This document shows, one piece after another, positions 1 to 64,000 of a DNA stretch of 64,000 nucleotides (the first letter of the stretch is position 1; every line of letters begins with the position of its first letter). The DNA is taken from assembly GCA_036268055.1 (NCBI GenBank), contig DATAUW010000024.1, positions 1 through 64,000 of the forward strand. Reading direction: 5' to 3'. The notes beneath the pieces were generated by a model. That model saw only the letters and a list, made by a program, of their open reading frames with translations, ran no database searches and was not told where the DNA came from. This DNA comes from Verrucomicrobiia bacterium. GTDB lineage: Bacteria > Verrucomicrobiota > Verrucomicrobiia > Limisphaerales > Pedosphaeraceae. The position numbers and the translations under genes are program-made.

Positions 1-19
1 GGGGAGCCCCTCTCTCCGG

Positions 20-49
20 CTCTCTCCCCGCGCGGTCGCGGGGAGAGAG
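20..49. repeat. Perfect 13-bp inverted repeat (hairpin)
   Basis: Positions 20-32 and 37-49 are perfect reverse complements (CTCTCTCCCCGCG) around a 4-base loop. There is no T-run, so a REP-like intergenic palindrome is more likely than a terminator. No gene is visible in 1-305. Confidence 0.6.
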
Positions 50-118
50 GGATGGAGTGCGGTGGGTGGGCGATGGCGATGGGCGAAGGAAGTTACTTGG
101 TGAATCTATGATTTCTTT

Positions 119-225
119 CGTCCCTGAAGGGACTTGGTTTGCGACGGAGGTAAACCCAGCAATGAATTGCTGGGCTAAGATCTGCCGTCCCTGCGGGACT
201 TGGGACGGCTGCGCGGCAGCGCAGC
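119..225. repeat. Cluster of short palindromes with a duplicated core
   Basis: The element CGTCCCTGAAGGGACTTGG (119-137) recurs as CGTCCCTGCGGGACTTGG (186-203); each has a small internal palindrome. Between them is a 9-bp inverted repeat at 155-163/166-174 (CCCAGCAAT), and after them a 7-bp stem at 208-214/219-225 (GCTGCGC). This is noncoding palindromic repeat DNA of the REP or BIME kind. A plus-strand reading frame crosses it but has no coding character. Confidence 0.55.
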
Positions 226-247
226 CCTGCCAGGTTATAGGAAGGGG

Positions 248-298
248 TGGAGCGGCGGAAGGCGTTTCGTTTACTGCGGCCTTGGACCCGCCGCTCCA
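248..298 (-). repeat. 11-bp inverted repeat downstream of the sugar kinase
   Basis: TGGAGCGGCGG at 248-258 pairs perfectly with 288-298, enclosing 29 bases. It begins 7 bases past the stop codon of the minus-strand kinase gene and could end its transcript or stabilise its 3' end. There is no T-run, so an intrinsic terminator is not certain. Confidence 0.4.
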
Positions 299-305
299 GT
301 TAAAC

Positions 306-1388
306 TTAGCGCTGGATTCGCGCGGAGCCGCCTTGCGCAAAGGCGCGAACTTGCTCGACGGTGGCCATGGTGGTATCGCCGGGGAAGGTGGTCAGCAGCG
401 CGCCGTGCGCCCAGCCGAGTTTTACGGCTTCCGCCGGCGTTTCGCCCGCGAGGAGGCCATAGAAAAAACCGGCGGCATAACCATCGCCGCCGCCTACGCG
501 GTCCACGACATCCAATTCGCAGGTCGGCGATTGATGGATCTTTCCATTGACCCATGCCACCGCACCCCAACTGTGGCGGTTGGTGGAATGCACTTCGCGC
601 AGGGTCGTGGCCACGACTTTCACTTGCGGATGCTTTTTGACGACCTTGTCAATCATGCCGATGAACGCGCTTGGATCGAGCTTGGAGGTGGCCGCGACTT
701 CAGGGCCGGGAATGCCGAGGCCCAACTGCAAATCTTCCTCGTTGCCGACGATGACATCCACGTGCTTCACGATGCGATCGAGCACGGCGACCGCGCGGTC
801 GTGACCGCCGGAAATATTCCAAAGTTTCGCGCGATAATTCAGGTCGAAGGACGTGACCGCGCCGGCGGCCTTGGCGGCTTGCATGGCTTCGACGATCAGT
901 TCGGCGGTGGTGGGCGAAAGCGCCGCGAAAATTCCGCCACTGTGAAACCAGCGCAGGCCGCCGGCAAAAATTTGTTTCCAATTAAAATCTCCCGGCTTGA
1001 GCTGGGCCGCGGCTTCGTTGCAGCGATTATAAAAAACCACGGGCGCGCGCAGGCCCTGACCGCGATCACTATAGACCGTGGCCATGTTCGGCCCATTGAC
1101 GCCGTCATGCTTGAAATGTTTGTAGAAAGGTTTCACGCCCATCGCGCGCGCGCGTTCGGCAATCAAATCGCCGATGGGATAATCCACCATGGCGCTGGCG
1201 ACGCCGGTTTTCAGGCGGAAGCAATCGGACAGGTTCGCGGCCACGTTAAATTCTCCGCCGCTGACATGGATTTGGCACTCGGTCGCTTTGCGAAACGGGA
1301 TGATGCCGGGATCGAGGCGATGAACCATCGCGCCCAGCGATACAAAATCCAATGCGCCTTCGTGCGGAATTTTCAGACCATGACTCAT
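306..1388 (-). CDS. PfkB-family sugar kinase (2-keto-3-deoxygluconate kinase-like)
   Basis: A 360-residue ribokinase/PfkB-fold kinase, predicted to phosphorylate a sugar or sugar acid with ATP in the cytoplasm. The C-terminal signature DRVGGGDGYAAG (residues 296-307) carries the anion-hole glycines and the catalytic base D302; the usual GAGD reads GGGD. An N-terminal HVSGGEFNVA segment (41-50) matches the substrate-binding start of the family, and FDLNYRAKLW (181-190) resembles the FDxNxRxxLW motif of KDG kinases. It is somewhat longer than typical KdgK (about 310 residues). It stands alone on the minus strand, with the TPR gene upstream in the same direction after a 142-base gap. Substrate is inferred only; 2-keto-3-deoxygluconate would fit the polysaccharide-degrading genes further along the window. 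Confidence 0.85.
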   Translation of the reverse strand: MSHGLKIPHEGALDFVSLGAMVHRLDPGIIPFRKATECQIHVSGGEFNVAANLSDCFRLKTGVASAMVDYPIGDLIAERARAMGVKPFYKHFKHDGVNGPNMATVYSDRGQGLRAPVVFYNRCNEAAAQLKPGDFNWKQIFAGGLRWFHSGGIFAALSPTTAELIVEAMQAAKAAGAVTSFDLNYRAKLWNISGGHDRAVAVLDRIVKHVDVIVGNEEDLQLGLGIPGPEVAATSKLDPSAFIGMIDKVVKKHPQVKVVATTLREVHSTNRHSWGAVAWVNGKIHQSPTCELDVVDRVGGGDGYAAGFFYGLLAGETPAEAVKLGWAHGALLTTFPGDTTMATVEQVRAFAQGGSARIQR

Positions 1389-1530
1389 GCTAGTTCTTTC
1401 TAATTAATTTGCGTTAGTTGGTGATTGAGGTTGAAACATTATGAAAAAGGAAACAAAAACTGCCGGGGAAATCGCTTTGATTCAGAGAATCCGCTGGGAT
1501 GGTCATGAATTTGCCGAGAGCCGGACGGTC

Positions 1531-2334
1531 TCAAAAATCCTCGGGCCATTTGCCGCCCGCCAGGATTTTCCGGGCAACGTCCTGGGCGTTTCGGTCGTCC
1601 ATGTCAATCGGGTCGAGCGCGACGCATTTTTTCAATTCGTCGGGCACCAGAGTTTCCTTGTCGGTCACGTGATAGAGGCGCGCAAGCTGGAGATGATTGA
1701 CGACGCGGCCCGGCATCAATTCCACGGCTTTCTTGAAATTATCAATGGCCATCGCCTTGCTCGCCTTGGGCAATCCGCCATAGGCGATGCGCACGAGACT
1801 CTTGACGAAGAAATTCATGTTGGAGACTTCAAAATTCCATCGGCCGAGCATGTGATACGCGAGATCGAATTTCGGATCTGCGGCGATGGCTTTCTCCGCC
1901 TCGTCCTTGATCGAGCGCGAATAATTCACCTTGGTCTGATTGTCGCTGAAGGGAAAATTTTTCGCGTAGCATACCGCCACGCACACGTGCGCCTTGGGGC
2001 TGTTCGGGTCCGCCTTCTCAGCGTTGAGGGCAGACTCAAGCGCTTTCTCGGCCATCGCTTTCATGCCCGCGCGGTCTTTGCCGATCATCGAATCGCAATA
2101 CATCTTCGCGAGGCGGCAGTTGATTTCGGAGTTGGTCGGAGACAAACGGTCGGCGTCCAAATATCCCTTGAGCGCCAATTCCGTTTCGCCCTTTTTCTCA
2201 TGCGCCTCGGCTTCGGCCATCACATTGGTGAGCGAGGTGTCCTGCGCCGAGGCACGAAACGCAAGCAGCAGCGAAAACAGAATCGCCGAACAAGCTTTCC
2301 AAGAGGGCGGAAGTTGGGCCAAGCATGGTTTCAT
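1531..2334 (-). CDS. Secreted TPR protein resembling the RMDN family
   Basis: A 267-residue protein with a signal peptide (hydrophobic 15-27, likely cut after the ASA near residue 30). The body is alpha-helical with TPR-like helices: an acidic repeat near 38-70, and a segment reading AYHMLGRWNFEVSN about two thirds along. That segment resembles the YHxLGRWCYxV signature of the RMDN (regulator of microtubule dynamics-like) TPR family, which has bacterial members of unknown role. Probably a periplasmic scaffold or binding protein. It is transcribed away from the response regulator at 2642. No partner is evident; function unknown. Confidence 0.75.
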   Translation of the reverse strand: MKPCLAQLPPSWKACSAILFSLLLAFRASAQDTSLTNVMAEAEAHEKKGETELALKGYLDADRLSPTNSEINCRLAKMYCDSMIGKDRAGMKAMAEKALESALNAEKADPNSPKAHVCVAVCYAKNFPFSDNQTKVNYSRSIKDEAEKAIAADPKFDLAYHMLGRWNFEVSNMNFFVKSLVRIAYGGLPKASKAMAIDNFKKAVELMPGRVVNHLQLARLYHVTDKETLVPDELKKCVALDPIDMDDRNAQDVARKILAGGKWPEDF

Positions 2335-2428
2335 CGTGATTCCTGTATATCTATTCGGCGCGGGATTGTGAATCCTAAAATGTCTTCAATTCAGCGGGAG
2401 AGGTTTGAGTTTTTCTACGAGATTTCAT

Positions 2429-2460
2429 CCGCATCCTGCAACATTTTTCGCAATTCGCGG
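2429..2460 (+). promoter_or_regulatory. Putative activator-binding palindromes (site A)
   Basis: CCGCATCCTGCAA at 2429-2441 differs by one base from the palindrome TYGCA-N3-TGCRA found upstream of five other sigma-54-like promoters in this window. A weaker copy, TCGCAATTCGCGG, lies at 2448-2460, centred 19 bases away (about two helical turns). The sites end about 90 bases upstream of the -24 element, a usual position for enhancer sites of sigma-54 activators. Confidence 0.45.
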
Positions 2461-2546
2461 TCAAAGTAATAATAATTATGACAGCCTTAAAAACGAATTT
2501 CATCTCAATTAATTCTGAGGCAAGCATTTGTGGTTTGGGTCGAAGC

Positions 2547-2563
2547 TGGCATTCTTCAAGCTC
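2547..2563 (+). promoter_or_regulatory. Sigma-54-like -24/-12 promoter (site A)
   Basis: TGGCATTCTTCAAGCTC has the invariant GG-N10-GC spacing of sigma-54 promoters. It shares TGGCA and the central TTC with five similar elements in the window. Its -12 half (AAGC against TTGC) is the weakest of the set. Expected transcription start is near 2573, about 70 bases upstream of the receiver gene. Confidence 0.4.
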
Positions 2564-2641
2564 CATTAAATCAAGTTCGATTTTTTGGACTGCAGATTGA
2601 CCGGGAACAATCTGCATTGAACAATAAACATTTAAGTACCC

Positions 2642-3100
2642 ATGATTAACACGTCTCCCGGACTGCGGAAATTTTCCGTCCTCATCGCCGATGATCAGGA
2701 GGCTGACCGGCTTTTTCTTCGTGAAGCGATTCGGAGGCATGCGCCCAATCTTCAGGTCGTCGGTGAAGTGGCAGATGGCGAGGATGTGATTTCCTATCTT
2801 TGGGGTTACGGTGAATATGCCGATCGCACAATTCATCCCCTGCCCGACTTGCTGATCATGGATGTTCGCATGCCACGAATGAGCGGCATCCAGGTTTTGG
2901 AATGGCTCACGACGCAAAATTTTCCCGCGCTTAAAGTGGCGATGCTCGCTGATTCATCAAGCGTCGAGTATGGTCCCAAGGCGCGCGAACTTGGGCTTCA
3001 GCATTTTTATCCAAAGGCGATTGATACGCGCGGCCTCGCGGAGGTCGTAAAAAAACTTCAGGCCGAACTCGAAGCCAATCGGCCTGGCCGTTACCTGTGA
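2642..3100 (+). CDS. Stand-alone receiver-domain response regulator
   Basis: A 152-residue protein made of one CheY-like receiver and no output domain. The acidic pocket is D17/D18 (IADDQ), the phospho-acceptor D74 (LIMDVRMP) and the conserved lysine K125 (YPKA). The alpha-2 insertion typical of Rcp1-like receivers (WGYGEYADRTIHPLPD) is present. Such proteins pass phosphoryl groups in relays or act by protein contact. It runs toward the receiver gene at 3109, with only 8 bases between the two stop codons, so the two messages may overlap. No Shine-Dalgarno sequence precedes the ATG. A sigma-54-like element lies 80 bases upstream. Confidence 0.85.
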   Translation: MINTSPGLRKFSVLIADDQEADRLFLREAIRRHAPNLQVVGEVADGEDVISYLWGYGEYADRTIHPLPDLLIMDVRMPRMSGIQVLEWLTTQNFPALKVAMLADSSSVEYGPKARELGLQHFYPKAIDTRGLAEVVKKLQAELEANRPGRYL

Positions 3101-3108
3101 AATTATGG

Positions 3109-3534
3109 TCAACGCGATTTTTTCCCCAGCAGTTGTTCCAGCGCGCGAACCATTCCCTCCTGCTCATCCTGCAGCGCCGTTTTTTCGTAGTGCACATGCG
3201 CGCCCAGTTCGAGGCTTTTTTCGATGTCGTTCGGCAAGTATGAGCCCGAGACGACGGCCACGAAAAGGTCGTCGAAGGTTTGCGTCTGCAGCCAGCCGAG
3301 AACTTCGTGACCGGTGACACGCGGCATTTTCAAATCCAGCAATACCACATCCGGAAAAGGATATTTTTCGCGGTCGCAAAAACGATTCTCGCCGCGCAAA
3401 TATTCAATCGCCTCCTCGCCGTCAACCACTTCGCCAATGATGACAAACCTGGGGTTCTCGTCCAGCACCCGGCGCATGAACAGCCGGTCGTCATCCGAGT
3501 CATCCACCAATAACACAGAATATTTTTTCTTCAT
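3109..3534 (-). CDS. Rcp1-like stand-alone response regulator
   Basis: A 141-residue single receiver. The acidic pair is D11/D12 (VDDSDDD), the phospho-acceptor D67 (LLDLKMP), the switch serine S96 (VVSGS) and the lysine K118 (YEKT). The insertion RGENRFCDREKYPFPD marks the Rcp1 type that pairs with phytochrome-like kinases. It is the last gene of a minus-strand operon after the hybrid kinases at 5008-11412 and 3605-5023 (70-base gap to the latter). The 3605-5023 kinase is of the [11 protein letters not shown] type common among partners of such receivers, so this gene is its likely output. Confidence 0.85.
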   Translation of the reverse strand: MKKKYSVLLVDDSDDDRLFMRRVLDENPRFVIIGEVVDGEEAIEYLRGENRFCDREKYPFPDVVLLDLKMPRVTGHEVLGWLQTQTFDDLFVAVVSGSYLPNDIEKSLELGAHVHYEKTALQDEQEGMVRALEQLLGKKSR

Positions 3535-3604
3535 TATTCCCGGAAATCCCTTCCATTGGATAGCTCGCCTTGCCCTGCGGCAAACGGCCCGGTTCCCTGC
3601 CCAC

Positions 3605-5023
3605 TTATTCCACGTTCGTCAACTGTTCAACCCGCTCTTTGACGATGGGACTGCCAAGGGTAAAATAAAACGTCGCGCCCTTGTTCTGCTCGCTTTCCGC
3701 CCAGATCGTGCCACCGTGTTTGCGCACGATGCGCGCTACGGTCGCCAGCCCGACGCCGGTGCCTTCAAAATCTCCCGGCGGATGCAACCGCTGGAAAACC
3801 CCGAACAGCTTGTCCGCGTAACGCATGTCGAAGCCCACGCCGTTATCGCGCACGTAAATCAGCGAATCCCCGTCCTTGTGGATGCGGCCGATTTCAATCG
3901 TGGCTTTTGGACGAAATTGTGTGTACTTCACGGCATTGGAAAGCAGGTTGGCAAATACCTGCTTCAACAAACCGGGATCGCAGGCGACCGCGGGCAATTC
4001 GCCAATCTGCCATTCGATCACGCGACCACTTTTCACTTCAGCTTTCGCAGTTGCAACACCCTCATCCACCAGCGCGCGCAGATCGGTGTCCTGGCGATTC
4101 AAATCCTGCTTGGCGATGCGCGACAGATTCAGCAAATCAGCGACGAGTTGCGCCATGTATTTTCCCCGTGCGCCGATGCGTTGCAAGTACGCCACCGCGT
4201 CGGACGGCATGTTCGCGCCGTAATCCTCCTCGAGCATTTGTGCGTAACTTTGGATGTTGCGCAGCGGCGCCTGAAGGTCGTGCGCGACGGAATAAGTGAA
4301 CGCCTCCAATTCCTGGTTCGCCTCAGCCAATTCCGCCGTCCGATCAAGCACGCGTTGTTCAAGTTCGGCGTTCATCTTGCGGATCTGCTCTTCGACTCTT
4401 TGGCGTTCGCCGACTTCCGCGAGCAACGATTCATTCGCCGCCGCAAGTTGGCGAGTGCGCTCTTCAACGCGGGTTTCAAGTTCATCGTGGGCGATGCGCA
4501 AACGCTCCGCCTGCCGTTGCAGTTGCACGCCGCGCTTGAACAACTCCACAAACACAACGACTTTCGTGCGCAAAACTTCGGGCAAGACCGGCGTCAAAAT
4601 ATAATCCACCGCGCCCAGCGAATAACCGCGGGAGACGTGTGTCTCCGTATCGCTGATGCCGGTCACGAAAATGATCGGCGTCAGTTCGGAACTTTTTCTT
4701 TGGCGAATGAGATGGGCGGTTTCAAAGCCGTCCATTCCGGGCATGTTCACATCCAGCAGAATCACCGCAAAATCGTAATTCAACAAGCAGCGCAAGGCTT
4801 CCTTGCCCGACGTTGCCATAATGATATTTTCTCCAAGCCCGGCGACGATGGCTTCCATCGCCATGCGCTTATCATCGCGATCGTCCACGATGAGGATATT
4901 CGCGCGGGTCGAAACGAGCGATGGCGGCGAATGGAACTCGCCGTCGGACAGGCTGCCGTTCGTCGCCGTCTCGGGTGTTAGATGATCGGTTAGCACGATT
5001 TTATTTTTTACCGGTACAACCAC
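3605..5023 (-). CDS. Cytoplasmic hybrid histidine kinase (REC - coiled coil - HisKA - HATPase)
   Basis: A 472-residue soluble kinase. A receiver spans about 41-160 with phospho-acceptor D91 ([12 protein letters not shown]). A long coiled coil at about 160-240 leads to a HisKA domain with H248 in [13 protein letters not shown]. The ATPase domain has N box LLSNAVKY (360-367), DNGVGF (393-398) and GTGVGL (421-426). In the receiver the conserved lysine before proline is a threonine (ILTPV, T144), so phosphorylation-linked switching may be altered. No membrane segment is seen; it acts in the cytoplasm. The start overlaps the end of the giant HAMP kinase gene by 16 bases, implying translational coupling. 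The giant kinase and the downstream receiver likely complete a phosphorelay. Confidence 0.88.
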
Positions 5024-8000
5024 AGCCGGAGCATCGAGAGCAGTTCATTGCTTTCCACGGGTTTTGCGATGTAGTCGGACGCGCCGGCATCAATGCACTT
5101 CTCGCGGTCGCCCTTCATCGCTTTCGCAGTGAGCGCGATGACCGGCAGCGCACGGAACTTGCCGAATTTTCGGATCGCCCGCATCGTATCATAGCCATCC
5201 ATGTCAGGCATCATAATGTCCATGAGAACGACGTCAATGTCCGGCGTGGCCAGCAATCTTTCCAGCGCGGTCTTGCCGGTTTCAGCGGAAAGAATTTGCA
5301 TCTCATAACGCTCGAGCAAACTGGTCATCGCAAAAATATTCCGGATGTCGTCATCCACGATCAATATTTTCTTATCTTTTAGCACGGTTTCGGTTTCGTG
5401 CAACTTTTGGATCGCTTTACGTTTGGCCTCGGGCAATTTGCCGATGTCGCAATGCAGGAACAACGCCGCCTCATCGAGTAGACGCTCGGGCGAACGCACC
5501 TCCTTAAGGTTCATTGTCTGGCTCAGGCGCTTCAAGTTGCCCTCTTCCTTTTTGGAAAGGTCTTTGTTCACATGAACGATCAGTGGCACTTCATGGAGAT
5601 GCGTATCTTTTTTGATTTCCTCGATCAACTGGAAACCCGTCATGTCAGGCAAATCCATATTCATCACAGCCGCGCCGAAATGATCGTCACGCAATTTGTT
5701 CAAAGCCTCCTGGCCGGTTTCGACGCAGGTGACCTGAATATCTTCGCCGCTGATAAGTTCAATGATCAGGTCGCGCTGCTCCTTGTCCTTGCTGACAGCC
5801 AGTAATTTCCGTGTGTGAGGTTCGATGACGCTTTGCACGCGGCGGATGACTTCCTTCAATTCTTCCTTGGACTTGAGCGGCTTGTTCAACGCACCAATCG
5901 CACCCATGCGCAAACCGCGCTCGCGCTCTTCCTCGGTCGTAATGATATAGACGGGGATGTGCCGGCTATGCGCATCGTCTTTCAAACGAGCCAGCACGCG
6001 CCAGCCGTCCATGTCGTGCAAATTGATGTCGAGCGTGATCGCATCAATGCGCCGCTGGCCGACGATGGCCAGCGCTTCTGCGCCGCGCGGTGAGATCAAT
6101 CCCTTGAAACCATTTTCGCGCGCGGTTTCCAAAAGGAATTGCGCGAAACCGGTGTCGTTCTCGATGATCAACAGGACTTTGTCGCCCGCTTGAATATTAT
6201 CCCGATCGTCATCCAGTTGCATTGACTGATCGGAATCGTTGCTGGGTGCGTCGGCAATGAAGTTTAACTCCGTCGGCACAGTAATAACGTCCTGCGTCGG
6301 GGCCACGACACTCGAAGATTGGCGTTTCGCGGTGCGGACCGGTACGTAATTTTGCGGCAGGAACAAGGTGAACGTGCTGCCTTGTCCCGGCGCGCTGACC
6401 AACCGAATTTCGCCGCCGAGCAGGCGTGCGATTTCGCGGCTGATGGCTAAGCCGAGGCCGGTGCCGCCATATTTGCGGCTCGTGCTGCCGTCCGCCTGCT
6501 GAAATGCCTCGAAGATGATTTGCTGCTTGTCTGGCGAAATGCCGATGCCGGTGTCGCTGACGGAAAACGCAATGACCGACTTGGCTTGGTTGAGCGTTTC
6601 GTTCTCCGAATTCCAGCCGCTGCGAGCTTGATTGATGAAGAGCGAGACTTTTCCCTTTTCGGTGAACTTGAACGCGTTCGACAACAGGTTCTTGAGAATC
6701 TGTTGCAAGCGTTTCGCGTCGGTTTGGAATGACTTGGGCAAACCGCTTCCGCGCTCGAGGTCGAATTCGAGTTTGCGCGCATCGGCCACGTGGCGGAACG
6801 TGCGCTCGACGTAATCCTGCAAATCGCGCAACGCGACATCGCCGACGTCCACGATGACCGTGCCGGACTCGATCTTGGAAAGGTCGAGAATGTCGTTGAT
6901 GAGCGCCAGCAGGTCGTTGCCGGAAGCGTGAATCGTCTTGGAGAACTCGACCTGTTTGGGCGTAAGGTTTTGGTCTTTGTTTTTCGAGAGTTCGTCGGAC
7001 AGGATGAGCAAGCTGTTGAGCGGCGTGCGTAATTCGTGGGACATATTCGCGAGGAACTCGGATTTGTATTTGGAAGTGAGCGCAAGCTGTTCGGCTTTTT
7101 CTTCCAGCGCCTGGCGGGCTTGTTCGACTTCCGCGTTCTTGCGTTCCACCTCGACGTTCTGGTCGGCCAGCAGTTTCGCTTTTTCGCCAAGCTGCTGGTT
7201 GGTTTGTTGCAATTCCTGTTGCTGGCTTTGCAACTCTTTCGCCAGCGACTGGGATTGCTTGAGCAAATCTTCAGTTCGCGTATTCGCTTCAATCGTGTTG
7301 AGCACGATGCCGATACTTTCCGTCAACTGGTCAAGGAACGCTTGATGTGTCGGGCTGAACCGGTCGAACGATGCGAGTTCAATGACCGCCTTGACTTGCC
7401 CTTCAAATACGACCGGCAACACGAGCACGTTGAGCGGATTGGCCTCACCCAGTCCTGAGCCGATCGCGGTGTAATCGCGCGGCACATTGGTGAGCAGGAT
7501 CTTGATTTTTTCCAATGCGCATTGGCCGACGAGACCTTCGCCGAGTTTAAAACGGTTATCCACGTTCTTGCGTTCGCGATGCGCGTAGCTCGCGAGGAGT
7601 TTGAGATAGGGCTCGGTTTCCTTGGCCATGTCCATCGTGTAGAAAACGCCCTGTTGCGCGGAAACGACCGGCGCCAGTTCGGAGAGAATCATGCGGCCGA
7701 CCGTCATCAAATCTTTTTGGCCTTGCAACATGCGGGAGAATTTTGCGAGGTTCGTTTTGAGCCAGTCCTGTTCGGAATTCTTGAGCGTGGTGTCCTTAAG
7801 GTTGCGGATCATCTCGTTCAGGTTTTCCTTAAGTGCGGCAACTTCACCCAGCGCTTCCACCGTGATTGAACGCGTCAGGTCGCCTTTCGTCACCGCCGTC
7901 GCGACTTCCGCGATCGCGCGCACTTGCGTGGTCAAATTCGCGGCCAACTGATTCACGTTATCCGTCAAATCTTTCCATGTGCCCGCAGCGCCCGGCACAC

Positions 8001-11000
8001 TCGCCTGGCCGCCGAGTTTTCCTTCGACGCCCACTTCGCGCGCCACGGAGGTCACCTGATCGGCGAAGGTCGCGAGCGTATCGGTCATGTTGTTGATCGT
8101 GTCCGCGAGCGCGGCGATTTCGCCTTTCGCTTCAACCGTCAGTTTGCGTTTCAAGTTGCCGTTGGCCACGGCGGTCACGACAATCGCGATGCCACGCACC
8201 TGGTTCGTCAGATTGCCAGCCATCAGATTTACGTTATCCGTCAGATCTTTCCACGTGCCGGCGACGCCTTGCACGTCAGCCTGACCGCCGAGTTTTCCTT
8301 CTGTGCCGACTTCGCGGGCCACGCGAGTCACTTCTGAGGCGAACGAACGAAGCTGATCCACCATTGTATTAATGGTGTCTTTCAATTCGAGAATTTCGCC
8401 TTTCACATCCACAGTGATCTTCTTGGACAGATCGCCGTTCGCCACCGCCGTCGTCACCGCCGCGATGTTGCGCACTTGCGAGGTCAAATTACCGGCCATG
8501 AAATTCACATTGTCCGTCAGGTCTTTCCACGTGCCGGCGACGCCGCGCACTTCCGCCTGTCCGCCCAGTTTTCCTTCTGTGCCGACTTCGCGGGCCACGC
8601 GAGTCACTTCCGAGGCGAACGACGAAAGTTGATCCACCATCGTGTTAATGGTGTTTTTCAATTCGAGAATTTCGCCTTTCACATCCACAGTGATCTTCTT
8701 AGACAAATCGCCGTTTGCCACTGCCGTCGTCACCGCCGCGATGTTGCGCACTTGCGAAGTCAGATTACCGGCCATGAAATTCACATTATCCGTTAAATCC
8801 TTCCACGTGCCGCCGACGCCTTTCACTTCCGCCTGACCGCCGAGTTTTCCTTCCGTGCCCACCTCACGCGCCACACGCGTCACTTCGGCGGCGAAGGAGG
8901 AAAGTTGGTCCACCATCGTATTGATGGTGTTTTTCAATTCGAGAATTTCGCCTTTCACGTCCACCGTGATTTTCTTGGACAAGTCGCCCTTTGCCACGGC
9001 AGTCGTGACCGCCGCGATATTGCGCACTTGCGAAGTCAAATTACCGGCCATGAAATTCACATTATCCGTTAAATCCTTCCACGTGCCGCCGACACCTTTC
9101 ACCTCAGCCTGGCCACCGAGTTTTCCTTCGGTGCCGACTTCGCGGGCCACGCGCGTCACTTCCGAGGCGAAAGAGTTAAGCTGGTCCACCATCGTATTAA
9201 TGGTGTCTTTCAATTCGAGAATTTCCCCGCGCACATCCACCGTGATTTTCTTGGACAAGTCGCCGTTCGCCACCGCCGTCGTCACCGCCGCGATGTTGCG
9301 CACCTGCGCCGTGAGATTGCCGGCCATCGAATTCACCGAGTCGGTCAAGTCCTTCCACGTTCCGGCGACGCCTTTCACTTCCGCCTGGCCACCGAGTTCG
9401 CCTTCGGTTCCCACTTCGCGTGCCACACGGGTCACTTCAGCGGCAAAAGAGGAAAGCTGATCCACCATCGTATTGATGGTGTTTTTCAATTCGAGGATTT
9501 CGCCCTTCACATCCACCGTGATCTTCTTGGACAAATCGCCGTTCGCCACCGCCGTCGTCACGTTGGCGATGTTGCGCACTTGCGCCGTTAGATTGCCGGC
9601 CATTGAATTCACCGAGTCGGTCAAGTCCTTCCACGTTCCGGCGACGCCTTTCACTTCCGCCTGGCCACCGAGTTTTCCTTCAGTACCGACTTCGCGCGCC
9701 ACGCGGGTCACTTCTGAAGCGAATGACGAAAGCTGATCAACCAGAGTGTTGATCGTGTTTTTCATTTCCAGGATTTCGCCCTTCACATCCACCGTGATCT
9801 TCTTGGACAAATCACCGTTCGCAATGGCGGTCGTCACGGTCGCGATATTGCGCACTTGCGCAGTGAGATTGCCGGCCATGAGGTTCACGTTATCCGTCAA
9901 ATCTTTCCACGTGCCGGCGACGCCTTGCACATCGGCCTGGCCGCCGAGTTTTCCTTCGGTGCCGACTTCGCGGGCTACACGCGTCACTTCCGAGGCGAAC
10001 GAGCGAAGCTGATCCACCATCGTGTTAATGGTGTCTTTCAATTCGAGAATTTCCCCGCGCACGTCCACCGTAATCTTCTTGGACAAGTCACCGTTCGCGA
10101 CTGCCGTCGTCACCGCGGCGATATTGCGCACCTGGCCGGTCAAATTACCGGCCATTGAATTCACCGAGTCCGTCAAATCTTTCCATGTGCCAGCGACGCC
10201 ACGCACATCCGCCTGGCCACCGAGTTTTCCTTCAGTTCCCACTTCGCGGGCCACACGCGTCACTTCAGAAGCAAAGGAGGAAAGTTGATCCACCATCGTA
10301 TTGATGGTGTTTTTCAATTCGAGGATTTCGCCCTTCACATCCACCGTGATCTTCTTGGACAAATCGCCGTTCGCCACCGCCGTCGTCACTGCCGCGATGT
10401 TACGCACCTGGCCGGTGAGGTTGCGCGCCATCGAATTCACATTATCCGTCAAATCTTTCCACGTTCCAGCGACACCTTTCACTTCGGCCTGACCGCCGAG
10501 TTTTCCTTCGGTGCCGACTTCACGAGCCACGCGGGTCACTTCCGAAGCAAACGAGCGAAGCTGATCCACCATCGTATTAATGGTGTCTTTCAATTCGAGA
10601 ATTTCGCCTTTGACGTCCACCGTGATCTTCTTGGACAAGTCGCCGTTCGCCACCGCCGTCGTCACCGCCGCGATGTTACGCACCTGGCCGGTGAGGTTAC
10701 CGGCCATCGAATTCACTGAGTCGGTCAAGTCTTTCCAAGTGCCGGCGACGCCTTTGACTTTCGCCTGGCCACCGAGCTTGCCTTCGGTTCCCACTTCGCG
10801 GGCCACACGTGTCACTTCGGAGGCGAATGAACTCAACTGATTCACCATCGTATTGACCGTTTTGGCGGTGCGAAGAAATTCGCCTTCCAGCGGACGGCCT
10901 TCAATGTCGAGGGCCATCGTCTGCGCCAGGTCGCCTTTGGCCACAGCGCCGATCACGCGGGCGGTTTCGCTGGTCGGATGCACGAGGTCGGAAATCAAGG

Positions 11001-11412
11001 TATTTACTGAGGCGATGGACTCGGCCCAGGCGCCGCTGACTTCGCCGATGGACGCGCGCTGGCCGATCTTCCCCTCTTTGCCGACGACGAGGCTGATGCG
11101 TTCGAGTTCGCTGGCCATCTTTTCGTTGCGCTCGACGACGTCGTTGAAGGCATCAGCGATCTTGCCCGCCGTTCCAATCCAGTCGAGCGGCAGCCGCACC
11201 GAAAAATCCCCTTTCTTGAGGGCGATGAGCGCCGTCACCAATTCCCGCACATCCAATTCGGCGTTGATGATCGGCGGTTGCAGTAGCGATACCACCGCTT
11301 CCTGGCGCGTGCGGCCAGTCGTGGCGCTTTTCTTCACCACTTTGCCGTTGCCATTAGCGTTCCCATTTGAATGCGTCTTGCCGTTCGTTAAGGTTTTGCT
11401 GGTGGTTTTCAT
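5008..11412 (-). CDS. Giant soluble poly-HAMP hybrid histidine kinase (Nik1-like)
   Basis: A 2134-residue hybrid kinase with no membrane segment. Order: Asn/Gly-rich tail (1-40); degenerate HAMP-like region (51-195); eleven tandem 92-residue HAMP-type units (196-1207); GAF-like domain (about 1235-1375); coiled coil (1380-1450); HisKA with H1459 ([10 protein letters not shown]); ATPase with N box 1575-1583, DTGIG 1620-1624 and GTGLGL 1649-1654; then three receivers. REC1 keeps D1795 and K1844; REC3 keeps D2065 and K2117. REC2 has Asn (N1918) at the phospho-acceptor position and lacks the usual lysine. The HAMP units closely resemble those of fungal group III osmosensing kinases (Nik1/Os-1), which carry about five or six. 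It heads an operon with the kinase at 3605-5023 and the receiver at 3109-3534. A sigma-54-like element lies about 340 bases upstream. An osmotic or stiffness sensing role is inferred from the fungal relatives only. Confidence 0.9.
7792..10827 (-). repeat. Eleven tandem 276-bp units encoding 92-residue HAMP repeats
   Basis: The period is exactly 276 bases with no length change across eleven copies. Each unit encodes the order [19 protein letters not shown], NLTxQVRNIA, [16 protein letters not shown]. Units 1-9 differ from one another by only a few residues each; units 10 and 11 are more diverged. DNA identity between copies is high, so recombination or slippage could change copy number, and short-read assemblies may collapse the array. 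Confidence 0.95.
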
Positions 11413-11752
11413 AGGTTATGGAAATGAGAAAGAGAAATTAAGACAGCGGATTCGAGCGAAGAGTTCAATCCGTGAGCCGCCTGCGAGTGCGAATGATGCT
11501 GAAACCCAATGATGATTTGAAATGCAAAAAGGAAGAGACACCGCCTTGGCTGGCAGAAATGCCCAAACACCGCTGGTCGCACAGGCCGACATTTTGATAG
11601 GAAACGTCAATCTTCCTACTTTCGTCGTCAGCGGCGGCAATCAAGACTTACCGCACGCATCATGTTTATGCCACGCCGTCGTTCGTCCCGGCTTTGCCGG
11701 ACACGAATCAAGACTCCGTTCGGGAATCCGACGGTTCATCGCCCAAAACACA
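11413..11752 (-). other. Long leader upstream of the poly-HAMP kinase
   Basis: About 340 bases lie between the sigma-54-like element at 11753-11769 and the kinase start codon. They include a small perfect hairpin, CCGGC-TTT-GCCGG, near 11689-11701. The decamer AATCAAGACT occurs twice, near 11640 and 11706. A 74-codon minus frame (11416-11640) exists but has no recognisable domain and no clear ribosome-binding site; I do not call it a gene. The segment may be a 5' leader or a separate small RNA. Confidence 0.35.
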
Positions 11753-11769
11753 ATGCTAGAATTATGCCA
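11753..11769 (-). promoter_or_regulatory. Sigma-54-like -24/-12 promoter (site B)
   Basis: On the minus strand this reads TGGCATAATTCTAGCAT, with GG-N10-GC spacing and the TTC shared by the other elements of the set. It points toward the poly-HAMP kinase. Expected start is near 11743, leaving a long leader. Three palindromic candidate activator sites lie 45-105 bases upstream. Confidence 0.45.
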
Positions 11770-11812
11770 TCTGGAAAAATGCGAATTCCTTGGAAATTTG
11801 CAAAAACATTAT

Positions 11813-11856
11813 TCGTAATATGCGAAAAAACCTCAATCGCAGATTGCAATTTGCAA
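11813..11856 (-). promoter_or_regulatory. Cluster of three activator-type palindromes (site B)
   Basis: TCGTAATATGCGA (11813-11825, one mismatch), TCGCAGATTGCAA (11837-11849, perfect) and TTGCAATTTGCAA (11844-11856, perfect) match TYGCA-N3-TGCRA. The last two overlap. This is the densest cluster of the motif found in the window. Confidence 0.5.
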
Positions 11857-11905
11857 TAATAATCAGTAATTCTAATTATTATTATTAACTTTGATTATTT
11901 AATTT

Positions 11906-11933
11906 AGCGTCCGGTTTGTATCTACCGAACGCT
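11906..11933 (-). terminator. Stem-loop after the mini-lipoprotein gene
   Basis: A 10-bp stem with one imperfect pair (11906-11915/11924-11933) and an 8-base loop lies 16 bases past the stop codon of the gene at 11950-12114. The minus-strand tail is AT-rich (AAATTAAAT) but is not a run of T, so terminator strength is uncertain. Confidence 0.45.
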
Positions 11934-11949
11934 ACTTTGACGAACCATC

Positions 11950-12114
11950 CTACTGATGAATTCCTGAGGCATTATTATCTGGAGCATTCAATGGCGTGAC
12001 CGGGGCTGGCGGGAATTGGCGATCCACTGAAGACGCGCGTTGTTCGCTGCTTTCGCAGCCCGCAGCGAAGCCGCCTACCAGTAATAATACGAATAATATA
12101 ATTTTGTTTTTCAT
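11950..12114 (-). CDS. 54-residue mini-lipoprotein
   Basis: The product starts MKNKIILFVLLLVGGFAAGC; the lipobox is FAAGC with lipidated C20, followed by a Ser/Pro/Asn-rich tail. The start chosen has a clear Shine-Dalgarno (GGAGA, about 8 bases upstream), unlike the longer in-frame extension, which would run through the upstream gene. It begins 22 bases after the stop of the WxxGxW lipoprotein gene, so the two probably share a transcript. Size and type recall entericidin-like stress lipoproteins, but there is no clear homology; function unknown. Confidence 0.7.
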   Translation of the reverse strand: MKNKIILFVLLLVGGFAAGCESSEQRASSVDRQFPPAPVTPLNAPDNNASGIHQ

Positions 12115-12136
12115 GTGATCAGTCTCCGTTACTTTT

Positions 12137-12505
12137 TCAACGCCATCCACCGCGCACCCACACATGGCGGCCACCCCGGTATGCATAACGCGGTTGCACC
12201 CAGACCGCGCCGCGATGCGGAGGTCTTGCCCAACGACCGTGTTCCCAGTGCCAACCGCCCCCACCCCAAACCCAAACGCCGCCAATCCAAATAAATGCCG
12301 GATCAGGCGCAACTGGTTGCACTTCGACTAATGGCGCTGGCGGAGGGCCACTCACGTCCACTTCCCCGCCGATGGATACCTCTCCCGGCGGCGGAGGCGG
12401 CGGTCCTGGAACATAGGTGCGTTCACGAATGACGCAGCCGGTGGCCAGCAATGATGTCGCTGCGGCGATTCCAATGACTGTCTTGATATTTTTTGACGTT
12501 GTCAT
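12137..12505 (-). CDS. WxxGxW-repeat (YXWGXW-type) lipoprotein
   Basis: A 122-residue envelope protein. The signal peptide ends in a lipobox LATGC (C24). After a poly-proline stretch (PGPPPPPPGE), the C-terminal half is Trp/Gly/Arg-rich with WIGGVWVWGGGGWHW and HGRW, the pattern of YXWGXW repeat proteins, which are commonly surface-exposed lipoproteins of unknown role. It probably heads a two-gene unit with the mini-lipoprotein. A sigma-54-like element lies immediately upstream, so near that the message would be almost leaderless. Confidence 0.8.
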   Translation of the reverse strand: MTTSKNIKTVIGIAAATSLLATGCVIRERTYVPGPPPPPPGEVSIGGEVDVSGPPPAPLVEVQPVAPDPAFIWIGGVWVWGGGGWHWEHGRWARPPHRGAVWVQPRYAYRGGRHVWVRGGWR

Positions 12506-12516
12506 ATCTCAGTTTA

Positions 12517-12533
12517 TTGCTGGAAATGTGCCA
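12517..12533 (-). promoter_or_regulatory. Sigma-54-like -24/-12 promoter (site C)
   Basis: The minus strand reads TGGCACATTTCCAGCAA: full TGGCAC, GG-N10-GC spacing, and nearly identical to site F at 24107 (TGGCACGATTCCAGCAA). The predicted start is only 2-3 bases before the lipoprotein ATG, which argues either for a leaderless message or against use at this exact position. The rest of the 306-base gap 12506-12811 holds only the palindrome at 12641 and the terminator at 12726. Confidence 0.5.
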
Positions 12534-12640
12534 CAGGGCATCTCATTTATAACATTCTAGTCAGGAGCAGCTTTTGCGTGACAATAGTCGCGGCATTTAG
12601 GATTTCAATACATATTGCGACGGCTTTAATTGCTCGCCAG

Positions 12641-12653
12641 TCGCAATTTGCAT
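12641..12653 (-). promoter_or_regulatory. Putative activator palindrome (site C)
   Basis: TCGCAATTTGCAT matches TYGCA-N3-TGCRA with one mismatch. It lies about 110 bases upstream of the site C promoter element. Confidence 0.4.
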
Positions 12654-12725
12654 TCATATTAAAAAATTTCATAAATGTCGTTTCTGTAGCTGGTCGCCAC
12701 ACTGAACAGATTTAAAGTCGTGCTT

Positions 12726-12768
12726 TAAAAAGAGTCCCAAGCTCCAAATGGGGGTGTGGGGCTTGGGA
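12726..12768 (-). terminator. Intrinsic terminator of the DUF1328/lipoprotein operon
   Basis: An 11-bp stem with one G-U pair (12735-12745/12758-12768) is followed on the minus strand by CTCTTTTTAAA. It lies 43 bases past the stop codon of the coiled-coil lipoprotein gene. A short T-run on the other strand could make it bidirectional. Confidence 0.75.
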
Positions 12769-12811
12769 TTTTTGAGGCTAGCGTCTTAGACGGTTTTACC
12801 ACAAAATTGTA

Positions 12812-13234
12812 TTATTGCGTGATCTTCGCTTTTGCGTCGTCGTAAGCTTTTTCCACTTTATCCCAGGCATCGGAAAATGCGGTTTTGGTTTTGTCCCAGC
12901 CGTCCTGCGTGGACATCTTCAAATCGTCGAACTTGGAGTTTAATTTTTCCCGCTGGACTCTGAGATCCGCCAGCGCCTGTTCTTCTTTTACCTTTGAATC
13001 GTCTTTTAAATTCGCGGATCTCGCAGACAGTTCATCAATCTTTGCATCCAACTCGTGAATTTTTTTCTGCGACGCGGCAACGAAATCATCCTTCGTCTGG
13101 ATCATTGAATCCTTCGCATTGCTGGCCGCGTCGGAAACCTGGGTCTTCACGTCAGGCGTCGGCGGCTCAGACGGTTTGCAACCCGCAAACATGGCCGTTG
13201 CAGCAACTAACGCTATCAAATGGTTGAGCTTCAT
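12812..13234 (-). CDS. Coiled-coil lipoprotein
   Basis: A 140-residue lipoprotein with lipobox MFAGC (C19) and a long charged coiled coil (about 30-135) rich in Lys, Asp and Ala. A segment near residue 50 reads AASQKKIHELDAKIDELSAR. The pattern recalls periplasmic tethers or LEA/apolipoprotein-like stress proteins, but no family is identified. The start at MKLNHL was chosen because it gives a clean signal peptide; the upstream in-frame extension runs across the DUF1328 gene. It is the last gene of a small operon with DUF1328 and the 67-residue gene, followed by an intrinsic terminator. Confidence 0.75.
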   Translation of the reverse strand: MKLNHLIALVAATAMFAGCKPSEPPTPDVKTQVSDAASNAKDSMIQTKDDFVAASQKKIHELDAKIDELSARSANLKDDSKVKEEQALADLRVQREKLNSKFDDLKMSTQDGWDKTKTAFSDAWDKVEKAYDDAKAKITQ

Positions 13235-13270
13235 AATTTGAAATTCGTTTTGGTTTAATCCCTCCTCCAC

Positions 13271-13310
13271 GACCCGCCTGGACTTGAACCAGCACGGGTT
13301 ATTAGAAACT
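13271..13310 (-). other. tRNA-like T-arm remnant
   Basis: On the minus strand CTGG-TTCAAGT-CCAG forms a perfect 4-bp T-arm with a canonical TTCAAGT loop. It is preceded by TTTCTAA, which resembles an anticodon loop with UCU. No matching acceptor or D arm is found, and the presumed anticodon stem does not pair. This may be a tRNA fragment, an old integration scar or chance. The flanks ACCCG/CGGGT extend the hairpin. Confidence 0.3.
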
Positions 13311-13317
13311 CCGCACG

Positions 13318-13479
13318 TTACACCCGGCGGCGTCCCGCTATGAGCGAAACCAGGAACATGACGAGGAACACGACGAACAGGATTTGCGCGATGCTCGCAG
13401 CCGTGCCCGCGATGCCTGTGAATCCCAAGAGCGCGGCGATCAGCGCCACGATCAGGAAGGTGATGGTCCAGCTTAACAT
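13318..13479 (-). CDS. DUF1328 small membrane protein (YtjA type)
   Basis: A 53-residue protein beginning [20 protein letters not shown], with a GIAG turn, a second hydrophobic helix and a GRRRV tail: two membrane helices, as in the DUF1328 family. An AAAGGA Shine-Dalgarno sits about 6 bases before the ATG. In proteobacteria such genes belong to general-stress or membrane-maintenance sets; the role is unknown. It lies between the 67-residue gene and the coiled-coil lipoprotein, all on the minus strand, downstream of a sigma-54-like element. Confidence 0.85.
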
Positions 13480-13509
13480 ATATTTCCTTTGGTTGATGGT
13501 TTGAGATGA

Positions 13510-13713
13510 TTAACGCGAAAGTAAAAATTGTTTCATGAATGTCCTGCGCGGGACGGGCACGAACCCGTGGTCGTTCCGCAGATGCACGATGACCCGGTCT
13601 TCCGGCGATTTGTGAATCGCTATTTTTGCCAGCTCGTCCACTTGCCAATCGAAGCATCCAATCTTGCGCGACCCTTTGCGATTCCCCTTTTGCGCTGGCT
13701 GATTATTTTTCAT
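13510..13713 (-). CDS. Small basic protein of unknown function (67 aa)
   Basis: A soluble, basic 67-residue product with a Lys/Arg-rich N-terminus (KGNRKGSRK) and a folded-looking remainder ending VPRRTFMKQFLLSR. An AGAAGGG Shine-Dalgarno lies just upstream of the ATG. It sits 30 bases before the DUF1328 start and is first in the presumed operon downstream of the sigma-54-like site D. No family recognised. Confidence 0.55.
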   Translation of the reverse strand: MKNNQPAQKGNRKGSRKIGCFDWQVDELAKIAIHKSPEDRVIVHLRNDHGFVPVPRRTFMKQFLLSR

Positions 13714-13778
13714 AGTTGCCCTTCTGACTTTGATTTACATCAATTCACATCACCTGACTCTTCTGACAAAAATAGAAT

Positions 13779-13795
13779 TAGCGGGAATGGTGCCA
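13779..13795 (-). promoter_or_regulatory. Sigma-54-like -24/-12 promoter (site D)
   Basis: The minus strand reads TGGCACCATTCCCGCTA, with full TGGCAC and GG-N10-GC spacing. The predicted start near 13769 gives a 5' leader of about 55 bases to the 67-residue gene. A perfect activator-type palindrome lies about 120 bases upstream. Confidence 0.55.
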
Positions 13796-13887
13796 GCTTT
13801 GGGATTAAAGAATTAACTTATTGAAGACCAGCAATTTGAGTAAGTCCCAGAAGAAAAACCCTCACCGTAAACCGCATTTTTACCGCA

Positions 13888-13916
13888 AATTGTCGGGAAA
13901 AAATCTCCCGACAATT
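13888..13916 (-). terminator. Perfect 11-bp hairpin after the REC-PAS gene
   Basis: AATTGTCGGGA (13888-13898) pairs perfectly with 13906-13916 around a 7-base loop, 14 bases past the stop codon of the REC-PAS-PAS gene. No strong T-run follows, so it may act as a transcript-end structure rather than an efficient terminator. It abuts the palindrome at 13916-13928. Confidence 0.5.
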
Positions 13917-13928
13917 CGCAAAATGCGA
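13916..13928 (-). promoter_or_regulatory. Perfect activator-type palindrome (site D)
   Basis: TCGCAAAATGCGA is a perfect TYGCA-N3-TGCRA palindrome between the REC-PAS stop codon and its hairpin, about 120 bases upstream of the site D promoter. Confidence 0.45.
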
Positions 13929-13930
13929 GA

Positions 13931-15313
13931 TCAGGTAACTGGAAGAAATTTGCTCGCTATCGGATACTGCGGGTAGAGTTTCACCAGGCAATCCGGGCAA
14001 ATACCGTGAGTGAATTCCGCCTCGGTATGCTCACAAATATAGGCCTCGATTTTCTGCCAGTAACCGCCGTCATCGCGGATTTTTTTGCACGCGGCGCAAA
14101 TCGGGAGCAAGCCCCGCAGCGTTTTTATTTTGCCGAGAGCATCGGTCAATTCCGCAATAAGCTTCGAGCGCTCTTCCTCTTCGCGTTTGCGCAAGGTGAT
14201 GTCACGTTCGATGGCCGAGATGCCAATCACATTGCCGCGGCCGTCCTTGATCAACGAAAATGTCAGTGAGACTTCGACAGCACTGCCATTCTTGCGATGC
14301 CGGATGGTTTCCAAATGCTCGATCTTTTCGCCGTGGCGGATGCGATCATAAATTTGTGGCCAATGTTCCGGGCGCGAGAGCGGCGCCAGAATTGAAATGG
14401 AACAACCCTTTACTTCTTCCGCAGTATAACCGTACATCAATTCCGCGCCGCGATTCCAGGTGAGTATCTCGCCGACCAGCGAAGTGCCAATGATGGCGTC
14501 CTCGGAATTTTCCACGATCGCCGCGAGATACGAGACCGCTGCTGCTGCTGCTTTGCGATCGGTGATGTCACGCATGAAACAACGCGCGTGGATGAACTTG
14601 CCGTCTTCGCGCAGCACATTTGCATTGATTAGCACGTGTTTGATATCGCCATTTTTGCAGCGAACGCGCACTTCAAAATTGTTCAACACTTCGCCATCGT
14701 GCAAACGCTTCAACAAATCGTTCGCCAGATAAGTGTCCACGTAAAATTCGGTGATCAGATGACCGGCATATTCCTCGTGCTCATAACCGAGCAAGTCCAA
14801 CTCCGCCTGGTTCACGCGCAAAATCGCGCCATCCGGGCCGAGCCACTGTAGCCCCACGGAAGCACGCTCGAAAAAATCATTCAACTCCTGTTCGCTGCGG
14901 CGGAGCGCCTCCTCGGCCTTGCGTTGCGCGCGGCGGCTCTGCGCTTCACGCAATTCGCGCTCGATGGATGGCACAAGCCGCGCGAGCTGATTCTTCATCA
15001 CATAGTCATGCGCGCCCGCTTTCATCGCCCTGACGGCCACTTCCTCGCCGATGATTCCGGAGACGATGATGAAAGGAATATCGAGCTTCTGCTGGCTCAC
15101 CAATTCCAGCGCGTGCAGACTGTTGAAACCGTTGAGCGAATGGTCGGAAATGATAAGGTCCCAATTCTGGCGATCGAGCGCGGCGGTAAGCCGTGGCAAG
15201 GTTTCGACCCGCTCATACTCAGGAGTGAATCCTCCACGTTTGAGTTCACGCAGCAGGAACAACGTATCATCTTCCGAGTCTTCGATAATCAGGACCTGCA
15301 GGCGTTTACTCAT
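13931..15313 (-). CDS. REC-PAS-PAS response regulator with a Cys-rich C-terminal tail
   Basis: 460 residues. The receiver spans 1-122 with phospho-acceptor D57 (IISDHSLNG) and K107. Two PAS domains (about 145-255 and 262-375) each end in the DIT motif typical of PAS-PAC units (DITDRK 249-254, DITLRK 371-376). After a short coiled coil, a tail at 400-450 carries two cysteine pairs, ICAAC (C406/C409) and ICPDC (C439/C442), in the GLLPICxxCKKIRDD...HGICPxC arrangement seen in many environmental sensor proteins, possibly metal binding. There is no kinase or DNA-binding domain, so output is by protein contact. It has its own gaps on both sides; no partner kinase is adjacent. Confidence 0.88.
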   Translation of the reverse strand: MSKRLQVLIIEDSEDDTLFLLRELKRGGFTPEYERVETLPRLTAALDRQNWDLIISDHSLNGFNSLHALELVSQQKLDIPFIIVSGIIGEEVAVRAMKAGAHDYVMKNQLARLVPSIERELREAQSRRAQRKAEEALRRSEQELNDFFERASVGLQWLGPDGAILRVNQAELDLLGYEHEEYAGHLITEFYVDTYLANDLLKRLHDGEVLNNFEVRVRCKNGDIKHVLINANVLREDGKFIHARCFMRDITDRKAAAAAVSYLAAIVENSEDAIIGTSLVGEILTWNRGAELMYGYTAEEVKGCSISILAPLSRPEHWPQIYDRIRHGEKIEHLETIRHRKNGSAVEVSLTFSLIKDGRGNVIGISAIERDITLRKREEEERSKLIAELTDALGKIKTLRGLLPICAACKKIRDDGGYWQKIEAYICEHTEAEFTHGICPDCLVKLYPQYPIASKFLPVT

Positions 15314-15499
15314 AACATTTTTCTTTCAGTTACACATTTTCTGACGGTACACATTTGCCACGCATTCAAAATGCAAAAAATTAACGCGGTCACAATCACT
15401 CTCCTCTCACCACTTCCGGACAGGCCAGCGATTACGATTTGAAAATACTCCGGATATTCGATTCGTCAAATGCGCCCGTTCAAATGCGTGGCCTCATTA

Positions 15500-15539
15500 C
15501 AAAAACACTGCGACGGCGTTCATAGAGCGCCGCTGCAGT
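15500..15539 (-). terminator. Intrinsic terminator of the CBM48 gene
   Basis: Two 5-bp helices separated by a 2-base internal loop (15507-15518/15528-15539) are followed on the minus strand by GTTTTTGT. It starts 24 bases past the stop codon of the CBM48 gene. Confidence 0.65.
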
Positions 15540-15562
15540 AGCTGTGCGAAAAAATTTACTTT

Positions 15563-16039
15563 TCAATGAACTTCCAATACGGAATTTACCGAGCCGTAGG
15601 GATTGGGTTCGCGCTCGGCGCGATGCGGATCATCCTGCCAGACGCCATCCACCACAAACCGATATTGATGCCGCCCGGGCGGCACCGAAAGTTTTGCGTG
15701 CCATACGCCTCCGCCACCTTTCATCAACTTGATGGGTTGCTTGTCCCAATTCGTGAAATCTGCAGCAAGCAAAACTTCCTGCGCTGTTGGAGCTTCAAGA
15801 CGAAATTGAATTTCCCGTTCGGCGGTTGACTGTTCGTGTTGTGCCAGCGCCTCAGCCTTCGCGCCGTCCTTCGCCGTTCCCCCGGAGATTTTATTTTCAG
15901 CTTGGAGGCTCTTGGAGTCCGATGCCGGCTTGCCAGCCGCCGATTTACCTTTGGAAGATTTCGGTGTGACACCGCGGTTAGCGGAAGTTTGGCCGAAGTG
16001 TTCGGCATTTGCGCGAGTCGTGATCGTTTGCGGATTCAT
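15563..16039 (-). CDS. CBM48/AMPK-beta-like glycogen-binding protein
   Basis: 158 residues. The first ~70 are a Lys/Ser/Ala-rich low-complexity tail. Residues about 75-158 form a CBM48/AMPK-beta type domain, seen in EVLLAADFTNWDKQPIKL, VWHAKLSVPPGRHQYRF and VDGVWQDDPHRAE. Such domains bind glycogen-like glucans or serve as protein-contact modules; there is no catalytic domain. No signal peptide, so cytoplasmic. It is monocistronic, with a sigma-54-like element 70 bases upstream and an intrinsic terminator downstream. The link to stress or carbon-storage control is inferred from the promoter and family. No Shine-Dalgarno before the ATG. Confidence 0.85.
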   Translation of the reverse strand: MNPQTITTRANAEHFGQTSANRGVTPKSSKGKSAAGKPASDSKSLQAENKISGGTAKDGAKAEALAQHEQSTAEREIQFRLEAPTAQEVLLAADFTNWDKQPIKLMKGGGGVWHAKLSVPPGRHQYRFVVDGVWQDDPHRAEREPNPYGSVNSVLEVH

Positions 16040-16109
16040 AAAAATACTATTAGTTGATTAATAAATGTTAACGGCTGCGAATCGGAATAATTCAGAGCCG
16101 CTTTCGACT

Positions 16110-16126
16110 TTGCAGGAAAGGTGCCA
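16110..16126 (-). promoter_or_regulatory. Sigma-54-like -24/-12 promoter (site E)
   Basis: The minus strand reads TGGCACCTTTCCTGCAA: full TGGCAC, GG-N10-GC, and the best -12 match of the set (CTGCA against TTGCA). The predicted start near 16100 gives a leader of about 60 bases to the CBM48 gene. Confidence 0.6.
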
Positions 16127-16170
16127 CATGGGAGATTTTCATTTTCCTTCGCGAATTGAAGTTTTTCGTA

Positions 16171-16235
16171 CCGCAAGGTGCGAACTTACCTGCCGCAAAT
16201 CGCAAAAATGACCTTGCTTTTTTTGCGTTTTGCAA
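16171..16235 (-). promoter_or_regulatory. Activator-type palindromes (site E)
   Basis: CCGCAAGGTGCGA (16171-16183) and TTGCGTTTTGCAA (16223-16235) each match TYGCA-N3-TGCRA with one mismatch. A weaker copy, CCGCAAATCGCAA, lies at 16193-16205. They sit about 45-110 bases upstream of the site E promoter. Confidence 0.45.
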
Positions 16236-16267
16236 ACGAACCCCATCGGGGAAAAACTTCATCCTGA

Positions 16268-16444
16268 CGGACCGCGGGTCTATGACCCGCAGCCAAGGTT
16301 TACACGGTCCAAGTCGCTCACGACTCCATCCACCACAACACTCAATTTTCCGGCGTATCAAAATTGGGATTTCCATACACATTTGCCCAATCGAAAACGG
16401 CAATCTTCACGCCAGTTGCTGCGGGTCACGGACCCGCGGTCACA
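16268..16444. repeat. BIME-like pair of inverted palindromes
   Basis: Each end holds a GCGGGTC-N3-GACCCGC palindrome (16274-16290 and 16421-16437). The wider ends, GACCGCGGGTC...GACCCGCAGC, are inverted relative to each other, so the whole ~175-base segment has inverted termini. No reading frame inside looks coding. This fits a REP/BIME or small non-autonomous element and fills most of the 521-base gap 16040-16560 beside the site E promoter and palindromes. Confidence 0.5.
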
Positions 16445-16560
16445 AAGGATTCGACGGTCACAAACCGCCGCGACAGTTCTCACTCACTAGACAACTTGCC
16501 GCTCGCGGCTATACTTCGCCTTACCGTTGGCCGCGCCGCGCGCGTTTTTGCTGACGCACT

Positions 16561-18711
16561 ATGCTGCATCGTTTTCGGCATCGCATTGTCATTCCGGTTG
16601 TCATTCTATGGCTGCTACTCACGATTTCGGGAATCGCCGTGCGCGTGGTGGTTTGGAAACGCCTTTCCCGCAGCCTCGATGCTTCGGGGGATGCCACCTA
16701 TCTCGAAGACGCCTTAAGCGAACTCACTAGCGCATTGCAGGATGCCGACGACAGCCAACGTGGTTATCTGCTCACGGGAAATGAAGGTTACCTCGAACCT
16801 TTCAATGACACCAAAGCGAACCTCTCCGCCGATTTCAAAAAACTCGCCGACACCGCGCATCAGGACGCCAGTTTGGAAAAAGATCTGGCCGCATTGCGTG
16901 ATTTGGTGAATCTCAAAATGGCGGAACTGGATGAGACGATCAAATTGCGCCACGACAAAGGATTGAAAGAGGCTCTTACTGAAGTCAACGCGGGCAAGGG
17001 CCGCGAGTCTTCGGAAAAAATCCGCAAAGTCATGTGGCGGATGCGCGAGCGGCGTCAGAACATTTTCTCCAGCGCCTGGGCCAACACCCGCCAAAATCTT
17101 GAACTCCTCCAGCGCATCGGCCAGGCAGTCGGTTTTCTTGGCTTGGGAGCGGGCATCTTCGCGCTTTATCTTGTGCGCGTGAGTTTTGTCCAGGAGCGCG
17201 CCCGGTGGAGATTGCTGGAGGAAAAATTGCGCGCGGAAAAAATTGCCACTGAGAAAACCGCCTACCTTGCGGACTTGAGCCACGAGTTGCGCACGCCGAT
17301 GAATGCCATCCTCGGCTTCGGCGAATTATTGCAGGGCGAAAAGCTGACCCCGCGCCAGGCGCAATATGTCCACGCCATTCGTTCCAGCGGCAGCGGATTG
17401 TTGCAGTTGATTAACGATGTGCTGGATCTTTCAAAACTCGAAGCCGGAAAATTGGAATTGCATCTCGAACCTGCCGACCTGCGGGAAGTCGGCGAGTTCA
17501 TCCGCACAATGTTTGCCCAACAAGCCGCCGCGAAATCTTTGGAACTCAGGATCGCGGTGGACGGCTTGCCTCGGGCGTTGCTGCTCGATCGCCTGCGTCT
17601 GCGCCAAGTGCTCGTCAACCTGGTCGGCAACGCGATCAAATTCACCGCCAAGGGCCACGTCGCATTGCGGGCGCGCTGGGAACCGCTGGCCGAAGACCGC
17701 AGCCGCGGCACTTTGAACATTGAAGTCGAAGACACCGGCATCGGCATCCCGCCCGAAAAACATAACGAAGTTTTCAAACCATTCGTTCAGGCCGCCACCC
17801 AGCAACAAAGCCAGGGAACCGGTCTTGGCCTGAGCATCGTCAAACGCCTCACGCTCGCGATGGGCGGCAACGTCACGCTGCAAAGCAGTCCGGGCGAAGG
17901 CGCGATTTTCCGCCTTTGCTTCGCGGAGGTTGCCGTCTCCTCGCGCGTGCCCATAACGGATGTTCTGGCCACCGGCACACAGGTTGATTTCAACGATTTT
18001 TCTCCCGCAAAAATTCTCGTGGCGGATGATAACAAAACGAACCGCGAACTCATCTCCGGTTTGTTTGCCGATTCCCTTCATCGTTTGCACTTCGCGGCAA
18101 ATGGCCAGGAAGCTCTCGCGCTGATCGCCGAAGAACGGCCTGACCTCGTCCTCCTGGACATTCGCATGCCGGTGCTTGACGGCCGCGCGACGCTGGCGGA
18201 CATCCGCAAACGTCCCGAGCTTGCATCGCTCCCGGTCATTGCCGTCAGCGCGTCCACGCACGCCGATGACGACGCCCATCTGGCCGCGCGCTTCAACGGC
18301 TTCATGCGTAAACCATTTTCACGGCAGGCGCTCTATCAGCAACTCGCCCGTTTTTTGCCGCGCTCACCCCGGCAGCCGAAACTTGCTCCGTCAACCGCCG
18401 CACCGCCGCCAGCGCCATTACCCTCCGCTCAAGTCACCAGCGCCGATAGTCGCGATGCCGCCGCTGAATTGCTGGCCTTGCACCGTGAAAAATGGCCGCG
18501 ATTGCGCGACACGTTGGCGATAAATGAAACACTCGCTTTTGCGCAAAAAATAAGACACATTGGACAAACCATGCAGTTGCAACCATTGATAACCTACGCC
18601 GACCGGCTGGCCATCGAAGCCGAGACGTACGCCATAAAAGATTTGGAACGCACGCTGGCGGAATTTCCCTTGCTCATCGCGCCGATCGAACAAAGAGAGT
18701 GCCTGCAATGA
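16561..18711 (+). CDS. CHASE3 membrane hybrid histidine kinase
   Basis: 716 residues. TM1 (8-32), extracytoplasmic CHASE3 domain (about 35-180; signature DADDSQRGYLLTGNEGYLEPF split across 61-81), TM2 (187-210), HisKA with H241 (LSHELRTPMN), ATPase with DTGIGI (391-396) and GTGLGL (419-424), and a receiver (about 483-600) with D533 (LLDIRMP) and K584. A proline-rich linker leads to a helical tail (630-716) that might replace an Hpt domain, though no Hpt histidine motif is evident. The stop codon overlaps the next gene's ATG, so the two are translated together. No Shine-Dalgarno is obvious, and an upstream start cannot be excluded. Confidence 0.88.
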   Translation: MLHRFRHRIVIPVVILWLLLTISGIAVRVVVWKRLSRSLDASGDATYLEDALSELTSALQDADDSQRGYLLTGNEGYLEPFNDTKANLSADFKKLADTAHQDASLEKDLAALRDLVNLKMAELDETIKLRHDKGLKEALTEVNAGKGRESSEKIRKVMWRMRERRQNIFSSAWANTRQNLELLQRIGQAVGFLGLGAGIFALYLVRVSFVQERARWRLLEEKLRAEKIATEKTAYLADLSHELRTPMNAILGFGELLQGEKLTPRQAQYVHAIRSSGSGLLQLINDVLDLSKLEAGKLELHLEPADLREVGEFIRTMFAQQAAAKSLELRIAVDGLPRALLLDRLRLRQVLVNLVGNAIKFTAKGHVALRARWEPLAEDRSRGTLNIEVEDTGIGIPPEKHNEVFKPFVQAATQQQSQGTGLGLSIVKRLTLAMGGNVTLQSSPGEGAIFRLCFAEVAVSSRVPITDVLATGTQVDFNDFSPAKILVADDNKTNRELISGLFADSLHRLHFAANGQEALALIAEERPDLVLLDIRMPVLDGRATLADIRKRPELASLPVIAVSASTHADDDAHLAARFNGFMRKPFSRQALYQQLARFLPRSPRQPKLAPSTAAPPPAPLPSAQVTSADSRDAAAELLALHREKWPRLRDTLAINETLAFAQKIRHIGQTMQLQPLITYADRLAIEAETYAIKDLERTLAEFPLLIAPIEQRECLQ

Positions 18712-19820
18712 CCCTGCGCGACATCACCGATACGACCGCGACCGATTGCCTGCTGGTCATTGACGATCAGGAAGCCAATATCCAGTTGCTTGGCTCCTTG
18801 CTTGGCAAAATGGGTTTTGAAATCCTTCCCGCCACCAATGCCGACGAAGCCATCAAACGCCTCAACGCCCGCCGGCCCGATTTGATTCTGCTCGATCTCA
18901 TCATGCCGGGCCTCGACGGATTTCAAGTCTGCAAACGCATCCAGGAAAATCCCGATTGGGCGGAAATCCCGGTAATCTTTCTCTCCGCTTCCGATGACAA
19001 GAATCTTGTCGTGCGCGCCCTTGAAAGCGGCGGCGTGGATTACATCACCAAACCGTTCAACAAACTCGAGTTAATCTCGCGCATTCGCACGCACTTGATG
19101 TTGCAAACCACGCGCCAGCATTTGAAACAGCTCGCGCAGGACAAGGAAGAAATGATCGGGATGATCTCGCATCATCTTCAGAACCACTTGGCTGGCATGA
19201 ACATGAGTGCCCAACTCCTGCTCGACCGCGCCCAAAGCCATTCCGACTCGAAGATTCTTTTGATGGCGGAAAACATCCGCAGTTCGAGTATGCAGATGCG
19301 CGCGTTCGTCAAATCATTCTTGGCCAATGCCGCCGCTGACCACGGCTTGCATTTAAAGTTGGAAAACGTCAACCTATCCGCCTCCGCCTCGCGTGCCGTC
19401 GCACGTTACGCCGATGCCGCCAAGGCCAAAAACATCAAATTAATCGCCCAACCCTGCGCCGAAAACGCTTCCGCCCGCGCCGACGCCGCCGCGCTCGACC
19501 AAGTGCTCGACAATTTAATCTCCAACGCCATCAAATTTTCCCCGCCGGAAAAAGAAATCACCATATCCGTCCGCCGGAACGCGCACATCGTGGAATGCGA
19601 AGTCCGCGATCACGGCCCCGGCTTTACTCCCGAAGATCAAGTGCGGATGTTTCACCGCTACGCCCGCCTCTCCGCGCGTCCCACCGGCGGCGAGCCCTCG
19701 ACCGGCCTCGGCCTCAGCATCGCCCAAAAGCTCGTTCGCGGCATGGGCGGCGAACTCACCTGCAACAACGCTCCCGATCACGGCGCCGTTTTCATCTTGC
19801 GATTGCCCCACGCCGGATGA
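18708..19820 (+). CDS. REC-HisKA-HATPase histidine kinase
   Basis: 370 residues from the ATG that forms an ATGA overlap with the preceding gene's stop; a GAGAG ribosome-binding site lies 9 bases upstream. A GTG three codons earlier is the alternative. The receiver (about 12-130) has D63 (LLDLIMPGLDG) and K115 (TKP). The H box MISHHLQNHL carries H155. The ATPase domain shows LDNLISNAIKF, DHGPGF and STGLGLSI. Soluble. Coupling to the CHASE3 hybrid kinase suggests phosphoryl transfer between them; the stand-alone receiver at 19889 follows 68 bases on and is a likely downstream partner. Confidence 0.9.
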   Translation: MTLRDITDTTATDCLLVIDDQEANIQLLGSLLGKMGFEILPATNADEAIKRLNARRPDLILLDLIMPGLDGFQVCKRIQENPDWAEIPVIFLSASDDKNLVVRALESGGVDYITKPFNKLELISRIRTHLMLQTTRQHLKQLAQDKEEMIGMISHHLQNHLAGMNMSAQLLLDRAQSHSDSKILLMAENIRSSSMQMRAFVKSFLANAAADHGLHLKLENVNLSASASRAVARYADAAKAKNIKLIAQPCAENASARADAAALDQVLDNLISNAIKFSPPEKEITISVRRNAHIVECEVRDHGPGFTPEDQVRMFHRYARLSARPTGGEPSTGLGLSIAQKLVRGMGGELTCNNAPDHGAVFILRLPHAG

Positions 19821-19888
19821 GATTATATTCATCTGTGCCAATCATTTATCGGTTGAGTATAAAATTTTTTAATGTATAACCACTCGCG

Positions 19889-20317
19889 ATGAAATCCGTT
19901 CTGCTCGTCGAAGATAATGAAGACGATGTTTTTTTCATGAAAATGGCGTGCCAACGTACTGGAATCCCCCATTCTCTTCAGATTGTGAACGACGGCGATG
20001 CCGCCATCCATTACCTCGCGGGCGACGGCATTTACGCAGACCGCATCAAACATCCCCTGCCCAATCTGGTTTTTCTCGACATCAAGCTTCCCAAGAAAAA
20101 CGGCCACGAAGTCCTCGAATGGATTCGCGCCCAGCCCGGCATGAAAAATCTCCCCGTCGTCATGCTTACCAGTTCTTTGGACATGTCCGATGTCAATCGC
20201 GCCTATCAACTCGGCGTCACCTCCTACCTGCGCAAACTCGTCGGCCCCGCCGAATTCGGCCAGGGCGTCCGCGTCATCCTCAAATACTGGCTTGAGCTGA
20301 ACATCGCCCTCACCTAA
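19889..20317 (+). CDS. Rcp1-like stand-alone response regulator
   Basis: 142 residues, one receiver: E8/D9 acidic pair, D64 phospho-acceptor (FLDIKLP), T/S switch LTSS and K116. It contains the Rcp1-type insertion GDGIYADRIKHPLPN. It is a close paralogue of the receiver at 25975, with a nearly identical C-terminus (VRVILKYWLxLNI), and the DNA there is also nearly identical. A promoter-like TTGAGT-16-TATAAC at 19853-19880 would start transcription almost at the ATG, implying a leaderless message; no Shine-Dalgarno is seen. Probably the output or relay partner of the two kinases upstream. Confidence 0.88.
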   Translation: MKSVLLVEDNEDDVFFMKMACQRTGIPHSLQIVNDGDAAIHYLAGDGIYADRIKHPLPNLVFLDIKLPKKNGHEVLEWIRAQPGMKNLPVVMLTSSLDMSDVNRAYQLGVTSYLRKLVGPAEFGQGVRVILKYWLELNIALT

Positions 20318-20531
20318 GCCCGTCCTCGCGCAACGTCTTCACTCTGCCCGATTTTAGCCACCGATCGAACACGGTCATAGGTAATCGTGCCGCAAGGTGT
20401 TGCCACGTCTTGTGCTAAGAGCAAATGGAAAGGAAAGTTGTTGATTAGGACGCTTAAACAAGTTGATAATTTTGCAATTTTGAGACGTTTGAGTTCTTTC
20501 GCGATGAATTCCGAAATGATAAAATCCCGGC

Positions 20532-21557
20532 ATGCCTAATCACCTGGAAGATTTCGTGGCTGCTCAAATGCAAAAGCACCCTATTTCAGGGCTGTCTCTC
20601 GCCGTCGTCGGCGAAGGCAAAATCGCCCAAACTCTATGTTTTGGATTCACAGATCAAACCGGAAAATCACCGGTATCCGCCTCTACGTTGTTCCAGGCCG
20701 CTTCGGTCAGTAAATGTCTCGCCGCTTTGGCGGCGTTGCGGTTAGTGGATCAAGGGCAACTCTCCCTGGACGCGGATGTGAATTCCAAATTACAGTCATG
20801 GAAAATCCCAGCCAACCAGTTCCTCAAACAGGAGCAGGTCACGTTACGCCGGTTGCTTTGCCACAATGCCGGCATTACCGTCCACGGTTTTTCAGGTTAT
20901 GTTGCTGGCCTGCCAATTCCCACACTCGAGCAGATTTTCAACGGCACGCCACCCGCCAATAATCCTGCGATCCGCGTTGACGCCATTCCCGGCGCAAATC
21001 CCCGATATTCCGGCGGTGGCTACGTCGTGCTGCAACAGCTTCTCATGGATGTTCTCGACCGGCCCTTTCCTGAATTGATGCAATCATTGGTTTTGCACCC
21101 GCTGGGTATGTCATCCAGCACCTTCGATCAGCCGTTGCACCCATCCCTTTTATCAAATGCCGCGACGGGCCATTCTCAAAGCGGAAAACCAATTCTTGGT
21201 GGCGCACATCTTTATCCCGAAATGGCGGCTGCCGGGCTTTGGACCACCCCATCCGATCTCGCCCGCTTTGTTATAGGCGTCCAGCAATCATTCACCGCCC
21301 AATCTGATTCTATACTTTCCCTCAAAATTGCCCGCGAGATGCTCACTCCCCAGGCTGCGAGGTTTGGCTTGGGGCCGACAATCGTTGGAAATGGCAACAC
21401 ATTACAATTCCTTCATTCCGGACGGAACGCCGGATTTGATGCTGTCCTGGTGGCCAGTGTCGAAACCGGAAAAGGCGTGGTGATTATGATTAATGCGAAT
21501 GCCGATCCCAAAGCGCTGAACTCGATTTTAAAGGTTGTCATCAATGAATTCCATTAA
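20532..21557 (+). CDS. Serine hydrolase, class C beta-lactamase/esterase family
   Basis: 341 residues of the beta-lactamase-related serine hydrolase fold. The catalytic SxxK is SVSK (S58-K61). The second motif is YSGGGY (Y159), where Tyr acts as general base and the usual Asn is Gly. A C-terminal HSGRNAGFD gives the HxG motif. No signal peptide is visible, so the enzyme may be cytoplasmic, pointing to an esterase or peptidase role rather than antibiotic resistance. It stands alone, preceded by a 214-base gap with no clear promoter, and converges with the glycosidase gene at 21653. The substrate cannot be told from sequence. Confidence 0.85.
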   Translation: MPNHLEDFVAAQMQKHPISGLSLAVVGEGKIAQTLCFGFTDQTGKSPVSASTLFQAASVSKCLAALAALRLVDQGQLSLDADVNSKLQSWKIPANQFLKQEQVTLRRLLCHNAGITVHGFSGYVAGLPIPTLEQIFNGTPPANNPAIRVDAIPGANPRYSGGGYVVLQQLLMDVLDRPFPELMQSLVLHPLGMSSSTFDQPLHPSLLSNAATGHSQSGKPILGGAHLYPEMAAAGLWTTPSDLARFVIGVQQSFTAQSDSILSLKIAREMLTPQAARFGLGPTIVGNGNTLQFLHSGRNAGFDAVLVASVETGKGVVIMINANADPKALNSILKVVINEFH

Positions 21558-21652
21558 GACCTTACAAGAGTGTCCGCGGCATTTTTGAACGCTAGTGGTG
21601 ACAGTTGGTCCGTATATTTTCATCAATTTATTCAAAGGTTGCTTTTTCCAAA

Positions 21653-23788
21653 TTATTCCTTGAGGGCCAAAGCGCCCTTTTCATTAGCATTGATAGTGAA
21701 TCTTTCCCCGCGAAACGAAACCTGAAGCAACCTGCCAGTAAACGGTCTTGGCGTCTGCGGATCAGCCAGAATGGTTTTTCCGTTCACTGACGGTGCGAAA
21801 CCGAAAAAAGTGCTGATGACAATATCGCCAAAGGCGGCGCCGCTGATGCACTCCTTCATGCAGCCATCGCGCTCGGCAATTCGTACCGGCGCATCATATT
21901 GGTCGCGCCGCGGCCCGTAAAATTCCCGCGCCTGCGCGAACGGCCCTTCTTTGGTCACCTCTGCCGTACGGCAATAAAAATCAAATGCGTTGCCCGAAAA
22001 ACCGAGCCGCCACATCGTCCCCACCGTGAGTGCCGGCCAGCCATCATAAGCACCCATCGGGCCATGGTCGGGTCGGTCGGAAACGGCGGCGGCGGCGTCT
22101 TTCAGGCTCATCGCGCGCATCCAATCGCGCATGAGAAGCTCGCGCTCGACAAAACCCGTCATTTCACGGCGCATGCCCGGCGCAAGGTCGCCGGAAAGTG
22201 CGTTGCCAACATAGATGTAATCAACGCAATGCCGCAGTTCGACACGCCGTCCGTCGTTGTGCAAACCATACCAGACGCCGTCGCCGGGTTTGTAAAGCGA
22301 TAGCACGGCGGGCAAAAGTCTTTCCGCATCGTCGCGCAGTTCCCCGGCACGGGCGGTATTGCCTTTCAGTTCCTGCAGGGCGGCATCCTGACGCATCATC
22401 CAGACATTTTGCGCGTTACAGGAGGCGACGCGGCCGATATAGGCGGGCGCGCATTCAAGCAGGTTCCGGTTTTCTCCATAGTCCGCCAAAGGGCTGTCCG
22501 TGTGGACGAGAGTTTTCCAGTCCGTGGCCATTTCATCCATGCACTGAAGCACGGTTTTGCCGTTCTCCAGTTTTTCGTTCAGGAAGCCAAAGTCGCCCGT
22601 GATCCGCAAATAATCGAGTGTTGTTTGAAAAATGTTGCACGCGTTGAAGGCGTAACCATTGATGTGGCTATATGTTGTCGAGTCGAAGCCGTTGGTCTGC
22701 AAAAGATTAATGGTGGTGCCATTCCGCACATTTTGGATCAGCCAGCGGCGTAAGGTTGCCTTCATGCCCACGGGTTCAAGCAGCGCCCATACGGTGCTTC
22801 CCATCGAGGCGTCCCAATAAAACTGCGTGCCCGGCGCGCGTTCGCCGCTTGTGATGAAGGAGCGCGGGGACACCGGAAACTGGGTGCGCTCCAATTCCAG
22901 CATGGTAAGGATGCCCGTGTAATAATTCCGCTTCAGCGCGGCGTTGTCCGTGACCAGCACCGGCAAGCTGCCGGAGAAATGATGATTGCCCGGCGTGAAG
23001 GCGTCAGCCCAGCGTTTCTCCCAGCATTGCTTGAATCCATCAAATTCTTCGGAAAAACCCGCCTTCCAGCGCATCATATCTGCCTGAACTTTTCGCGCAT
23101 CGGCGGCGTGCCCGTCGCCCGCGACAAATTCAATTTCTTTCCTGCCTCCCGCCGGCAGCGACATGTTCCAGCACCAGTGAATAATGCCGTGGTCATTCGT
23201 CACTGCGTCGGGTTTGACCGCGGGATAGATGACTGTCACGAAGCCCGGTCGCTGGCTCGTATTAAGCACGGATATTCCATCGGCCTGCAAACTTCCTGAA
23301 ACCGACAATACAAGTTCCACAGTCGTTTTGGCCGTGGCCGGATTGGCGATTTGAATGTGACCTAGTACGGCCCGCTGCTCGTTGATCATTCGCGTGTCCG
23401 TTTGTACGACAAGACCCGCGCAATTCGTATTGCGGCGCAAGGCGCAATAGGGATACCAGCGACATTCCGTCGCCGGATATTCCCTGCCCGCAACGGTCAG
23501 TGTGATCGGCGGATAGCCAAGGTGAAATTTTTCATCCCCACCTGCCCACAACCAATCTTCAGGATTGCAGGAAAATGAAGTCAGGTCTCGGTTGACCAAC
23601 AGCATATCATGAAAATTATTCACGTCCGGCGGATTGGCCACGTCCTTCATGAGCAGCCAATTGCCAGCCATCTCGTCGAGAAGCGGCACGCCAGCCGGCA
23701 ATGCACTCTTGCCGTGACAAAGCATGGCTGGCAACCAAACCAATACGCAGCTAAAACAAATTATTCTCCGAAGCAATGCGGATTTCAT
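21653..23788 (-). CDS. Secreted six-hairpin glycosidase-like protein
   Basis: 711 residues from the ATG MKSALL; an in-frame TTG three codons upstream is the alternative. The signal peptide covers about 1-27. The bulk looks like an (alpha/alpha)6 toroid enzyme: GTQFYWDASMGSTVWALLEP, then NVRNGTTINLLQTNG, and MGAYDGWPALTVGTMWRLGF toward the C-terminus. These recall the catalytic halves of GH63/GH37-like and other six-hairpin glycosidases with an N-terminal beta-sandwich (about 100-260). The specific family and substrate are uncertain. It is monocistronic on the minus strand. Probably periplasmic or extracellular carbohydrate degradation. Confidence 0.7.
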   Translation of the reverse strand: MKSALLRRIICFSCVLVWLPAMLCHGKSALPAGVPLLDEMAGNWLLMKDVANPPDVNNFHDMLLVNRDLTSFSCNPEDWLWAGGDEKFHLGYPPITLTVAGREYPATECRWYPYCALRRNTNCAGLVVQTDTRMINEQRAVLGHIQIANPATAKTTVELVLSVSGSLQADGISVLNTSQRPGFVTVIYPAVKPDAVTNDHGIIHWCWNMSLPAGGRKEIEFVAGDGHAADARKVQADMMRWKAGFSEEFDGFKQCWEKRWADAFTPGNHHFSGSLPVLVTDNAALKRNYYTGILTMLELERTQFPVSPRSFITSGERAPGTQFYWDASMGSTVWALLEPVGMKATLRRWLIQNVRNGTTINLLQTNGFDSTTYSHINGYAFNACNIFQTTLDYLRITGDFGFLNEKLENGKTVLQCMDEMATDWKTLVHTDSPLADYGENRNLLECAPAYIGRVASCNAQNVWMMRQDAALQELKGNTARAGELRDDAERLLPAVLSLYKPGDGVWYGLHNDGRRVELRHCVDYIYVGNALSGDLAPGMRREMTGFVERELLMRDWMRAMSLKDAAAAVSDRPDHGPMGAYDGWPALTVGTMWRLGFSGNAFDFYCRTAEVTKEGPFAQAREFYGPRRDQYDAPVRIAERDGCMKECISGAAFGDIVISTFFGFAPSVNGKTILADPQTPRPFTGRLLQVSFRGERFTINANEKGALALKE

Positions 23789-24021
23789 TTTCTTCAATGA
23801 TTTCAGTTGAGGGGCTCAATTTCAAGCAACCTGCTCTTTGTAACAAAATTCCTCCAACTTAAGCCCCGTTCCCAAGCATCCAAACATCCCACCACTTCTC
23901 ATTAACCCTCATCTTTAGTTGACGGAACCCAACACATCCTCACCGCCACAACCGCTTCAGCGGTTTCCCGCCGGAATCATCCTCCTTTCCCTATGTTCAA
24001 TCCGTGGCAAAAAAGTCAGTC

Positions 24022-24064
24022 TCGCATTTTGCAACACCTTCTATTTGATTCTTGCATAATGCGG
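24022..24064 (+). promoter_or_regulatory. Activator-type palindromes (site F)
   Basis: TCGCATTTTGCAA (24022-24034) is a perfect TYGCA-N3-TGCRA palindrome; TTGCATAATGCGG (24052-24064) has one mismatch. Centres are 30 bases apart (about three helical turns), 50-80 bases upstream of the site F promoter. Confidence 0.5.
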
Positions 24065-24106
24065 CTGTAAACTCTTCAAAAACCTCTGCCAGTGGCACTT
24101 TTACAG

Positions 24107-24123
24107 TGGCACGATTCCAGCAA
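24107..24123 (+). promoter_or_regulatory. Sigma-54-like -24/-12 promoter (site F)
   Basis: TGGCACGATTCCAGCAA carries the full -24 consensus TGGCACG and GG-N10-GC spacing. A second TGGCAC lies 14 bases upstream without a -12 partner. The predicted start near 24133 gives an 82-base leader to the DUF883 gene. It is the only promoter-like element seen for the cluster DUF883 - NtrC-type activator - receiver. The rest of the 426-base gap 23789-24214 shows only the palindromes at 24022-24064. Confidence 0.6.
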
Positions 24124-24214
24124 TGACAAATTCAGTCCATGCCAGTCGTCGTGCTGACCCGGTGCGAGGCTGGTGCAACCGAAAAAGTTTAACCAAAGAA
24201 TAGAGGATATTAAA

Positions 24215-24511
24215 ATGAGCAAAGATACCAACGGCATCAAGGAAGCCACCCAAAATATCGCCGACGATACCCGCGAACTTCTCGCCGCCACCGCCGATGT
24301 CGCCGAAGAAAAAGTTGTCGAGGCCCGCAATCGCCTCCTCGCCGCGCTCGACGCCGCCAAGGACACGTACATGGTCGTCCAAAAGAAGGCCATCAAGACG
24401 GCCAAGGCCACCGACAAAGCCATCCACGAAAAACCCTATCAAGCCATGGGTATTGCCTTTGGCCTGGGTGCGTTGGTCGGCTATCTCATCGCCCGTCGCA
24501 ACAGCAAATAA
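24215..24511 (+). CDS. DUF883 (ElaB/YqjD-type) membrane-anchored protein
   Basis: 98 residues. A long amphipathic helix with KEATQNIADDTRELLAA and an Ala/Lys/Asp-rich continuation leads to a C-terminal glycine-rich membrane helix (AMGIAFGLGALVGYLIA) and an RR-containing tail. This is the DUF883 layout; E. coli ElaB and YqjD are inner-membrane, ribosome- or stress-associated proteins. The start was set at MSKDTNG because GAGGA sits 8 bases upstream; a longer in-frame start at 24173 lacks one. It is followed 72 bases later by the sigma-54 activator gene and preceded by a sigma-54-like promoter. Confidence 0.88.
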   Translation: MSKDTNGIKEATQNIADDTRELLAATADVAEEKVVEARNRLLAALDAAKDTYMVVQKKAIKTAKATDKAIHEKPYQAMGIAFGLGALVGYLIARRNSK

Positions 24512-24583
24512 TCAATCTCGCGATTCATCGGGCCAGCCGCCCGGTGAATCATTCCGGCAAACAACCTCGCCCAGTAAATAATT

Positions 24584-25936
24584 ATGGACTTTCTGGTAAT
24601 AGACGACGACAAAACTTTTCGCGACGCCACCTGCCTTCTCATTGAGGAGGAAGGTCATTACGCCCAGCCCTCCGCCACCGGCGAAGCTGGTCTGGCCAAC
24701 CTGAAAGAAGACAAATTTGACGCCGTGCTGCTTGATGTGAATCTTGGCCGCGAGAAAGGTCTCGACGTCCTCGATCAAATCCTCAAGCAGTATCCGAACC
24801 TTCCCGTGGTCATGTTCACCGCGCAAGGGACCGTCAAGACCGCCGTCGAAGCCATGCGCCGCGGGGCCATGGACTTTTTGGAGAAGCCTTTCACTCGCGA
24901 GCAGATGCACACCGTCCTCGCCCGCTTGCAGCGCTTCAACCAGATGAGCCAGAACATCGAGCGCCTCGAACAGGAAGTGAAGGAAACGCGCTCGCAAAAT
25001 CCCGAACTGCTGCTCGACTTTGCCACGCCCGTCATGCGGGACATCATGGGCGTCCTGGTCCGCGCCGCGAAAACCCCCGCGTCCATCCTCATCACCGGCG
25101 AAAGCGGCACGGGCAAAAGCGTCCTCGCCCGCGCCGTTCATGAGCAAAGCCACCTTGCCGACAAACCTTTCGTCACCGTGAGTTGTCCGAGCCTTTCCAA
25201 GGAACTTCTCGAGAGTGAACTTTTCGGCCACGTCAAAGGCTCCTTCACCGGCGCTATCAAGGATCATTGGGGCAAGGTGAAAGCCGCCGCCGGCGGAACG
25301 CTGTTCCTCGACGAAATCGGCGACCTGCCCTTGGAAATCCAACCAAAACTTTTGCGCCTCCTCCAGGAACGGGAATACGAGCGCCTCGGTGAAAACGTCA
25401 CCCGCCAGGCCGACCTCCGCATCATCGCTGCGACGAATCGCGATTTGAAAAAACGCATGGCCGAGGGACTTTTTCGCGAAGACCTTTATTTTCGCCTTAA
25501 CGTGATCATGGTGGACATGCCGCCGCTCCGCGCCCGCCACGGAGATTTGCTCCGCCTCGCCAATCATTATCTCAAACATTTCTCCGCCCAATGCGGACGT
25601 CCCGTGCCCGAGTTCTCCGAAGCCGCCACTAGCCGCATGCTCGGTTATTCCTGGCCCGGCAACCTCCGCGAATTGCGCAACGCCATCGAACGCGCCGTCA
25701 TTCTCGCCAAGGATAATAAAGTGGACGCCGAAGATCTGCCTGGCGATCTCAACGGCACCTCGCACAACGGCGAAGAAACTTTGCAGCCCGGCGCGCTGGT
25801 TTCTCTCGAACAACTCGAGGAACTCCACGTCCGCCGCGTTCTCGAGCGCACGTCCACCGTCACCGAAGCCGCGCACGTTTTGGGAATTGACCAGGCCACG
25901 ATCTATCGCAAGCGCAAAAAAATGGGCTTGGGTTGA
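24584..25936 (+). CDS. NtrC-family sigma-54-dependent response regulator
   Basis: 450 residues. Receiver 1-118 with D51 (LLDVNLG) and K101. The AAA+ domain (about 140-375) has Walker A GESGTGKS (172-179), the sigma-54-contacting loop GSFTGA (219-224, where GAFTGA is standard), Walker B LFLDEI (240-245), and the arginine region FREDLYFRLNV. The Fis-type helix-turn-helix lies at 413-448 (VTEAAHVLGIDQATIYRKRKK split across it). It converts ATP hydrolysis into open-complex formation by sigma-54 polymerase. It lies directly downstream of the site F promoter and DUF883. It is the only sigma-54 activator in the window, so it is the natural candidate to bind the TYGCA-N3-TGCRA palindromes. No cognate kinase is adjacent. 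Confidence 0.93.
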   Translation: MDFLVIDDDKTFRDATCLLIEEEGHYAQPSATGEAGLANLKEDKFDAVLLDVNLGREKGLDVLDQILKQYPNLPVVMFTAQGTVKTAVEAMRRGAMDFLEKPFTREQMHTVLARLQRFNQMSQNIERLEQEVKETRSQNPELLLDFATPVMRDIMGVLVRAAKTPASILITGESGTGKSVLARAVHEQSHLADKPFVTVSCPSLSKELLESELFGHVKGSFTGAIKDHWGKVKAAAGGTLFLDEIGDLPLEIQPKLLRLLQEREYERLGENVTRQADLRIIAATNRDLKKRMAEGLFREDLYFRLNVIMVDMPPLRARHGDLLRLANHYLKHFSAQCGRPVPEFSEAATSRMLGYSWPGNLRELRNAIERAVILAKDNKVDAEDLPGDLNGTSHNGEETLQPGALVSLEQLEELHVRRVLERTSTVTEAAHVLGIDQATIYRKRKKMGLG

Positions 25937-25974
25937 TTCCACTCAAATTGATTTCACCGCCAAGAATTATTTGA

Positions 25975-26400
25975 ATGAAAACCGTCCTTCTCGTAGAAGA
26001 CAGTCCGGACGATGCCTTCATGATGGAGAAGGCTTGCCAAAGCGCCGAGATTCCCCATGAACTTGTTCACCTCACGGACGGCGCCGAGGCCATTGAATAT
26101 CTTTCCGGCAAGGGCGATTACGGCGACCGCCTCAAACATCGTTTGCCCGACCTCATCTTCCTCGACATCCGTATGCCCCGCGTCGGTGGACATGAAGTGC
26201 TCGAATGGGTGCGCCAGCAACCCAGCTTTCAGAGCCTGCCCGTGATCATGCTCACCAACTCCGATCATCCCAAGGACATTCACCGCGCCTACGAACTCGG
26301 CGTCACCTCCTACCTCCTCAAGACCGGCGACCCCGTCGAACTCATCATGGGCGTCCGCGTCATCCTCAAATACTGGCTCTGCCTGAACATCGTCCCCTAA
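25975..26400 (+). CDS. Rcp1-like stand-alone response regulator
   Basis: 141 residues, one receiver: E8/D9, phospho-acceptor D64 (FLDIRMP), LTNS switch and K116. The Rcp1-type insertion reads GKGDYGDRLKHRLPD. It follows the sigma-54 activator by 38 bases on the same strand, so it is probably co-transcribed and might compete for or relay phosphate to it. It is a close paralogue of the receiver at 19889. No Shine-Dalgarno is seen. Confidence 0.88.
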   Translation: MKTVLLVEDSPDDAFMMEKACQSAEIPHELVHLTDGAEAIEYLSGKGDYGDRLKHRLPDLIFLDIRMPRVGGHEVLEWVRQQPSFQSLPVIMLTNSDHPKDIHRAYELGVTSYLLKTGDPVELIMGVRVILKYWLCLNIVP

Positions 26401-26470
26401 TTCTTTTCGAGGGGAGGGCGAAGCGTACTCGCGAGCCCAATTTAAATAGCCCTCACAACTTCGTTTTCTA

Positions 26471-29400
26471 TCAATGCACCAACCGATAAAAGAAACTTGT
26501 TCCTCGTGTTATCAGCACCGTCGCGCGAAACACCACCCCATCATTCGGAATGGTCCCGACGACATTCACCCATTGCCCGGGCGTTAAATCCAAATTCTCC
26601 TGTAATTGCCAGCCGCTGAACGCCACCGGCCACGTGATATTCAGTGAATTTCCAACTCGTGTGACCGAAAGCGTCGGCGCCGCCACGCCCGACACCGTCG
26701 GCGTGCCATCGCTCCCAAAACTCACGCTCGTCCCATCGCTCAATTTCAACACGCCATTCGTGTAACTCATCCCCGAAACCGTCTCCGAAAAAACCGTCAC
26801 CAATTCCATTGGCGCGGTCGAACTCGCAAACTGTAATTGCATCAGCGTCCCGATCAAGTCGCCGCCCAAGTCATGATCTTCACCGTACGAAACATTCACT
26901 CCCGCTGGATACAACGTCGAAATATGCAACGCCCCAATCTGGTTCCCGTAAGTGGTGTTCTGCACCGCGTTCGTCAACCCGATATGAAATTGCGCGCTCA
27001 ACGCGTCCGTGTCATGCCGGCGGCGATGCAGATCGCGCACAATTAAAGTCCCGGGCCGCAGATGCACCACTTCGCGGATGAGATAATCCAGCGGATTCGC
27101 CGGGTCTACGATGCCATCGTCATACCGGTTAGTCGGCCACGAAGATTCAAAACGCATCACCATCGCCGAATAAATTCCATTGTCGCCCAGGAAAGTATTT
27201 TGGTTATTGCGGCTCAATGCCGGTTCCTGGCCCAATCCATTCACCAGGTAAGTTGAAAACGCCGGCGTCCCCAATTCACCGTCGTCATTAAAATTATCCG
27301 GCGCGGCGTATGCCGCCGGAGCCACCAGCACATTCGTCCCGTGATACAGCCGCACATCACCGTCGTCCGCTCCGTAATGATCTCCCGCGTAACTCATGTT
27401 CTCCGTCGAAACAAAATACCCCTGTGGGTCTGTGAGCGACGAACGCGAAAAAAATCTTCCCGTGCCCGTGTTGAAATACGAAAGCGGCAACGCGCCCAGT
27501 GCCGGAGGCGTCGCGTTCGTCGCAAAAATCATTTCGTAAAACGCATCGCTCGAATGATTTTGCTCCGCTCCGAAATCCTGCGTCGGATTCGCGTTCATGT
27601 TCGAGTAGATCAGCGAGGCAAACGCCCCTTGGGTGGTGGTCGTCGAAAGCACCGCCAGCATCGAAGGCGAAGTTTTGTGATCATAATCGCTCGTGAACGC
27701 GCCATACGAACGTGTTTGGCTATAATCCGGCGCGGTCATATAAAGCATCCCGCGCGGGAGTGATTGCAGCCAATCGAAATCCGCTCCCCAATCTTCACCC
27801 ACTTCGCGAAGCGCAGTATTGACCAGCGATTCTTCCAGCACTGTATAAGGCCCGTAATTTCCCCCTTCCGGCCAGTCGCCGCCTGCCGTGCGATCATTGA
27901 GCACCGGCACTTCGTTGGTTAATTTCGCGCGCAATATCCCAAGCAGATAATCGTCCGTCGGATTGTCCCCCGCCGTCGCCAGCGCCGTCAGCGTCAGTCC
28001 CTGCAAATTTCCGCTGTAATAATTATCCGTCGGCGTGGAGACATCGAATCCCGGCCCCGGACTTCCGTTCGTCACATTGTCGGGAAAGCCCGGTGTGTTG
28101 TACCAGTTCAGCCAATTCGTCGCCACGTTCACGAGCAATGAACGCTCCGCTGGTGTGAATTGGTCATACATCCAATCATACGCCAGCATCATTTCCGCAA
28201 GGTCGTAACGGATGTTATAACCGTCGTCCCCGTCGAAGTTGCGCAACCCGTTCGCATAACCCATCGCCATGTTCGTCGTCAGCGTATGCGCCGCGCCCGC
28301 CGCCATCGCCGCCATCGCCGGGTCATCTACTTTGTGCAACTGATACGCCAGCGCGAGCGTCGGGATATAACCTTCGGGATTATAAACCTGGTCCTCGAAC
28401 TCCACCGAAAGCACATCGGGAAATTCCTGAAGTCCCGCCAGGAAAAAATTCAAACCCGCCTCATAACGCTGCCGCGCAAAATCCGTCGAGGGCCGGGCTT
28501 GAATCGTCGCCAACCGCGCTGGGCTTAAATAAATCCGGGGATGCGGCATCGCTGCAATCGTGCTCGCCGCCACCGGCGTTGGCGGTTTCACAACGCTCAG
28601 ATTCGGAATGGAAATATTCGTCACCGGCACATGGCTGCCATCAAAAGCGCGAATCTCCAGCGTGCCGCTCCCCGCCGGAATGGCCGCCACCGAAAACATC
28701 GGCTTGAAAAACGGAATCGGCGACCCATACGCATGCGCCTCCTCCGCCAACCCCGTTCCGCTCGGATCAATCAGCGGCAACGGCGTCCCATTCCAATAAG
28801 CTTCGATCTCGCGAATGTTCGAGTTGTACGGAATCGCAATCGCCGGTTGCACAAAATTCATCAGCCGCGGCACTTGCGCATTCGGCACACCCACGCTGAA
28901 CAACGGCGTCAACGCGCCCGGACTCGCCTGCGCATCGCTCACCACCGGCGTAATAAATTCCGTCGGCGTCGTTCCGCCCGAACCGGTCAGTCCATCTGTA
29001 AACTGGCTCGGCGGAACGGGTGCCGTCACCATGATCGTCACCGGCGCTGAGGTGGAACTTCCCCCATCATTGTCCGTCGCCACAGCCGTCAACGTATGCG
29101 AACCAACCGCAAGATTCGTCACCGAGACTGAGTAAGGCTCATTATCCGCTTCGCCAATCAATCCACCATCCGCAAAAAATTCCACACTCACCACCGTGCC
29201 ATCCGAATCGCCTGCCAATGCCGCCACGGTCACCTCCGCCGCTTGCGCAAAAATTTGTCCGGCACCCGGCGACGTCAAATTCACCGTCGGCAACTGGTTC
29301 GGCAAACCCACGTTCACCGTTGCCGTTCCAGTAATCGCTCCCGCCTGCGCCCGCACTTGAAACGGCCCGCCCGCCGTCGTGCCCGCCGAAAATAATCCCG

Positions 29401-30622
29401 TCGCATCTATCGTCCCGCCGCCTGTCACCGACCACGCGATGGTCTGTTGCGATGCCAAAGCATTCCCAAATTGATCTTCCTCCACCGCTGTAAATTGTCG
29501 CGTCGTGTTGGTCACCACTTTGGCCGACGCCGGCGAAACTGCGACTTGCGAATAAACTCCGTTCACCACCACCGCGACCGAACTCGTCGCCGTCAATCCC
29601 ACCGCATTCTGCGCCACCACCTGCAACGTATAATTTCCCGCCGCGCTATAAACCGCCGTCGAATTCTTCGCCGCGTTATTTCCATTCGGCAAAAATGTCG
29701 GCGATGCCGCGACCGCCGGTTCCGAAGCCGCCGACCACGTGTAAGTCAAATTCGTTTCGCCATGCGAATCGCTTCCCAACACCGAAAGATTATTTGAAAC
29801 GCCGCTCGCCACCGGATTAGGCGTGGCCGAAGCCGCCGTTGCAATTCCCGGCGGCACTCCCGGCACATACGAAATCGTCAACTTCGGCCGGTACGCCGGA
29901 TTATTCGTGTACCAAGATGCGAACATCCGCACGTACACATTCGTATTTTCATTCACCAGCAGCACGCCTTGATCCGACGCCGCGCTCACCGCCCACGTTT
30001 GCACCACCGCCGGGTCCAGCGCGACCGTCATCACGTCCGCGCCGTTGCCCGCGAAATTAGTCAGCGTAAAACTTTTTCCCGCCACAATATCCGTTCCCAT
30101 TCCAAACGCCCCCGGCACCGCCCAATCCGCATTCGTATCCCGATGCACAAATCCAACTCCATTCTGCAAACCTGCCGATGCCGCGCTCCAAGGCGCCAGC
30201 ACGTAATACCCATTCAACGACGGCACCGTGGAATAATTCTCGAACGTCATCTGCAACGTCGCCGACTGCACACTCGCGCCCGGCGGCAAATTCAAACTAT
30301 CGAACCGCAATAACACCCGCGTCTCATAATCATGATCCAGTTGCGGATCGCCGACGACATACGGCGATATGATCAACAACTCCCCGTCACTGAACGCATC
30401 ATGATATTCCGTCGAACCATTGCCGCCCGTATCCACCGCGTCCTGCGTAGAAATCCCTACCTCCGATGTATTCGTATAACCATTCACTCCATCCTGAAAC
30501 GTATTCGTCACCTGCGCCCGAGCCAGCGGTAGCCAAAAAAACATCGCCAGCGCCGACACTCGCGCAACCCGCCTGCTCCAGCCAGCCCAAGTCTTACCCG
30601 AGCAATAGATAAAATGGTTCAT
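26471..30622 (-). CDS. Secreted multidomain protein with heparinase/alginate-lyase-like domain
   Basis: 1383 residues from the ATG MNHFIYC, preceded by CAGGA at a loose spacing; a start 15 codons upstream is less likely. A signal peptide ends near WLPLARAQ. Next come a DNRLRE/CBM96-like beta-sandwich (about 40-250; VLLRFDSLNLPPGASVQSA), a PKD-like domain, a Big_2-like domain, and an Ig-like domain (about 445-540; SVEFFADGGLIGEADNEPYS). From about 690 an alpha-toroid starts with HPRIYLSPARL and continues through NIRYDLAEMMLAYDWMYD, as in heparinase II/III-like and alginate lyases. The last ~65 residues are the C-terminal domain shared by five proteins here. The polysaccharide substrate is unknown. 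Confidence 0.78.
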   Translation of the reverse strand: MNHFIYCSGKTWAGWSRRVARVSALAMFFWLPLARAQVTNTFQDGVNGYTNTSEVGISTQDAVDTGGNGSTEYHDAFSDGELLIISPYVVGDPQLDHDYETRVLLRFDSLNLPPGASVQSATLQMTFENYSTVPSLNGYYVLAPWSAASAGLQNGVGFVHRDTNADWAVPGAFGMGTDIVAGKSFTLTNFAGNGADVMTVALDPAVVQTWAVSAASDQGVLLVNENTNVYVRMFASWYTNNPAYRPKLTISYVPGVPPGIATAASATPNPVASGVSNNLSVLGSDSHGETNLTYTWSAASEPAVAASPTFLPNGNNAAKNSTAVYSAAGNYTLQVVAQNAVGLTATSSVAVVVNGVYSQVAVSPASAKVVTNTTRQFTAVEEDQFGNALASQQTIAWSVTGGGTIDATGLFSAGTTAGGPFQVRAQAGAITGTATVNVGLPNQLPTVNLTSPGAGQIFAQAAEVTVAALAGDSDGTVVSVEFFADGGLIGEADNEPYSVSVTNLAVGSHTLTAVATDNDGGSSTSAPVTIMVTAPVPPSQFTDGLTGSGGTTPTEFITPVVSDAQASPGALTPLFSVGVPNAQVPRLMNFVQPAIAIPYNSNIREIEAYWNGTPLPLIDPSGTGLAEEAHAYGSPIPFFKPMFSVAAIPAGSGTLEIRAFDGSHVPVTNISIPNLSVVKPPTPVAASTIAAMPHPRIYLSPARLATIQARPSTDFARQRYEAGLNFFLAGLQEFPDVLSVEFEDQVYNPEGYIPTLALAYQLHKVDDPAMAAMAAGAAHTLTTNMAMGYANGLRNFDGDDGYNIRYDLAEMMLAYDWMYDQFTPAERSLLVNVATNWLNWYNTPGFPDNVTNGSPGPGFDVSTPTDNYYSGNLQGLTLTALATAGDNPTDDYLLGILRAKLTNEVPVLNDRTAGGDWPEGGNYGPYTVLEESLVNTALREVGEDWGADFDWLQSLPRGMLYMTAPDYSQTRSYGAFTSDYDHKTSPSMLAVLSTTTTQGAFASLIYSNMNANPTQDFGAEQNHSSDAFYEMIFATNATPPALGALPLSYFNTGTGRFFSRSSLTDPQGYFVSTENMSYAGDHYGADDGDVRLYHGTNVLVAPAAYAAPDNFNDDGELGTPAFSTYLVNGLGQEPALSRNNQNTFLGDNGIYSAMVMRFESSWPTNRYDDGIVDPANPLDYLIREVVHLRPGTLIVRDLHRRRHDTDALSAQFHIGLTNAVQNTTYGNQIGALHISTLYPAGVNVSYGEDHDLGGDLIGTLMQLQFASSTAPMELVTVFSETVSGMSYTNGVLKLSDGTSVSFGSDGTPTVSGVAAPTLSVTRVGNSLNITWPVAFSGWQLQENLDLTPGQWVNVVGTIPNDGVVFRATVLITRGTSFFYRLVH

Positions 30623-30732
30623 AGAATTAGGATTTCCTGTTGATCGCCTGCCAAATAAGTTCATCACAGATATATACGTCCGTCCCCAAAATCAAGACGC
30701 ATCGGATTGCCCCCTTGGTTTTCGCAAAGTAA

Positions 30733-30771
30733 TAAAAAATCCGCCGGACAGTTATATAAACCATCCGGCGG
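30733..30771 (-). terminator. Intrinsic terminator after the Gfo/Idh/MocA gene
   Basis: CCGCCGGA (30741-30748) pairs with 30764-30771. On the minus strand the stem is followed by ATTTTTTATT. It ends locus A transcription 51 bases past the oxidoreductase stop codon. Confidence 0.8.
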
Positions 30772-30821
30772 CATTTATCTGACCCGCCTCCCATAAATTA
30801 ACCCTGCTCCGCCAACTCTTT

Positions 30822-32249
30822 TTACACCCGCCACCCCTGCCGGATGGCCCGTCCAATCCATGCGTTCAACTCGGGAATATTCGCCACCTTCATGTTCGCG
30901 GCGTCCCACTCTACTTTGCGACCGCGTCCCGCGTGCTGCGCCAGATTTCCCAAAAGCGAAAACTCCGTCAGCCGCGCGCCATATTCAAAAGGCGCCGAAG
31001 TGTCCGCGCGTCCTGCCAGGCATGTGTTGATGAAGTCTGAAAAAATATCCTTGGGTCGCGGCAAGGTTTTTGCCACCGCTGCGGCGGACTGCATTTTTTC
31101 CATCGGGACGATGTGCATCCGGTCGCCGTACGGCCCTGTATAAATGACCCCCTTCTCGCCAACGTACAATGTCCCGTCCGTATCGAATTGCTCATCGGGA
31201 TATTGCTTCTGCAATTCAGCCAGCAGCGGCGGAATATTTCGCGCGCTTCCCTTCGCGGCTTTGTTCGAGCCCTGCGGCATCGCCGTGGTCGTCTGGTTCA
31301 GCCCTTCATACCAATAAACTTTCACCGCCGCCATGTCGCCGCGCGCCGGGCAATCCCACCGGATGCGGCTGCCCAGCGGATAACGCTCATCGCTTCCGCC
31401 GCGCACCTCCTCCATTTCGATGCTCAGCGGATGCTCCAATTTTAACGCCCAAAAAACGCCATCCAATATATGGCAACCCATGTTGCCAATGGAGCCGTTC
31501 CCGAAATCGTACCACCCGTGCCACTCATGCGGATGCAAGTCGGAATGAAAATCCCGGTACGGCGCCGGCCCGATCCATGCGTCCCAGTGCATCCCCGCCG
31601 GCACCGGCAAGATTGGTGGTCGCGGCCCCACCCCGCCGTTCGCGCGGTCCGTCCAGCTATGCGTCTCGGTCACTTGTCCGATGGCTCCCGACCAAATGTA
31701 TTCGCACAAACGGCGATAACCCTCCATGCAATGCCCCTGATTGCCCATCTGCGTGGCCAGCTTGGGATTATCTTTCGCAAGCAGGCGAAGTCTGCGCGCA
31801 TCCGCGATGTCATGGCACAATGGTTTTTCGCAATAAACATTTTTGCCAGTTTGAAGCGCGATGGTTGTGGCGGTCGCATGATGATGATTGGGCGCGGTGA
31901 TAAAAACCGCATCCACATTCTTGCCAATCTTATCGAACATCTCGCGATAGTCGGTAAAGAACTGCGACTTCTCCGGGTCGAGATTGTTTTTCTTCAACCA
32001 CAACTTTACCAGCCGATGCTGCCGTTCGTCCGGGTCCACGAACGCATAGGGAACCTGATGCTTGCGCCCAATCACTTCCTCGATGTGCGCCGTCCCACGC
32101 CCGCCACAACCGATCTGCACGCAATTTAATTTATCCAGATGCGATGAAGCTTGCGCATTCACGCGTGGAAGAAATCGCGCGGTGGAAACTGCCGTTGCGG
32201 CAACCGCCGCGTGTTTGATGAACGAACGCCGGTTAAGAGAATTTTTCAT
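30822..32249 (-). CDS. Gfo/Idh/MocA oxidoreductase with TAT signal
   Basis: 475 residues. A twin-arginine signal (NRRSFIKHAAVAA, 6-18) predicts export of the folded enzyme with its NAD(P). The Rossmann motif IGCGGRG lies at 46-52 and the family EKPL motif at 141-144 (CEKPLCHDIADA); the C-terminal half fits the alpha/beta domain of the Gfo/Idh/MocA family, a type common and greatly expanded in Verrucomicrobia and Planctomycetes. It probably oxidises or epimerises a sugar or glycoside. It lies 44 bases downstream of the GH95 gene on the same strand and may act on its products; a strong terminator follows. Confidence 0.92.
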   Translation of the reverse strand: MKNSLNRRSFIKHAAVAATAVSTARFLPRVNAQASSHLDKLNCVQIGCGGRGTAHIEEVIGRKHQVPYAFVDPDERQHRLVKLWLKKNNLDPEKSQFFTDYREMFDKIGKNVDAVFITAPNHHHATATTIALQTGKNVYCEKPLCHDIADARRLRLLAKDNPKLATQMGNQGHCMEGYRRLCEYIWSGAIGQVTETHSWTDRANGGVGPRPPILPVPAGMHWDAWIGPAPYRDFHSDLHPHEWHGWYDFGNGSIGNMGCHILDGVFWALKLEHPLSIEMEEVRGGSDERYPLGSRIRWDCPARGDMAAVKVYWYEGLNQTTTAMPQGSNKAAKGSARNIPPLLAELQKQYPDEQFDTDGTLYVGEKGVIYTGPYGDRMHIVPMEKMQSAAAVAKTLPRPKDIFSDFINTCLAGRADTSAPFEYGARLTEFSLLGNLAQHAGRGRKVEWDAANMKVANIPELNAWIGRAIRQGWRV

Positions 32250-32293
32250 GTGGCTTTTATTTTAATTTGGTTTCAGAAAATTTATTGCTTCAC

Positions 32294-35200
32294 TCACGGT
32301 TGTTTTAATTTCAAATGAAAGAAGAGATTATTTCCCGCCGGAGTGATCGTCGTTTGATTCGTGCTGTTTTGATTGACGACCGTATTCGTTATCGGTGTCC
32401 AAACGACGGGTGGCGTTAGATTCGTAGTGGACTCCATGATGAATGCGGCGTCTGGTGTCGGCCACGCCAGATTGATCGTTCCATTCGCGCCCGGCGTGGG
32501 AATCAACTTCAACGGCAGCGTCGGCGGCGCCGCCGGATTGCCATAAACCTCGAATTCCGCGAGCGTATATCCCGTGCCGCCGCCGCTCTGTATTCCTTGC
32601 ATCCGCACATAACGCCCCGCCGTCGCGAGTGTGATATGATCCGTGCCGCCCAAACCGCTCGACGTTTCATAAACATTCGTCCAATTCATCGCGTCGCCGG
32701 AAATCTGGATATTATACGATTGCCCGTAAGTCGTCCCCCAAACCAATTTCACTCCCGTCAGATTTTGCACCGTCCCCAGGTCAACATAAATCCATTCATT
32801 CGCCGTTTTCGCGGAAGTCCACGCCGTGCCGCGAACACCATCCACCGCATTGCTGCCCGCGCCGCCTCCGCCCGCTGACGAAACGGTCACGGGCTGATTC
32901 AACGCAAAATTCGTCTGCCCCAAAGTAATCGCAATGCTCGTGCTCACGCCTGCGTTCAGTTGAATCACTCGCGCTTCCGGTCCCAGCGGCGATGAATCAA
33001 TCGCGCCGCCGCTGACGCTCATCGAACCAATCCCGCTGCGTTCAATCAGCGTGAGGCTTTGGTCAATGTCCGATAGCAGCGTGCAATTCACCGTGCCGGC
33101 ATTCATATTCCAGGCGAGGTTTTGCACCGTCACGCGATTGCGCCCTTTCACGCCGGAGATCGCACCTTGATCAAGGGTTTGTGGCAACGCGGGTAATAAC
33201 TCAAGAACGCCCGGGCTCGATGCGATGAGCATTTCCATCATAATATCCGGCATGGTATTGCAAGTGTCCGTGCAAAACGGCGCGCCGTGGCTCGTGTAAT
33301 GCGAGGTCGCCAGCGTGTTGAAATAAAAACCCTGTTGCAGCAGGAAAAGAATTTTGCGATTCACCGCCAGCGCGTCCTTCAACCCCGCCGCGATCAGCGC
33401 GCTATGAATCCAGCCGTGGCCCGCGTTCTCATAATTGAACGCATCTTTTTTCGCCAGCGTGATCACCGCCGCTTTGAACCAGGCCGGTGTTTTTTCGGGC
33501 GTGATTTCGGCGTAAGGCCACACCGTGAGCAGGTGGCTCGAATGCCGGTGATTATAATTATCCGCGAGTCCCGGCCAGTCCCATTCCTGCAACGCGCCAT
33601 CGGAGTTGATTAGGTACGGCGGAATTTTATCCAGGATGGCCGACCATCGCTCCACACCCTGCCCCGTGCCTTGTTCGAGTCCCAGCAAATTGCAGGTCTG
33701 AATCAACGCGGACAAAGCGAACTTCGCGCCTGAAATATCAAACGTGGAATTGTTCACCAGCGAAATGCCCAATCCCGCCGGCTGGTTCTCCGGCGAAACT
33801 GAACCCGCAAAAATATAATTTCCATTCGTATCCGTCAGCGTGAGAAAATCCTCGTAAAAATTCCCCATCGGTTGCAACAGCGGGTAAAGTGTGTTCGCAA
33901 GAAAATTGGTGTCACCGGTGACGAGATAATGTTCCCAAAATGGATATAGCAGCCACGGCACTTCGCCGGTCGCATATTGATACGGATAAAATGTGCTGAT
34001 GGAACCCTTGAGCCCATTTGTGCCGGGTGTATTGCCCGAAGAAATCAGGCCTCGGCAGCCCAAAAGTTTCGCCGCATTCGTCTTGAAATCATTCGCCCAA
34101 TCTTCATTGATCGCAAAATAACCGGCCATCGCTTCCGGCAGATCGCCAATATTGCCGCCGCCGATTTGCAGGTTCAAATTCGCATCCATGTTGTAGGCGA
34201 AAAATCCCGTGTCGTTCACGTCCCCAGTCCAAATGCCGTACAAATCCGGCGGTGTATTTGAACTGCTGCTCGCGAGGTAATAATAACGGCCCGCATCAAA
34301 CACTCGTTCCCAAAGCGCCTTGACCGCCGTGGATGAATTCGTCTGCATCGCCAGTAAAGTTTCATTCGCGCGCGCGCGGTCGGCGGTGGCCGCGTTCAGG
34401 TTGATTTTGACGCGATCAAAAATGGCTTGATGCACCGCGACATGATTCGACAGGAGCGAATTATAATCTGAAGGCAGCGCGGCCAGTTGATTTTGCAAAA
34501 GTTGCTGGCTCCATTGAAGCACCGCGTTGGTATAATATTTTGCGGTGCGCGAAAGCAGCAAAACGGAGTTCGCATTGCTGACGTTCAAAACCGTTCCATT
34601 GACCGACGCCTCGCCACCGGAAACGACCACACGCATCACACCTTCATACCCTGCCCCGCCAGTGTTTGCCGGATAGAGCACGCGCATATTGAGAAAGCCG
34701 GTGCTCGCGAGATTTGTGAAAACCATTCCTGACGGCAGGTGCATGCCCGGATCGGTCGCAAGTTGCAGCGAGCATGTCAGCGTGCCCGTGGTCGGCGCCG
34801 TGAGATATTGCACAACGACATTATCGGGCCGCGAAACGAAACTCCGCCGCAACCAGTCACCGCCCGCATCGCTCCAATTCACCGACACTTCACCGGTTTC
34901 AAAATTGCAACTGCGCGAATAATTGCTCACCACGCCGTTCGTCGGAATATTGATCAGCAATTCGAAACCCGGATGCCGATTATTTTCGCCGCCAGCCATC
35001 GCTTTCGGCGCGGATTGCGCAAGATTGTCCGCGTCCGAATAATCCCCGGCGACACAATCGCTTTTGATCGTCGCCAGGTTCGCCGCGCTGACTTGCAAAA
35101 ACGAACGAAGTAAACTGTTCGTACTCGCCGCCAGGCAAAATCCGCGGTCTTCAAAAATAATCGCGTCACTAAGCGGATTGCCAAAAACCATGATGCCCAT

Positions 35201-36625
35201 TTGTCCATTGCCCGAGAGCATGGCATTGCGCCAGTCGCTATACGTGAGCGGATAAATGTAAGAAAGGCCGGTTCGTTGCGGATTAAAGTCCGACGCCACA
35301 CCGACGGTGATCGTCGCGACTTGGCTTGTCGCGGAGCCAAGCGCATTCGTCACGATCAACCGATAATCCGCCGCGTCAGCCACGGAGAGCGACGCAATAT
35401 TTAAAATGTTCGTTTGCGAACCCGAGATATTACCGACGTCAGTCAGGTTCGCGAATGTTCCGTTCGTTCCCTTCTGCCATTGATAAACCAGTGGAAGCGC
35501 ACCTGAAACCACCGCCGTTAATTGCGCCGCGCTTCCCACGTTCAAACTTTGCGAAACCGGTTGCTGATTAATGCCCGGCCCCAGCAAAGGCGGCGGGCCA
35601 AACGGCTGCACCGTGATCGTCCCCGAACCGCCCGCCATAAAATTGCTCGGGAAACTCACCAATAATTCGGAATAATTATGCGTTCCCGCATTCAGCAGAA
35701 CGCCGTCGATATTCACCGCCGTGAAAATACAATTTTGATGCAGCATCATTACACCGCCATTGGTGAGCGTAAGTGTCCCCGCGCTATTCAAGTCATAACC
35801 CGGTTCTAAAATTGCGCCCGCTAGATTGGGAAATGCCGTTTGTGCCGTCGTCGCGCCGGGAACCGGCGAGGTCGCTTGCGGCATGTCATTCGTGTAACCC
35901 GTATAACCGGGATCCACGATGACGCTGTTTGTTCCCAGCGAACCCGGCGCCGCGCCTTGCAACCATCCGCATTGAATAATCCATTGCCCGGAAAAAGTAT
36001 TCGACGAGTTGGAAATGATCTGCGGCGTCGAGATTTCGTCATTGATCAAAACCAGGTTCGCCGAACCACTCAATATCCCGGCGATATTCCATTGCCGGTT
36101 TCCCGAGTCCGTCTGGAATCCCCCGCCCGCGCCGCCTGCCGCGTCTGAAATATACGATTGGTGCGTAACCAGGATCGTCCCATTGATGACGAACGGCAAA
36201 GGTTCGCTCTCGCCTGCGTTGATAAGGCCGCCGTTGAGAATCAACCCCGGATTGCCATTCACGCCGGGAAAATTCAATACAGCGCCACTGTTGCCGCTCT
36301 TTTCGCGCAACTCGCAATTCACATCCAGCGTAAGCGAATCACCGGGAAAAGTAGACGACGCGCCGGACGGATTTCGCACGCGCGTGTTGTTCGCCGCGTT
36401 GCCAAGCCCAACGCCATTCGCGATCATGGCATAATTATTTCCCGCGACCGGAGCAAGCATCGGCCCCGAAATCACTCCGGCAATATTTGTCTGCCAGATG
36501 GCCGGTGTACTCCAATTCTGTCCCGACGCCTCGACCGTTGTGGTGGTCAGATTTGCGCTCCACGCTGCTGGAACGACAATAGCCAGGCCGGCTAAAAAAA
36601 CTGCGGCGCGCAGGTTCGAATTCAT
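32294..36625 (-). CDS. Secreted GH95-like glycosidase with beta-helix-like, Ig and F5/8C modules
   Basis: 1443 residues. Signal peptide 1-24; a beta-helix-like unit (about 25-342) related to two units of the neighbouring 1733-residue protein; an Ig-like domain (about 345-440); a GH95-type catalytic region (about 447-1232). The latter starts FNPQRTGLSYIYPLTYSDW and includes MDANLNLQIGGGNIGD, HRHSSHLLTVWPYAEI and GHGWIHSALIAAGLKDA. GH95 enzymes are alpha-L-fucosidases or galactosidases. An F5/8C-type discoidin domain (about 1235-1360) and the shared C-terminal domain follow. The usual NxNxQMNYW segment is altered, so activity needs testing. An intrinsic terminator lies between this gene and the one upstream. 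Confidence 0.85.
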   Translation of the reverse strand: MNSNLRAAVFLAGLAIVVPAAWSANLTTTTVEASGQNWSTPAIWQTNIAGVISGPMLAPVAGNNYAMIANGVGLGNAANNTRVRNPSGASSTFPGDSLTLDVNCELREKSGNSGAVLNFPGVNGNPGLILNGGLINAGESEPLPFVINGTILVTHQSYISDAAGGAGGGFQTDSGNRQWNIAGILSGSANLVLINDEISTPQIISNSSNTFSGQWIIQCGWLQGAAPGSLGTNSVIVDPGYTGYTNDMPQATSPVPGATTAQTAFPNLAGAILEPGYDLNSAGTLTLTNGGVMMLHQNCIFTAVNIDGVLLNAGTHNYSELLVSFPSNFMAGGSGTITVQPFGPPPLLGPGINQQPVSQSLNVGSAAQLTAVVSGALPLVYQWQKGTNGTFANLTDVGNISGSQTNILNIASLSVADAADYRLIVTNALGSATSQVATITVGVASDFNPQRTGLSYIYPLTYSDWRNAMLSGNGQMGIMVFGNPLSDAIIFEDRGFCLAASTNSLLRSFLQVSAANLATIKSDCVAGDYSDADNLAQSAPKAMAGGENNRHPGFELLINIPTNGVVSNYSRSCNFETGEVSVNWSDAGGDWLRRSFVSRPDNVVVQYLTAPTTGTLTCSLQLATDPGMHLPSGMVFTNLASTGFLNMRVLYPANTGGAGYEGVMRVVVSGGEASVNGTVLNVSNANSVLLLSRTAKYYTNAVLQWSQQLLQNQLAALPSDYNSLLSNHVAVHQAIFDRVKINLNAATADRARANETLLAMQTNSSTAVKALWERVFDAGRYYYLASSSSNTPPDLYGIWTGDVNDTGFFAYNMDANLNLQIGGGNIGDLPEAMAGYFAINEDWANDFKTNAAKLLGCRGLISSGNTPGTNGLKGSISTFYPYQYATGEVPWLLYPFWEHYLVTGDTNFLANTLYPLLQPMGNFYEDFLTLTDTNGNYIFAGSVSPENQPAGLGISLVNNSTFDISGAKFALSALIQTCNLLGLEQGTGQGVERWSAILDKIPPYLINSDGALQEWDWPGLADNYNHRHSSHLLTVWPYAEITPEKTPAWFKAAVITLAKKDAFNYENAGHGWIHSALIAAGLKDALAVNRKILFLLQQGFYFNTLATSHYTSHGAPFCTDTCNTMPDIMMEMLIASSPGVLELLPALPQTLDQGAISGVKGRNRVTVQNLAWNMNAGTVNCTLLSDIDQSLTLIERSGIGSMSVSGGAIDSSPLGPEARVIQLNAGVSTSIAITLGQTNFALNQPVTVSSAGGGGAGSNAVDGVRGTAWTSAKTANEWIYVDLGTVQNLTGVKLVWGTTYGQSYNIQISGDAMNWTNVYETSSGLGGTDHITLATAGRYVRMQGIQSGGGTGYTLAEFEVYGNPAAPPTLPLKLIPTPGANGTINLAWPTPDAAFIMESTTNLTPPVVWTPITNTVVNQNSTNQTTITPAGNNLFFHLKLKQP

Positions 36626-36651
36626 CTTTCTAATATTTGGTTACTCAATCG

Positions 36652-36686
36652 AAAAAACGGGGCGCCAGCCGCCAAGCCGGCGCCCC
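36652..36686 (-). terminator. Strong intrinsic terminator inside locus A
   Basis: An 11-bp GC-rich stem with one mismatch (36659-36669/36676-36686) is followed on the minus strand by GTTTTTTCG. It lies 21 bases after the stop of the 1733-residue protein gene and 26 bases before the GH95 start. It should reduce read-through into GH95, which would then need its own promoter or antitermination. Confidence 0.8.
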
Positions 36687-36706
36687 TGCTCCATCTTCAC
36701 TAAAAA

Positions 36707-39700
36707 TTACGGCGAAGTGATTGAGTAGAACCGCTGTCTATCACTGCTGCTGTAAGGCACGACGATGTTGAAGTTGCCGCTCGCGTCGAACGCGCTGTTG
36801 GTCACCACGGACCAATTCATTTGCGGCAGGGTGATGTTCGTCGAGGTCAACACATGATAACTGCCCGTCGGCACGCCACTGTTGCCGGAGAGCGTGAGTT
36901 GATTTCCGCTCAACACCGAGCCTGTGATGCGCGCGGACTGCGCCGTGGCTGCCGGTCCCGTGAGCACGGTGATGCCGCCCGAACCGGTGTTGATGCTGGA
37001 ACCGGTTTGCAACGGCCACGTCGCTGGGAAGCTCGCCGGGAACGAATGATTCAACTGGGCAAACGAATAAGTGCCCGGTGAAACATTCACGCCGTTCACT
37101 GTCAAGGTATGGAACGTGTCGTTCTGATGCAGGAACATCGCGCCGTTCAGCACCAATCCCGCCGACGTATCATTGATATTGTAACTCGTCTCCAATGCGC
37201 CCGTTGGCCCGACCGTGATCGAATTGGTGCCAAGCGAATTCGCGCCGCCGCCGAGCAACGCGCCCTGTTGCACATTCCATTGGCCGGTGTAAGTGTTCGC
37301 CGCGCCGCCGATCTTCAGCGCGCTCATAAAGTTAGTATCGCCTTCGTTGTAAGTGATGACCCCGCCGCCCGTGAGCTTGGAATCAACCTCGAACGGCCGC
37401 GGTCCCGGCGCGGCACTCACCGCGGTCACGAGTTGCAAGCCGTTGAACGCGCCTTGCGAATTCGGCCCCGCATAATCCGGCGAGGTCGCATTCGTATTGG
37501 CGGTGAAGGTGAACGTGATCGTGCCGCCGCCACCAACGACGATGTTCGAGAACACGACATAATCCGCTCCGAGAATGAACTCGTTCGACGTGAACGATGC
37601 CGCGCGATTGCTCGTGCTCAAGGTCATCGTCGCGGTCAAATCACTCGACACGGTGAAGATCGTTCCCCAATCGTTTTGCTGGCCGACGTCGCCGCCCGCG
37701 CCGCCTCCGTTATTGCCGTAGAGATACAAGTTGTAAGTCCCGGCGGGAACATTATTCAACGTGCTCGTGATCGTGTTGATCACCGTGTCCGGCACCGAAG
37801 TGTTATCAATGAATAAATAGTTGCCTTCGAGTGCGTCAGGTGTGTTCGGCGTTGAGCGCGCGGAATTATCGAACGGCCCGTAACCCCCATAAACATTTCC
37901 TTCCTGATAGAGACCAGTGTTCAAGCTGAGCGTGACCGACGACGTCGTCACGCCATCCGAATTCGTCGCCAGATCAGTCGTGCCGTTGCCGGAAGTTTGA
38001 ACGATCGGATTCCAATTTGTGTTGTTCGGCGAATCGGGAAATGCGCCGAGACCCGCGTAATTGGTTCCGCCGATGCCGCCCGGCACATCGAAGTTCAACA
38101 CCAAACCCGGCGGCGAATTCGTATCCGTATAAATCGTGACATCGCCCGTGACATCCATCTGTCCCGTAATCGTCGCCAGGCCGTCTGCCCCATTGTCGAG
38201 CGATGCGCCGTTGAGTTGAAGATCAGCGAACGCAATACTTCGCGCACCGATATGCTCGAGCAGCAAGCTCGCGCCTGAATCCACGATAAGTTGGTTGCCG
38301 GGGAATGATGTGTTCGCGGAGACCGCCGGTGTGCGCAACGTCGCGCCCGCAAGAATTTCATACGTGCTGCCGGGTTCGGCAAATTCTGAAACCGACGCCG
38401 GGTTGCCGTCGCTCCAATTCACGCCCGTTTCCCAATCCTGCCCCGCCGTTTCGACCACCGACATCGTGATCGTCGTCGCTGAACTCGGCGCGAGCAAACT
38501 CAGCGTTGCTCCCGCACTCGCCGTTGAGCCGGCCAGATTTTCCGCCACCAACGCGTAAGTTCCCGCGTTCCCTGCACTCACGCTTGAAATGGTGAGTGAA
38601 GTAGTTTTTGTTCCGCTGAAGGTGCTGTTGTCGTTGAGCATCGCCGCGACTCCACTCATGTTCGTGAACCACCATTGATACGAAGTCGCGCCCACCACCG
38701 CAGTGGTAAATTGCGCCGACTGGCCTGGGTAAAGCGAGAGGCTGGCGGGAGTTGGCTGTTGCGTGAATTGCGGCAGCAGAGTTGTGAGAATGGTCAAACT
38801 GCCCGTGCCGGTATTCGTGCCCGTCGTTGAACCGAGTTGCAACGTCCAGTTTGCCGGGAAATTCGTCGGATACAAACTCCTCAGCTGTGCGAATGTATAA
38901 ACACCTGCCGGAACATTCAGCCCATTAATGCTGGCGGCCAAAAATGTGTCGTCAGTATAAAGATACATTTGCCCACTGAGCGCCAGCGTGCCTTTGGGAT
39001 TGTTGATATTGTAAGTCGTCTCCAGCGCGCCGGATGAAGCGACCGTAATGGTGTTCGTGCCGAGCGAACCGGGCGTATTCCCGAGCAATGTTCCCTGCAA
39101 AACATTCCATTGGCCGGAAAATGTATTGCTCGCACCGGACACGATGAGGTCATTGCTCGAAACATTTTGTGTCGAGAGATACCCGTAAGTGATCGTGCCA
39201 GCGCCGGTAAGTTGGGCGTTGATTTGGATGCTGCGCACTGCCCCATTGGCGCCGCTGTCCGCGTAGATCGCCGAGTTGGCGAGCACTTCAATCTTGCCAT
39301 TAAGCGTGACCTTGCTGGACGTGCCGTTGTCGAGCTGTCCGCCGTTCAGTTGCAAATCCGGGAACGTCACGCTGCCGCCTTCGACATAAGCCAGGCCAAG
39401 ATTTGTCATCATCGTCGCGCCCGATTGTTTCAGGCGAAGTTCGCCCGTAGTCGCATTCGTCGCAAACGCCGCGAGGTTGCCGTCAATCAAAACGCCATCG
39501 CCTTCGATAACCAGCACATTGCCCGGAAACACCGCATTCGTGCTGGCCGGGGTGCGCTCCAAAGTTCCCGGCGCAATTTCGTAGGTGCTGCCCGGCTCGG
39601 AAAACGCCGAGAGCGAAGCGGGATTATTATCGCTCCAATTTGTTGCGGTATTCCAATCCGTGCCGGACGCTTCAAAACCAAGTGTAAAAATGGTCTGCGC

Positions 39701-41908
39701 CGGATTCGGCATGGTAACTGACAACATCGCTGGCACCGCGCTCGTATAGGACATGCCGCCGCTGTGAGTGACCAGAGTCACATTGTAAGTTTGTCCGGCA
39801 TCGGCGACCGCGAGATTGGAAATCGTCAAGTCCGGTGTCGTCGAACCGGAAATAAATCCGATGCTGTTTTGCCCGTCGGTCACATTCGCTCCATTAATCT
39901 GCCATGTGTAAGTGATGGGGTCCGATCCGCCAACAATCGAACTGAATTGTGCCGATTGACCGGGATAAATTGGCGAAGGCGTTATCAGCGCGACACTGTT
40001 TGTCGGCGGAAAGCTAAGCGTTCCCGCCGCGCCGTTGAACAACCCTTGCAGTTGTGCGGACGTAAGCGCCTGGTTGAATACCGCCACTTCGTCAATCGCG
40101 CCGATGAACGCGCGCGCGCCATTTGCCCCGCCGCTGTCGTCACCGATCAACGTCGTGCCCGAGAACGGAACCACCACATGATTGAAAACATGCGTACTCG
40201 AAAGAATGCCGCTGGTGTTGAACATGCTGATGGTCGCGTTCGTCGGCGTAACCACGAGCGCAACGAGCGACCACTGACTCACCGGCGGTTGCAAACCTGA
40301 ATCCCAACTCGTCGTCCCCGCATCGTTGTTCCAGGTATAGCCCAGCGTTGAGTTGCCGCTGGTGCTGATGTTCAATCCATTCACATCGCTGCCGCTGCCG
40401 CGATTGAAGATGATTCCCGATTGATTATCCTGCGATGACGTCGGAAAGATCCACGCGGTGAGTGTCACGGTATTGGTATTCAGGTTCCAAGGCGAATTCA
40501 CCGTGACATGTGACGCACCGATGAACGCGAAAAACTCTGCCGCAAAATTCGACGCCGAAAATCCCGTCAAGCCATCGGGAACCGGGCGCGGCCCATTGAT
40601 GCCATTGGCTCCGTTTTGTGCCTGCGGGCCATAGACGCCATTATCACCACCAGCGTAGTCCAGTGCAATTTCGGTTCCCACGGATGTATCGCCCGTATCG
40701 TCAAAGGCATAATAATGCAGCGGATGATCGGTAGCCGCGGCGGTCTGAAATGCGCCACTCGGCGTGACCAGCGACAGCGCGACGGGCAAGGTGTTCGTGG
40801 ATTCATACGCACCGGGATTTACGTTCGTGATGACGCAGGAATAATTCGCCACGCTGGCCGAGGAGATGTTTGAAATGGTCAGCATACTCGTACCCGAACC
40901 GGAAATATTGCCGCCATCGGTTAACGGTGTTCCGTTGAATAACCATTTATAATGCAGATTGCCACCCGATGCGCCGACGTTGAAGACCGCGGTCGCGCCC
41001 GGAAAAAGTTGCTGCGGCTGCGGCTCAGCCAAAATGATCGGCGGCGACAAGGTGGCCGGAGCCACTCCCGTCACGGGATTCGTCAGGTCCAGGAAATTCG
41101 GATCTTCGTAAAGCGAATAGACGTATTGGCTGGTGTTCCCGCCGCCACCGGTGCCGAACACGAATTGCGTCAATGCCGCGCCAGAAGTGTTGCGGAAACC
41201 GATCGCATTGGTCGTGAAACTCGTCGGGGTGTTTCCACTGGCGGTGGCGATTTGCATGCGCGTGAGATTCGGCAGATCGGCGCCGTTGGTATTGGCGTCC
41301 TGCATGTAGATGACGAAGCTCTTGGCGGAATTATTGATGACGAACCAGATGTTATAAACGGTGTTCGTCAGCGGCGTGAAAACATTCACGCCATCGGCGG
41401 ACATCTCCACGAATGCGCCGCTGTTGCGGATGGTGAGGCCCGCGCGATTCGGCGCGTTGGCATTCAGTTCGATCATCTGATTCGCGCCCCCAGCATCGCC
41501 ACTGACGACGTTCGCCAAATCCCAATTCACGTTGTTCGTGGCGAGATTGTCGCCCATGTCAAACTGCATGAAGAAGGTGGCGGTGGTGTTGGTGCTGGCG
41601 ATTGCCACCGGCAGCGCCACATACGCCGCGCCGTCAACCGAAGTGGCCACCGCGGAATTCGTCGTGAGTGGCGTGCCGGAACCCGGCTGTCCGACGCCGA
41701 GCGATGGCGAATTGGAAACGATGATCGTGGATAGCGAACCCACGGCGTGCCAGATGCCATTTGAAGGGCCATCGGAAGTTTGGCTGGCGAGATTGCCGAC
41801 GGTTGAATTCACGAAGTCGTCTATCTTGATGAACTGCGCCGAGGCGGATTGAACCAGGCCGGCAAGTCCGAGTGCAAGGACAGCGAAGCGAAGGAGTTTG
41901 GTTTTCAT
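36707..41908 (-). CDS. Giant secreted LamG/Ig/beta-helix-like protein
   Basis: 1733 residues from MKTKLL, which gives a clean signal peptide ending SASAQ; the upstream in-frame extension is not credible. Order: a 25-270 domain like the whole PEP-CTERM neighbour at 41946; Ig-like (about 288-380); LamG (about 383-633); Ig-like; beta-helix-like unit A (about 738-1040); Ig-like; unit B (about 1143-1649, with a ~230-residue insertion); and the shared C-terminal domain. The units resemble autotransporter-associated beta-strand repeats (NTFSGQWNV, SLGTN, LETTYNIN). No catalytic motif is recognised. Probably a surface carbohydrate-binding or adhesive scaffold. It follows the PEP-CTERM gene by 37 bases. 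Confidence 0.8.
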   Translation of the reverse strand: MKTKLLRFAVLALGLAGLVQSASAQFIKIDDFVNSTVGNLASQTSDGPSNGIWHAVGSLSTIIVSNSPSLGVGQPGSGTPLTTNSAVATSVDGAAYVALPVAIASTNTTATFFMQFDMGDNLATNNVNWDLANVVSGDAGGANQMIELNANAPNRAGLTIRNSGAFVEMSADGVNVFTPLTNTVYNIWFVINNSAKSFVIYMQDANTNGADLPNLTRMQIATASGNTPTSFTTNAIGFRNTSGAALTQFVFGTGGGGNTSQYVYSLYEDPNFLDLTNPVTGVAPATLSPPIILAEPQPQQLFPGATAVFNVGASGGNLHYKWLFNGTPLTDGGNISGSGTSMLTISNISSASVANYSCVITNVNPGAYESTNTLPVALSLVTPSGAFQTAAATDHPLHYYAFDDTGDTSVGTEIALDYAGGDNGVYGPQAQNGANGINGPRPVPDGLTGFSASNFAAEFFAFIGASHVTVNSPWNLNTNTVTLTAWIFPTSSQDNQSGIIFNRGSGSDVNGLNISTSGNSTLGYTWNNDAGTTSWDSGLQPPVSQWSLVALVVTPTNATISMFNTSGILSSTHVFNHVVVPFSGTTLIGDDSGGANGARAFIGAIDEVAVFNQALTSAQLQGLFNGAAGTLSFPPTNSVALITPSPIYPGQSAQFSSIVGGSDPITYTWQINGANVTDGQNSIGFISGSTTPDLTISNLAVADAGQTYNVTLVTHSGGMSYTSAVPAMLSVTMPNPAQTIFTLGFEASGTDWNTATNWSDNNPASLSAFSEPGSTYEIAPGTLERTPASTNAVFPGNVLVIEGDGVLIDGNLAAFATNATTGELRLKQSGATMMTNLGLAYVEGGSVTFPDLQLNGGQLDNGTSSKVTLNGKIEVLANSAIYADSGANGAVRSIQINAQLTGAGTITYGYLSTQNVSSNDLIVSGASNTFSGQWNVLQGTLLGNTPGSLGTNTITVASSGALETTYNINNPKGTLALSGQMYLYTDDTFLAASINGLNVPAGVYTFAQLRSLYPTNFPANWTLQLGSTTGTNTGTGSLTILTTLLPQFTQQPTPASLSLYPGQSAQFTTAVVGATSYQWWFTNMSGVAAMLNDNSTFSGTKTTSLTISSVSAGNAGTYALVAENLAGSTASAGATLSLLAPSSATTITMSVVETAGQDWETGVNWSDGNPASVSEFAEPGSTYEILAGATLRTPAVSANTSFPGNQLIVDSGASLLLEHIGARSIAFADLQLNGASLDNGADGLATITGQMDVTGDVTIYTDTNSPPGLVLNFDVPGGIGGTNYAGLGAFPDSPNNTNWNPIVQTSGNGTTDLATNSDGVTTSSVTLSLNTGLYQEGNVYGGYGPFDNSARSTPNTPDALEGNYLFIDNTSVPDTVINTITSTLNNVPAGTYNLYLYGNNGGGAGGDVGQQNDWGTIFTVSSDLTATMTLSTSNRAASFTSNEFILGADYVVFSNIVVGGGGTITFTFTANTNATSPDYAGPNSQGAFNGLQLVTAVSAAPGPRPFEVDSKLTGGGVITYNEGDTNFMSALKIGGAANTYTGQWNVQQGALLGGGANSLGTNSITVGPTGALETSYNINDTSAGLVLNGAMFLHQNDTFHTLTVNGVNVSPGTYSFAQLNHSFPASFPATWPLQTGSSINTGSGGITVLTGPAATAQSARITGSVLSGNQLTLSGNSGVPTGSYHVLTSTNITLPQMNWSVVTNSAFDASGNFNIVVPYSSSDRQRFYSITSP

Positions 41909-41945
41909 ACGATAAAAAACGGATTGGAAACTGCGTGAATATTTT

Positions 41946-42776
41946 CTATTTGATGAAGCGACGGCCAAGTTTGTAAGCGGGCAGCAATACCGACAAAACC
42001 AGCAGCGCGAACGTCCCCGGCTCCGGCGTTGGGAGACCAGGATCCGTGAGGTTCGCGCCATTCGGATCTTCAAAAAGATCATAGAGCGTTTGCGGGTCGG
42101 TGTTGCCCACGGTTCCACCCTCGCCCATGTTGAATGCGACCAGCGGATTAGCCGTCGCGGTGCGGAATGTGAACGTGCTCACTCCGGTCGTGGATTGCAA
42201 AAGCGTTTGCGTCGTCACGTCGCCTCCCTGGAGATACGCCTGATACGTTCCCGCACTGTTGTTGACGACGAACCACAGACTGTAGATCGCGTCCGCCAGC
42301 GGAGTGTAAACGCTTGTGCCGTTGATCGAAATCTGCGCGAAGCTGCCGCCGTTGCGCAATGCCGGCAGGCGCGAACTGGTGGAATCGTAATTAAATTGCA
42401 CTTGTGCGCTGCCCGACAAATCAGTCGGCGCGGATTGCTGGGTCAATTCAAAATTAAAATTGTTGCCGTTGCCGGTCGTGGTAACGCCGCTCAAACTAAA
42501 CTGCATGAAAAACGTCGCCGCCGTGCTGCTGTGCGGAATCGCCACCGGCAATGCGTCGTAAGTCGGATTGACCAGTCCCGGATCGCCGATAACTGCCGTA
42601 CCGCTGGAAACGGTGACGCCATTTCCGGTAGGGCTTTGCCAGCCGCCCTGCCCTGCCAACGGCCCGTCGGTGTAAGTGCTAAAATTATCCATCAACTGAA
42701 ACTGGGCCGAGGCTGGTTGCGCCAGCAGCGCGGAACCGATGAGCAGACCGGCGTTAAACAGGTGTTTTGTTTTCAT
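41946..42776 (-). CDS. PEP-CTERM surface protein
   Basis: 276 residues. Signal peptide MKTKHLFNAGLLIGSALLAQ...SAQ, a beta-sandwich-like middle, and a classic PEP-CTERM sorting signal at the end: PEPGTFALLVLSVLLPAY then KLGRRFIK. Such proteins are handled by exosortase; none is in the window. The middle is homologous to the first ~270 residues of the downstream 1733-residue protein (both contain ATFFMQF, SIWFVxNNSA-like and LYxLxEDPN motifs). It lies 50 bases after the small lipoprotein gene. Probably a cell-surface or matrix component. Confidence 0.9.
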   Translation of the reverse strand: MKTKHLFNAGLLIGSALLAQPASAQFQLMDNFSTYTDGPLAGQGGWQSPTGNGVTVSSGTAVIGDPGLVNPTYDALPVAIPHSSTAATFFMQFSLSGVTTTGNGNNFNFELTQQSAPTDLSGSAQVQFNYDSTSSRLPALRNGGSFAQISINGTSVYTPLADAIYSLWFVVNNSAGTYQAYLQGGDVTTQTLLQSTTGVSTFTFRTATANPLVAFNMGEGGTVGNTDPQTLYDLFEDPNGANLTDPGLPTPEPGTFALLVLSVLLPAYKLGRRFIK

Positions 42777-42826
42777 AGGGTTGTTGGAGGCTTGGGTTTT
42801 TGGTCGTGCGTTGGGTGAGATGAAAT

Positions 42827-43258
42827 TTATTGAGAATCCATCGCTTTGACTTCGCCGGTGGTGGCATCAATCGCCCATTTTTTACCGCCGGGCGGGCGCG
42901 GAATACTGTCGAGACGTGTGCGGGCCAATTCGTTGAAACTCGAGGGCAACCGTCCTGTCTGTTGCACAAAAATACGAAGTTGCCGGGTGAGAAACGGATT
43001 TACTTCGCCATTGACCGAGTCATGCACGGCATTGTCCGCGCGAGCGGCAACACCTGGAACCAGCGGCGCATTTGCCGCAGCAGCGGCGGGTGAAGAAGCG
43101 TCTGTGGGCGTGATAGCGGTGGCATCGTCCGGCGGTTGCGGCGCCTGGGCTGAGGTTCCAGCTTTATGACAGCCCGCAACCAGCAACGCCGCCAAGACAC
43201 AAATCAATAGCGCCAGATTGGATAGCATGAGGGATTTTATTTTTTCGTTAGCGCGCAT
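42827..43258 (-). CDS. Lipoprotein of unknown function
   Basis: 143 residues. The signal peptide ends in lipobox LVAGC (C30); a start at MLSNLALL (residue 11) would give a shorter signal of ordinary length. Then comes a Pro/Ala/Thr-rich linker and a C-terminal region with RQLRIFVQQTGRLPSSFNEL and GGKKWAIDATTGEVKA. The latter pattern is common in Verrucomicrobia proteins encoded next to prepilin-like genes. It lies 12 bases after the prepilin-like gene, so it is co-transcribed. It may be a periplasmic partner of the pilin-like protein; no function can be assigned. Confidence 0.75.
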   Translation of the reverse strand: MRANEKIKSLMLSNLALLICVLAALLVAGCHKAGTSAQAPQPPDDATAITPTDASSPAAAAANAPLVPGVAARADNAVHDSVNGEVNPFLTRQLRIFVQQTGRLPSSFNELARTRLDSIPRPPGGKKWAIDATTGEVKAMDSQ

Positions 43259-43270
43259 GAAAAAATCGGC

Positions 43271-44134
43271 TCAATAATCGTCTGGACGCGAGTTGCTCAA
43301 ATTGGTGGCAAAGGTCCAGGGAACCGCTTGCACGTGATCGTCCGCGAAGGTGACATCGCCCTTTTTGTTGTGGCGGCTGGTGAGAACGTCACCCGAACCC
43401 GCTTCAAAACGTCCGTCGTTCACGATCGTGCCGCCGACCTCGGAACATTCCACGCCGAGATGGCTTGCGAGGCTTGAGGTTTGCTCTTCGCCAAATTCAA
43501 TCTTGCCCGAGGGATTCCGAATGTTGGTGGACTTGAACGGAATGAACGGAGACGTGCCGTGGATCGAGGCGATGCCAACACTGGTGCCGTTCTCCGGGCT
43601 GTAGCTGGTCAGTGTGTAACTGTAAAGGTAGGGAGTGGTTTGCTGAAGCCGCTCGGTGTCGTATTTGTCCAGCGGGCAACGGAATAAATTGCTGTTCACT
43701 CCGCCGATGTAACTTCCAATGGGGCTCTTGCTGACTGGATACGCCGCCAAGCTGGTACGCCAATAAATCCAATCATCAATACTGAAACCGAATTCAGCCC
43801 CCGAAGCGCAGGCGGGATAAACATCACCGTTGCTGTCGGCGTAAAGTTGCATACCGAGGCCAAGCTGCTTGAGATTGTTGAGACATTGGATTTGCGCCGC
43901 CTTGGCTTTGGCGCGCGCCAGTGCCGGCAATAACAATCCAGCCAGAATGGCGATGATGGCAATGACTACCAAAAGTTCAATGAGCGTGAATGCCCGAGTG
44001 GCCCGAACGCGCGAAGGGCGAACTAAATTTTTTTGAGAATGAGAAACCATAAAATTGAAATCGCCGGCTGACGACATGCTGGTGGCGCGTCGCCTGGTGA
44101 CTGGGCTGCTTTGAGTCACGTTGTTGTGAGACAT
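43271..44134 (-). CDS. Prepilin-type cleavage/methylation protein
   Basis: Up to 287 residues. A type IV pilin/pseudopilin N-terminus reads [19 protein letters not shown], with cleavage before F and E at +5. The rest matches the large prepilin-like families of Verrucomicrobia and Planctomycetes ([32 protein letters not shown]). It ends with [13 protein letters not shown], an H-x9-DD form of the H-x9-DG motif. A start at MVSHSQ (44050) would give a normal 19-residue leader; the listed start gives 48. It follows the response regulator by 146 bases and precedes the lipoprotein. Probably a pseudopilin or surface filament subunit whose cargo or sensing role is unknown. Confidence 0.9.
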
Positions 44135-44280
44135 GGGTGTGCTGATGAAAGAAGCTTACGAAGTTGCGCGGCTCAAACGCATCCTCAGTTCTAATGATTT
44201 ATCGAACTAGGCCGCGGAATGACTTTGAATTCCCTATCAGCGCGGGAAAACGAAAGATCGAGGAAGGAGGCCGGCGAAAA

Positions 44281-44904
44281 TTATTTCAAAAATTTCAGCA
44301 CTGCCTCGGTGCGCGAACGGACATGAAGTTTTTCGTAGATGTGCTTGAGATGCGTGTTCACGGTGGTGACGCTGATGGAAAAGTTTTCCGCGATTTCCTT
44401 GCTGGAATAACCCTTGGAAAGCTCCTGCAAAATTTCCATTTCACGCTGCGAAAGTTTTTCGTCCTTGAGCGGATCGCGCACGGGCTCGCGGAACGATTGC
44501 ACCACGCGGCACGCGATCTGGCTGCTCATCGGCGCGCCGCCCGCCTTGACTTCCTGGATCGCGCGAAGGATGTCCGCCGGCTCGGCGCGCTTTAACAAAT
44601 ACCCGCTCGCCCCCGCTTTCAACGCGCCAAAAATCCGGTCGTTATCCTCATATACCGTAAGGATTAGGATGCGCACCGATGGGCAAATATCCTTTAGCCG
44701 CCGCGTGCAATCCACGCCGGACATGCTTGGCAAATGGATGTCCATGAGCACGACGTCGGGCAGAAGTTTCGGGATGATTTTCAACGCGTCTTCCGCGGAA
44801 TCACAAAGTGAAGTGCAGGCATAACCGGGCGCTTCGTTCAAGTAGTTCGCGAGCTTCGTGCGAAAGCTGCGATTGTCTTCCACAATGGCAATGTTGATAG
44901 GCAT
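44281..44904 (-). CDS. NarL/FixJ-type response regulator (locus A)
   Basis: 207 residues from MPINIA; the upstream extension overlaps the kinase gene. Receiver with E9/D10, phospho-acceptor D55 (VLMDIHLPSMSG) and a KR lysine in GYLLKRAEP. The LuxR-type HTH at about 145-205 includes LSQREMEILQELSKGYSSKEIA and TVNTHLKHIYEKL. It starts 7 bases after the sensor kinase stop codon, so the pair is cognate. It probably activates locus A genes, and perhaps the divergent rhamnosidase through the palindrome at 48501. It is paralogous to the regulator at 57015. Confidence 0.93.
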   Translation of the reverse strand: MPINIAIVEDNRSFRTKLANYLNEAPGYACTSLCDSAEDALKIIPKLLPDVVLMDIHLPSMSGVDCTRRLKDICPSVRILILTVYEDNDRIFGALKAGASGYLLKRAEPADILRAIQEVKAGGAPMSSQIACRVVQSFREPVRDPLKDEKLSQREMEILQELSKGYSSKEIAENFSISVTTVNTHLKHIYEKLHVRSRTEAVLKFLK

Positions 44905-44911
44905 AATTGGA

Positions 44912-47900
44912 TTATGAAATCGGCAGCCAAATGCGGCAGGCGGTTCCCGACCCCAGCTGGCTTTCGCATTCAAAACGTCCACCGATTTTTTCCAAGCGCT
45001 TCCGCATGTTCAATAAACCGTCGCCCGGCGCGAGGACGGCGGCGTTCGCGAAGCCGCAACCGTTGTCTTCGAGCACGATGCTTAAAGTGTGTTCAGCCCA
45101 GCGAATCCGCAGCCACACTTCGGAAGCTTGCGCGTGTTTTGCGATGTTGTTGAGCGCTTCGCGAATGACCAGATAAAGGTTGTGGCGCACCTCGGAAGTC
45201 AGCGGCACTTCGGGCAAGGTCTCCTCCACATCGAGACGGCAGCGCACGGAAGTGTTGCGGAAAAATTCCTCGGCCACATGTCGCAGGTACGACGCCAGGC
45301 TTGGCAACGAATCATTCGCGGGATTCACCGCCCATACGATTTCGTCGAGCGACGAAACTAACTGCCGCGATTTCTCGGAGACTTCGCTCAACTGATAGCG
45401 CGTATTTTCCGGCACCAGTGAGTCGTGGCTTTTCACGGCGCTGAGAAAACGGATTTCCGTAAGCGTTGCGCCAAGGTCGTCGTGCAAATCCCGCGCGATG
45501 CGCGTGCGCTCTTCCTCGAGCGCATGCTGGCGTTCGGCGCGTTCGCGGCTTTTGATTTCAGACGTGAGTTGTTGCGAACGCTCCTCGACTTGCCGCCGCA
45601 AAAGCGTGATCCACACCATCGCCGCCAGCAATCCGAGCAATAACGCGCCCATCACTGTGAGCGCATGGCGCATCGTCCACCATGAAGGCCGCGCCAGCAC
45701 GCGGATGCTCGCCGGCGAATTTAGCAAAAGCTCGAACGAATCAATTTCACGATTTGCCGAACGGTCGCCGCCCTGCCCCACATAAACGCCCGTCAAGCCA
45801 AGCAGGCTGCCCGGCAAAATATCCGGCAGCACGCCGTTTCGCTTTTCCAGCCGCGCGACGAAACTGCGATTGCCCGTTTGCAACTCTAAAATTTGTTCAT
45901 TGCGGTCGGCGCTGATATTCAGCAGACGAGAAGTCACGGACACGAGCGTTGAATCGAAGAGCCCATTGAGCATGGCGTTGCCCGCCAGTTGCCGCGGTTC
46001 CGGCAAATCAGCCTGGCCGATAGTTTGCGCAAGCGCCTCGCGCAACACGGGAGACGCGCCGTTCATGTCCGGAAAACCGACGACTTCAACCTGATCGCCC
46101 GGCCGGAGATCAGCCGATTTTTGCGGCCTGAAGTGAAAACCATTCGTGCCGTCCATAACGAAAAATTCGCCGTGTTGCTCGCCTAAGACGAGTCCGCTAA
46201 TACGCACGCGGCGCAAGGCATCCGCCCGCGCATCGAACAAACGCAAATCATAGGCGTGCTTGAGCGGGAGCGCGAAAGGCTGCGCAGGTGGCAATTCATC
46301 CACGGTGAAGGTGGTGTTGAAAAGCCGCAGACGCGGCAGGAGCATTTGATTTTTATCGCGATCGGGACTGCTCACACCGCGGACGCGCACCAATGCGCCT
46401 TCGACTGACTTGAAAGCATTGTCTTCGATATCGTGATATTGGATGTTCACTTTTCCACCGCGCGTCAGGAGCACGATGTTGTCCGTCTGTGGCGATATGA
46501 CGATGCCGGGAATCTCGACGTATTTGGTGGCGACGGCGCCGTTGATAAGTTCATCCCATGTCGGGCGGACCGGTTCAGGCAGAATGCCCGGACCGAGATA
46601 ACTCGCGTGGTGGATTTGGACATCGGGCGCAAAATCGGCGTGCGAAATACCTTCAATTTCCCAGTAATCACCAATCCGTGGAAATCCTGATGCCGTTGGT
46701 CCAACGTAAGAAACGTAAATGGACGAGGTTGAGTCCTGAATGAAAAAATCCCCGCCGACTCGCGCGGTGATGATGCCGCGGATTTTCACCGGATAGCCGC
46801 GTTGAGCTTCCTTGCGGCTCAGGCGCATCACCTGGACGGCGGTGGTGAGCAACGGCAAACCTTCGCCCTGGGCGTCCACGCTCGGAACTATTTTGCGATA
46901 AAAACTCGAATGAATAATCGCCCGGGCATTCGCGCGGTCCAGCCAGCCGAGAACTTCAATCTGATCGCCGGATGAAGGCTTGGGCTGCGAAGATTCTATC
47001 TCGACCTTGCCGGAGCTATCGGTGAGCGTAAAAATATTTTCTGCCGAATTGGTTGCCACCGTTCCGCTGAGATGAACAATGGCGCCGGAATTTTCGACTT
47101 CGTTCGTGCTGAGGATGGCTGCGATATTTTCGACGGGATGTTCATTCCAATGCGCGGGGTCCATTTCAAGAATGGAAATTTGGTCCGCGCCGGGAACGAC
47201 GAATGACGCGACCATTTTGCCATCCACCGCATGCGCGCTTTGATATAGCCCTACGCACTTGATCCGGCTATGCGAGAGCAGATTCCACGGCAGCGCGCGG
47301 TCCTCCATCACCCGCACATAAACGGGCCCGGCAGCGGAAGAAAGTTCAATCCACGGCGACCGGCTCTGCCCGCGAACATGCGAAACCGCGCCCTCGATCT
47401 CAACCCACTGTCCTTCCTGTGCTTCATGGGATAACTGGCCGGAAAAAAATTGACCGGGTGCGGACACGGGCGCATCTCCGAGAATCGTGATATGCAAGGG
47501 CACGTCCTCGATGAATAGCCGCGAACCATCATCGGACTTCGACCAGAAGCGATAAAGCCCGGCTCGCGGCGCGGAAAAATAACCGGTGAACACCAATCCA
47601 ACACCTGGATCCCGCGTGCGAACGCCAATATCGAAATTAGTCGCCACTCCGCTTTTAACCGCGGACAATCGCGCGAAAGGGGGTAACGATTCCCATTGGC
47701 CTTCGTAGCATTGATAATCCACACCGTGACTCAGTTTGGTGGTGTCATCGTGATTGGGCGGAGCGCGAAAAAGTTCATCGCTCGGCACCGGCTGTCGCGG
47801 CAAGCCAGGCCCTTCGACATCCACTTCAAGCGCGAAATCCCCGGTGTTGTTGAACCATTCAACCCGCACGGGGTGAAGACCGGCGGACAAAAATGTTTGA

Positions 47901-48346
47901 CCAGTGCCTTCAAAGACCATGTGATTGCCGTCGTTATCAACGAGAGCGATGGAGCCCGCCTCGCCGCGTCCAGCCTCGCAACTACCTTCGATCAAAACAT
48001 GCCGCCCCGGCTGCAATAATGCCTGCCCATGCCCGGATATTTTCAAGATGATGCAACCCGCACTGTCCTGAAAAACGATTTGGTCGCCCGCAGAACTTAC
48101 CCACAACACAGTGCCTTCAAGGCGCACCGAGCAGCCTGAAATTTCCTCGCGCGCGGCGAGTTGGCGGAGTTGAACGGCGTCGGTCAGCAGCGTGGCGGCT
48201 GGAACAGTTTCGGGTTCGGCGTTCGCGATTGAAGCGATGAATAGAGACACCAAGCATGCCAAAAAGGCAATGGACTGGCTTCGATTTTTAGAAGCCCTCT
48301 CACTCCACCATTCACGGAGCCCGCGGATGAAGTCAGGAGTGTTCAT
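44912..48346 (-). CDS. Sensor kinase with permuted PA14 and OB-like repeats (locus A)
   Basis: 1144 residues. N-terminal signal/membrane segment (24-43); OB-fold-like beta segment (about 55-125); a PA14 C-terminal half at 134-194 (LVDNDGNHMVF, SAGLHPVRVEWF, GPGLPRQPVPSDELF); then a PA14 N-terminal half at 211-290 (YEGQWESLPPF, FTGYFSAPRAGLYRF, SDDGSRLFIED), so the domain is circularly permuted. Several further OB-like segments (312-880) follow, then TM 895-917, coiled coil, HisKA_3 with H955 (RIARDLHDDLG) and ATPase (VIREALNNIAKHA, DNGCGF). PA14 domains often bind glycans, so a polysaccharide or fragment ligand is inferred. Translationally adjacent to its regulator (7 bases). Divergent from the GH78 at 48666. 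Confidence 0.88.
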   Translation of the reverse strand: MNTPDFIRGLREWWSERASKNRSQSIAFLACLVSLFIASIANAEPETVPAATLLTDAVQLRQLAAREEISGCSVRLEGTVLWVSSAGDQIVFQDSAGCIILKISGHGQALLQPGRHVLIEGSCEAGRGEAGSIALVDNDGNHMVFEGTGQTFLSAGLHPVRVEWFNNTGDFALEVDVEGPGLPRQPVPSDELFRAPPNHDDTTKLSHGVDYQCYEGQWESLPPFARLSAVKSGVATNFDIGVRTRDPGVGLVFTGYFSAPRAGLYRFWSKSDDGSRLFIEDVPLHITILGDAPVSAPGQFFSGQLSHEAQEGQWVEIEGAVSHVRGQSRSPWIELSSAAGPVYVRVMEDRALPWNLLSHSRIKCVGLYQSAHAVDGKMVASFVVPGADQISILEMDPAHWNEHPVENIAAILSTNEVENSGAIVHLSGTVATNSAENIFTLTDSSGKVEIESSQPKPSSGDQIEVLGWLDRANARAIIHSSFYRKIVPSVDAQGEGLPLLTTAVQVMRLSRKEAQRGYPVKIRGIITARVGGDFFIQDSTSSIYVSYVGPTASGFPRIGDYWEIEGISHADFAPDVQIHHASYLGPGILPEPVRPTWDELINGAVATKYVEIPGIVISPQTDNIVLLTRGGKVNIQYHDIEDNAFKSVEGALVRVRGVSSPDRDKNQMLLPRLRLFNTTFTVDELPPAQPFALPLKHAYDLRLFDARADALRRVRISGLVLGEQHGEFFVMDGTNGFHFRPQKSADLRPGDQVEVVGFPDMNGASPVLREALAQTIGQADLPEPRQLAGNAMLNGLFDSTLVSVTSRLLNISADRNEQILELQTGNRSFVARLEKRNGVLPDILPGSLLGLTGVYVGQGGDRSANREIDSFELLLNSPASIRVLARPSWWTMRHALTVMGALLLGLLAAMVWITLLRRQVEERSQQLTSEIKSRERAERQHALEEERTRIARDLHDDLGATLTEIRFLSAVKSHDSLVPENTRYQLSEVSEKSRQLVSSLDEIVWAVNPANDSLPSLASYLRHVAEEFFRNTSVRCRLDVEETLPEVPLTSEVRHNLYLVIREALNNIAKHAQASEVWLRIRWAEHTLSIVLEDNGCGFANAAVLAPGDGLLNMRKRLEKIGGRFECESQLGSGTACRIWLPIS

Positions 48347-48500
48347 GATGGAGGTTTAGTGAAGTTCAATTTGAATGTCCACAGGATTTTGAAATAGGCC
48401 GGAAAAAGTTCATTGCAGGAACCCGCTCGGTTTTGTTGAAAGCGACGTGGGGGAAACTGCGTAAAAACTCGTTCATCATTAGGCATTTCAGGAGGCTTTT

Positions 48501-48524
48501 AGCATCACCTATTCTGGTGATGCT
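48501..48524. promoter_or_regulatory. Perfect 9-bp palindrome in the divergent promoter region
   Basis: AGCATCACC-TATTCT-GGTGATGCT lies between the locus A sensor kinase (minus) and the secreted rhamnosidase (plus). Position and symmetry suit an operator for a dimeric regulator such as the NarL-type protein at 44281. It could also be a transcript hairpin. The rest of the 319-base gap 48347-48665 is AT-rich with no gene. Confidence 0.45.
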
Positions 48525-48665
48525 TTCATTACCAGCTTAGGGGATGTGAAAACCGCTGTGTTCGGTTTAAGATTTTTAAACATAAATTAAGAAAAGCCCA
48601 TTGCGCCACCTCAACCCATTCGTTTTCGGCGGAGCATCCATCCAAATCCCGGACTTTTTTGCAGA

Positions 48666-51600
48666 ATGAAAATTTGCCGTTTTATAAATTGCCTGCTTTT
48701 TATTTTGGCGGGTGCAGGCTCCGCTTTCGGCGGCCCGGTGATCACTACCAACACGCTTCCTTCGAGCGCCTCGGACGTCGTCGGCAGCAGTGTCACTTTT
48801 ACGGTTGCCTTGACCAATGCAAACGCAGCCGCCTTCCAGTGGCAGGTGATTCGTGCTGGCGCCACAAATAATATTCCCGGCGCTACCAATACGACGCTCA
48901 CGCTTGCAAACCTGCAACTCACCGACACCGCCTCGTATCGCCTTCAGGCATCGAACAGTTCGGGAATCACCTTCAGCGCTGCCAGCGCGCTTACGATCAA
49001 TCCCGCGCCGGCTCCCGCGAAAAATATAGTTACCTCCTTCGCCAGCCAGACCGGTCCCGGCGCGGCGAACACGAATTTTATTCCCACCTGGATTGTCCCG
49101 GCCAACAGTCTTATCGCCCGACAATCGCCCAACAGCGTCGGAACGGGTAATTTCAGCCAATACGGCGCGGGCATGGTTTCCTCGCTGACCGACGGCGCGT
49201 TCGGTTCGTTAAATTATTGGCCAAACGTGGGCGGCAGCAGTACGGAAGTAACTTGCGGCAGCGGCGCGGGACAGTTTGTTACTTATACTCTCGCTGGTTC
49301 GCCCACCGGATATGATCTGACTAACATCATTGTCTATGGCGGATGGGGGGATGCGGGGCGCGACGAACAGGCTTACACGATTTATTATTCCACGGTTGCC
49401 AATCCCACTACTTTTATTCCGCTGACCAGCGTGAGTTACAACCCATCGAATCCCAACGGCATTCAGTCCGCGACGCGAGTTACTTTTTCATCTTCGTCAG
49501 GTGCGGCGTTTGTTCAAAACGTCGCGGCCTTGAAATTTGATTTTACTTCTCCCGCTCCGGAAAATGGATTCTGCGGATATTCAGAGATTGATGTCTTCGG
49601 TTCGCCGACTGGCGCTCCACCCGTCGCCAATCCGCCCACCAGTTCGCCTTTGTCTCCAGTCGCTGCGGGCACATCGGTGACTTTTTCTGAAACAGCATCT
49701 GGCACCATCCCGCTTCAATATCAATGGCAAACCGATAATGGCAGCAGTCCATCCAGCTATTCAGATATATCGGGAGCCACCGGTTCAAATTTTGTGCTCA
49801 ATACCTCCACGCTTGGAGGCTTCACTATGAACTTCCGTGTGCGAGTGACAGACGCAAACGGCACGACAACAAGTTCCGCGATTCCTCTGACCATCAACGG
49901 TACTAATACAATTACTTCTGCCACGACCGTCACGAATTTGCGCTGCGAACATCTGGCAAACCCGCTGGGCATTGATGTCACCAAACCTCGCTTGAGTTGG
50001 ATCATGAATTCGTCGCAACGCGGAGATCTTCAAACTGCCTATCAAGTATTAGTTGCCAGTTCGTTGACAAATCTCACGCAAGGCCAAGGCGATGTCTGGA
50101 ATAGCGGCAAAGTTCCGTCCAGCCAATCGGTACTCGTGGAATATGCCGGGCAGCCGCTGGCTTCGGGCCAAGTCTATTATTGGCAAGTGCGGATATGGGA
50201 TGCCAGCGGTAATCCATCGGATTGGAGCGCGCCCGCGACATGGAGCATGGGGTTGCTCAATCCATCGGACTGGACAGCGAAATGGATTGGCATGACAACC
50301 GATCCCAATCTCACGCCCGCCGCGCCGAGCCCCATGTTGCGAAAAACTTTTGCGATCAACAAAACCGTGACTCGCGCTACCGCTTATATCTGCGGCCTGG
50401 GATATTATGAACTTCAACTCAATGGCGCGAAAGTAGGCGATCACATCATGGATCCTTCCTGGACGCGTTATGATTATCACGCGTATTACGTGACTTATGA
50501 TGTCACCACTAATCTCATCTCAGGAACCAACGCCGTCGGTGTGCAATTAGCCAATGGCTTTTACAATCAGTGGAGCAGCGACGCGTGGAACACCGCGACC
50601 GCTCCCTGGCGCGCGCTTCCGCAAATGATTCTGCAACTGGTCGTCCAATACAGCGACGGCACTGCGAACACCATCATCAGCGACGCGTCGTGGAAAGCCT
50701 CGACAGGTCCGATTCTTTTGGATGCAACCCGGCTGGGCGAAACCTATGACGCGCGCCTCGAAAAATCGGGTTGGTCCACCGGATCGTACAACGATTCGAG
50801 CTGGACCAATGCCATTTTGCGCGAAGGAATTGCCGGTTCGCTTTTTGCCCCGGATGCCGAACCCGTCAAAGCGATGCAGTTGGTAGCTCCCAAAAAAATT
50901 ATTCCCGTATCCGGCCAGCCGGGCGTTTATACTTTTGATTTCGGACAAAATCTCGCCGGTTGGGGCAGGCTGAATGTCACTGGCCCGGCGGGAACAACCG
51001 TGCGAATGGTCTATGGCGAAAAAACCAACAGCGACGGTTCGGTGGACCAGAGCAATATCAACTACCTCGTTTCACTTCAGCAATATTTTCAAACCGAGAG
51101 CTATACTCTCAAAGGCGGCGGCGCTGAAACCTGGGAGCCTAGTTTCACTTATCACGGTTTTCGTTATGCCCAGGTTACGGGCTTACCCGACGCGCCCACC
51201 ACCAACACGCTCCTCGCGCGTGTCGTGCGAACGGCCTTCGATCCCGCCGGAAGTTTTCTTTGTTCCAACGATCTGCTCAATCGCATTGAGACGAATACTA
51301 TTTGGTCTTACATGGGAAACTTTGTCGGCATCCCGACCGATTGCCCGACGCGCGAAAAAAATGGCTGGACCGGCGACGCTCAACTCGCCTGTGAGATGGG
51401 TTTGATCCATTTCCATAGCGAGGCGGCTTACACGCGGTGGATCAGGGAATTCGGCCCAGCCCAACTTTCCAACGGCGAACTTTCTGGTGTCTTCCCCAAT
51501 GCGAACTGGGGTTACGGCGAAGGTCCGGCGTGGGAATCCGCCTATCTGCTGGTCCCCTGGTTTGTCTATCAGCACTGCGGCGATGTGCGAATCCTGATGA

Positions 51601-53843
51601 CGAATTATGGCGGCATGAAGGCGTATGTAGATTACGCCACGAGCGTCGCTTCCGGAAATATTGTTTCCTATGGACTCGGCGATTGGGAACCTGCGGGCAC
51701 AGTAACACCGGCGTCGGTGACGGACACGGGTTATTATTATGAAGACGCTTTGATCGTCGCGCAAACGGCTTCGATGATGGGTAACTCAGTAGATGCCCTC
51801 CAATACAGCAACCTCGCCGCTCAAATCAAGCTATCGTTCAACCAATCTTTTCTGGACACGAATACCCATGAATATTCCGGCGGCACGCAGACTGCGCAAT
51901 CGTGCGCGCTCTATCAGGGGCTGACTGCGTCCAATCAGATTCCCGCGGTTGCAAATGCGCTTGCGGTCGCGGTTCAACAAAATGGCAATAAAATTGATAC
52001 CGGAATTCTCGGTTCCAAATATCTATTGCGAGCACTGTGTGACGATGGCCATTCCGATACCGCCTGGGCGCTTGTGGTGCAAACGAATTATCCAAGTTGG
52101 GGTTATCAGATATTGGCGGGCGCAACGACTCTATGGGAAACCTGGAGTGGCAGTGGCGGCCAGGATTCACTCAATCATATCATGTTCGGCGATGTCTCTG
52201 CCTGGTTTATTGAATACGTAGCCGGTATTCGGCCCGGCGCTCCCGGCTATCAAACTGTCATTATCAAACCGGAGGTAATGAACGCACTTGCGTCCGCGCA
52301 AGCCACGCACGACTCGCCGTACGGCATGATCTCGAACGCGTGGCAGATCAACGGGAAATCGGTGACGATGAATCTAACCATTCCGCCCAATGCCACCGGC
52401 CTCGTTTATCTTCCCCTGCTCGGCACTGCAATTACTAACGTCACTATCCTCGAATCGGGAAAGACAATCTCGCAAAACGGCGCGGCGACCTCGAATGATC
52501 CGGGCGTCGCGTTCAGTCATTACGAAGGCACTTCGCCGCAGGATTATTTAGCATGGACGGTTGCGTCGGGAAGTTACCAATTCTCGTGGCAGGTGGTTGC
52601 TCAAGCGCCGCGCGGTCTGGCTGCTTCGGTTGGCAATCAGCAAGTGAAGTTGTTGTGGAACGCCGTGCCGGGCGTGACGAGTTACAACGTCAAGCGCGCG
52701 CCCAAATCGGGCGGGCCCTACACCACCTTGATAAATGGAAATTTCAGCTCCTATACGGACATGTCCGTCACGAATGGCGGGATTTATTACTATGTCGTCT
52801 CCGCCATCAGCGCGAACGGTGAGAGTAGTAACTCGGCGGAAGTAACCGCCACGCCGGTTCTCAATGTAAATTTTGGCTTTGAAACTCCGAACGCTGGCGG
52901 ATACGAATACAATCCCGCGAATGCCATTTGGACTTTTACTGGAGCCAGCCCAGATGGTTCGGGCATTCTCGCCAATGGCAGCGCTTTCGGAAACCCTGAT
53001 GCGCCCGAAGGCGTTCAGGCCGCGTTCGTGCAAAGCCACGGCAGCATCTCACAAATTTTGCCCGGGTTTTCTCCGGGGACAACCTACACCATCACCTTTG
53101 CGGCAGCGCAGCGATCCGGCGCGAATCAACATGGCGGCGAGTCGTGGAATTTGATGATTGATAACACGGTCATCACTAACTACAACCCCGGGCCGACCGC
53201 GACGAGTTACTCCAATTATACCGCCCGTTTCACGGCGACGGCGAAGATACATACCTTGTCATTCGTGGGAACCGATTTGGCGACGGGCGACAACACGGTC
53301 TTCATTGACAACATAAACTTTGTCCCGCCCATTCCTCCGGTTAATCCTCGCGTGACTTTTACCAGTCCAGTCAATAACACCAGCTTGGTTGCGCCGGGCA
53401 CTATCAACCTTTCGGCAACCGTGATCGCCAATAGTAACTTTGTTGCGGGCGTTCAATTCATCTCCAACACGAACAACCTCATCGCCCAGATCACCAATGC
53501 TCCTTATTCATTCACGTGGACCAATGTCGGGGCGGCAGTTTACAACTTGATCGCGCGCGTCATTTTCAACGGCACGAACACCTCCGATTCGACCACTGTA
53601 GCCGTGACGGTGACGAATTTTGCGCCCGTGATCCAGTCCGTGAGTTTAAATTCGGGAACGCTTTTTCTGGGAGGTTTTGGCAAAGCTTCGCAACCTTATG
53701 TGCTGACCCAAGCCTCAAATCTGATTCCTCCGACGGTGTGGATTCCCCTGCTAACCAATATGTCGGATGCCAGCGGCAGGTTTGCATTTACTAACTTGCC
53801 CGCCACGAACACGCAGCAGTTTTATCGAATCTCCACGCCGTGA
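48666..53843 (+). CDS. Secreted GH78 alpha-L-rhamnosidase with accessory domains
   Basis: 1725 residues. Signal peptide 1-23; Ig-like domain (24-117); GGWxDxGRDxQ module (119-313); Ig-like domain (about 318-411); GH78 (about 423-1300) beginning TNLRCEHLANPLGIDVTKPRLSW, with the rhamnosidase N-domain (YELQLNGAKVGDHIMDPSWTRYDY split) and the catalytic-domain motif TDCPTREKNGWTGDAQ. A fibronectin III domain (about 1313-1400), a CBM-like beta-sandwich (about 1400-1554), a Big-type Ig domain (1558-1652) and the shared C-terminal domain (1655-1725) follow. It should release alpha-L-rhamnose from polysaccharides outside the cell. The only plus-strand gene in this half, it converges with the second GH78 gene, 39 bases apart. 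Confidence 0.92.
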   Translation: MKICRFINCLLFILAGAGSAFGGPVITTNTLPSSASDVVGSSVTFTVALTNANAAAFQWQVIRAGATNNIPGATNTTLTLANLQLTDTASYRLQASNSSGITFSAASALTINPAPAPAKNIVTSFASQTGPGAANTNFIPTWIVPANSLIARQSPNSVGTGNFSQYGAGMVSSLTDGAFGSLNYWPNVGGSSTEVTCGSGAGQFVTYTLAGSPTGYDLTNIIVYGGWGDAGRDEQAYTIYYSTVANPTTFIPLTSVSYNPSNPNGIQSATRVTFSSSSGAAFVQNVAALKFDFTSPAPENGFCGYSEIDVFGSPTGAPPVANPPTSSPLSPVAAGTSVTFSETASGTIPLQYQWQTDNGSSPSSYSDISGATGSNFVLNTSTLGGFTMNFRVRVTDANGTTTSSAIPLTINGTNTITSATTVTNLRCEHLANPLGIDVTKPRLSWIMNSSQRGDLQTAYQVLVASSLTNLTQGQGDVWNSGKVPSSQSVLVEYAGQPLASGQVYYWQVRIWDASGNPSDWSAPATWSMGLLNPSDWTAKWIGMTTDPNLTPAAPSPMLRKTFAINKTVTRATAYICGLGYYELQLNGAKVGDHIMDPSWTRYDYHAYYVTYDVTTNLISGTNAVGVQLANGFYNQWSSDAWNTATAPWRALPQMILQLVVQYSDGTANTIISDASWKASTGPILLDATRLGETYDARLEKSGWSTGSYNDSSWTNAILREGIAGSLFAPDAEPVKAMQLVAPKKIIPVSGQPGVYTFDFGQNLAGWGRLNVTGPAGTTVRMVYGEKTNSDGSVDQSNINYLVSLQQYFQTESYTLKGGGAETWEPSFTYHGFRYAQVTGLPDAPTTNTLLARVVRTAFDPAGSFLCSNDLLNRIETNTIWSYMGNFVGIPTDCPTREKNGWTGDAQLACEMGLIHFHSEAAYTRWIREFGPAQLSNGELSGVFPNANWGYGEGPAWESAYLLVPWFVYQHCGDVRILMTNYGGMKAYVDYATSVASGNIVSYGLGDWEPAGTVTPASVTDTGYYYEDALIVAQTASMMGNSVDALQYSNLAAQIKLSFNQSFLDTNTHEYSGGTQTAQSCALYQGLTASNQIPAVANALAVAVQQNGNKIDTGILGSKYLLRALCDDGHSDTAWALVVQTNYPSWGYQILAGATTLWETWSGSGGQDSLNHIMFGDVSAWFIEYVAGIRPGAPGYQTVIIKPEVMNALASAQATHDSPYGMISNAWQINGKSVTMNLTIPPNATGLVYLPLLGTAITNVTILESGKTISQNGAATSNDPGVAFSHYEGTSPQDYLAWTVASGSYQFSWQVVAQAPRGLAASVGNQQVKLLWNAVPGVTSYNVKRAPKSGGPYTTLINGNFSSYTDMSVTNGGIYYYVVSAISANGESSNSAEVTATPVLNVNFGFETPNAGGYEYNPANAIWTFTGASPDGSGILANGSAFGNPDAPEGVQAAFVQSHGSISQILPGFSPGTTYTITFAAAQRSGANQHGGESWNLMIDNTVITNYNPGPTATSYSNYTARFTATAKIHTLSFVGTDLATGDNTVFIDNINFVPPIPPVNPRVTFTSPVNNTSLVAPGTINLSATVIANSNFVAGVQFISNTNNLIAQITNAPYSFTWTNVGAAVYNLIARVIFNGTNTSDSTTVAVTVTNFAPVIQSVSLNSGTLFLGGFGKASQPYVLTQASNLIPPTVWIPLLTNMSDASGRFAFTNLPATNTQQFYRISTP

Positions 53844-53882
53844 AATCGGCCGGCATCACGGAAAATGGCGAGCCTGCATTTT

Positions 53883-56828
53883 TTACAATGTCATCTCGGA
53901 TGTAAATTTGTAAGTGCCCGAACCGACTTCAAACAGTGAACAACCCGCTTCCCGGCGAAGAAGTTTCACTCCTTCAACCTGCGTTGCTGTTTGACCGCTC
54001 TCACGAATGTTCGCCGTGTCAGTGGACGGAACCCAAACGGTCGCGGTCGTGTTCGGCGGAACAATGACATCGAGGACAAGTTTATTTCCGTCGCGCTTCC
54101 ACGAAGTTGCGATGCGCCCGTTGATGGAATCAAAGCTCGTTTTCGCCCAGCTCAAACCTTCGCCGATGATCGGATGAATCAGAATAGTCTTAAATCCCGG
54201 ACTTGCGGGACGGATGCCACCGACACCGCCAAATAAATATTCGCCGCAAGACCCAAGCGAATAATGATTGAAGGAATTCATGCCCGCGTCTTGGAAACCC
54301 TTCTCCGGCGTCCATCCATCCCAGCGTTCCCAGATGGTGGTGGCACCGTGTTTTACCGAGAACAACCACGAAGGAAATGTGTCTTGCAATAATAACCGAT
54401 AGGCCGTGCTGGATTTGCCCCACTGCGTCAGCACGGGCAGCAAATAACTCACGCCAACGAAACCCGTCGAGAGATGTTCGTTTTTGGATTTGATGTCGTC
54501 CTCGAGATATTGGGCGGCGACGGGGCGTAATTCATCCGGCAGCAGGTCGAACTTGAGCGCCATCGCATAAGCGCATTGAGTGTTGCCACGGATGCGGCCA
54601 TCCTTAGCGACATAACGCTGGTCGAAAGCGGATTTAATATCTTGAAATAATTGTTCGTATTTCCGCGCGTTGTCGTCGCGGCCCACGGCGCGATACGAAC
54701 GTGCCAGCAGGGAAGTCGAGTACGCGAAATAAGCAGTCCCGATCAAGTCTTTGGGAGTGTCCGCGCCGATGGAAAGCCAGTCGCCATAATCATTGCCACG
54801 ATCACGTTCACGAATCAGATTCCGGCTGTGCCGATGAAGATACTCGACCCACTTGGTCATCGCCGGAAGATGCTGTTCCAAAATTCGCTTGTCGCCATAC
54901 ATCTCATAAATCGTCCATGGACAAATCACGCCGGCGTCGCCCCACGCGGGCACGCCGCCGCCGCCCATCGTATTAGGATTCACATCGCTGAACGAGCCGC
55001 TGGACGATTGGCCGTCGTCAACGTCCACCAGCCACTTGGTGAAAAAAGAAGCGACGTCGGCATTGTAGGTGGCCGTGCGGATGAACACTTGCGCATCGCC
55101 CATCCAGCCAAGACGTTCATCGCGTTGCGGACAATCAGTCGGCACGCTGAGATAATTTCCGCGCTGGCCCCATTGAATGTTCGATTGAAGTTGATTAACG
55201 CGCGGATCGGAGCAGGAAAATTCTCCCGTGCGCGGATTATCGGAAGCAATGACGATGCCCGTGACCGCATCTGCTTCCGGTTTGCTGGCGAGACCGGTGA
55301 GTTCCACATAACGAAAACCGTGAAACGTAAAACACGGCTGCCACACTTCGGTTCCACCGCCCTTGCAGATGTAATGATCAATGGACGGCGCGCCGCGAAG
55401 ATTCGCCGTATAAACCGTGCCGTTGGGATTGAGCATTTCCGCATGACGCAGCGTTATCTCCGTGCCCGCCGGAGCCGAAATTTTTAGACGAACGACACCC
55501 ACCATGTTCTGCCCAAGATCGAATACCCACGAATCGGGTTTGGGCTCAGTCACAGTTTTGGATTTGAGTTCGCAAATTTCGCGGACAGGTTCCATCACCT
55601 GCGACTCGATCGCAAGTTGCGATTCCACACGCGTATGAACTGGAATCCATTCGCTCTCGTTCAAGCCCGGTTCATCCCATCCTCTTAATTCCCGCCGAGC
55701 ATCGTAGTCTTCACCCATCATGAAATCCGTGTCGAGAATGGGACTGGCGTGTGACTTCCAGGAATCATCGGTCGCGATGCGTTCACTGCGGCCATCCTTG
55801 AATGTGACTTCCAACTGCGCGAGAAAGGCGGGCTCGGTTCCAAAAAAATGATTGCCGCCGTTGCCGATGTGACCGCTGTACCAGCCGTTGGCCAGTATCG
55901 CTCCCACTGCATTTTGACCTTGCTTCACCAACTGCGTGACATCGAACGCCTGATACCGCACGCGCTTGCGATAGTCGGTCCAATCCGGAGCGAGCACATG
56001 ATCGCCGACGCGCTGGTCGTTGATATCAACCTCATAAAGCCCAAGGGCGCTGGCGTATAAAGTGGCGTGCTCCACTTGCGAATTTAATTCAAACGCTTTC
56101 CGCAAATACGGCACTCCCGGTGACTGCCGCGGAATCGTCAGCATCTGATTTTCCTGAACTTCATTCGTGAAAGGCGCTCCGTCCAAATCATATTCGATGT
56201 AGAGTCTCTTCACCACATTGGGCGCGGGATCAACGCCCAGCGATTTATTATTTACCGTCATCGTGAGATGATTCTGTTTCACGAGCGCCGATACGGCAGT
56301 GGTGACATCCGCGCCTCTATTCCTTTCCACAGTTTCATAGATCGCGCGGCGGATTGTCAACGACGACACCATCGGCACCGGCGGTGTCCCCGCCGAAATC
56401 CATTTCGCGCTCCAGTCCGCCGCCGACAAAAGTCCCATCTGCCAATGCGCCACCGCGCTCCAATCGCACGCATTCCCGCTACGATCCCACGCACGCACCT
56501 TCCAGAAACAATTTTGACGCGATCCCAGCGCCGTTCCAGCATAACTAATTTGCGAAGTCTCGCCGGACGCCACCTTCCCGCTGTCCCACAAATCGCCTTG
56601 ATCGCTTTGCAATAATTTCAAAGACGACGCGACGAGAATTTGATACGCCGTCTGTTTTTCACCGCGCAAGCTCGAAGTAATCAGCCAACTCAAGCGCGGG
56701 CTCAACGTCCCCAGCCCCAACGGATCGGTGAGATACTCGCAGCGCAAATGAGTTACTTCGGCCGCGCTGGCAAATCGGATTTGCGGAAGGATCGCCGCGC
56801 ACAAAAGTATAAACAGAAATCGTTTCAT
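53883..56828 (-). CDS. Secreted GH78 alpha-L-rhamnosidase (locus B)
   Basis: 981 residues. Signal peptide 1-22; fibronectin-like N-domain (23-145; LRCEYLTDPLGLGTLSPRLSW); rhamnosidase N-terminal jelly-roll (about 250-415; LYEVDINDQRVGDHVLAPDW, YDARRELRGWDEP); a concanavalin-like domain; and the (alpha/alpha)6 catalytic domain from about 530 with CPQRDERLGWMGDAQ (566-580), FFTKWLVDVDDGQ and WERWDGWTPEKGFQ. This is a full-length, canonical GH78 without extra Ig modules. It sits downstream of the locus B response regulator after 186 bases, same strand. Its N-terminal jelly-roll resembles the sensor domain of the kinase at 57732, suggesting a shared ligand. Confidence 0.94.
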   Translation of the reverse strand: MKRFLFILLCAAILPQIRFASAAEVTHLRCEYLTDPLGLGTLSPRLSWLITSSLRGEKQTAYQILVASSLKLLQSDQGDLWDSGKVASGETSQISYAGTALGSRQNCFWKVRAWDRSGNACDWSAVAHWQMGLLSAADWSAKWISAGTPPVPMVSSLTIRRAIYETVERNRGADVTTAVSALVKQNHLTMTVNNKSLGVDPAPNVVKRLYIEYDLDGAPFTNEVQENQMLTIPRQSPGVPYLRKAFELNSQVEHATLYASALGLYEVDINDQRVGDHVLAPDWTDYRKRVRYQAFDVTQLVKQGQNAVGAILANGWYSGHIGNGGNHFFGTEPAFLAQLEVTFKDGRSERIATDDSWKSHASPILDTDFMMGEDYDARRELRGWDEPGLNESEWIPVHTRVESQLAIESQVMEPVREICELKSKTVTEPKPDSWVFDLGQNMVGVVRLKISAPAGTEITLRHAEMLNPNGTVYTANLRGAPSIDHYICKGGGTEVWQPCFTFHGFRYVELTGLASKPEADAVTGIVIASDNPRTGEFSCSDPRVNQLQSNIQWGQRGNYLSVPTDCPQRDERLGWMGDAQVFIRTATYNADVASFFTKWLVDVDDGQSSSGSFSDVNPNTMGGGGVPAWGDAGVICPWTIYEMYGDKRILEQHLPAMTKWVEYLHRHSRNLIRERDRGNDYGDWLSIGADTPKDLIGTAYFAYSTSLLARSYRAVGRDDNARKYEQLFQDIKSAFDQRYVAKDGRIRGNTQCAYAMALKFDLLPDELRPVAAQYLEDDIKSKNEHLSTGFVGVSYLLPVLTQWGKSSTAYRLLLQDTFPSWLFSVKHGATTIWERWDGWTPEKGFQDAGMNSFNHYSLGSCGEYLFGGVGGIRPASPGFKTILIHPIIGEGLSWAKTSFDSINGRIATSWKRDGNKLVLDVIVPPNTTATVWVPSTDTANIRESGQTATQVEGVKLLRREAGCSLFEVGSGTYKFTSEMTL

Positions 56829-57014
56829 TTAGAATAGCTTGGAAAGTTTGAGATAACTCGAAGACTCAAAGGGCATTTTATAATCACCTCGGCAGTTTAC
56901 CCGCGCCGGTTAAACCGCATCTATACCCAGACCCGGTGAGCCGCCTACCACCGAAACAGGTGACCCAATTTATTTTCATTCCGCGGATTTTTTTCCCGGC
57001 CTCACTTCAACCCC

Positions 57015-57728
57015 TCACGAATCCGATGGTTTATGCTGCTGCGCTTTTGAAGCCATGTAACGAACCACCGCCTCCGTTCGCGAACTCACATGCAGCTTGT
57101 AAAACACATGTTTCAAATGGCTGCAAACCGTATCAATGCTCAACTCCAATTTATCCGCGATCAACTTGTTCGGATAACCCTGCGAGAGCAAAACCAAAAT
57201 CTGTTCTTCGCGCACCGAAAGCCGGATCGTCTCCTCGCGCGTCTTGGCTTTCCGCCGGAACGACTCGATCACTCGCCGCGCGATTTGCCCCGTCATCGGC
57301 GCGCCACCGCCGATCACTTCCAACAACGCGGCCCGCAAGTCCGACGGCTTGGTTCGCTTTAACAGATAACCATCCGCTCCCGCTTCGAGCGCCAAAAAAA
57401 CCAACTCCTGATCATCCATCGCCGTGAGGATGATGATTTGTATTTCGGGCAGCAAAGTTTTCAGCCGCGCTGTGCATTCGATCCCCGACATGCGCGGCAA
57501 AAAAATATCCATCAGGATCACGTCGGGATGCGCTTCGGGAATCATGCGCAAAGCCTCCTCCCCACTCGTGCAGTCACAGACGCACACGAAATCGGGAAAC
57601 GAATTCAGCAACCGCATCCAACTCTCGCGCACCTGCGGCTGGTCCTCGATCAACGCGACTTTGATCGGCGCTTTTTTCGACGGCCCGGCGGCGGGTTGTT
57701 TGACGCTTTTGGCGGGTGATCGAATCAT
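57015..57728 (-). CDS. NarL/FixJ-type response regulator (locus B)
   Basis: 237 residues: a short basic N-terminal tail (1-21), a receiver with E28/D29, D74 (ILMDIFLPRMSG) and GYLLKRTKP lysine, then a LuxR-type HTH (about 165-230; LSVREEQILVLLSQGYPNK, DTVCSHLKHVFYKL). It begins 3 bases after the sensor kinase stop codon, so the two are co-translated and cognate. The GH78 gene downstream and the locus B genes upstream are the likely targets. Paralogue of the regulator at 44281. Confidence 0.93.
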   Translation of the reverse strand: MIRSPAKSVKQPAAGPSKKAPIKVALIEDQPQVRESWMRLLNSFPDFVCVCDCTSGEEALRMIPEAHPDVILMDIFLPRMSGIECTARLKTLLPEIQIIILTAMDDQELVFLALEAGADGYLLKRTKPSDLRAALLEVIGGGAPMTGQIARRVIESFRRKAKTREETIRLSVREEQILVLLSQGYPNKLIADKLELSIDTVCSHLKHVFYKLHVSSRTEAVVRYMASKAQQHKPSDS

Positions 57729-57731
57729 GGA

Positions 57732-59333
57732 TTAAACGGCATTATTCAACTCTGAACTTTTTGTTTCATTGATCGAAGCGGAAAGTTGCTTCGTCTTCAG
57801 TATCCACTCCCACGGCCTCCGCCGCCATTGCGAAAGTGAAACACAGAATTCCACCCGGCATCCCTTTCCAACCTGGCTGGTGACCAGGCAAGTGCCGCCA
57901 AATTCTTTCATGCGTTGCGACATGTTGATTAATCCATTGCGTTCGGTGCGCGCTTTGGCGGCGTCGAAACCTTTGCCGTTGTCCTGCACCACGACGATCA
58001 GGTTCTGGCGTTGCCAGCGGATTTGCAACGTGACTTCAGTCGCGCCCGAATGCTTCACCACATTGTTGAGCGTCTCCTTGATGGCCATCAAAAGGCTGCG
58101 GCGAATCGGAAGGTCCAGCGACGCCGCGGATATTTCCGGGTCCACGTCAAACAGGCATTGGACGGAAGTGCGTTTGAAAAATTCCTGCGCATAACCGCAA
58201 ACATACGACGCAAAATCCCGCAGCGTATCCCGCCGCGGATTCACCGCCCAAAGGATTTCGTCCATGCTGGCCAGCAATCCGCGCGCCTCTTCGCAAATGG
58301 CATGAAGCTGGGGTCGCGTTTCAGATTCGAGCGACAATTCACTTTGCGCCACTTCGCCTTGCAACACCAGTTGGGTCATCCGCGAACCAAAATCATCGTG
58401 GATGTCGCGGGCGATGCGCGCGCGTTCCTGCCGGAGAAGCCACCGCTCTTTTCGATGCAGCGCCAGTTGCGTCATGAGCCCAAGGCTGATCAAAATACCG
58501 AGGCCGCACGTCGTCAGAAGTGAAACCTGAAACCATCGGCTCTGCCAGAATGAGTAAGTGACCGGTTCCGATGGCGGAATGATTTCGACATTTTCCGGCT
58601 TCACCCACCACGGAAGCGCGCCCAAATTTGCGATGATGGTTGCAGGCGGCCAGGAGTCCGGCGCCTCTGTCATCCTTTCCCAGCCGCGCACGCCCTCGGG
58701 CACGATCCGCCAGCTTTTGTCCGACTTCACTTGGAGCACGCGTCCATCGGACAGATCAACGTGCATGCCAAAGATCATTCCGGCATTGTCCGTGGAATTA
58801 AAAGCCATCACTCCCAGCGTGTGCTCGCCCGGCGTCATCAACGCCGTCAAATCGTACTCGCACAAATTCCGCCATTCCGCGCCGCGCCCCAATTCCCGCC
58901 CGTCCAGGAAAAGTGTATGCTCATTGTCAGCCGTCACGCGGACGCGCGCCTGCACCACCTTCACTCCCGCGGGGACTTCGAACGAACGCCAAAACTGGCA
59001 AGTCTGTCGGTTAAAAGTATGCGATGCCCAAATCCATGAGCCCAAGCCGTTAGTTAGAGTATCGAACGATTCCGTCGGCCCCCCCACAACGTCCGGATTG
59101 TCAGCCGTCTCCGCCGCGAATGTCATCGGCACGAAAAAACCGAAACACAATGCCAGCGCAAGCAGACCGGCCACTCTGATCCATAAGCGGCGGTGCTTAT
59201 TCGCGGAAGGTGTATTGTGGGTTCCGAAGTGCAATGGTTTATGTGGGATATGGACGAGAGAAATTTTACTCTGAGACCGCCGCAAGAGCAAGCGAGATAC
59301 CGGCGCGCCCGTGCCGAAAATTTTCCTTACCAA
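57732..59333 (-). CDS. Sensor kinase with rhamnosidase-N-like sensing domain (locus B)
   Basis: 533 residues from a TTG start that overlaps the prepilin gene's stop by 7 bases; a GTG at residue 54 is a possible alternative. Membrane/signal segment 52-73; extracytoplasmic jelly-roll 98-213; TM 268-290; HisKA_3 with H312 ([11 protein letters not shown]); ATPase ([20 protein letters not shown]). The sensing domain shows [46 protein letters not shown] and [17 protein letters not shown], following the layout of the Bac_rhamnosid_N domain of GH78 enzymes, including the one encoded just downstream. A glycan or rhamnoside ligand is inferred. Co-translated with its response regulator. Confidence 0.88.
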
Positions 59334-60145
59334 CTCGTGGACGGATACGTGCTGAAATAAAGCTGGCGGAGGTCCTGGTCAAAAAGCTTGGTGTGGGCCG
59401 CATAACCGCCGCTGCGCGAACTTCCTTTCAAAAACTGCGTGGTTGGCTCCAGCCACTTCAACCTTTGCGCATGGCCGTCCGCAAAAGAAATTTGCCCCGC
59501 GTTGCCGTGGCGGCTGGCGGGAATGTTGCGCCAGTTGCCCGTGAGTTTCGGGCTCGCGGATTCAATGGCATAATAGCCATCGTCAATGCTGCAAAGCGAG
59601 AGCGTCGGATTGGATTCTTCGTCAAAAAAGAACGAGGCCGTGGAAGGGTCCGGCGTGATGACATCAGAAAGTTTCTCATTCTCCTTGATCCCGGGATGCA
59701 CGTCCGTCACCCCGGCGTTATCTCCCATCATGCCGTTGAGGGAATAACTGCGGATGCGCAACGTGGTTCCACCGGCGTAACTGAATTTATCCGCCGGACA
59801 GCGATAAATGCCCGCCGATTTGCTGTACGGAAAAAGTATCGCGGAATAAATATCGGCCACGTTGGTGGCGCCCGGAATACTGCTCACATCTCCTCCAACC
59901 CACGCGCCGTCACTGTTCAAATAATTCGGAGGAATGGCGTCGTGGAAATCTCCCGCGTAAAGGTGCGCCGCCAGCGTCAACTGAATCAGGTTGTTGAGAC
60001 AACTGATGCCGGTGGCCTTGTCTTTGGCCCGCGCCAGCGCTGGCAAAAGCAATGCGGCGAGAATCGCAATGATCGCGATGACTACCAATAATTCAATGAG
60101 CGTGAAGGCTTGGACTCTGGCTCTAAAACTTTGACGCGCTTCCAT
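59327..60145 (-). CDS. Prepilin-type cleavage/methylation protein (locus B)
   Basis: 272 residues. A short 12-13-residue leader precedes [18 protein letters not shown], with E at +5. The body has [18 protein letters not shown] and [15 protein letters not shown] and ends [16 protein letters not shown], an exact H-x9-DG motif. It overlaps the start of the sensor kinase gene, which is unusual for a pilin-like gene and suggests a signalling link. It lies 135 bases after the giant secreted protein gene, with a hairpin between. Confidence 0.92.
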
Positions 60146-60226
60146 AAATCGGATTTGAGTATTTATTCTTGGCGTTTTCGCCGCTGCGATTTTTTCGTGT
60201 CGTTCCCGTTCTCCAGTTTTTAACCG

Positions 60227-60255
60227 ATTGCCCGGGGCCTATCTCCCCGGGCAAT
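60227..60255 (-). terminator. Perfect 11-bp hairpin between giant protein and prepilin genes
   Basis: ATTGCCCGGGG (60227-60237) pairs perfectly with 60245-60255 around a 7-base loop. The minus-strand tail is CGGTTAAAAAC, without a T-run, so it may be an attenuator or mRNA-processing hairpin rather than a full terminator. Confidence 0.5.
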
Positions 60256-60280
60256 GGCAACCCACCAACAACTAAATGGA

Positions 60281-63200
60281 TCAAGGTATCCGGAGCTGGA
60301 AGAACTGCATCGGCACCGAGGACGATACCGGGATGCTGTTCGAGAAGCCGCCGCTTCCGTCAAAATTTCCCATTGTGTTTGTCGTCCACGCGGCGGTCAG
60401 GTTGGTCGTGCTCAGAATCGTGTAACCGCTTCCCGCCGACCCGCCGGTGCCAGTGAAGACCAGCTTGCCGTTCACGATTTGCGGCGCATTGATCTTCGGA
60501 CGCGACATCGCCGCCGAGCCAAATATTTGGATTTCCGCATAGCCTGAATAACCGTTTTCACCCGCCGGAGTCAGGAAGTTAAACTGCACGGCCACGGCGT
60601 TGGTTGCAATCGGCGCGCTCGAACCGGACATGAAGGTCACGCGGTCCGCTGATGGCACACTGCCCGGAAGCACGGGATTATAATTAGCCACGCCAATGGG
60701 GTTGAATGTCGTGGGGTTCGCCGCCGTGGCGTAAGAAACCGTATAAGCCTGCTGATCGCGTCCGCCATCGGCCCACCCGGCATAACTAATAATGCTGGTG
60801 AGATTATAGCCCGACGTCGAGGTGGGCAGCGTGTAGATAAATGAATGTCCGCCCGCTCCCGAACCGCAGGTCGCAAAACCCGCAACGCTCGCGCCGAACA
60901 AATCCAACTGGCCATCGGTCAACACCGGCAACCCGCCTTCGCCCGGATCAGCCGTGAAGCTGCCGCCGACGCCGGTGCTGCTGGGCGATTTGCCCGCAAT
61001 CAAACTGCCCGACGCCACCGTCCAGGTTGCGTTGAAGGCGCCGTTGCCCGTTTGATTCGCCGGCGAAGCAATCACCCCATTCCCGTTCGCTGCCGGTACC
61101 GGATTCACCGTGAATAGATTCGTGCTGCTGTACGCAACTCCCACGCTGTTGGAAGCCCGCAGTTGATAGGAACCTGAATTCGCAAGTTGCAGATTATTTA
61201 ACGTCAAGGTCGGGCTCGTGGCTCCGGGGACATCGTTCGTCACTCCGCCATTCACGGTCTGCCATTGATAATTAATTGGCGTCGTTCCGTTGAAAGAGGC
61301 CGTGAAAGAAACCTGGCTGCCAACCACGTCGGAGCCCGTCACTGGCACGATGTCCGAAGTTACGTAGGGCGCGAGTGGGATGGCCGCCGAGGGCGAACCG
61401 AAGACGCCGATTTCCGCCAGTCCGCCGTAGTTATTCTCAATCGCCGGACTGGTGAAGGAGAATTGAATCTTGGCAACATTGGTCGCGATCGGGCCGCCGG
61501 TTGACGATACGATGATCCGGTCTGCGGATGGCACACTTCCCGAAAGCGTGGGATTGAAGCTCACCGATGCAATCGTGTTAAACACGGTTGGACTCAACAC
61601 CGTGGAATAAGAAACGGTATAAGCTTGCTGGTCGCGGCCGCCATCACTCCAGCCGCCGTAGGTGACGATGTTGGTGATGTCAAAACCGCTGGCCGGTCCG
61701 CTAAGCGTATAAGTAAGTGATGTTCCCGCGTTCGCCCCCACGGTGGCCAGGCTGCTGTTCACCCCGCCACCCACGGCTCCAAATTTGCCATCCGTCAGAA
61801 TTGAGATTCCTCCCGAACCTTCCAGATTGAAAACCCCTGAGCCAATACCCGAAGGAGAATTGCCCAGAATCAAATCATTGGTCGTTCCGATCAGCCAATT
61901 AGGCGTGTAAGTCGAACCCCGCCCCGTTTGATTCGCGGCGGATGCGATCACCCCGTCGGCTCCGCTTTGCAACGCATTTCCCGCGGAGTTCACGACCAGC
62001 GAACTGCCGCTGCTCTGCGACGTTCCCGACGCATTGCTGGCGACCAGAAAGTAACTCCCGCTGTCGGTCAACTGAAGGTTGCCCAGTGTGAGTGTCTGGT
62101 TCGTCGCTCCGGCAACTGCCGTCGCATTGGTGGAACCGCTGGCAATTTCCATCCATTGAAAAGACGTTGCGCCGGTGAAGGCTGCGGTCAAAGTGATTTG
62201 ATCGCCTTCAACATCCGAGGCGCTCCCCGGCTCGGTATCTTGCGCGAGAATCGGCAGCGCCAGTGATGGCACGCCGTAAACCTGAAGTTCGCTGTAACCA
62301 ACAAAACCATTTTCCGGCCCTTGATCCAGCGTGCTAAAATCGAACTTCAATGCCGCCACATTTTTGACCAGCGCCGTCGCGCCCGAAGGAACGATGGTCA
62401 CCTTCGTCGCCGACTGTGTGCCCGAAGGATTCGACGGATTGAACAGGACATTCGCAAACGCGGTGAAATTCGTGGGCGATGCCACCGTGGAATAATAAAG
62501 AATGTAACGCTGTTCATCGCGCCCGGCATCCGCCCATCCGCCATAAGTCACGATGTTGGTGACGTCATAACCCGTGGTCGAATGCGGAAGGGTATAGATC
62601 ACATATTGCCCCGCGCCGCTCGATACGATGCCGCCCGTCACCACATCCGGGCTCGTGATTCCCCCGGGATAAAGTGTGCCGAATCTTCCATCCGTCAGCA
62701 CGGCGACGGTGCCGCCAATATGTTCCTGGGGATCATTGAACGAACCCGGCCCGGTCGTGCTCGGCAAGGTTCCCGCGATCAGGTCGTTGTTCGTCGAGAT
62801 GTTCCAGCTTGGCGAAAAAGTCGTATTGCCGCCGAGCCCGGTTTGATTGGCGAACTCGATGACAATATCATTCGTGGCCGGCGGAGGTGGGTTGACCGCA
62901 AACACTACCGGAGTGCTGGACACCGGGCCGCCCAGCGCGTTCGACGCGAGCAAATAATAGATGCCGTAATCCGTGAGTTGCAGGTTTGTAATTGTCATCG
63001 TGGAATTAGTCGCGCCGGGAATGTCAATCGGCGTGTCGCCGTTGGTGTCCTGGAATTCCCATTGATAAGTGATCGGCAGCGTGCCGCCAAAAACCGCCGA
63101 GAACGTGATCTGGCCGCCGACCACTTCCGAGCCCGACGAAGGCAGCGTATCGCTCAGAACGATTGGCGCGCCTTGGGAAGCCGTGATGATGACCGGCATG

Positions 63201-64000
63201 CTGGTCGAACTGCCCAACCCGCTCGTCACGATGACCTGATACTCGACCGGCCCGGTGAAAGTCGTCGTGTCAACCGCGAGTGTCGCGCTCGTGGCCCCGG
63301 AGACATTGCTGAAAGTTGCCCCGCCGCTGCCGTTGTCCGTTTGCCATTGGTAAGTGAACGGCCCCGTTCCCGCCGGGTCTTCGGTCAGCGTGACAATCGT
63401 TCCGGCAAAAACATTCGTGCCGGGAACCGCCGATGGAACCAAGGCGGCGGGCGTCGCTGCCGCCGGACTCGCATCCAGCCGGACGTTGTCATAAACAATT
63501 TCGGTTCCCGTGCCACCCGTGGCTTCCAACACAATCGTCAGGGGCGTGCCCGCGTGTTGTCCCGTCGTGAAAACCAAAGTATTATCCGCAAATGTTCCAG
63601 CCGTGATTTGCGTGGAATCCACCGGCGCGGACGCAAGCACAGTCCCGCCGGGAAAATTTCCACTCAGCAAAGAGATCGCTCCCTGCCCGCCGTCGCCGAG
63701 CAAAGTATTGCCCACGGCCACGGTCAAAGTATAAACCGTATTGGGTTGAAACGTGCCCACCGCCTGCCAGCAATCTCCATTTCGCCCCGCGGTGCCAACG
63801 CCCATAAAAAGATAATTGGTTCCGTCGCCCGGTGCAGGCAGCGTGCCCGGAGCGCCGCTGGTGTCGGCAAACATTCCATTGGTCGGGTTCACCAGATTGA
63901 CACCGTTATTCCCCGCCGCCCGCCAGAAAATACCGACGTCCGGGCCGGCGGTGGTGGCGCCGTCGGCCAGCCCAAATCCCGTCGCGGAATTGGTCCACTG
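60281..64000 (-). CDS. Giant secreted Ig/GGW-module protein, 5' end beyond the window
   Basis: At least 1240 residues; the frame stays open to the right edge, so the true start and signal peptide lie outside. Visible order: a CBM-like beta-sandwich (about 1-185; WQAVGTFQPNTVYTLTVAVG), two Ig-like domains, GGW module (62265-62872), Ig-like, GGW module (61387-61955), Ig-like, GGW module (60509-61083), and the shared C-terminal domain ending FFQLRIP. No catalytic motif is recognised. The Ig-like domains share ITYQWEF / NYQWQTV and LQLTDSGSYFL patterns. Likely a surface or secreted glycan-binding scaffold; it heads locus B as far as can be seen. Confidence 0.85.
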   Translation of the reverse strand, partial: QWTNSATGFGLADGATTAGPDVGIFWRAAGNNGVNLVNPTNGMFADTSGAPGTLPAPGDGTNYLFMGVGTAGRNGDCWQAVGTFQPNTVYTLTVAVGNTLLGDGGQGAISLLSGNFPGGTVLASAPVDSTQITAGTFADNTLVFTTGQHAGTPLTIVLEATGGTGTEIVYDNVRLDASPAAATPAALVPSAVPGTNVFAGTIVTLTEDPAGTGPFTYQWQTDNGSGGATFSNVSGATSATLAVDTTTFTGPVEYQVIVTSGLGSSTSMPVIITASQGAPIVLSDTLPSSGSEVVGGQITFSAVFGGTLPITYQWEFQDTNGDTPIDIPGATNSTMTITNLQLTDYGIYYLLASNALGGPVSSTPVVFAVNPPPPATNDIVIEFANQTGLGGNTTFSPSWNISTNNDLIAGTLPSTTGPGSFNDPQEHIGGTVAVLTDGRFGTLYPGGITSPDVVTGGIVSSGAGQYVIYTLPHSTTGYDVTNIVTYGGWADAGRDEQRYILYYSTVASPTNFTAFANVLFNPSNPSGTQSATKVTIVPSGATALVKNVAALKFDFSTLDQGPENGFVGYSELQVYGVPSLALPILAQDTEPGSASDVEGDQITLTAAFTGATSFQWMEIASGSTNATAVAGATNQTLTLGNLQLTDSGSYFLVASNASGTSQSSGSSLVVNSAGNALQSGADGVIASAANQTGRGSTYTPNWLIGTTNDLILGNSPSGIGSGVFNLEGSGGISILTDGKFGAVGGGVNSSLATVGANAGTSLTYTLSGPASGFDITNIVTYGGWSDGGRDQQAYTVSYSTVLSPTVFNTIASVSFNPTLSGSVPSADRIIVSSTGGPIATNVAKIQFSFTSPAIENNYGGLAEIGVFGSPSAAIPLAPYVTSDIVPVTGSDVVGSQVSFTASFNGTTPINYQWQTVNGGVTNDVPGATSPTLTLNNLQLANSGSYQLRASNSVGVAYSSTNLFTVNPVPAANGNGVIASPANQTGNGAFNATWTVASGSLIAGKSPSSTGVGGSFTADPGEGGLPVLTDGQLDLFGASVAGFATCGSGAGGHSFIYTLPTSTSGYNLTSIISYAGWADGGRDQQAYTVSYATAANPTTFNPIGVANYNPVLPGSVPSADRVTFMSGSSAPIATNAVAVQFNFLTPAGENGYSGYAEIQIFGSAAMSRPKINAPQIVNGKLVFTGTGGSAGSGYTILSTTNLTAAWTTNTMGNFDGSGGFSNSIPVSSSVPMQFFQLRIP

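Follow-up and report, generated by a model that had tools for sequence, protein, structure and literature searches.

A PA14 domain with its halves in swapped order, probably circularly permuted and inserted in an OB domain, in a sensor kinase of a Verrucomicrobiia bacterium

The 64,000-nucleotide stretch of Verrucomicrobiia DNA analysed here (contig DATAUW010000024.1; hereafter the window) encodes a large sensor kinase in which, according to an earlier note made from the sequence alone, the C-terminal half of a PA14 domain precedes the N-terminal half. Does this kinase carry a circularly permuted PA14 domain, where does that domain sit within the protein, and what might it sense? The identification of the ORF at 44912-48346 as a sensor kinase is secure: Pfam matches both HisKA_3 and HATPase_c, as is characteristic of HisKA_3 histidine kinases, and His955 of HisKA_3 is invariant in 15 aligned rows of the window kinase and its relatives. 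Pfam, AlphaFold2 and an OB profile all describe the N-terminal stretch as a run of OB-like domains (Table 1).

Table 1. Positions in the window of the sensor kinase, its parts and neighbouring genes; residues are those of the kinase.
Feature	Residues	Window positions	Strand	Basis or remark
Sensor histidine kinase, 1144 aa		44912..48346	-	Open single frame; HisKA_3 + HATPase_c
OB1 first part, strands 1-4	about 52-126	47969..48193	-	OB profile model 2-75; AlphaFold2 strands
PA14 C-terminal half	134-195	47762..47947	-	Canonical PA14 profile model 77-136
Candidate partner of calcium site, in C half	Asn166	47849..47851	-	N in 53/58 domains; putative role
Linker, PA14 native C end to native N end	196-206	47729..47761	-	Alignment of relatives
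PA14 N-terminal half	207-287	47486..47728	-	Canonical PA14 profile model 2-75; Pfam PF07691
DcisD-type motif, in N half	Asp272-Asp273	47528..47533	-	DD in 55/58 domains
OB1 last strand and exit	288-300 (AlphaFold2 strand 285-291)	47447..47485	-	OB profile resumes at model 85-128; excision test
OB2	296-402	47141..47461	-	AlphaFold2 model; VIA match to OB domains
BOF-like OB domain	420-477	46916..47089	-	Pfam PF04076
OB-repeat core common to kinase family	498-885	45692..46855	-	Alignment and profile
Likely membrane segment	895-917	45596..45664	-	Sequence inspection
HisKA_3	946-1010	45317..45511	-	Pfam
HATPase_c	1055-1143	44918..45184	-	Pfam
LuxR/NarL-type response regulator, Response_reg + GerE		44281..44904	-	ATG 44904 start chosen by eye; listed ORF from GTG 44982
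GH78 alpha-L-rhamnosidase, divergent neighbour		48666..53843	+	Domain search
Second GH78 alpha-L-rhamnosidase		53883..56828	-	Domain search

Pfam alone assigns only about residues 250-284 of the kinase to PA14 (35 residues; model 46/47-81), a part of the N half that exceeds the Pfam cut-off. When 106 canonical PA14 domains were combined into a profile, it matched both halves, at about residues 134-193 (model 77-136; 63.1 bits, iE 2.2e-18) and about residues 208-281 (model 2-75; 75.6 bits, iE 3.2e-22); the profiles that initially located the halves came from the kinases' own sequences, so this canonical set leans towards their PA14 subfamily. The whole domain is therefore matched, with the C half standing first instead of in the canonical N-to-C order. 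The two matches cover complementary, non-overlapping parts of the model and so represent one domain's worth of PA14 in swapped order and not two copies, and because the C half precedes the N half the domain is a permuted variant rather than an ordinary member of the family. The order proposed in the earlier note is thus upheld, and the ranges it gave (134-194 and 211-290) are off by a few residues at most, the final few lying in the host OB domain. The note had also listed half-domains of different folds, and two full PA14 copies after frame correction, as outcomes at odds with its proposal. Both halves belong to the same family, PA14, and a six-frame profile search of the window revealed neither a second full copy nor a frame error: among 1684 six-frame segments the PA14 profiles found no further copy at E<1, apart from two weak matches, one of 17.7 bits with a second PA14 profile in the same stretch and one of 8.2 bits elsewhere in the window (residue numbers from this search equal the ORF numbering plus 3).

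The same arrangement recurs in related kinases. A first search, covering 58 genomes, found both halves in 15 distinct proteins, one of them the window kinase, and the order is C-N in every one. The halves are separated by 8-13 residues in these proteins, versus -1 to 7 residues in 109 canonical N-to-C pairs from the same data. Un-permuting raised the best-domain score against the canonical profile in 15/15 cases (mean 69.7 to 129.8 bits) and permuting canonical PA14 domains lowered it in 106/106; any local profile search would give part of this effect once both halves match, so it has weight only in combination with the complementarity on the model. With Pfam's own profile, scores in the three proteins tried rose from 35.7 to 40.7, 46.1 to 56.7 and 46.9 to 58.2 bits. 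A whole-module profile yielded 80 rows from 293 genomes of the bacterial order, 75 of which span both PA14 halves and the OB flanks, in 43 genomes by our own count (the other five are truncated, canonical-tandem or partial), and 12 rows from 7 of 387 genomes drawn across the phylum, two of these rows being the window genome's own. The survey of other kinases suggested in the note, extended to the loci fetched from both wider searches, counts 58 distinct domains with the C-N order, that of the window kinase among them. In this wide set, canonical order was not found inside any kinase with PA14 permuted as in the window (type A), and N-C order was confined to the ORFs of the tandem L265 and the control L048. 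Since the C-N order recurs across many genomes, in all 58 of these distinct domains, and the window kinase has a single open frame, an assembly or frame artefact can for practical purposes be dismissed. Among the relatives, L052 is from a MAG named as Pedosphaera sp. and L053 from a groundwater Verrucomicrobia MAG, and one 1541-aa kinase, L262:176-4798 (-), has two consecutive OB-permuted-PA14 units. An apparent kinase-free permuted protein (two ORFs of 434-444 aa, in L263 and L264) was rejected as split genes, the remaining kinase part being found in the adjoining ORF of the same locus; L264 has unknown bases near the join.

Structure prediction had also been proposed as a check. Residues 128-292 alone, modelled as a monomer by AlphaFold2 from an alignment of 3 whole kinases and 42 half-domain rows, fold into an all-beta model of high confidence (pLDDT 90.1, pTM 0.84). 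A sequential PDB fold search of this isolated model with Foldseek gave no match at E<=0.001, the best VIA match had a Z of 5.5, and no PA14 structure was among the best 50 rows of either list. This lack of a match may reflect the permuted topology, although an unrelated fold would give the same result, and we do not take it as evidence of a new fold. The halves might alternatively be degenerate leftovers of an earlier tandem of two PA14 domains, having lost the ability to fold or bind. Trimming such a tandem at both ends would yield the same order, and 6qdi, a tandem PA14, aligns with the window segment across its copy boundary; against this, the order is kept in 58 distinct copies, 55 of which retain the Asp-Asp pair, and the model is confident, which makes such decay very improbable. 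HisKA_3 kinases act as dimers, and each half could also pair with the opposite half of a second protomer, giving two canonical-like PA14 folds across the dimer, with ligand setting the dimer. The joining linker of only 8-13 residues suits such domain swapping, and sequence tests would see intra- and inter-chain packing alike, but AlphaFold2 folds the single chain into one domain (in a model of the monomer only), and we rate domain swapping as improbable, though less so than decay. The order of the halves, their complementarity on the profile, the conservation in 58 domains and the confident segment model together support circular permutation.

Where the domain sits was examined with an OB profile made from the uninterrupted OB domains of 22 relatives, which matches the window kinase at model 2-75 before PA14 and at 85-128 after it. 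In silico excision of PA14 raised the OB score in all 14 proteins of the set (the first 15 without L043, which is cut by a contig end), and for the window kinase from 35.1 to 61.4 bits, versus 37.4 for a junction control. With the insert removed OB1 gives a continuous match, which passes model position 95 of 131, through the junction, in 10/14 proteins and stops short in the other four. The AlphaFold2 model of residues 50-410 likewise has four strands, then PA14, then a strand at 285-291, with mean pLDDT of 59-74 near the joins; a fold search with these residues was filled by OB domains. The following domain, OB2, clearly has an OB fold (VIA match to 5xix_B with Z 11.2 and rmsd 2.6 over 97 residues), and its VIA matches, with Z up to 11.2, are OB domains of Asn/Asp-tRNA synthetases. 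The permuted PA14 sits inside OB1, before the last strand of OB1, which sharpens the original description of a domain embedded among OB-like segments. We are highly confident that the PA14 of the window kinase is both circularly permuted and inserted in an OB domain.

According to the portion of the source consulted (PMC8092209), PA14 lectins have in common a beta-sandwich and a cis Asp-Asp pair, which holds the Ca2+ used in sugar binding. The window kinase has such a pair, Asp272-Asp273. Of the 55 permuted domains that bear the pair, 52 also have the equivalent of Asn166, which lies in the C half; three permuted PA14s are without it (L049, L276 and L280), and in two of these the Asn166 equivalent is also changed. 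Small as they are, these numbers hint that Asn166 and Asp272-Asp273 may form one shared site. The new chain ends lie in the hairpin directly after Asp272-Asp273.

The genes around the kinase bear on what this putative site might bind. The start codon of the response regulator lies just downstream of the kinase stop, making the regulator an adjacent partner by gene position, and response-regulator-like ORFs directly flank the kinase in 7/14 of the relatives' loci, judged by eye. The window also contains, at 32294-36625 (-), a GH95 enzyme that ends in an F5/8 type C domain and, near the second GH78 gene at 57732-59333 (-), another HisKA_3 kinase, whose sensor gives a weak GH2_N-like sugar-binding match. 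Among flank ORFs chosen from 8 of the 14 relatives' loci, 4/10 are glycoside hydrolases by Pfam, in 3 loci, and GH43, GH5 or GH3 were found in the flanks of 3/8 relatives tried. From this we infer that the kinase is likely to sense glycans outside the cell membrane and to feed the adjacent LuxR-type regulator, controlling degradation genes; that the window kinase in particular is a glycan sensor is the more probable assignment, held with moderate confidence. The permuted PA14 could instead bind something other than a glycan (a peptide, a surface polymer or another OB domain) or serve mainly as a structural spacer. The absence of the Asp-Asp pair from 3/58 domains would suit this, as would the lack of any glycoside hydrolase gene among the given ORFs at 5/8 relatives' loci tried; its conservation in the remaining 55, the PA14 parts of sulfatases and RsgI3 among the solved relatives, and the glycoside hydrolase genes beside the window's own kinase speak against it, and we consider a non-glycan role rather unlikely.

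A permuted PA14 acting as a lectin-type sensor that signals via OB1 is, on balance, the explanation we favour. The native C and N ends of PA14 are joined by the short linker and the new ends are spliced into OB1. The domain would use Ca2+ to bind the end group of a glycan on the outer side of the cytoplasmic membrane, and binding would tilt or tighten OB1, because one strand joins the Asp-Asp loop to the last strand of OB1; coupling by way of this strand is put forward tentatively, from reasoning about the layout. The change would then travel through the stacked OB domains and the membrane helix and reach the HisKA_3 kinase, which would phosphorylate the adjacent LuxR-type regulator and so switch glycan-degradation genes such as the neighbouring GH78s.

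Sister kinases, here called type B, also carry their PA14 at this OB1 position, but it belongs to another subfamily and has a different cut point. In these the first strand ('GILREYW' and similar) stands behind the C-terminal part, just before the last strand of OB1, and the 'FPDYP' segment that canonically follows the first strand stands in front. There are 13 full-length cases in 12/293 genomes. The strand motif is behind the body in 13/13 by eye and in 10/13 by profile (model about 4-23, score above 0), and the segment that canonically follows it (model about 28-44) is in front in 11/13, several at 1-2 bits. In canonical proteins the strand is in front in 16/16 by eye and in 6/16 by a four-row strand profile above 5 bits, and behind in 0/16. 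The strand moved in type B is short, so un-permuting gained no more than 1.4 to 5.1 bits in the three proteins examined, and the case for a type B permutation is made by the position of the strand in the sequence. Different cut points at the same OB site suggest two separate permutation events. A type B sister kinase is present in the window's own genome (L163:1555-5121 (+), G000:C19).

A tree from the OB core of 49 kinases (15 type A rows, 4 type B) places type A, type B, L165, L173 and L162 in one supported group (97/98) with an unsettled branching order. L162:5760-8777 (+), a relative with an empty OB1 and 48% identity in the OB core, falls inside type A. Holding type A together without L162 was not rejected (AU p 0.187), nor was holding A, B and L162 together (p 0.275), so L162 may have lost the insert or never gained it, and there may have been one insertion or more. 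L165:2112-7187 (-) and L173:1697-6448 (+) have an uninterrupted OB1, with F5/8 type C-like N-terminal matches instead of PA14. In a tree of the PA14 domains themselves, for which 35/106 canonical A domains were drawn at random and the partly masked type B kinase L199 was left out, type A and type B domains form two separate subfamilies (100/100), and 15/15 type A and 3/3 type B domains are nearer to their own canonical profile. These two subfamilies argue for two acquisitions, each permuted differently, which is the simplest reading of the sequences; one insertion followed by replacement may be the alternative. That one OB1 loop captured PA14 at least twice, from two distinct subfamilies and each time differently permuted, has in our estimate somewhat less than an even chance. 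The permutation seen in the window kinase most likely began with insertion of two tandem PA14 copies into the loop, followed by loss of both outer halves.

Circular permutation reportedly links two families of Ca2+-dependent carbohydrate-binding modules, going by the title of Montanier 2010; those modules would be alike in showing permutation in calcium-dependent sugar-binding modules, and by the title they are of other families and not sensors. The window domain resembles the PA14 family (PF07691), for example the MpPA14 adhesin lectin as far as the consulted portion of PMC8092209 describes it, in sequence family, Asp-Asp motif and predicted all-beta domain, and differs in being circularly permuted and inserted in an OB domain of a kinase. 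In the accessible portion of the RsgI3 report (PMC4711584), PA14 is likewise an outside polysaccharide-sensing module, but of two tandem copies, not described there as permuted, in an anti-sigma factor and not a kinase. PA14 is also an inserted domain in GH3 beta-glucosidases, in the same loop and in different orientations; the part of that report consulted (PMC5104943) does not describe PA14 itself as permuted, and applies 'permuted' to how entire enzyme domains are ordered. On what these sources show, RsgI3 and the GH3 enzymes are thus published precedents for PA14 sensing a polysaccharide and for insertion of PA14 in another protein, respectively. A permuted PA14 was not found described in the open-licence literature searched and, as far as that literature shows, is new here.

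For this bacterial order, the finding means that a common sensor class is under-annotated, because profile libraries detect only a fraction of a permuted PA14, as with the 35 residues seen by Pfam in the window's kinase. If PA14 was indeed captured repeatedly, the family would amount to an experiment, repeated by nature, on how a lectin can be wired into an OB barrel, and permutation would be selected because it sets which lectin loop touches the barrel. If the second permutation at this site is confirmed, one kinase family would contain two natural permutants as well as relatives with an empty site. These could readily be compared to learn how signalling contacts arise from permutation and domain insertion, and they might supply parts for glycan biosensors.

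Follow-up and report, generated by a model that had tools for sequence, protein, structure and literature searches.

We describe a module of about 205 residues, unnamed in Pfam and NCBIfam, that occurs four times in the window, i.e. the whole 64,000-nt stretch analysed (positions 1 to 64,000, forward strand, of contig DATAUW010000024.1; Verrucomicrobiia bacterium, Pedosphaeraceae; GCA_036268055.1), once on the plus strand and three times on the minus strand, in each case within an open frame. As the best explanation we propose, with a confidence of roughly 65%, that the module forms a new carbohydrate-binding family with a discoidin-type fold and serves a rhamnosidase locus.

Four copies of one module in two proteins

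Copy 1 (48993-49628, plus strand; profile match 339 bits) is 212 residues long and covers residues 110-321 of a GH78 alpha-L-rhamnosidase (host 1). The other three are carried by a single minus-strand protein (host 2), in which copy 2 comes first (62231-62896; 336 bits, 58% identity to copy 1), followed by copy 3 (61364-61990; 336 bits, 47%) and copy 4 (60473-61117; 324 bits, 48%). A BLASTP comparison of host 1 with host 2 returned three module pairings at E = 3e-72, 2e-71 and 4e-67, and a leave-one-out profile built from the three minus-strand copies scored the GH78 protein at 245 bits, whereas the highest-scoring of 500 shuffled proteins reached 4.3 bits. The open frames, the identities to copy 1, the BLASTP pairings and the leave-one-out profile thus bear out the four positions reported in an earlier note on this DNA. 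Its sequence landmarks (ANQTG/ASQTG, LTDG, GGWxDxGRDxQ, NP, ENG..GY.E..VFG) were seen. In the profile the edges lie some 5-12 residues further out than given there, for a length of about 205 residues instead of about 195. A profile search of the 5.1-Mb genome (E <= 0.01) found no fifth copy. Each of the four is preceded by an Ig-like domain.

Host 1 (48666-53843, plus strand; 1725 aa) has the order signal-peptide-like start, Ig, module, Ig/PKD-like, GH78, fn3, Big_7 and tail, and its GH78 part is complete (PF25788, 2e-43; PF08531, 2e-51; PF05592; PF17389, 7e-92; PF17390). The Ig-like domain before copy 1 lies at 48735-49001 on the same strand (PF13927, 1.2e-6, residues 24-97). Host 2 (60281-64000, minus strand) runs beyond the window, and its full open frame in the genome comprises 1315 residues, with a signal-peptide-like start, an HpiC1-like domain, an Ig domain, three consecutive Ig-module units and a tail. 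PF13927 matches it in three stretches. Its module-preceding Ig-like domains, all on the minus strand, lie at 62891-63172 for copy 2 (PF13927, best stretch residues 289-354), at 61988-62254 for copy 3 (PF13927/PF07686 stretches; aligned) and at 61103-61369 for copy 4 (PF07679, residues 893-962; aligned). From their signal-peptide-like N-termini, both hosts are putatively secreted. Residues 26-176 of host 2 resemble PF22825 (HpiC1-like cyclase, 5e-14), which takes its name from Stig cyclases, and this N-terminal part is more likely a binding domain than a cyclase. Just outside the window, host 2 is adjoined by a 1033-aa protein with a CsgG-like and a TPR part (L028 10762-13860).

Both hosts end in a C-terminal tail of about 70-75 residues (..W.TN....FFRLRxP / FYR), encoded at 53613-53840 (plus strand) and 60284-60511 (minus strand). 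A profile of this tail gave 73 matches at E <= 0.01 in the genome, mostly in large ORFs; in the two hosts it has no Pfam match, and AlphaFold2 predicts a six-stranded beta domain (pLDDT 92.8) with no significant PDB match. The tail could be a Verrucomicrobial C-terminal sorting domain.

No match to the module in Pfam, NCBIfam or PDB sequences

None of the four copies matched Pfam or NCBIfam even at E <= 10, and a search of Pfam with 61 relatives gave scattered weak matches, none of them credible, with a single one to F5_F8_type_C (PF00754) at 0.067; the PF00754 gathering cut-off was not reached. PDB sequences searched with three profiles yielded chance matches or none. PF08531 has no match over the module, its match in host 1 being confined to residues 566-737. 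The Ig profiles PF13927 and PF07679 match the neighbouring segments and not the module, and an Ig-like identity was rejected after an hhalign comparison with the Ig domains of the window itself (probability 0.1%, E 0.56). Laminin_G_3 (PF13385) likewise has no Pfam match on any copy, and a LamG identity was rejected at an hhalign E of 0.47. The description as unnamed, which the earlier note would have given up for a named-domain profile covering the full module, therefore holds for the four copies and the 61 relatives in Pfam, NCBIfam and PDB sequences, and no such profile was found in Pfam or NCBIfam. A paper describing the module was not found in the open-access literature; one may still exist.

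A predicted discoidin-type fold

The AlphaFold2 model of copy 1, computed from the 61-sequence alignment, is mostly beta with a long N-terminal extension (pLDDT 93.2, pTM 0.90). Foldseek ranked BT0459, the galactose-binding CBM of BT3015C, the DOC domain of HECTD3 and many CBM32s at the top. In VIA-align, IFT25 reached a Z of 14.0 (rmsd 2.4 over 128 residues), BT0459 12.4 over 146 residues, and CBM32, SUN and other discoidin-like domains 11-12. On the strength of this model and these matches, the module is predicted to be a discoidin or galactose-binding-like beta-sandwich like CBM32, IFT25 and SUN domains, as the earlier note had suspected from the ending of the module. A new fold was rejected, given the Foldseek and VIA matches to discoidin/CBM32-type sandwiches.

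Such a fold raises the question of whether the module is a strongly diverged branch of F5/8 type C / CBM32 that needs no separate name, with the same function as in our proposal. The Foldseek and VIA matches are to that very fold, and a profile comparison by hhalign with the genome's own F5/8C domains gave a weak alignment (E 0.027, against 0.56 for Ig and 0.47 for LamG as controls) in which, over module residues 91-206, the strands are paired as expected. One relative in 61 touches PF00754. However, the probability of this alignment is 1.8%, the close-family alignment has no sensible match to the F5/8C profile, no copy passes the PF00754 cut-off, the module is far longer than the PF00754 model, and the F5/8C domains of the genome are all separate from it. 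We consider a mere branch of F5/8C unlikely; common ancestry of the two is no more than plausible at the level of sequence. An ordinary F5/8 type C domain is found, as an internal contrast, at the C-terminus of a GH95 enzyme upstream of the module locus (32294-36625), which also contains an Ig-like domain.

Conserved positions and the GGWxDxGRDxQ loop

The GGWxDxGRDxQ motif of copy 1 is encoded at 49338-49370 on the plus strand (module residues 116-126) and lies, in the model, in a loop between strands 107-118 and 126-133. All 61 close relatives share W118, R123, P138 and several glycines without exception, and 56 of them carry GWx[DN]xGR[DNE]; in a wider set (n = 42), L40, G68, G106, W118, V177 and E198 are among the most constant positions. 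In canonical CBM32s, ligand residues are located in the corresponding loop. The position of the loop would fit a sugar site, but we did not adopt the motif as such, because conserved discoidin residues can be structural: in a mutational study of a discoidin module, the conserved aromatics were mainly so (PMC2789033). In CBM32-5 of CpGH89, the canonical galactose-binding residues are H1392, Y1395, R1423, N1428 and F1483 (PMC3313936). The binding face of our module would consist of the loops at one edge of the sandwich.

The structural Ca2+ site of CBM32 is formed by Asp, Thr/Ser and Glu (PMC12926856). The Asp of the LTDG turn and the Glu of the last strand (GYxEI) of the module align with positions of this site; of 42 diverse copies, 37 have D67 and 38 have E198, and the Thr/Ser ligand position is not conserved in the alignments.

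Distribution and host proteins

A profile scan of 84,980 species genomes listed at least 23 loci, and every listed locus with an informative title was Verrucomicrobiota-type (subdivision 3 / Pedosphaera / Limisphaerales, Haloferula, Pontiellaceae, one labelled Methylacidimicrobium). Matches were found in 36 of 293 sampled genomes of the source order and in 30 of 387 sampled from the phylum, copy counts being lower bounds since few candidates per genome were scored. No match was found in plasmid records (tblastn), and 91 pattern matches in viral contigs included no relative.

The fetched loci contain at least 125 distinct module-bearing ORFs in 47 clusters. GH78 enzymes carry the module at the N-terminus (host 1 and four relatives) or, in nine proteins, once or twice at the C-terminus, with one further module-bearing GH78 (L146). 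GH106 rhamnosidases are fused to it in L137, L138, L144 (twice) and L145. Other partners are a sulfatase, an alpha-L-fucosidase, GDSL and SASA esterases, GH43, CotH and beta-helix proteins, and multi-module Ig proteins are also among the hosts. Many hosts carry the module once per protein, and it also occurs alone beside a catalytic domain. The GH106 fusions, at first considered a proof of rhamnose specificity in their own right, are taken as weak support because GH106 is very common in those genomes, with 10-40 matches in several distant ones.

Some hosts have no recognised carbohydrate-active domain (CotH, PATR and short PEP-CTERM proteins). The distant copies that lie directly before the PEP-CTERM signal in short proteins, and those in PATR autotransporter-like proteins, would suit a module that fixes its hosts to the surface or matrix of the producing cell itself instead of to a food polysaccharide. 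Yet PEP-CTERM proteins already have an anchor signal, hosts 1 and 2 carry a separate tail that could serve sorting, and the link to GH78 (see below) is specific, so that we regard attachment to the own surface as improbable.

A recurring rhamnosidase locus

The only two GH78 genes of the genome lie in the window, next to the four modules; the second (53883-56828, minus strand; PF17389, 4e-120) encodes an alpha-L-rhamnosidase of 981 aa without the module. By comparison, the genome holds 43 Laminin_G_3 and ten F5/8 type C copies. The second GH78 belongs to a minus-strand array of five genes, together with a response regulator (57015-57728; identity from translation), a histidine kinase with a GH2_N-like extracellular part (57732-59333; HATPase_c 4e-10, HisKA_3 1e-9), a putatively secreted pseudopilin-like protein (N-methyl, DUF1559; 59327-60145; PF07963 3e-7, PF07596 4e-6) and host 2. 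Homologues of the five array genes, with host 2 represented by its N-terminus, are found together again in several genomes, two to four at a time, in the loci L008, L016, L027, L152, L169, L181, L182, L188, L189 and L190, some of which overlap or come from the same genome; the regulator, the kinase and the pseudopilin-like protein are all part of this recurring set.

Co-location with GH78 was also seen more broadly. A GH78 lies within 20 kb of at least 21 of 48 module contigs, including GH78s fused to the module, where GH78 numbers and genome size would lead one to expect 2.2; this concerns 17 of 27 genomes. In 11 genomes, unfused GH78s of 930-1028 aa that are related to the second GH78 of the window are encoded some 2-7 kb away from a module.

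The clustering with GH78 also bears on whether the module could instead bind no sugar and have a structural or protein-protein interaction role, as a spacer or oligomerisation domain of large secreted proteins. The regular alternation with Ig domains in host 2 and its relatives would be consistent with such a role, as would the oligomerising SUN domains among the top VIA matches, the purely structural nature that conserved discoidin residues can have (PMC2789033) and the existence of CBM32-like modules that bind no sugar, such as CBM32-1 and CBM32-6 of CpGH89 (PMC3313936). A spacer would not, however, predict largely carbohydrate-active hosts together with GH78 clustering, nor a module that stands alone beside a catalytic domain and only once per protein in many hosts, and we rate it as quite unlikely.

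A second histidine-kinase/response-regulator pair is encoded at 44281-48346, such that two pairs flank the module-bearing GH78. Its kinase (44912-48346) has a PA14-like and OB-like N-terminal part, where that of the array is GH2_N-like, and both flanking kinases may sense glycans. Elsewhere in the window, a hybrid histidine kinase of 2134 aa (5008-11412) contains an uninterrupted run of at least 11 HAMP domains, a GAF domain and three receiver stretches.

Proposed function

We favour carbohydrate binding because of the fold, the fusions to several unrelated carbohydrate-active catalytic domains and the co-location with GH78. Discoidin-fold CBM32 modules of large enzymes are known to bind glycans (PMC3313936) and polysaccharides (PMC2789033). 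Speaking against it, proteins and lipids are also bound by discoidin folds, the best VIA matches of the model are eukaryotic non-lectin domains, some CBM32-like modules bind no sugar, and the hosts named above that have no recognised carbohydrate-active domain do not fit the proposal. We consider it probable that the module binds sugar, and somewhat short of an even bet that its specificity is of the rhamnose type. The earlier note had suggested an unnamed carbohydrate-binding domain; its unnamed status and discoidin-type fold stand, and binding is plausible, with the host enzymes and the locus speaking for it.

According to the proposed mechanism, the module would let secreted enzymes and multi-module surface proteins of Verrucomicrobiota hold polysaccharide, which at the source locus probably contains alpha-L-rhamnose. 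The copy in the GH78 enzyme would tether it to its polymer substrate, the three-copy Ig-module protein would capture glycan at the surface through several weak sites (multivalent binding), and the adjacent histidine kinase and response regulator would control the locus. A more specific version, with a new CBM family for alpha-L-rhamnosyl glycans and an Ig-module glycan-capture protein in a conserved rhamnosidase locus that has its own two-component switch, is possible, if somewhat unlikely in its entirety.

Verrucomicrobia degrade complex polysaccharides, but annotation is poor for the majority of their very large secreted proteins. If the module had a named profile, at least 125 proteins in the fetched regions could be annotated with it, and the recurring rhamnosidase locus and its sensor kinase would be marked and become searchable across the phylum; the module itself is a candidate CBM that can be tested and for which a class of ligand is expected.

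Comparison with known systems

With its predicted fold and probable function, the module falls into well-known classes and does not amount to a novel type of system. The novelty lies in the unnamed sequence family as such, in its size and motif, and in its connection with a rhamnosidase locus that recurs in Verrucomicrobia. With PF00754/CBM32 it shares the predicted beta-sandwich fold and the attachment to glycoside hydrolases. It differs from them in its length (about 205 residues, including a long extension at the N-terminus, against 127 in the PF00754 model), in the GGWxDxGRDxQ motif and in the missing PF00754 match.

PF08531 (Bac_rhamnosid_N), a rhamnose-linked domain inside GH78 enzymes with a link to CBM67, is found in the same GH78 protein as copy 1 and likewise concerns rhamnose. 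The two occupy separate regions, with PF08531 at residues 566-737 of host 1 and the module at 119-313 in its narrower delimitation. Among solved structures, the C-terminal part of BT0459 (6q63) and the CBM of BT3015C (7blg) are the best Foldseek matches, at 18% and 16% identity, respectively; they come from other organisms and other hosts, and no sequence-level relation to them was found. IFT25 and SUN domains, which have the highest VIA-align Z (12-14), are eukaryotic protein-protein modules with about 7-12% identity, and have the fold alone in common with the module. If the locus does act on alpha-L-rhamnosyl glycans, the Ig-module protein would do the same job as the SusD/SusE-like proteins of Bacteroidota.
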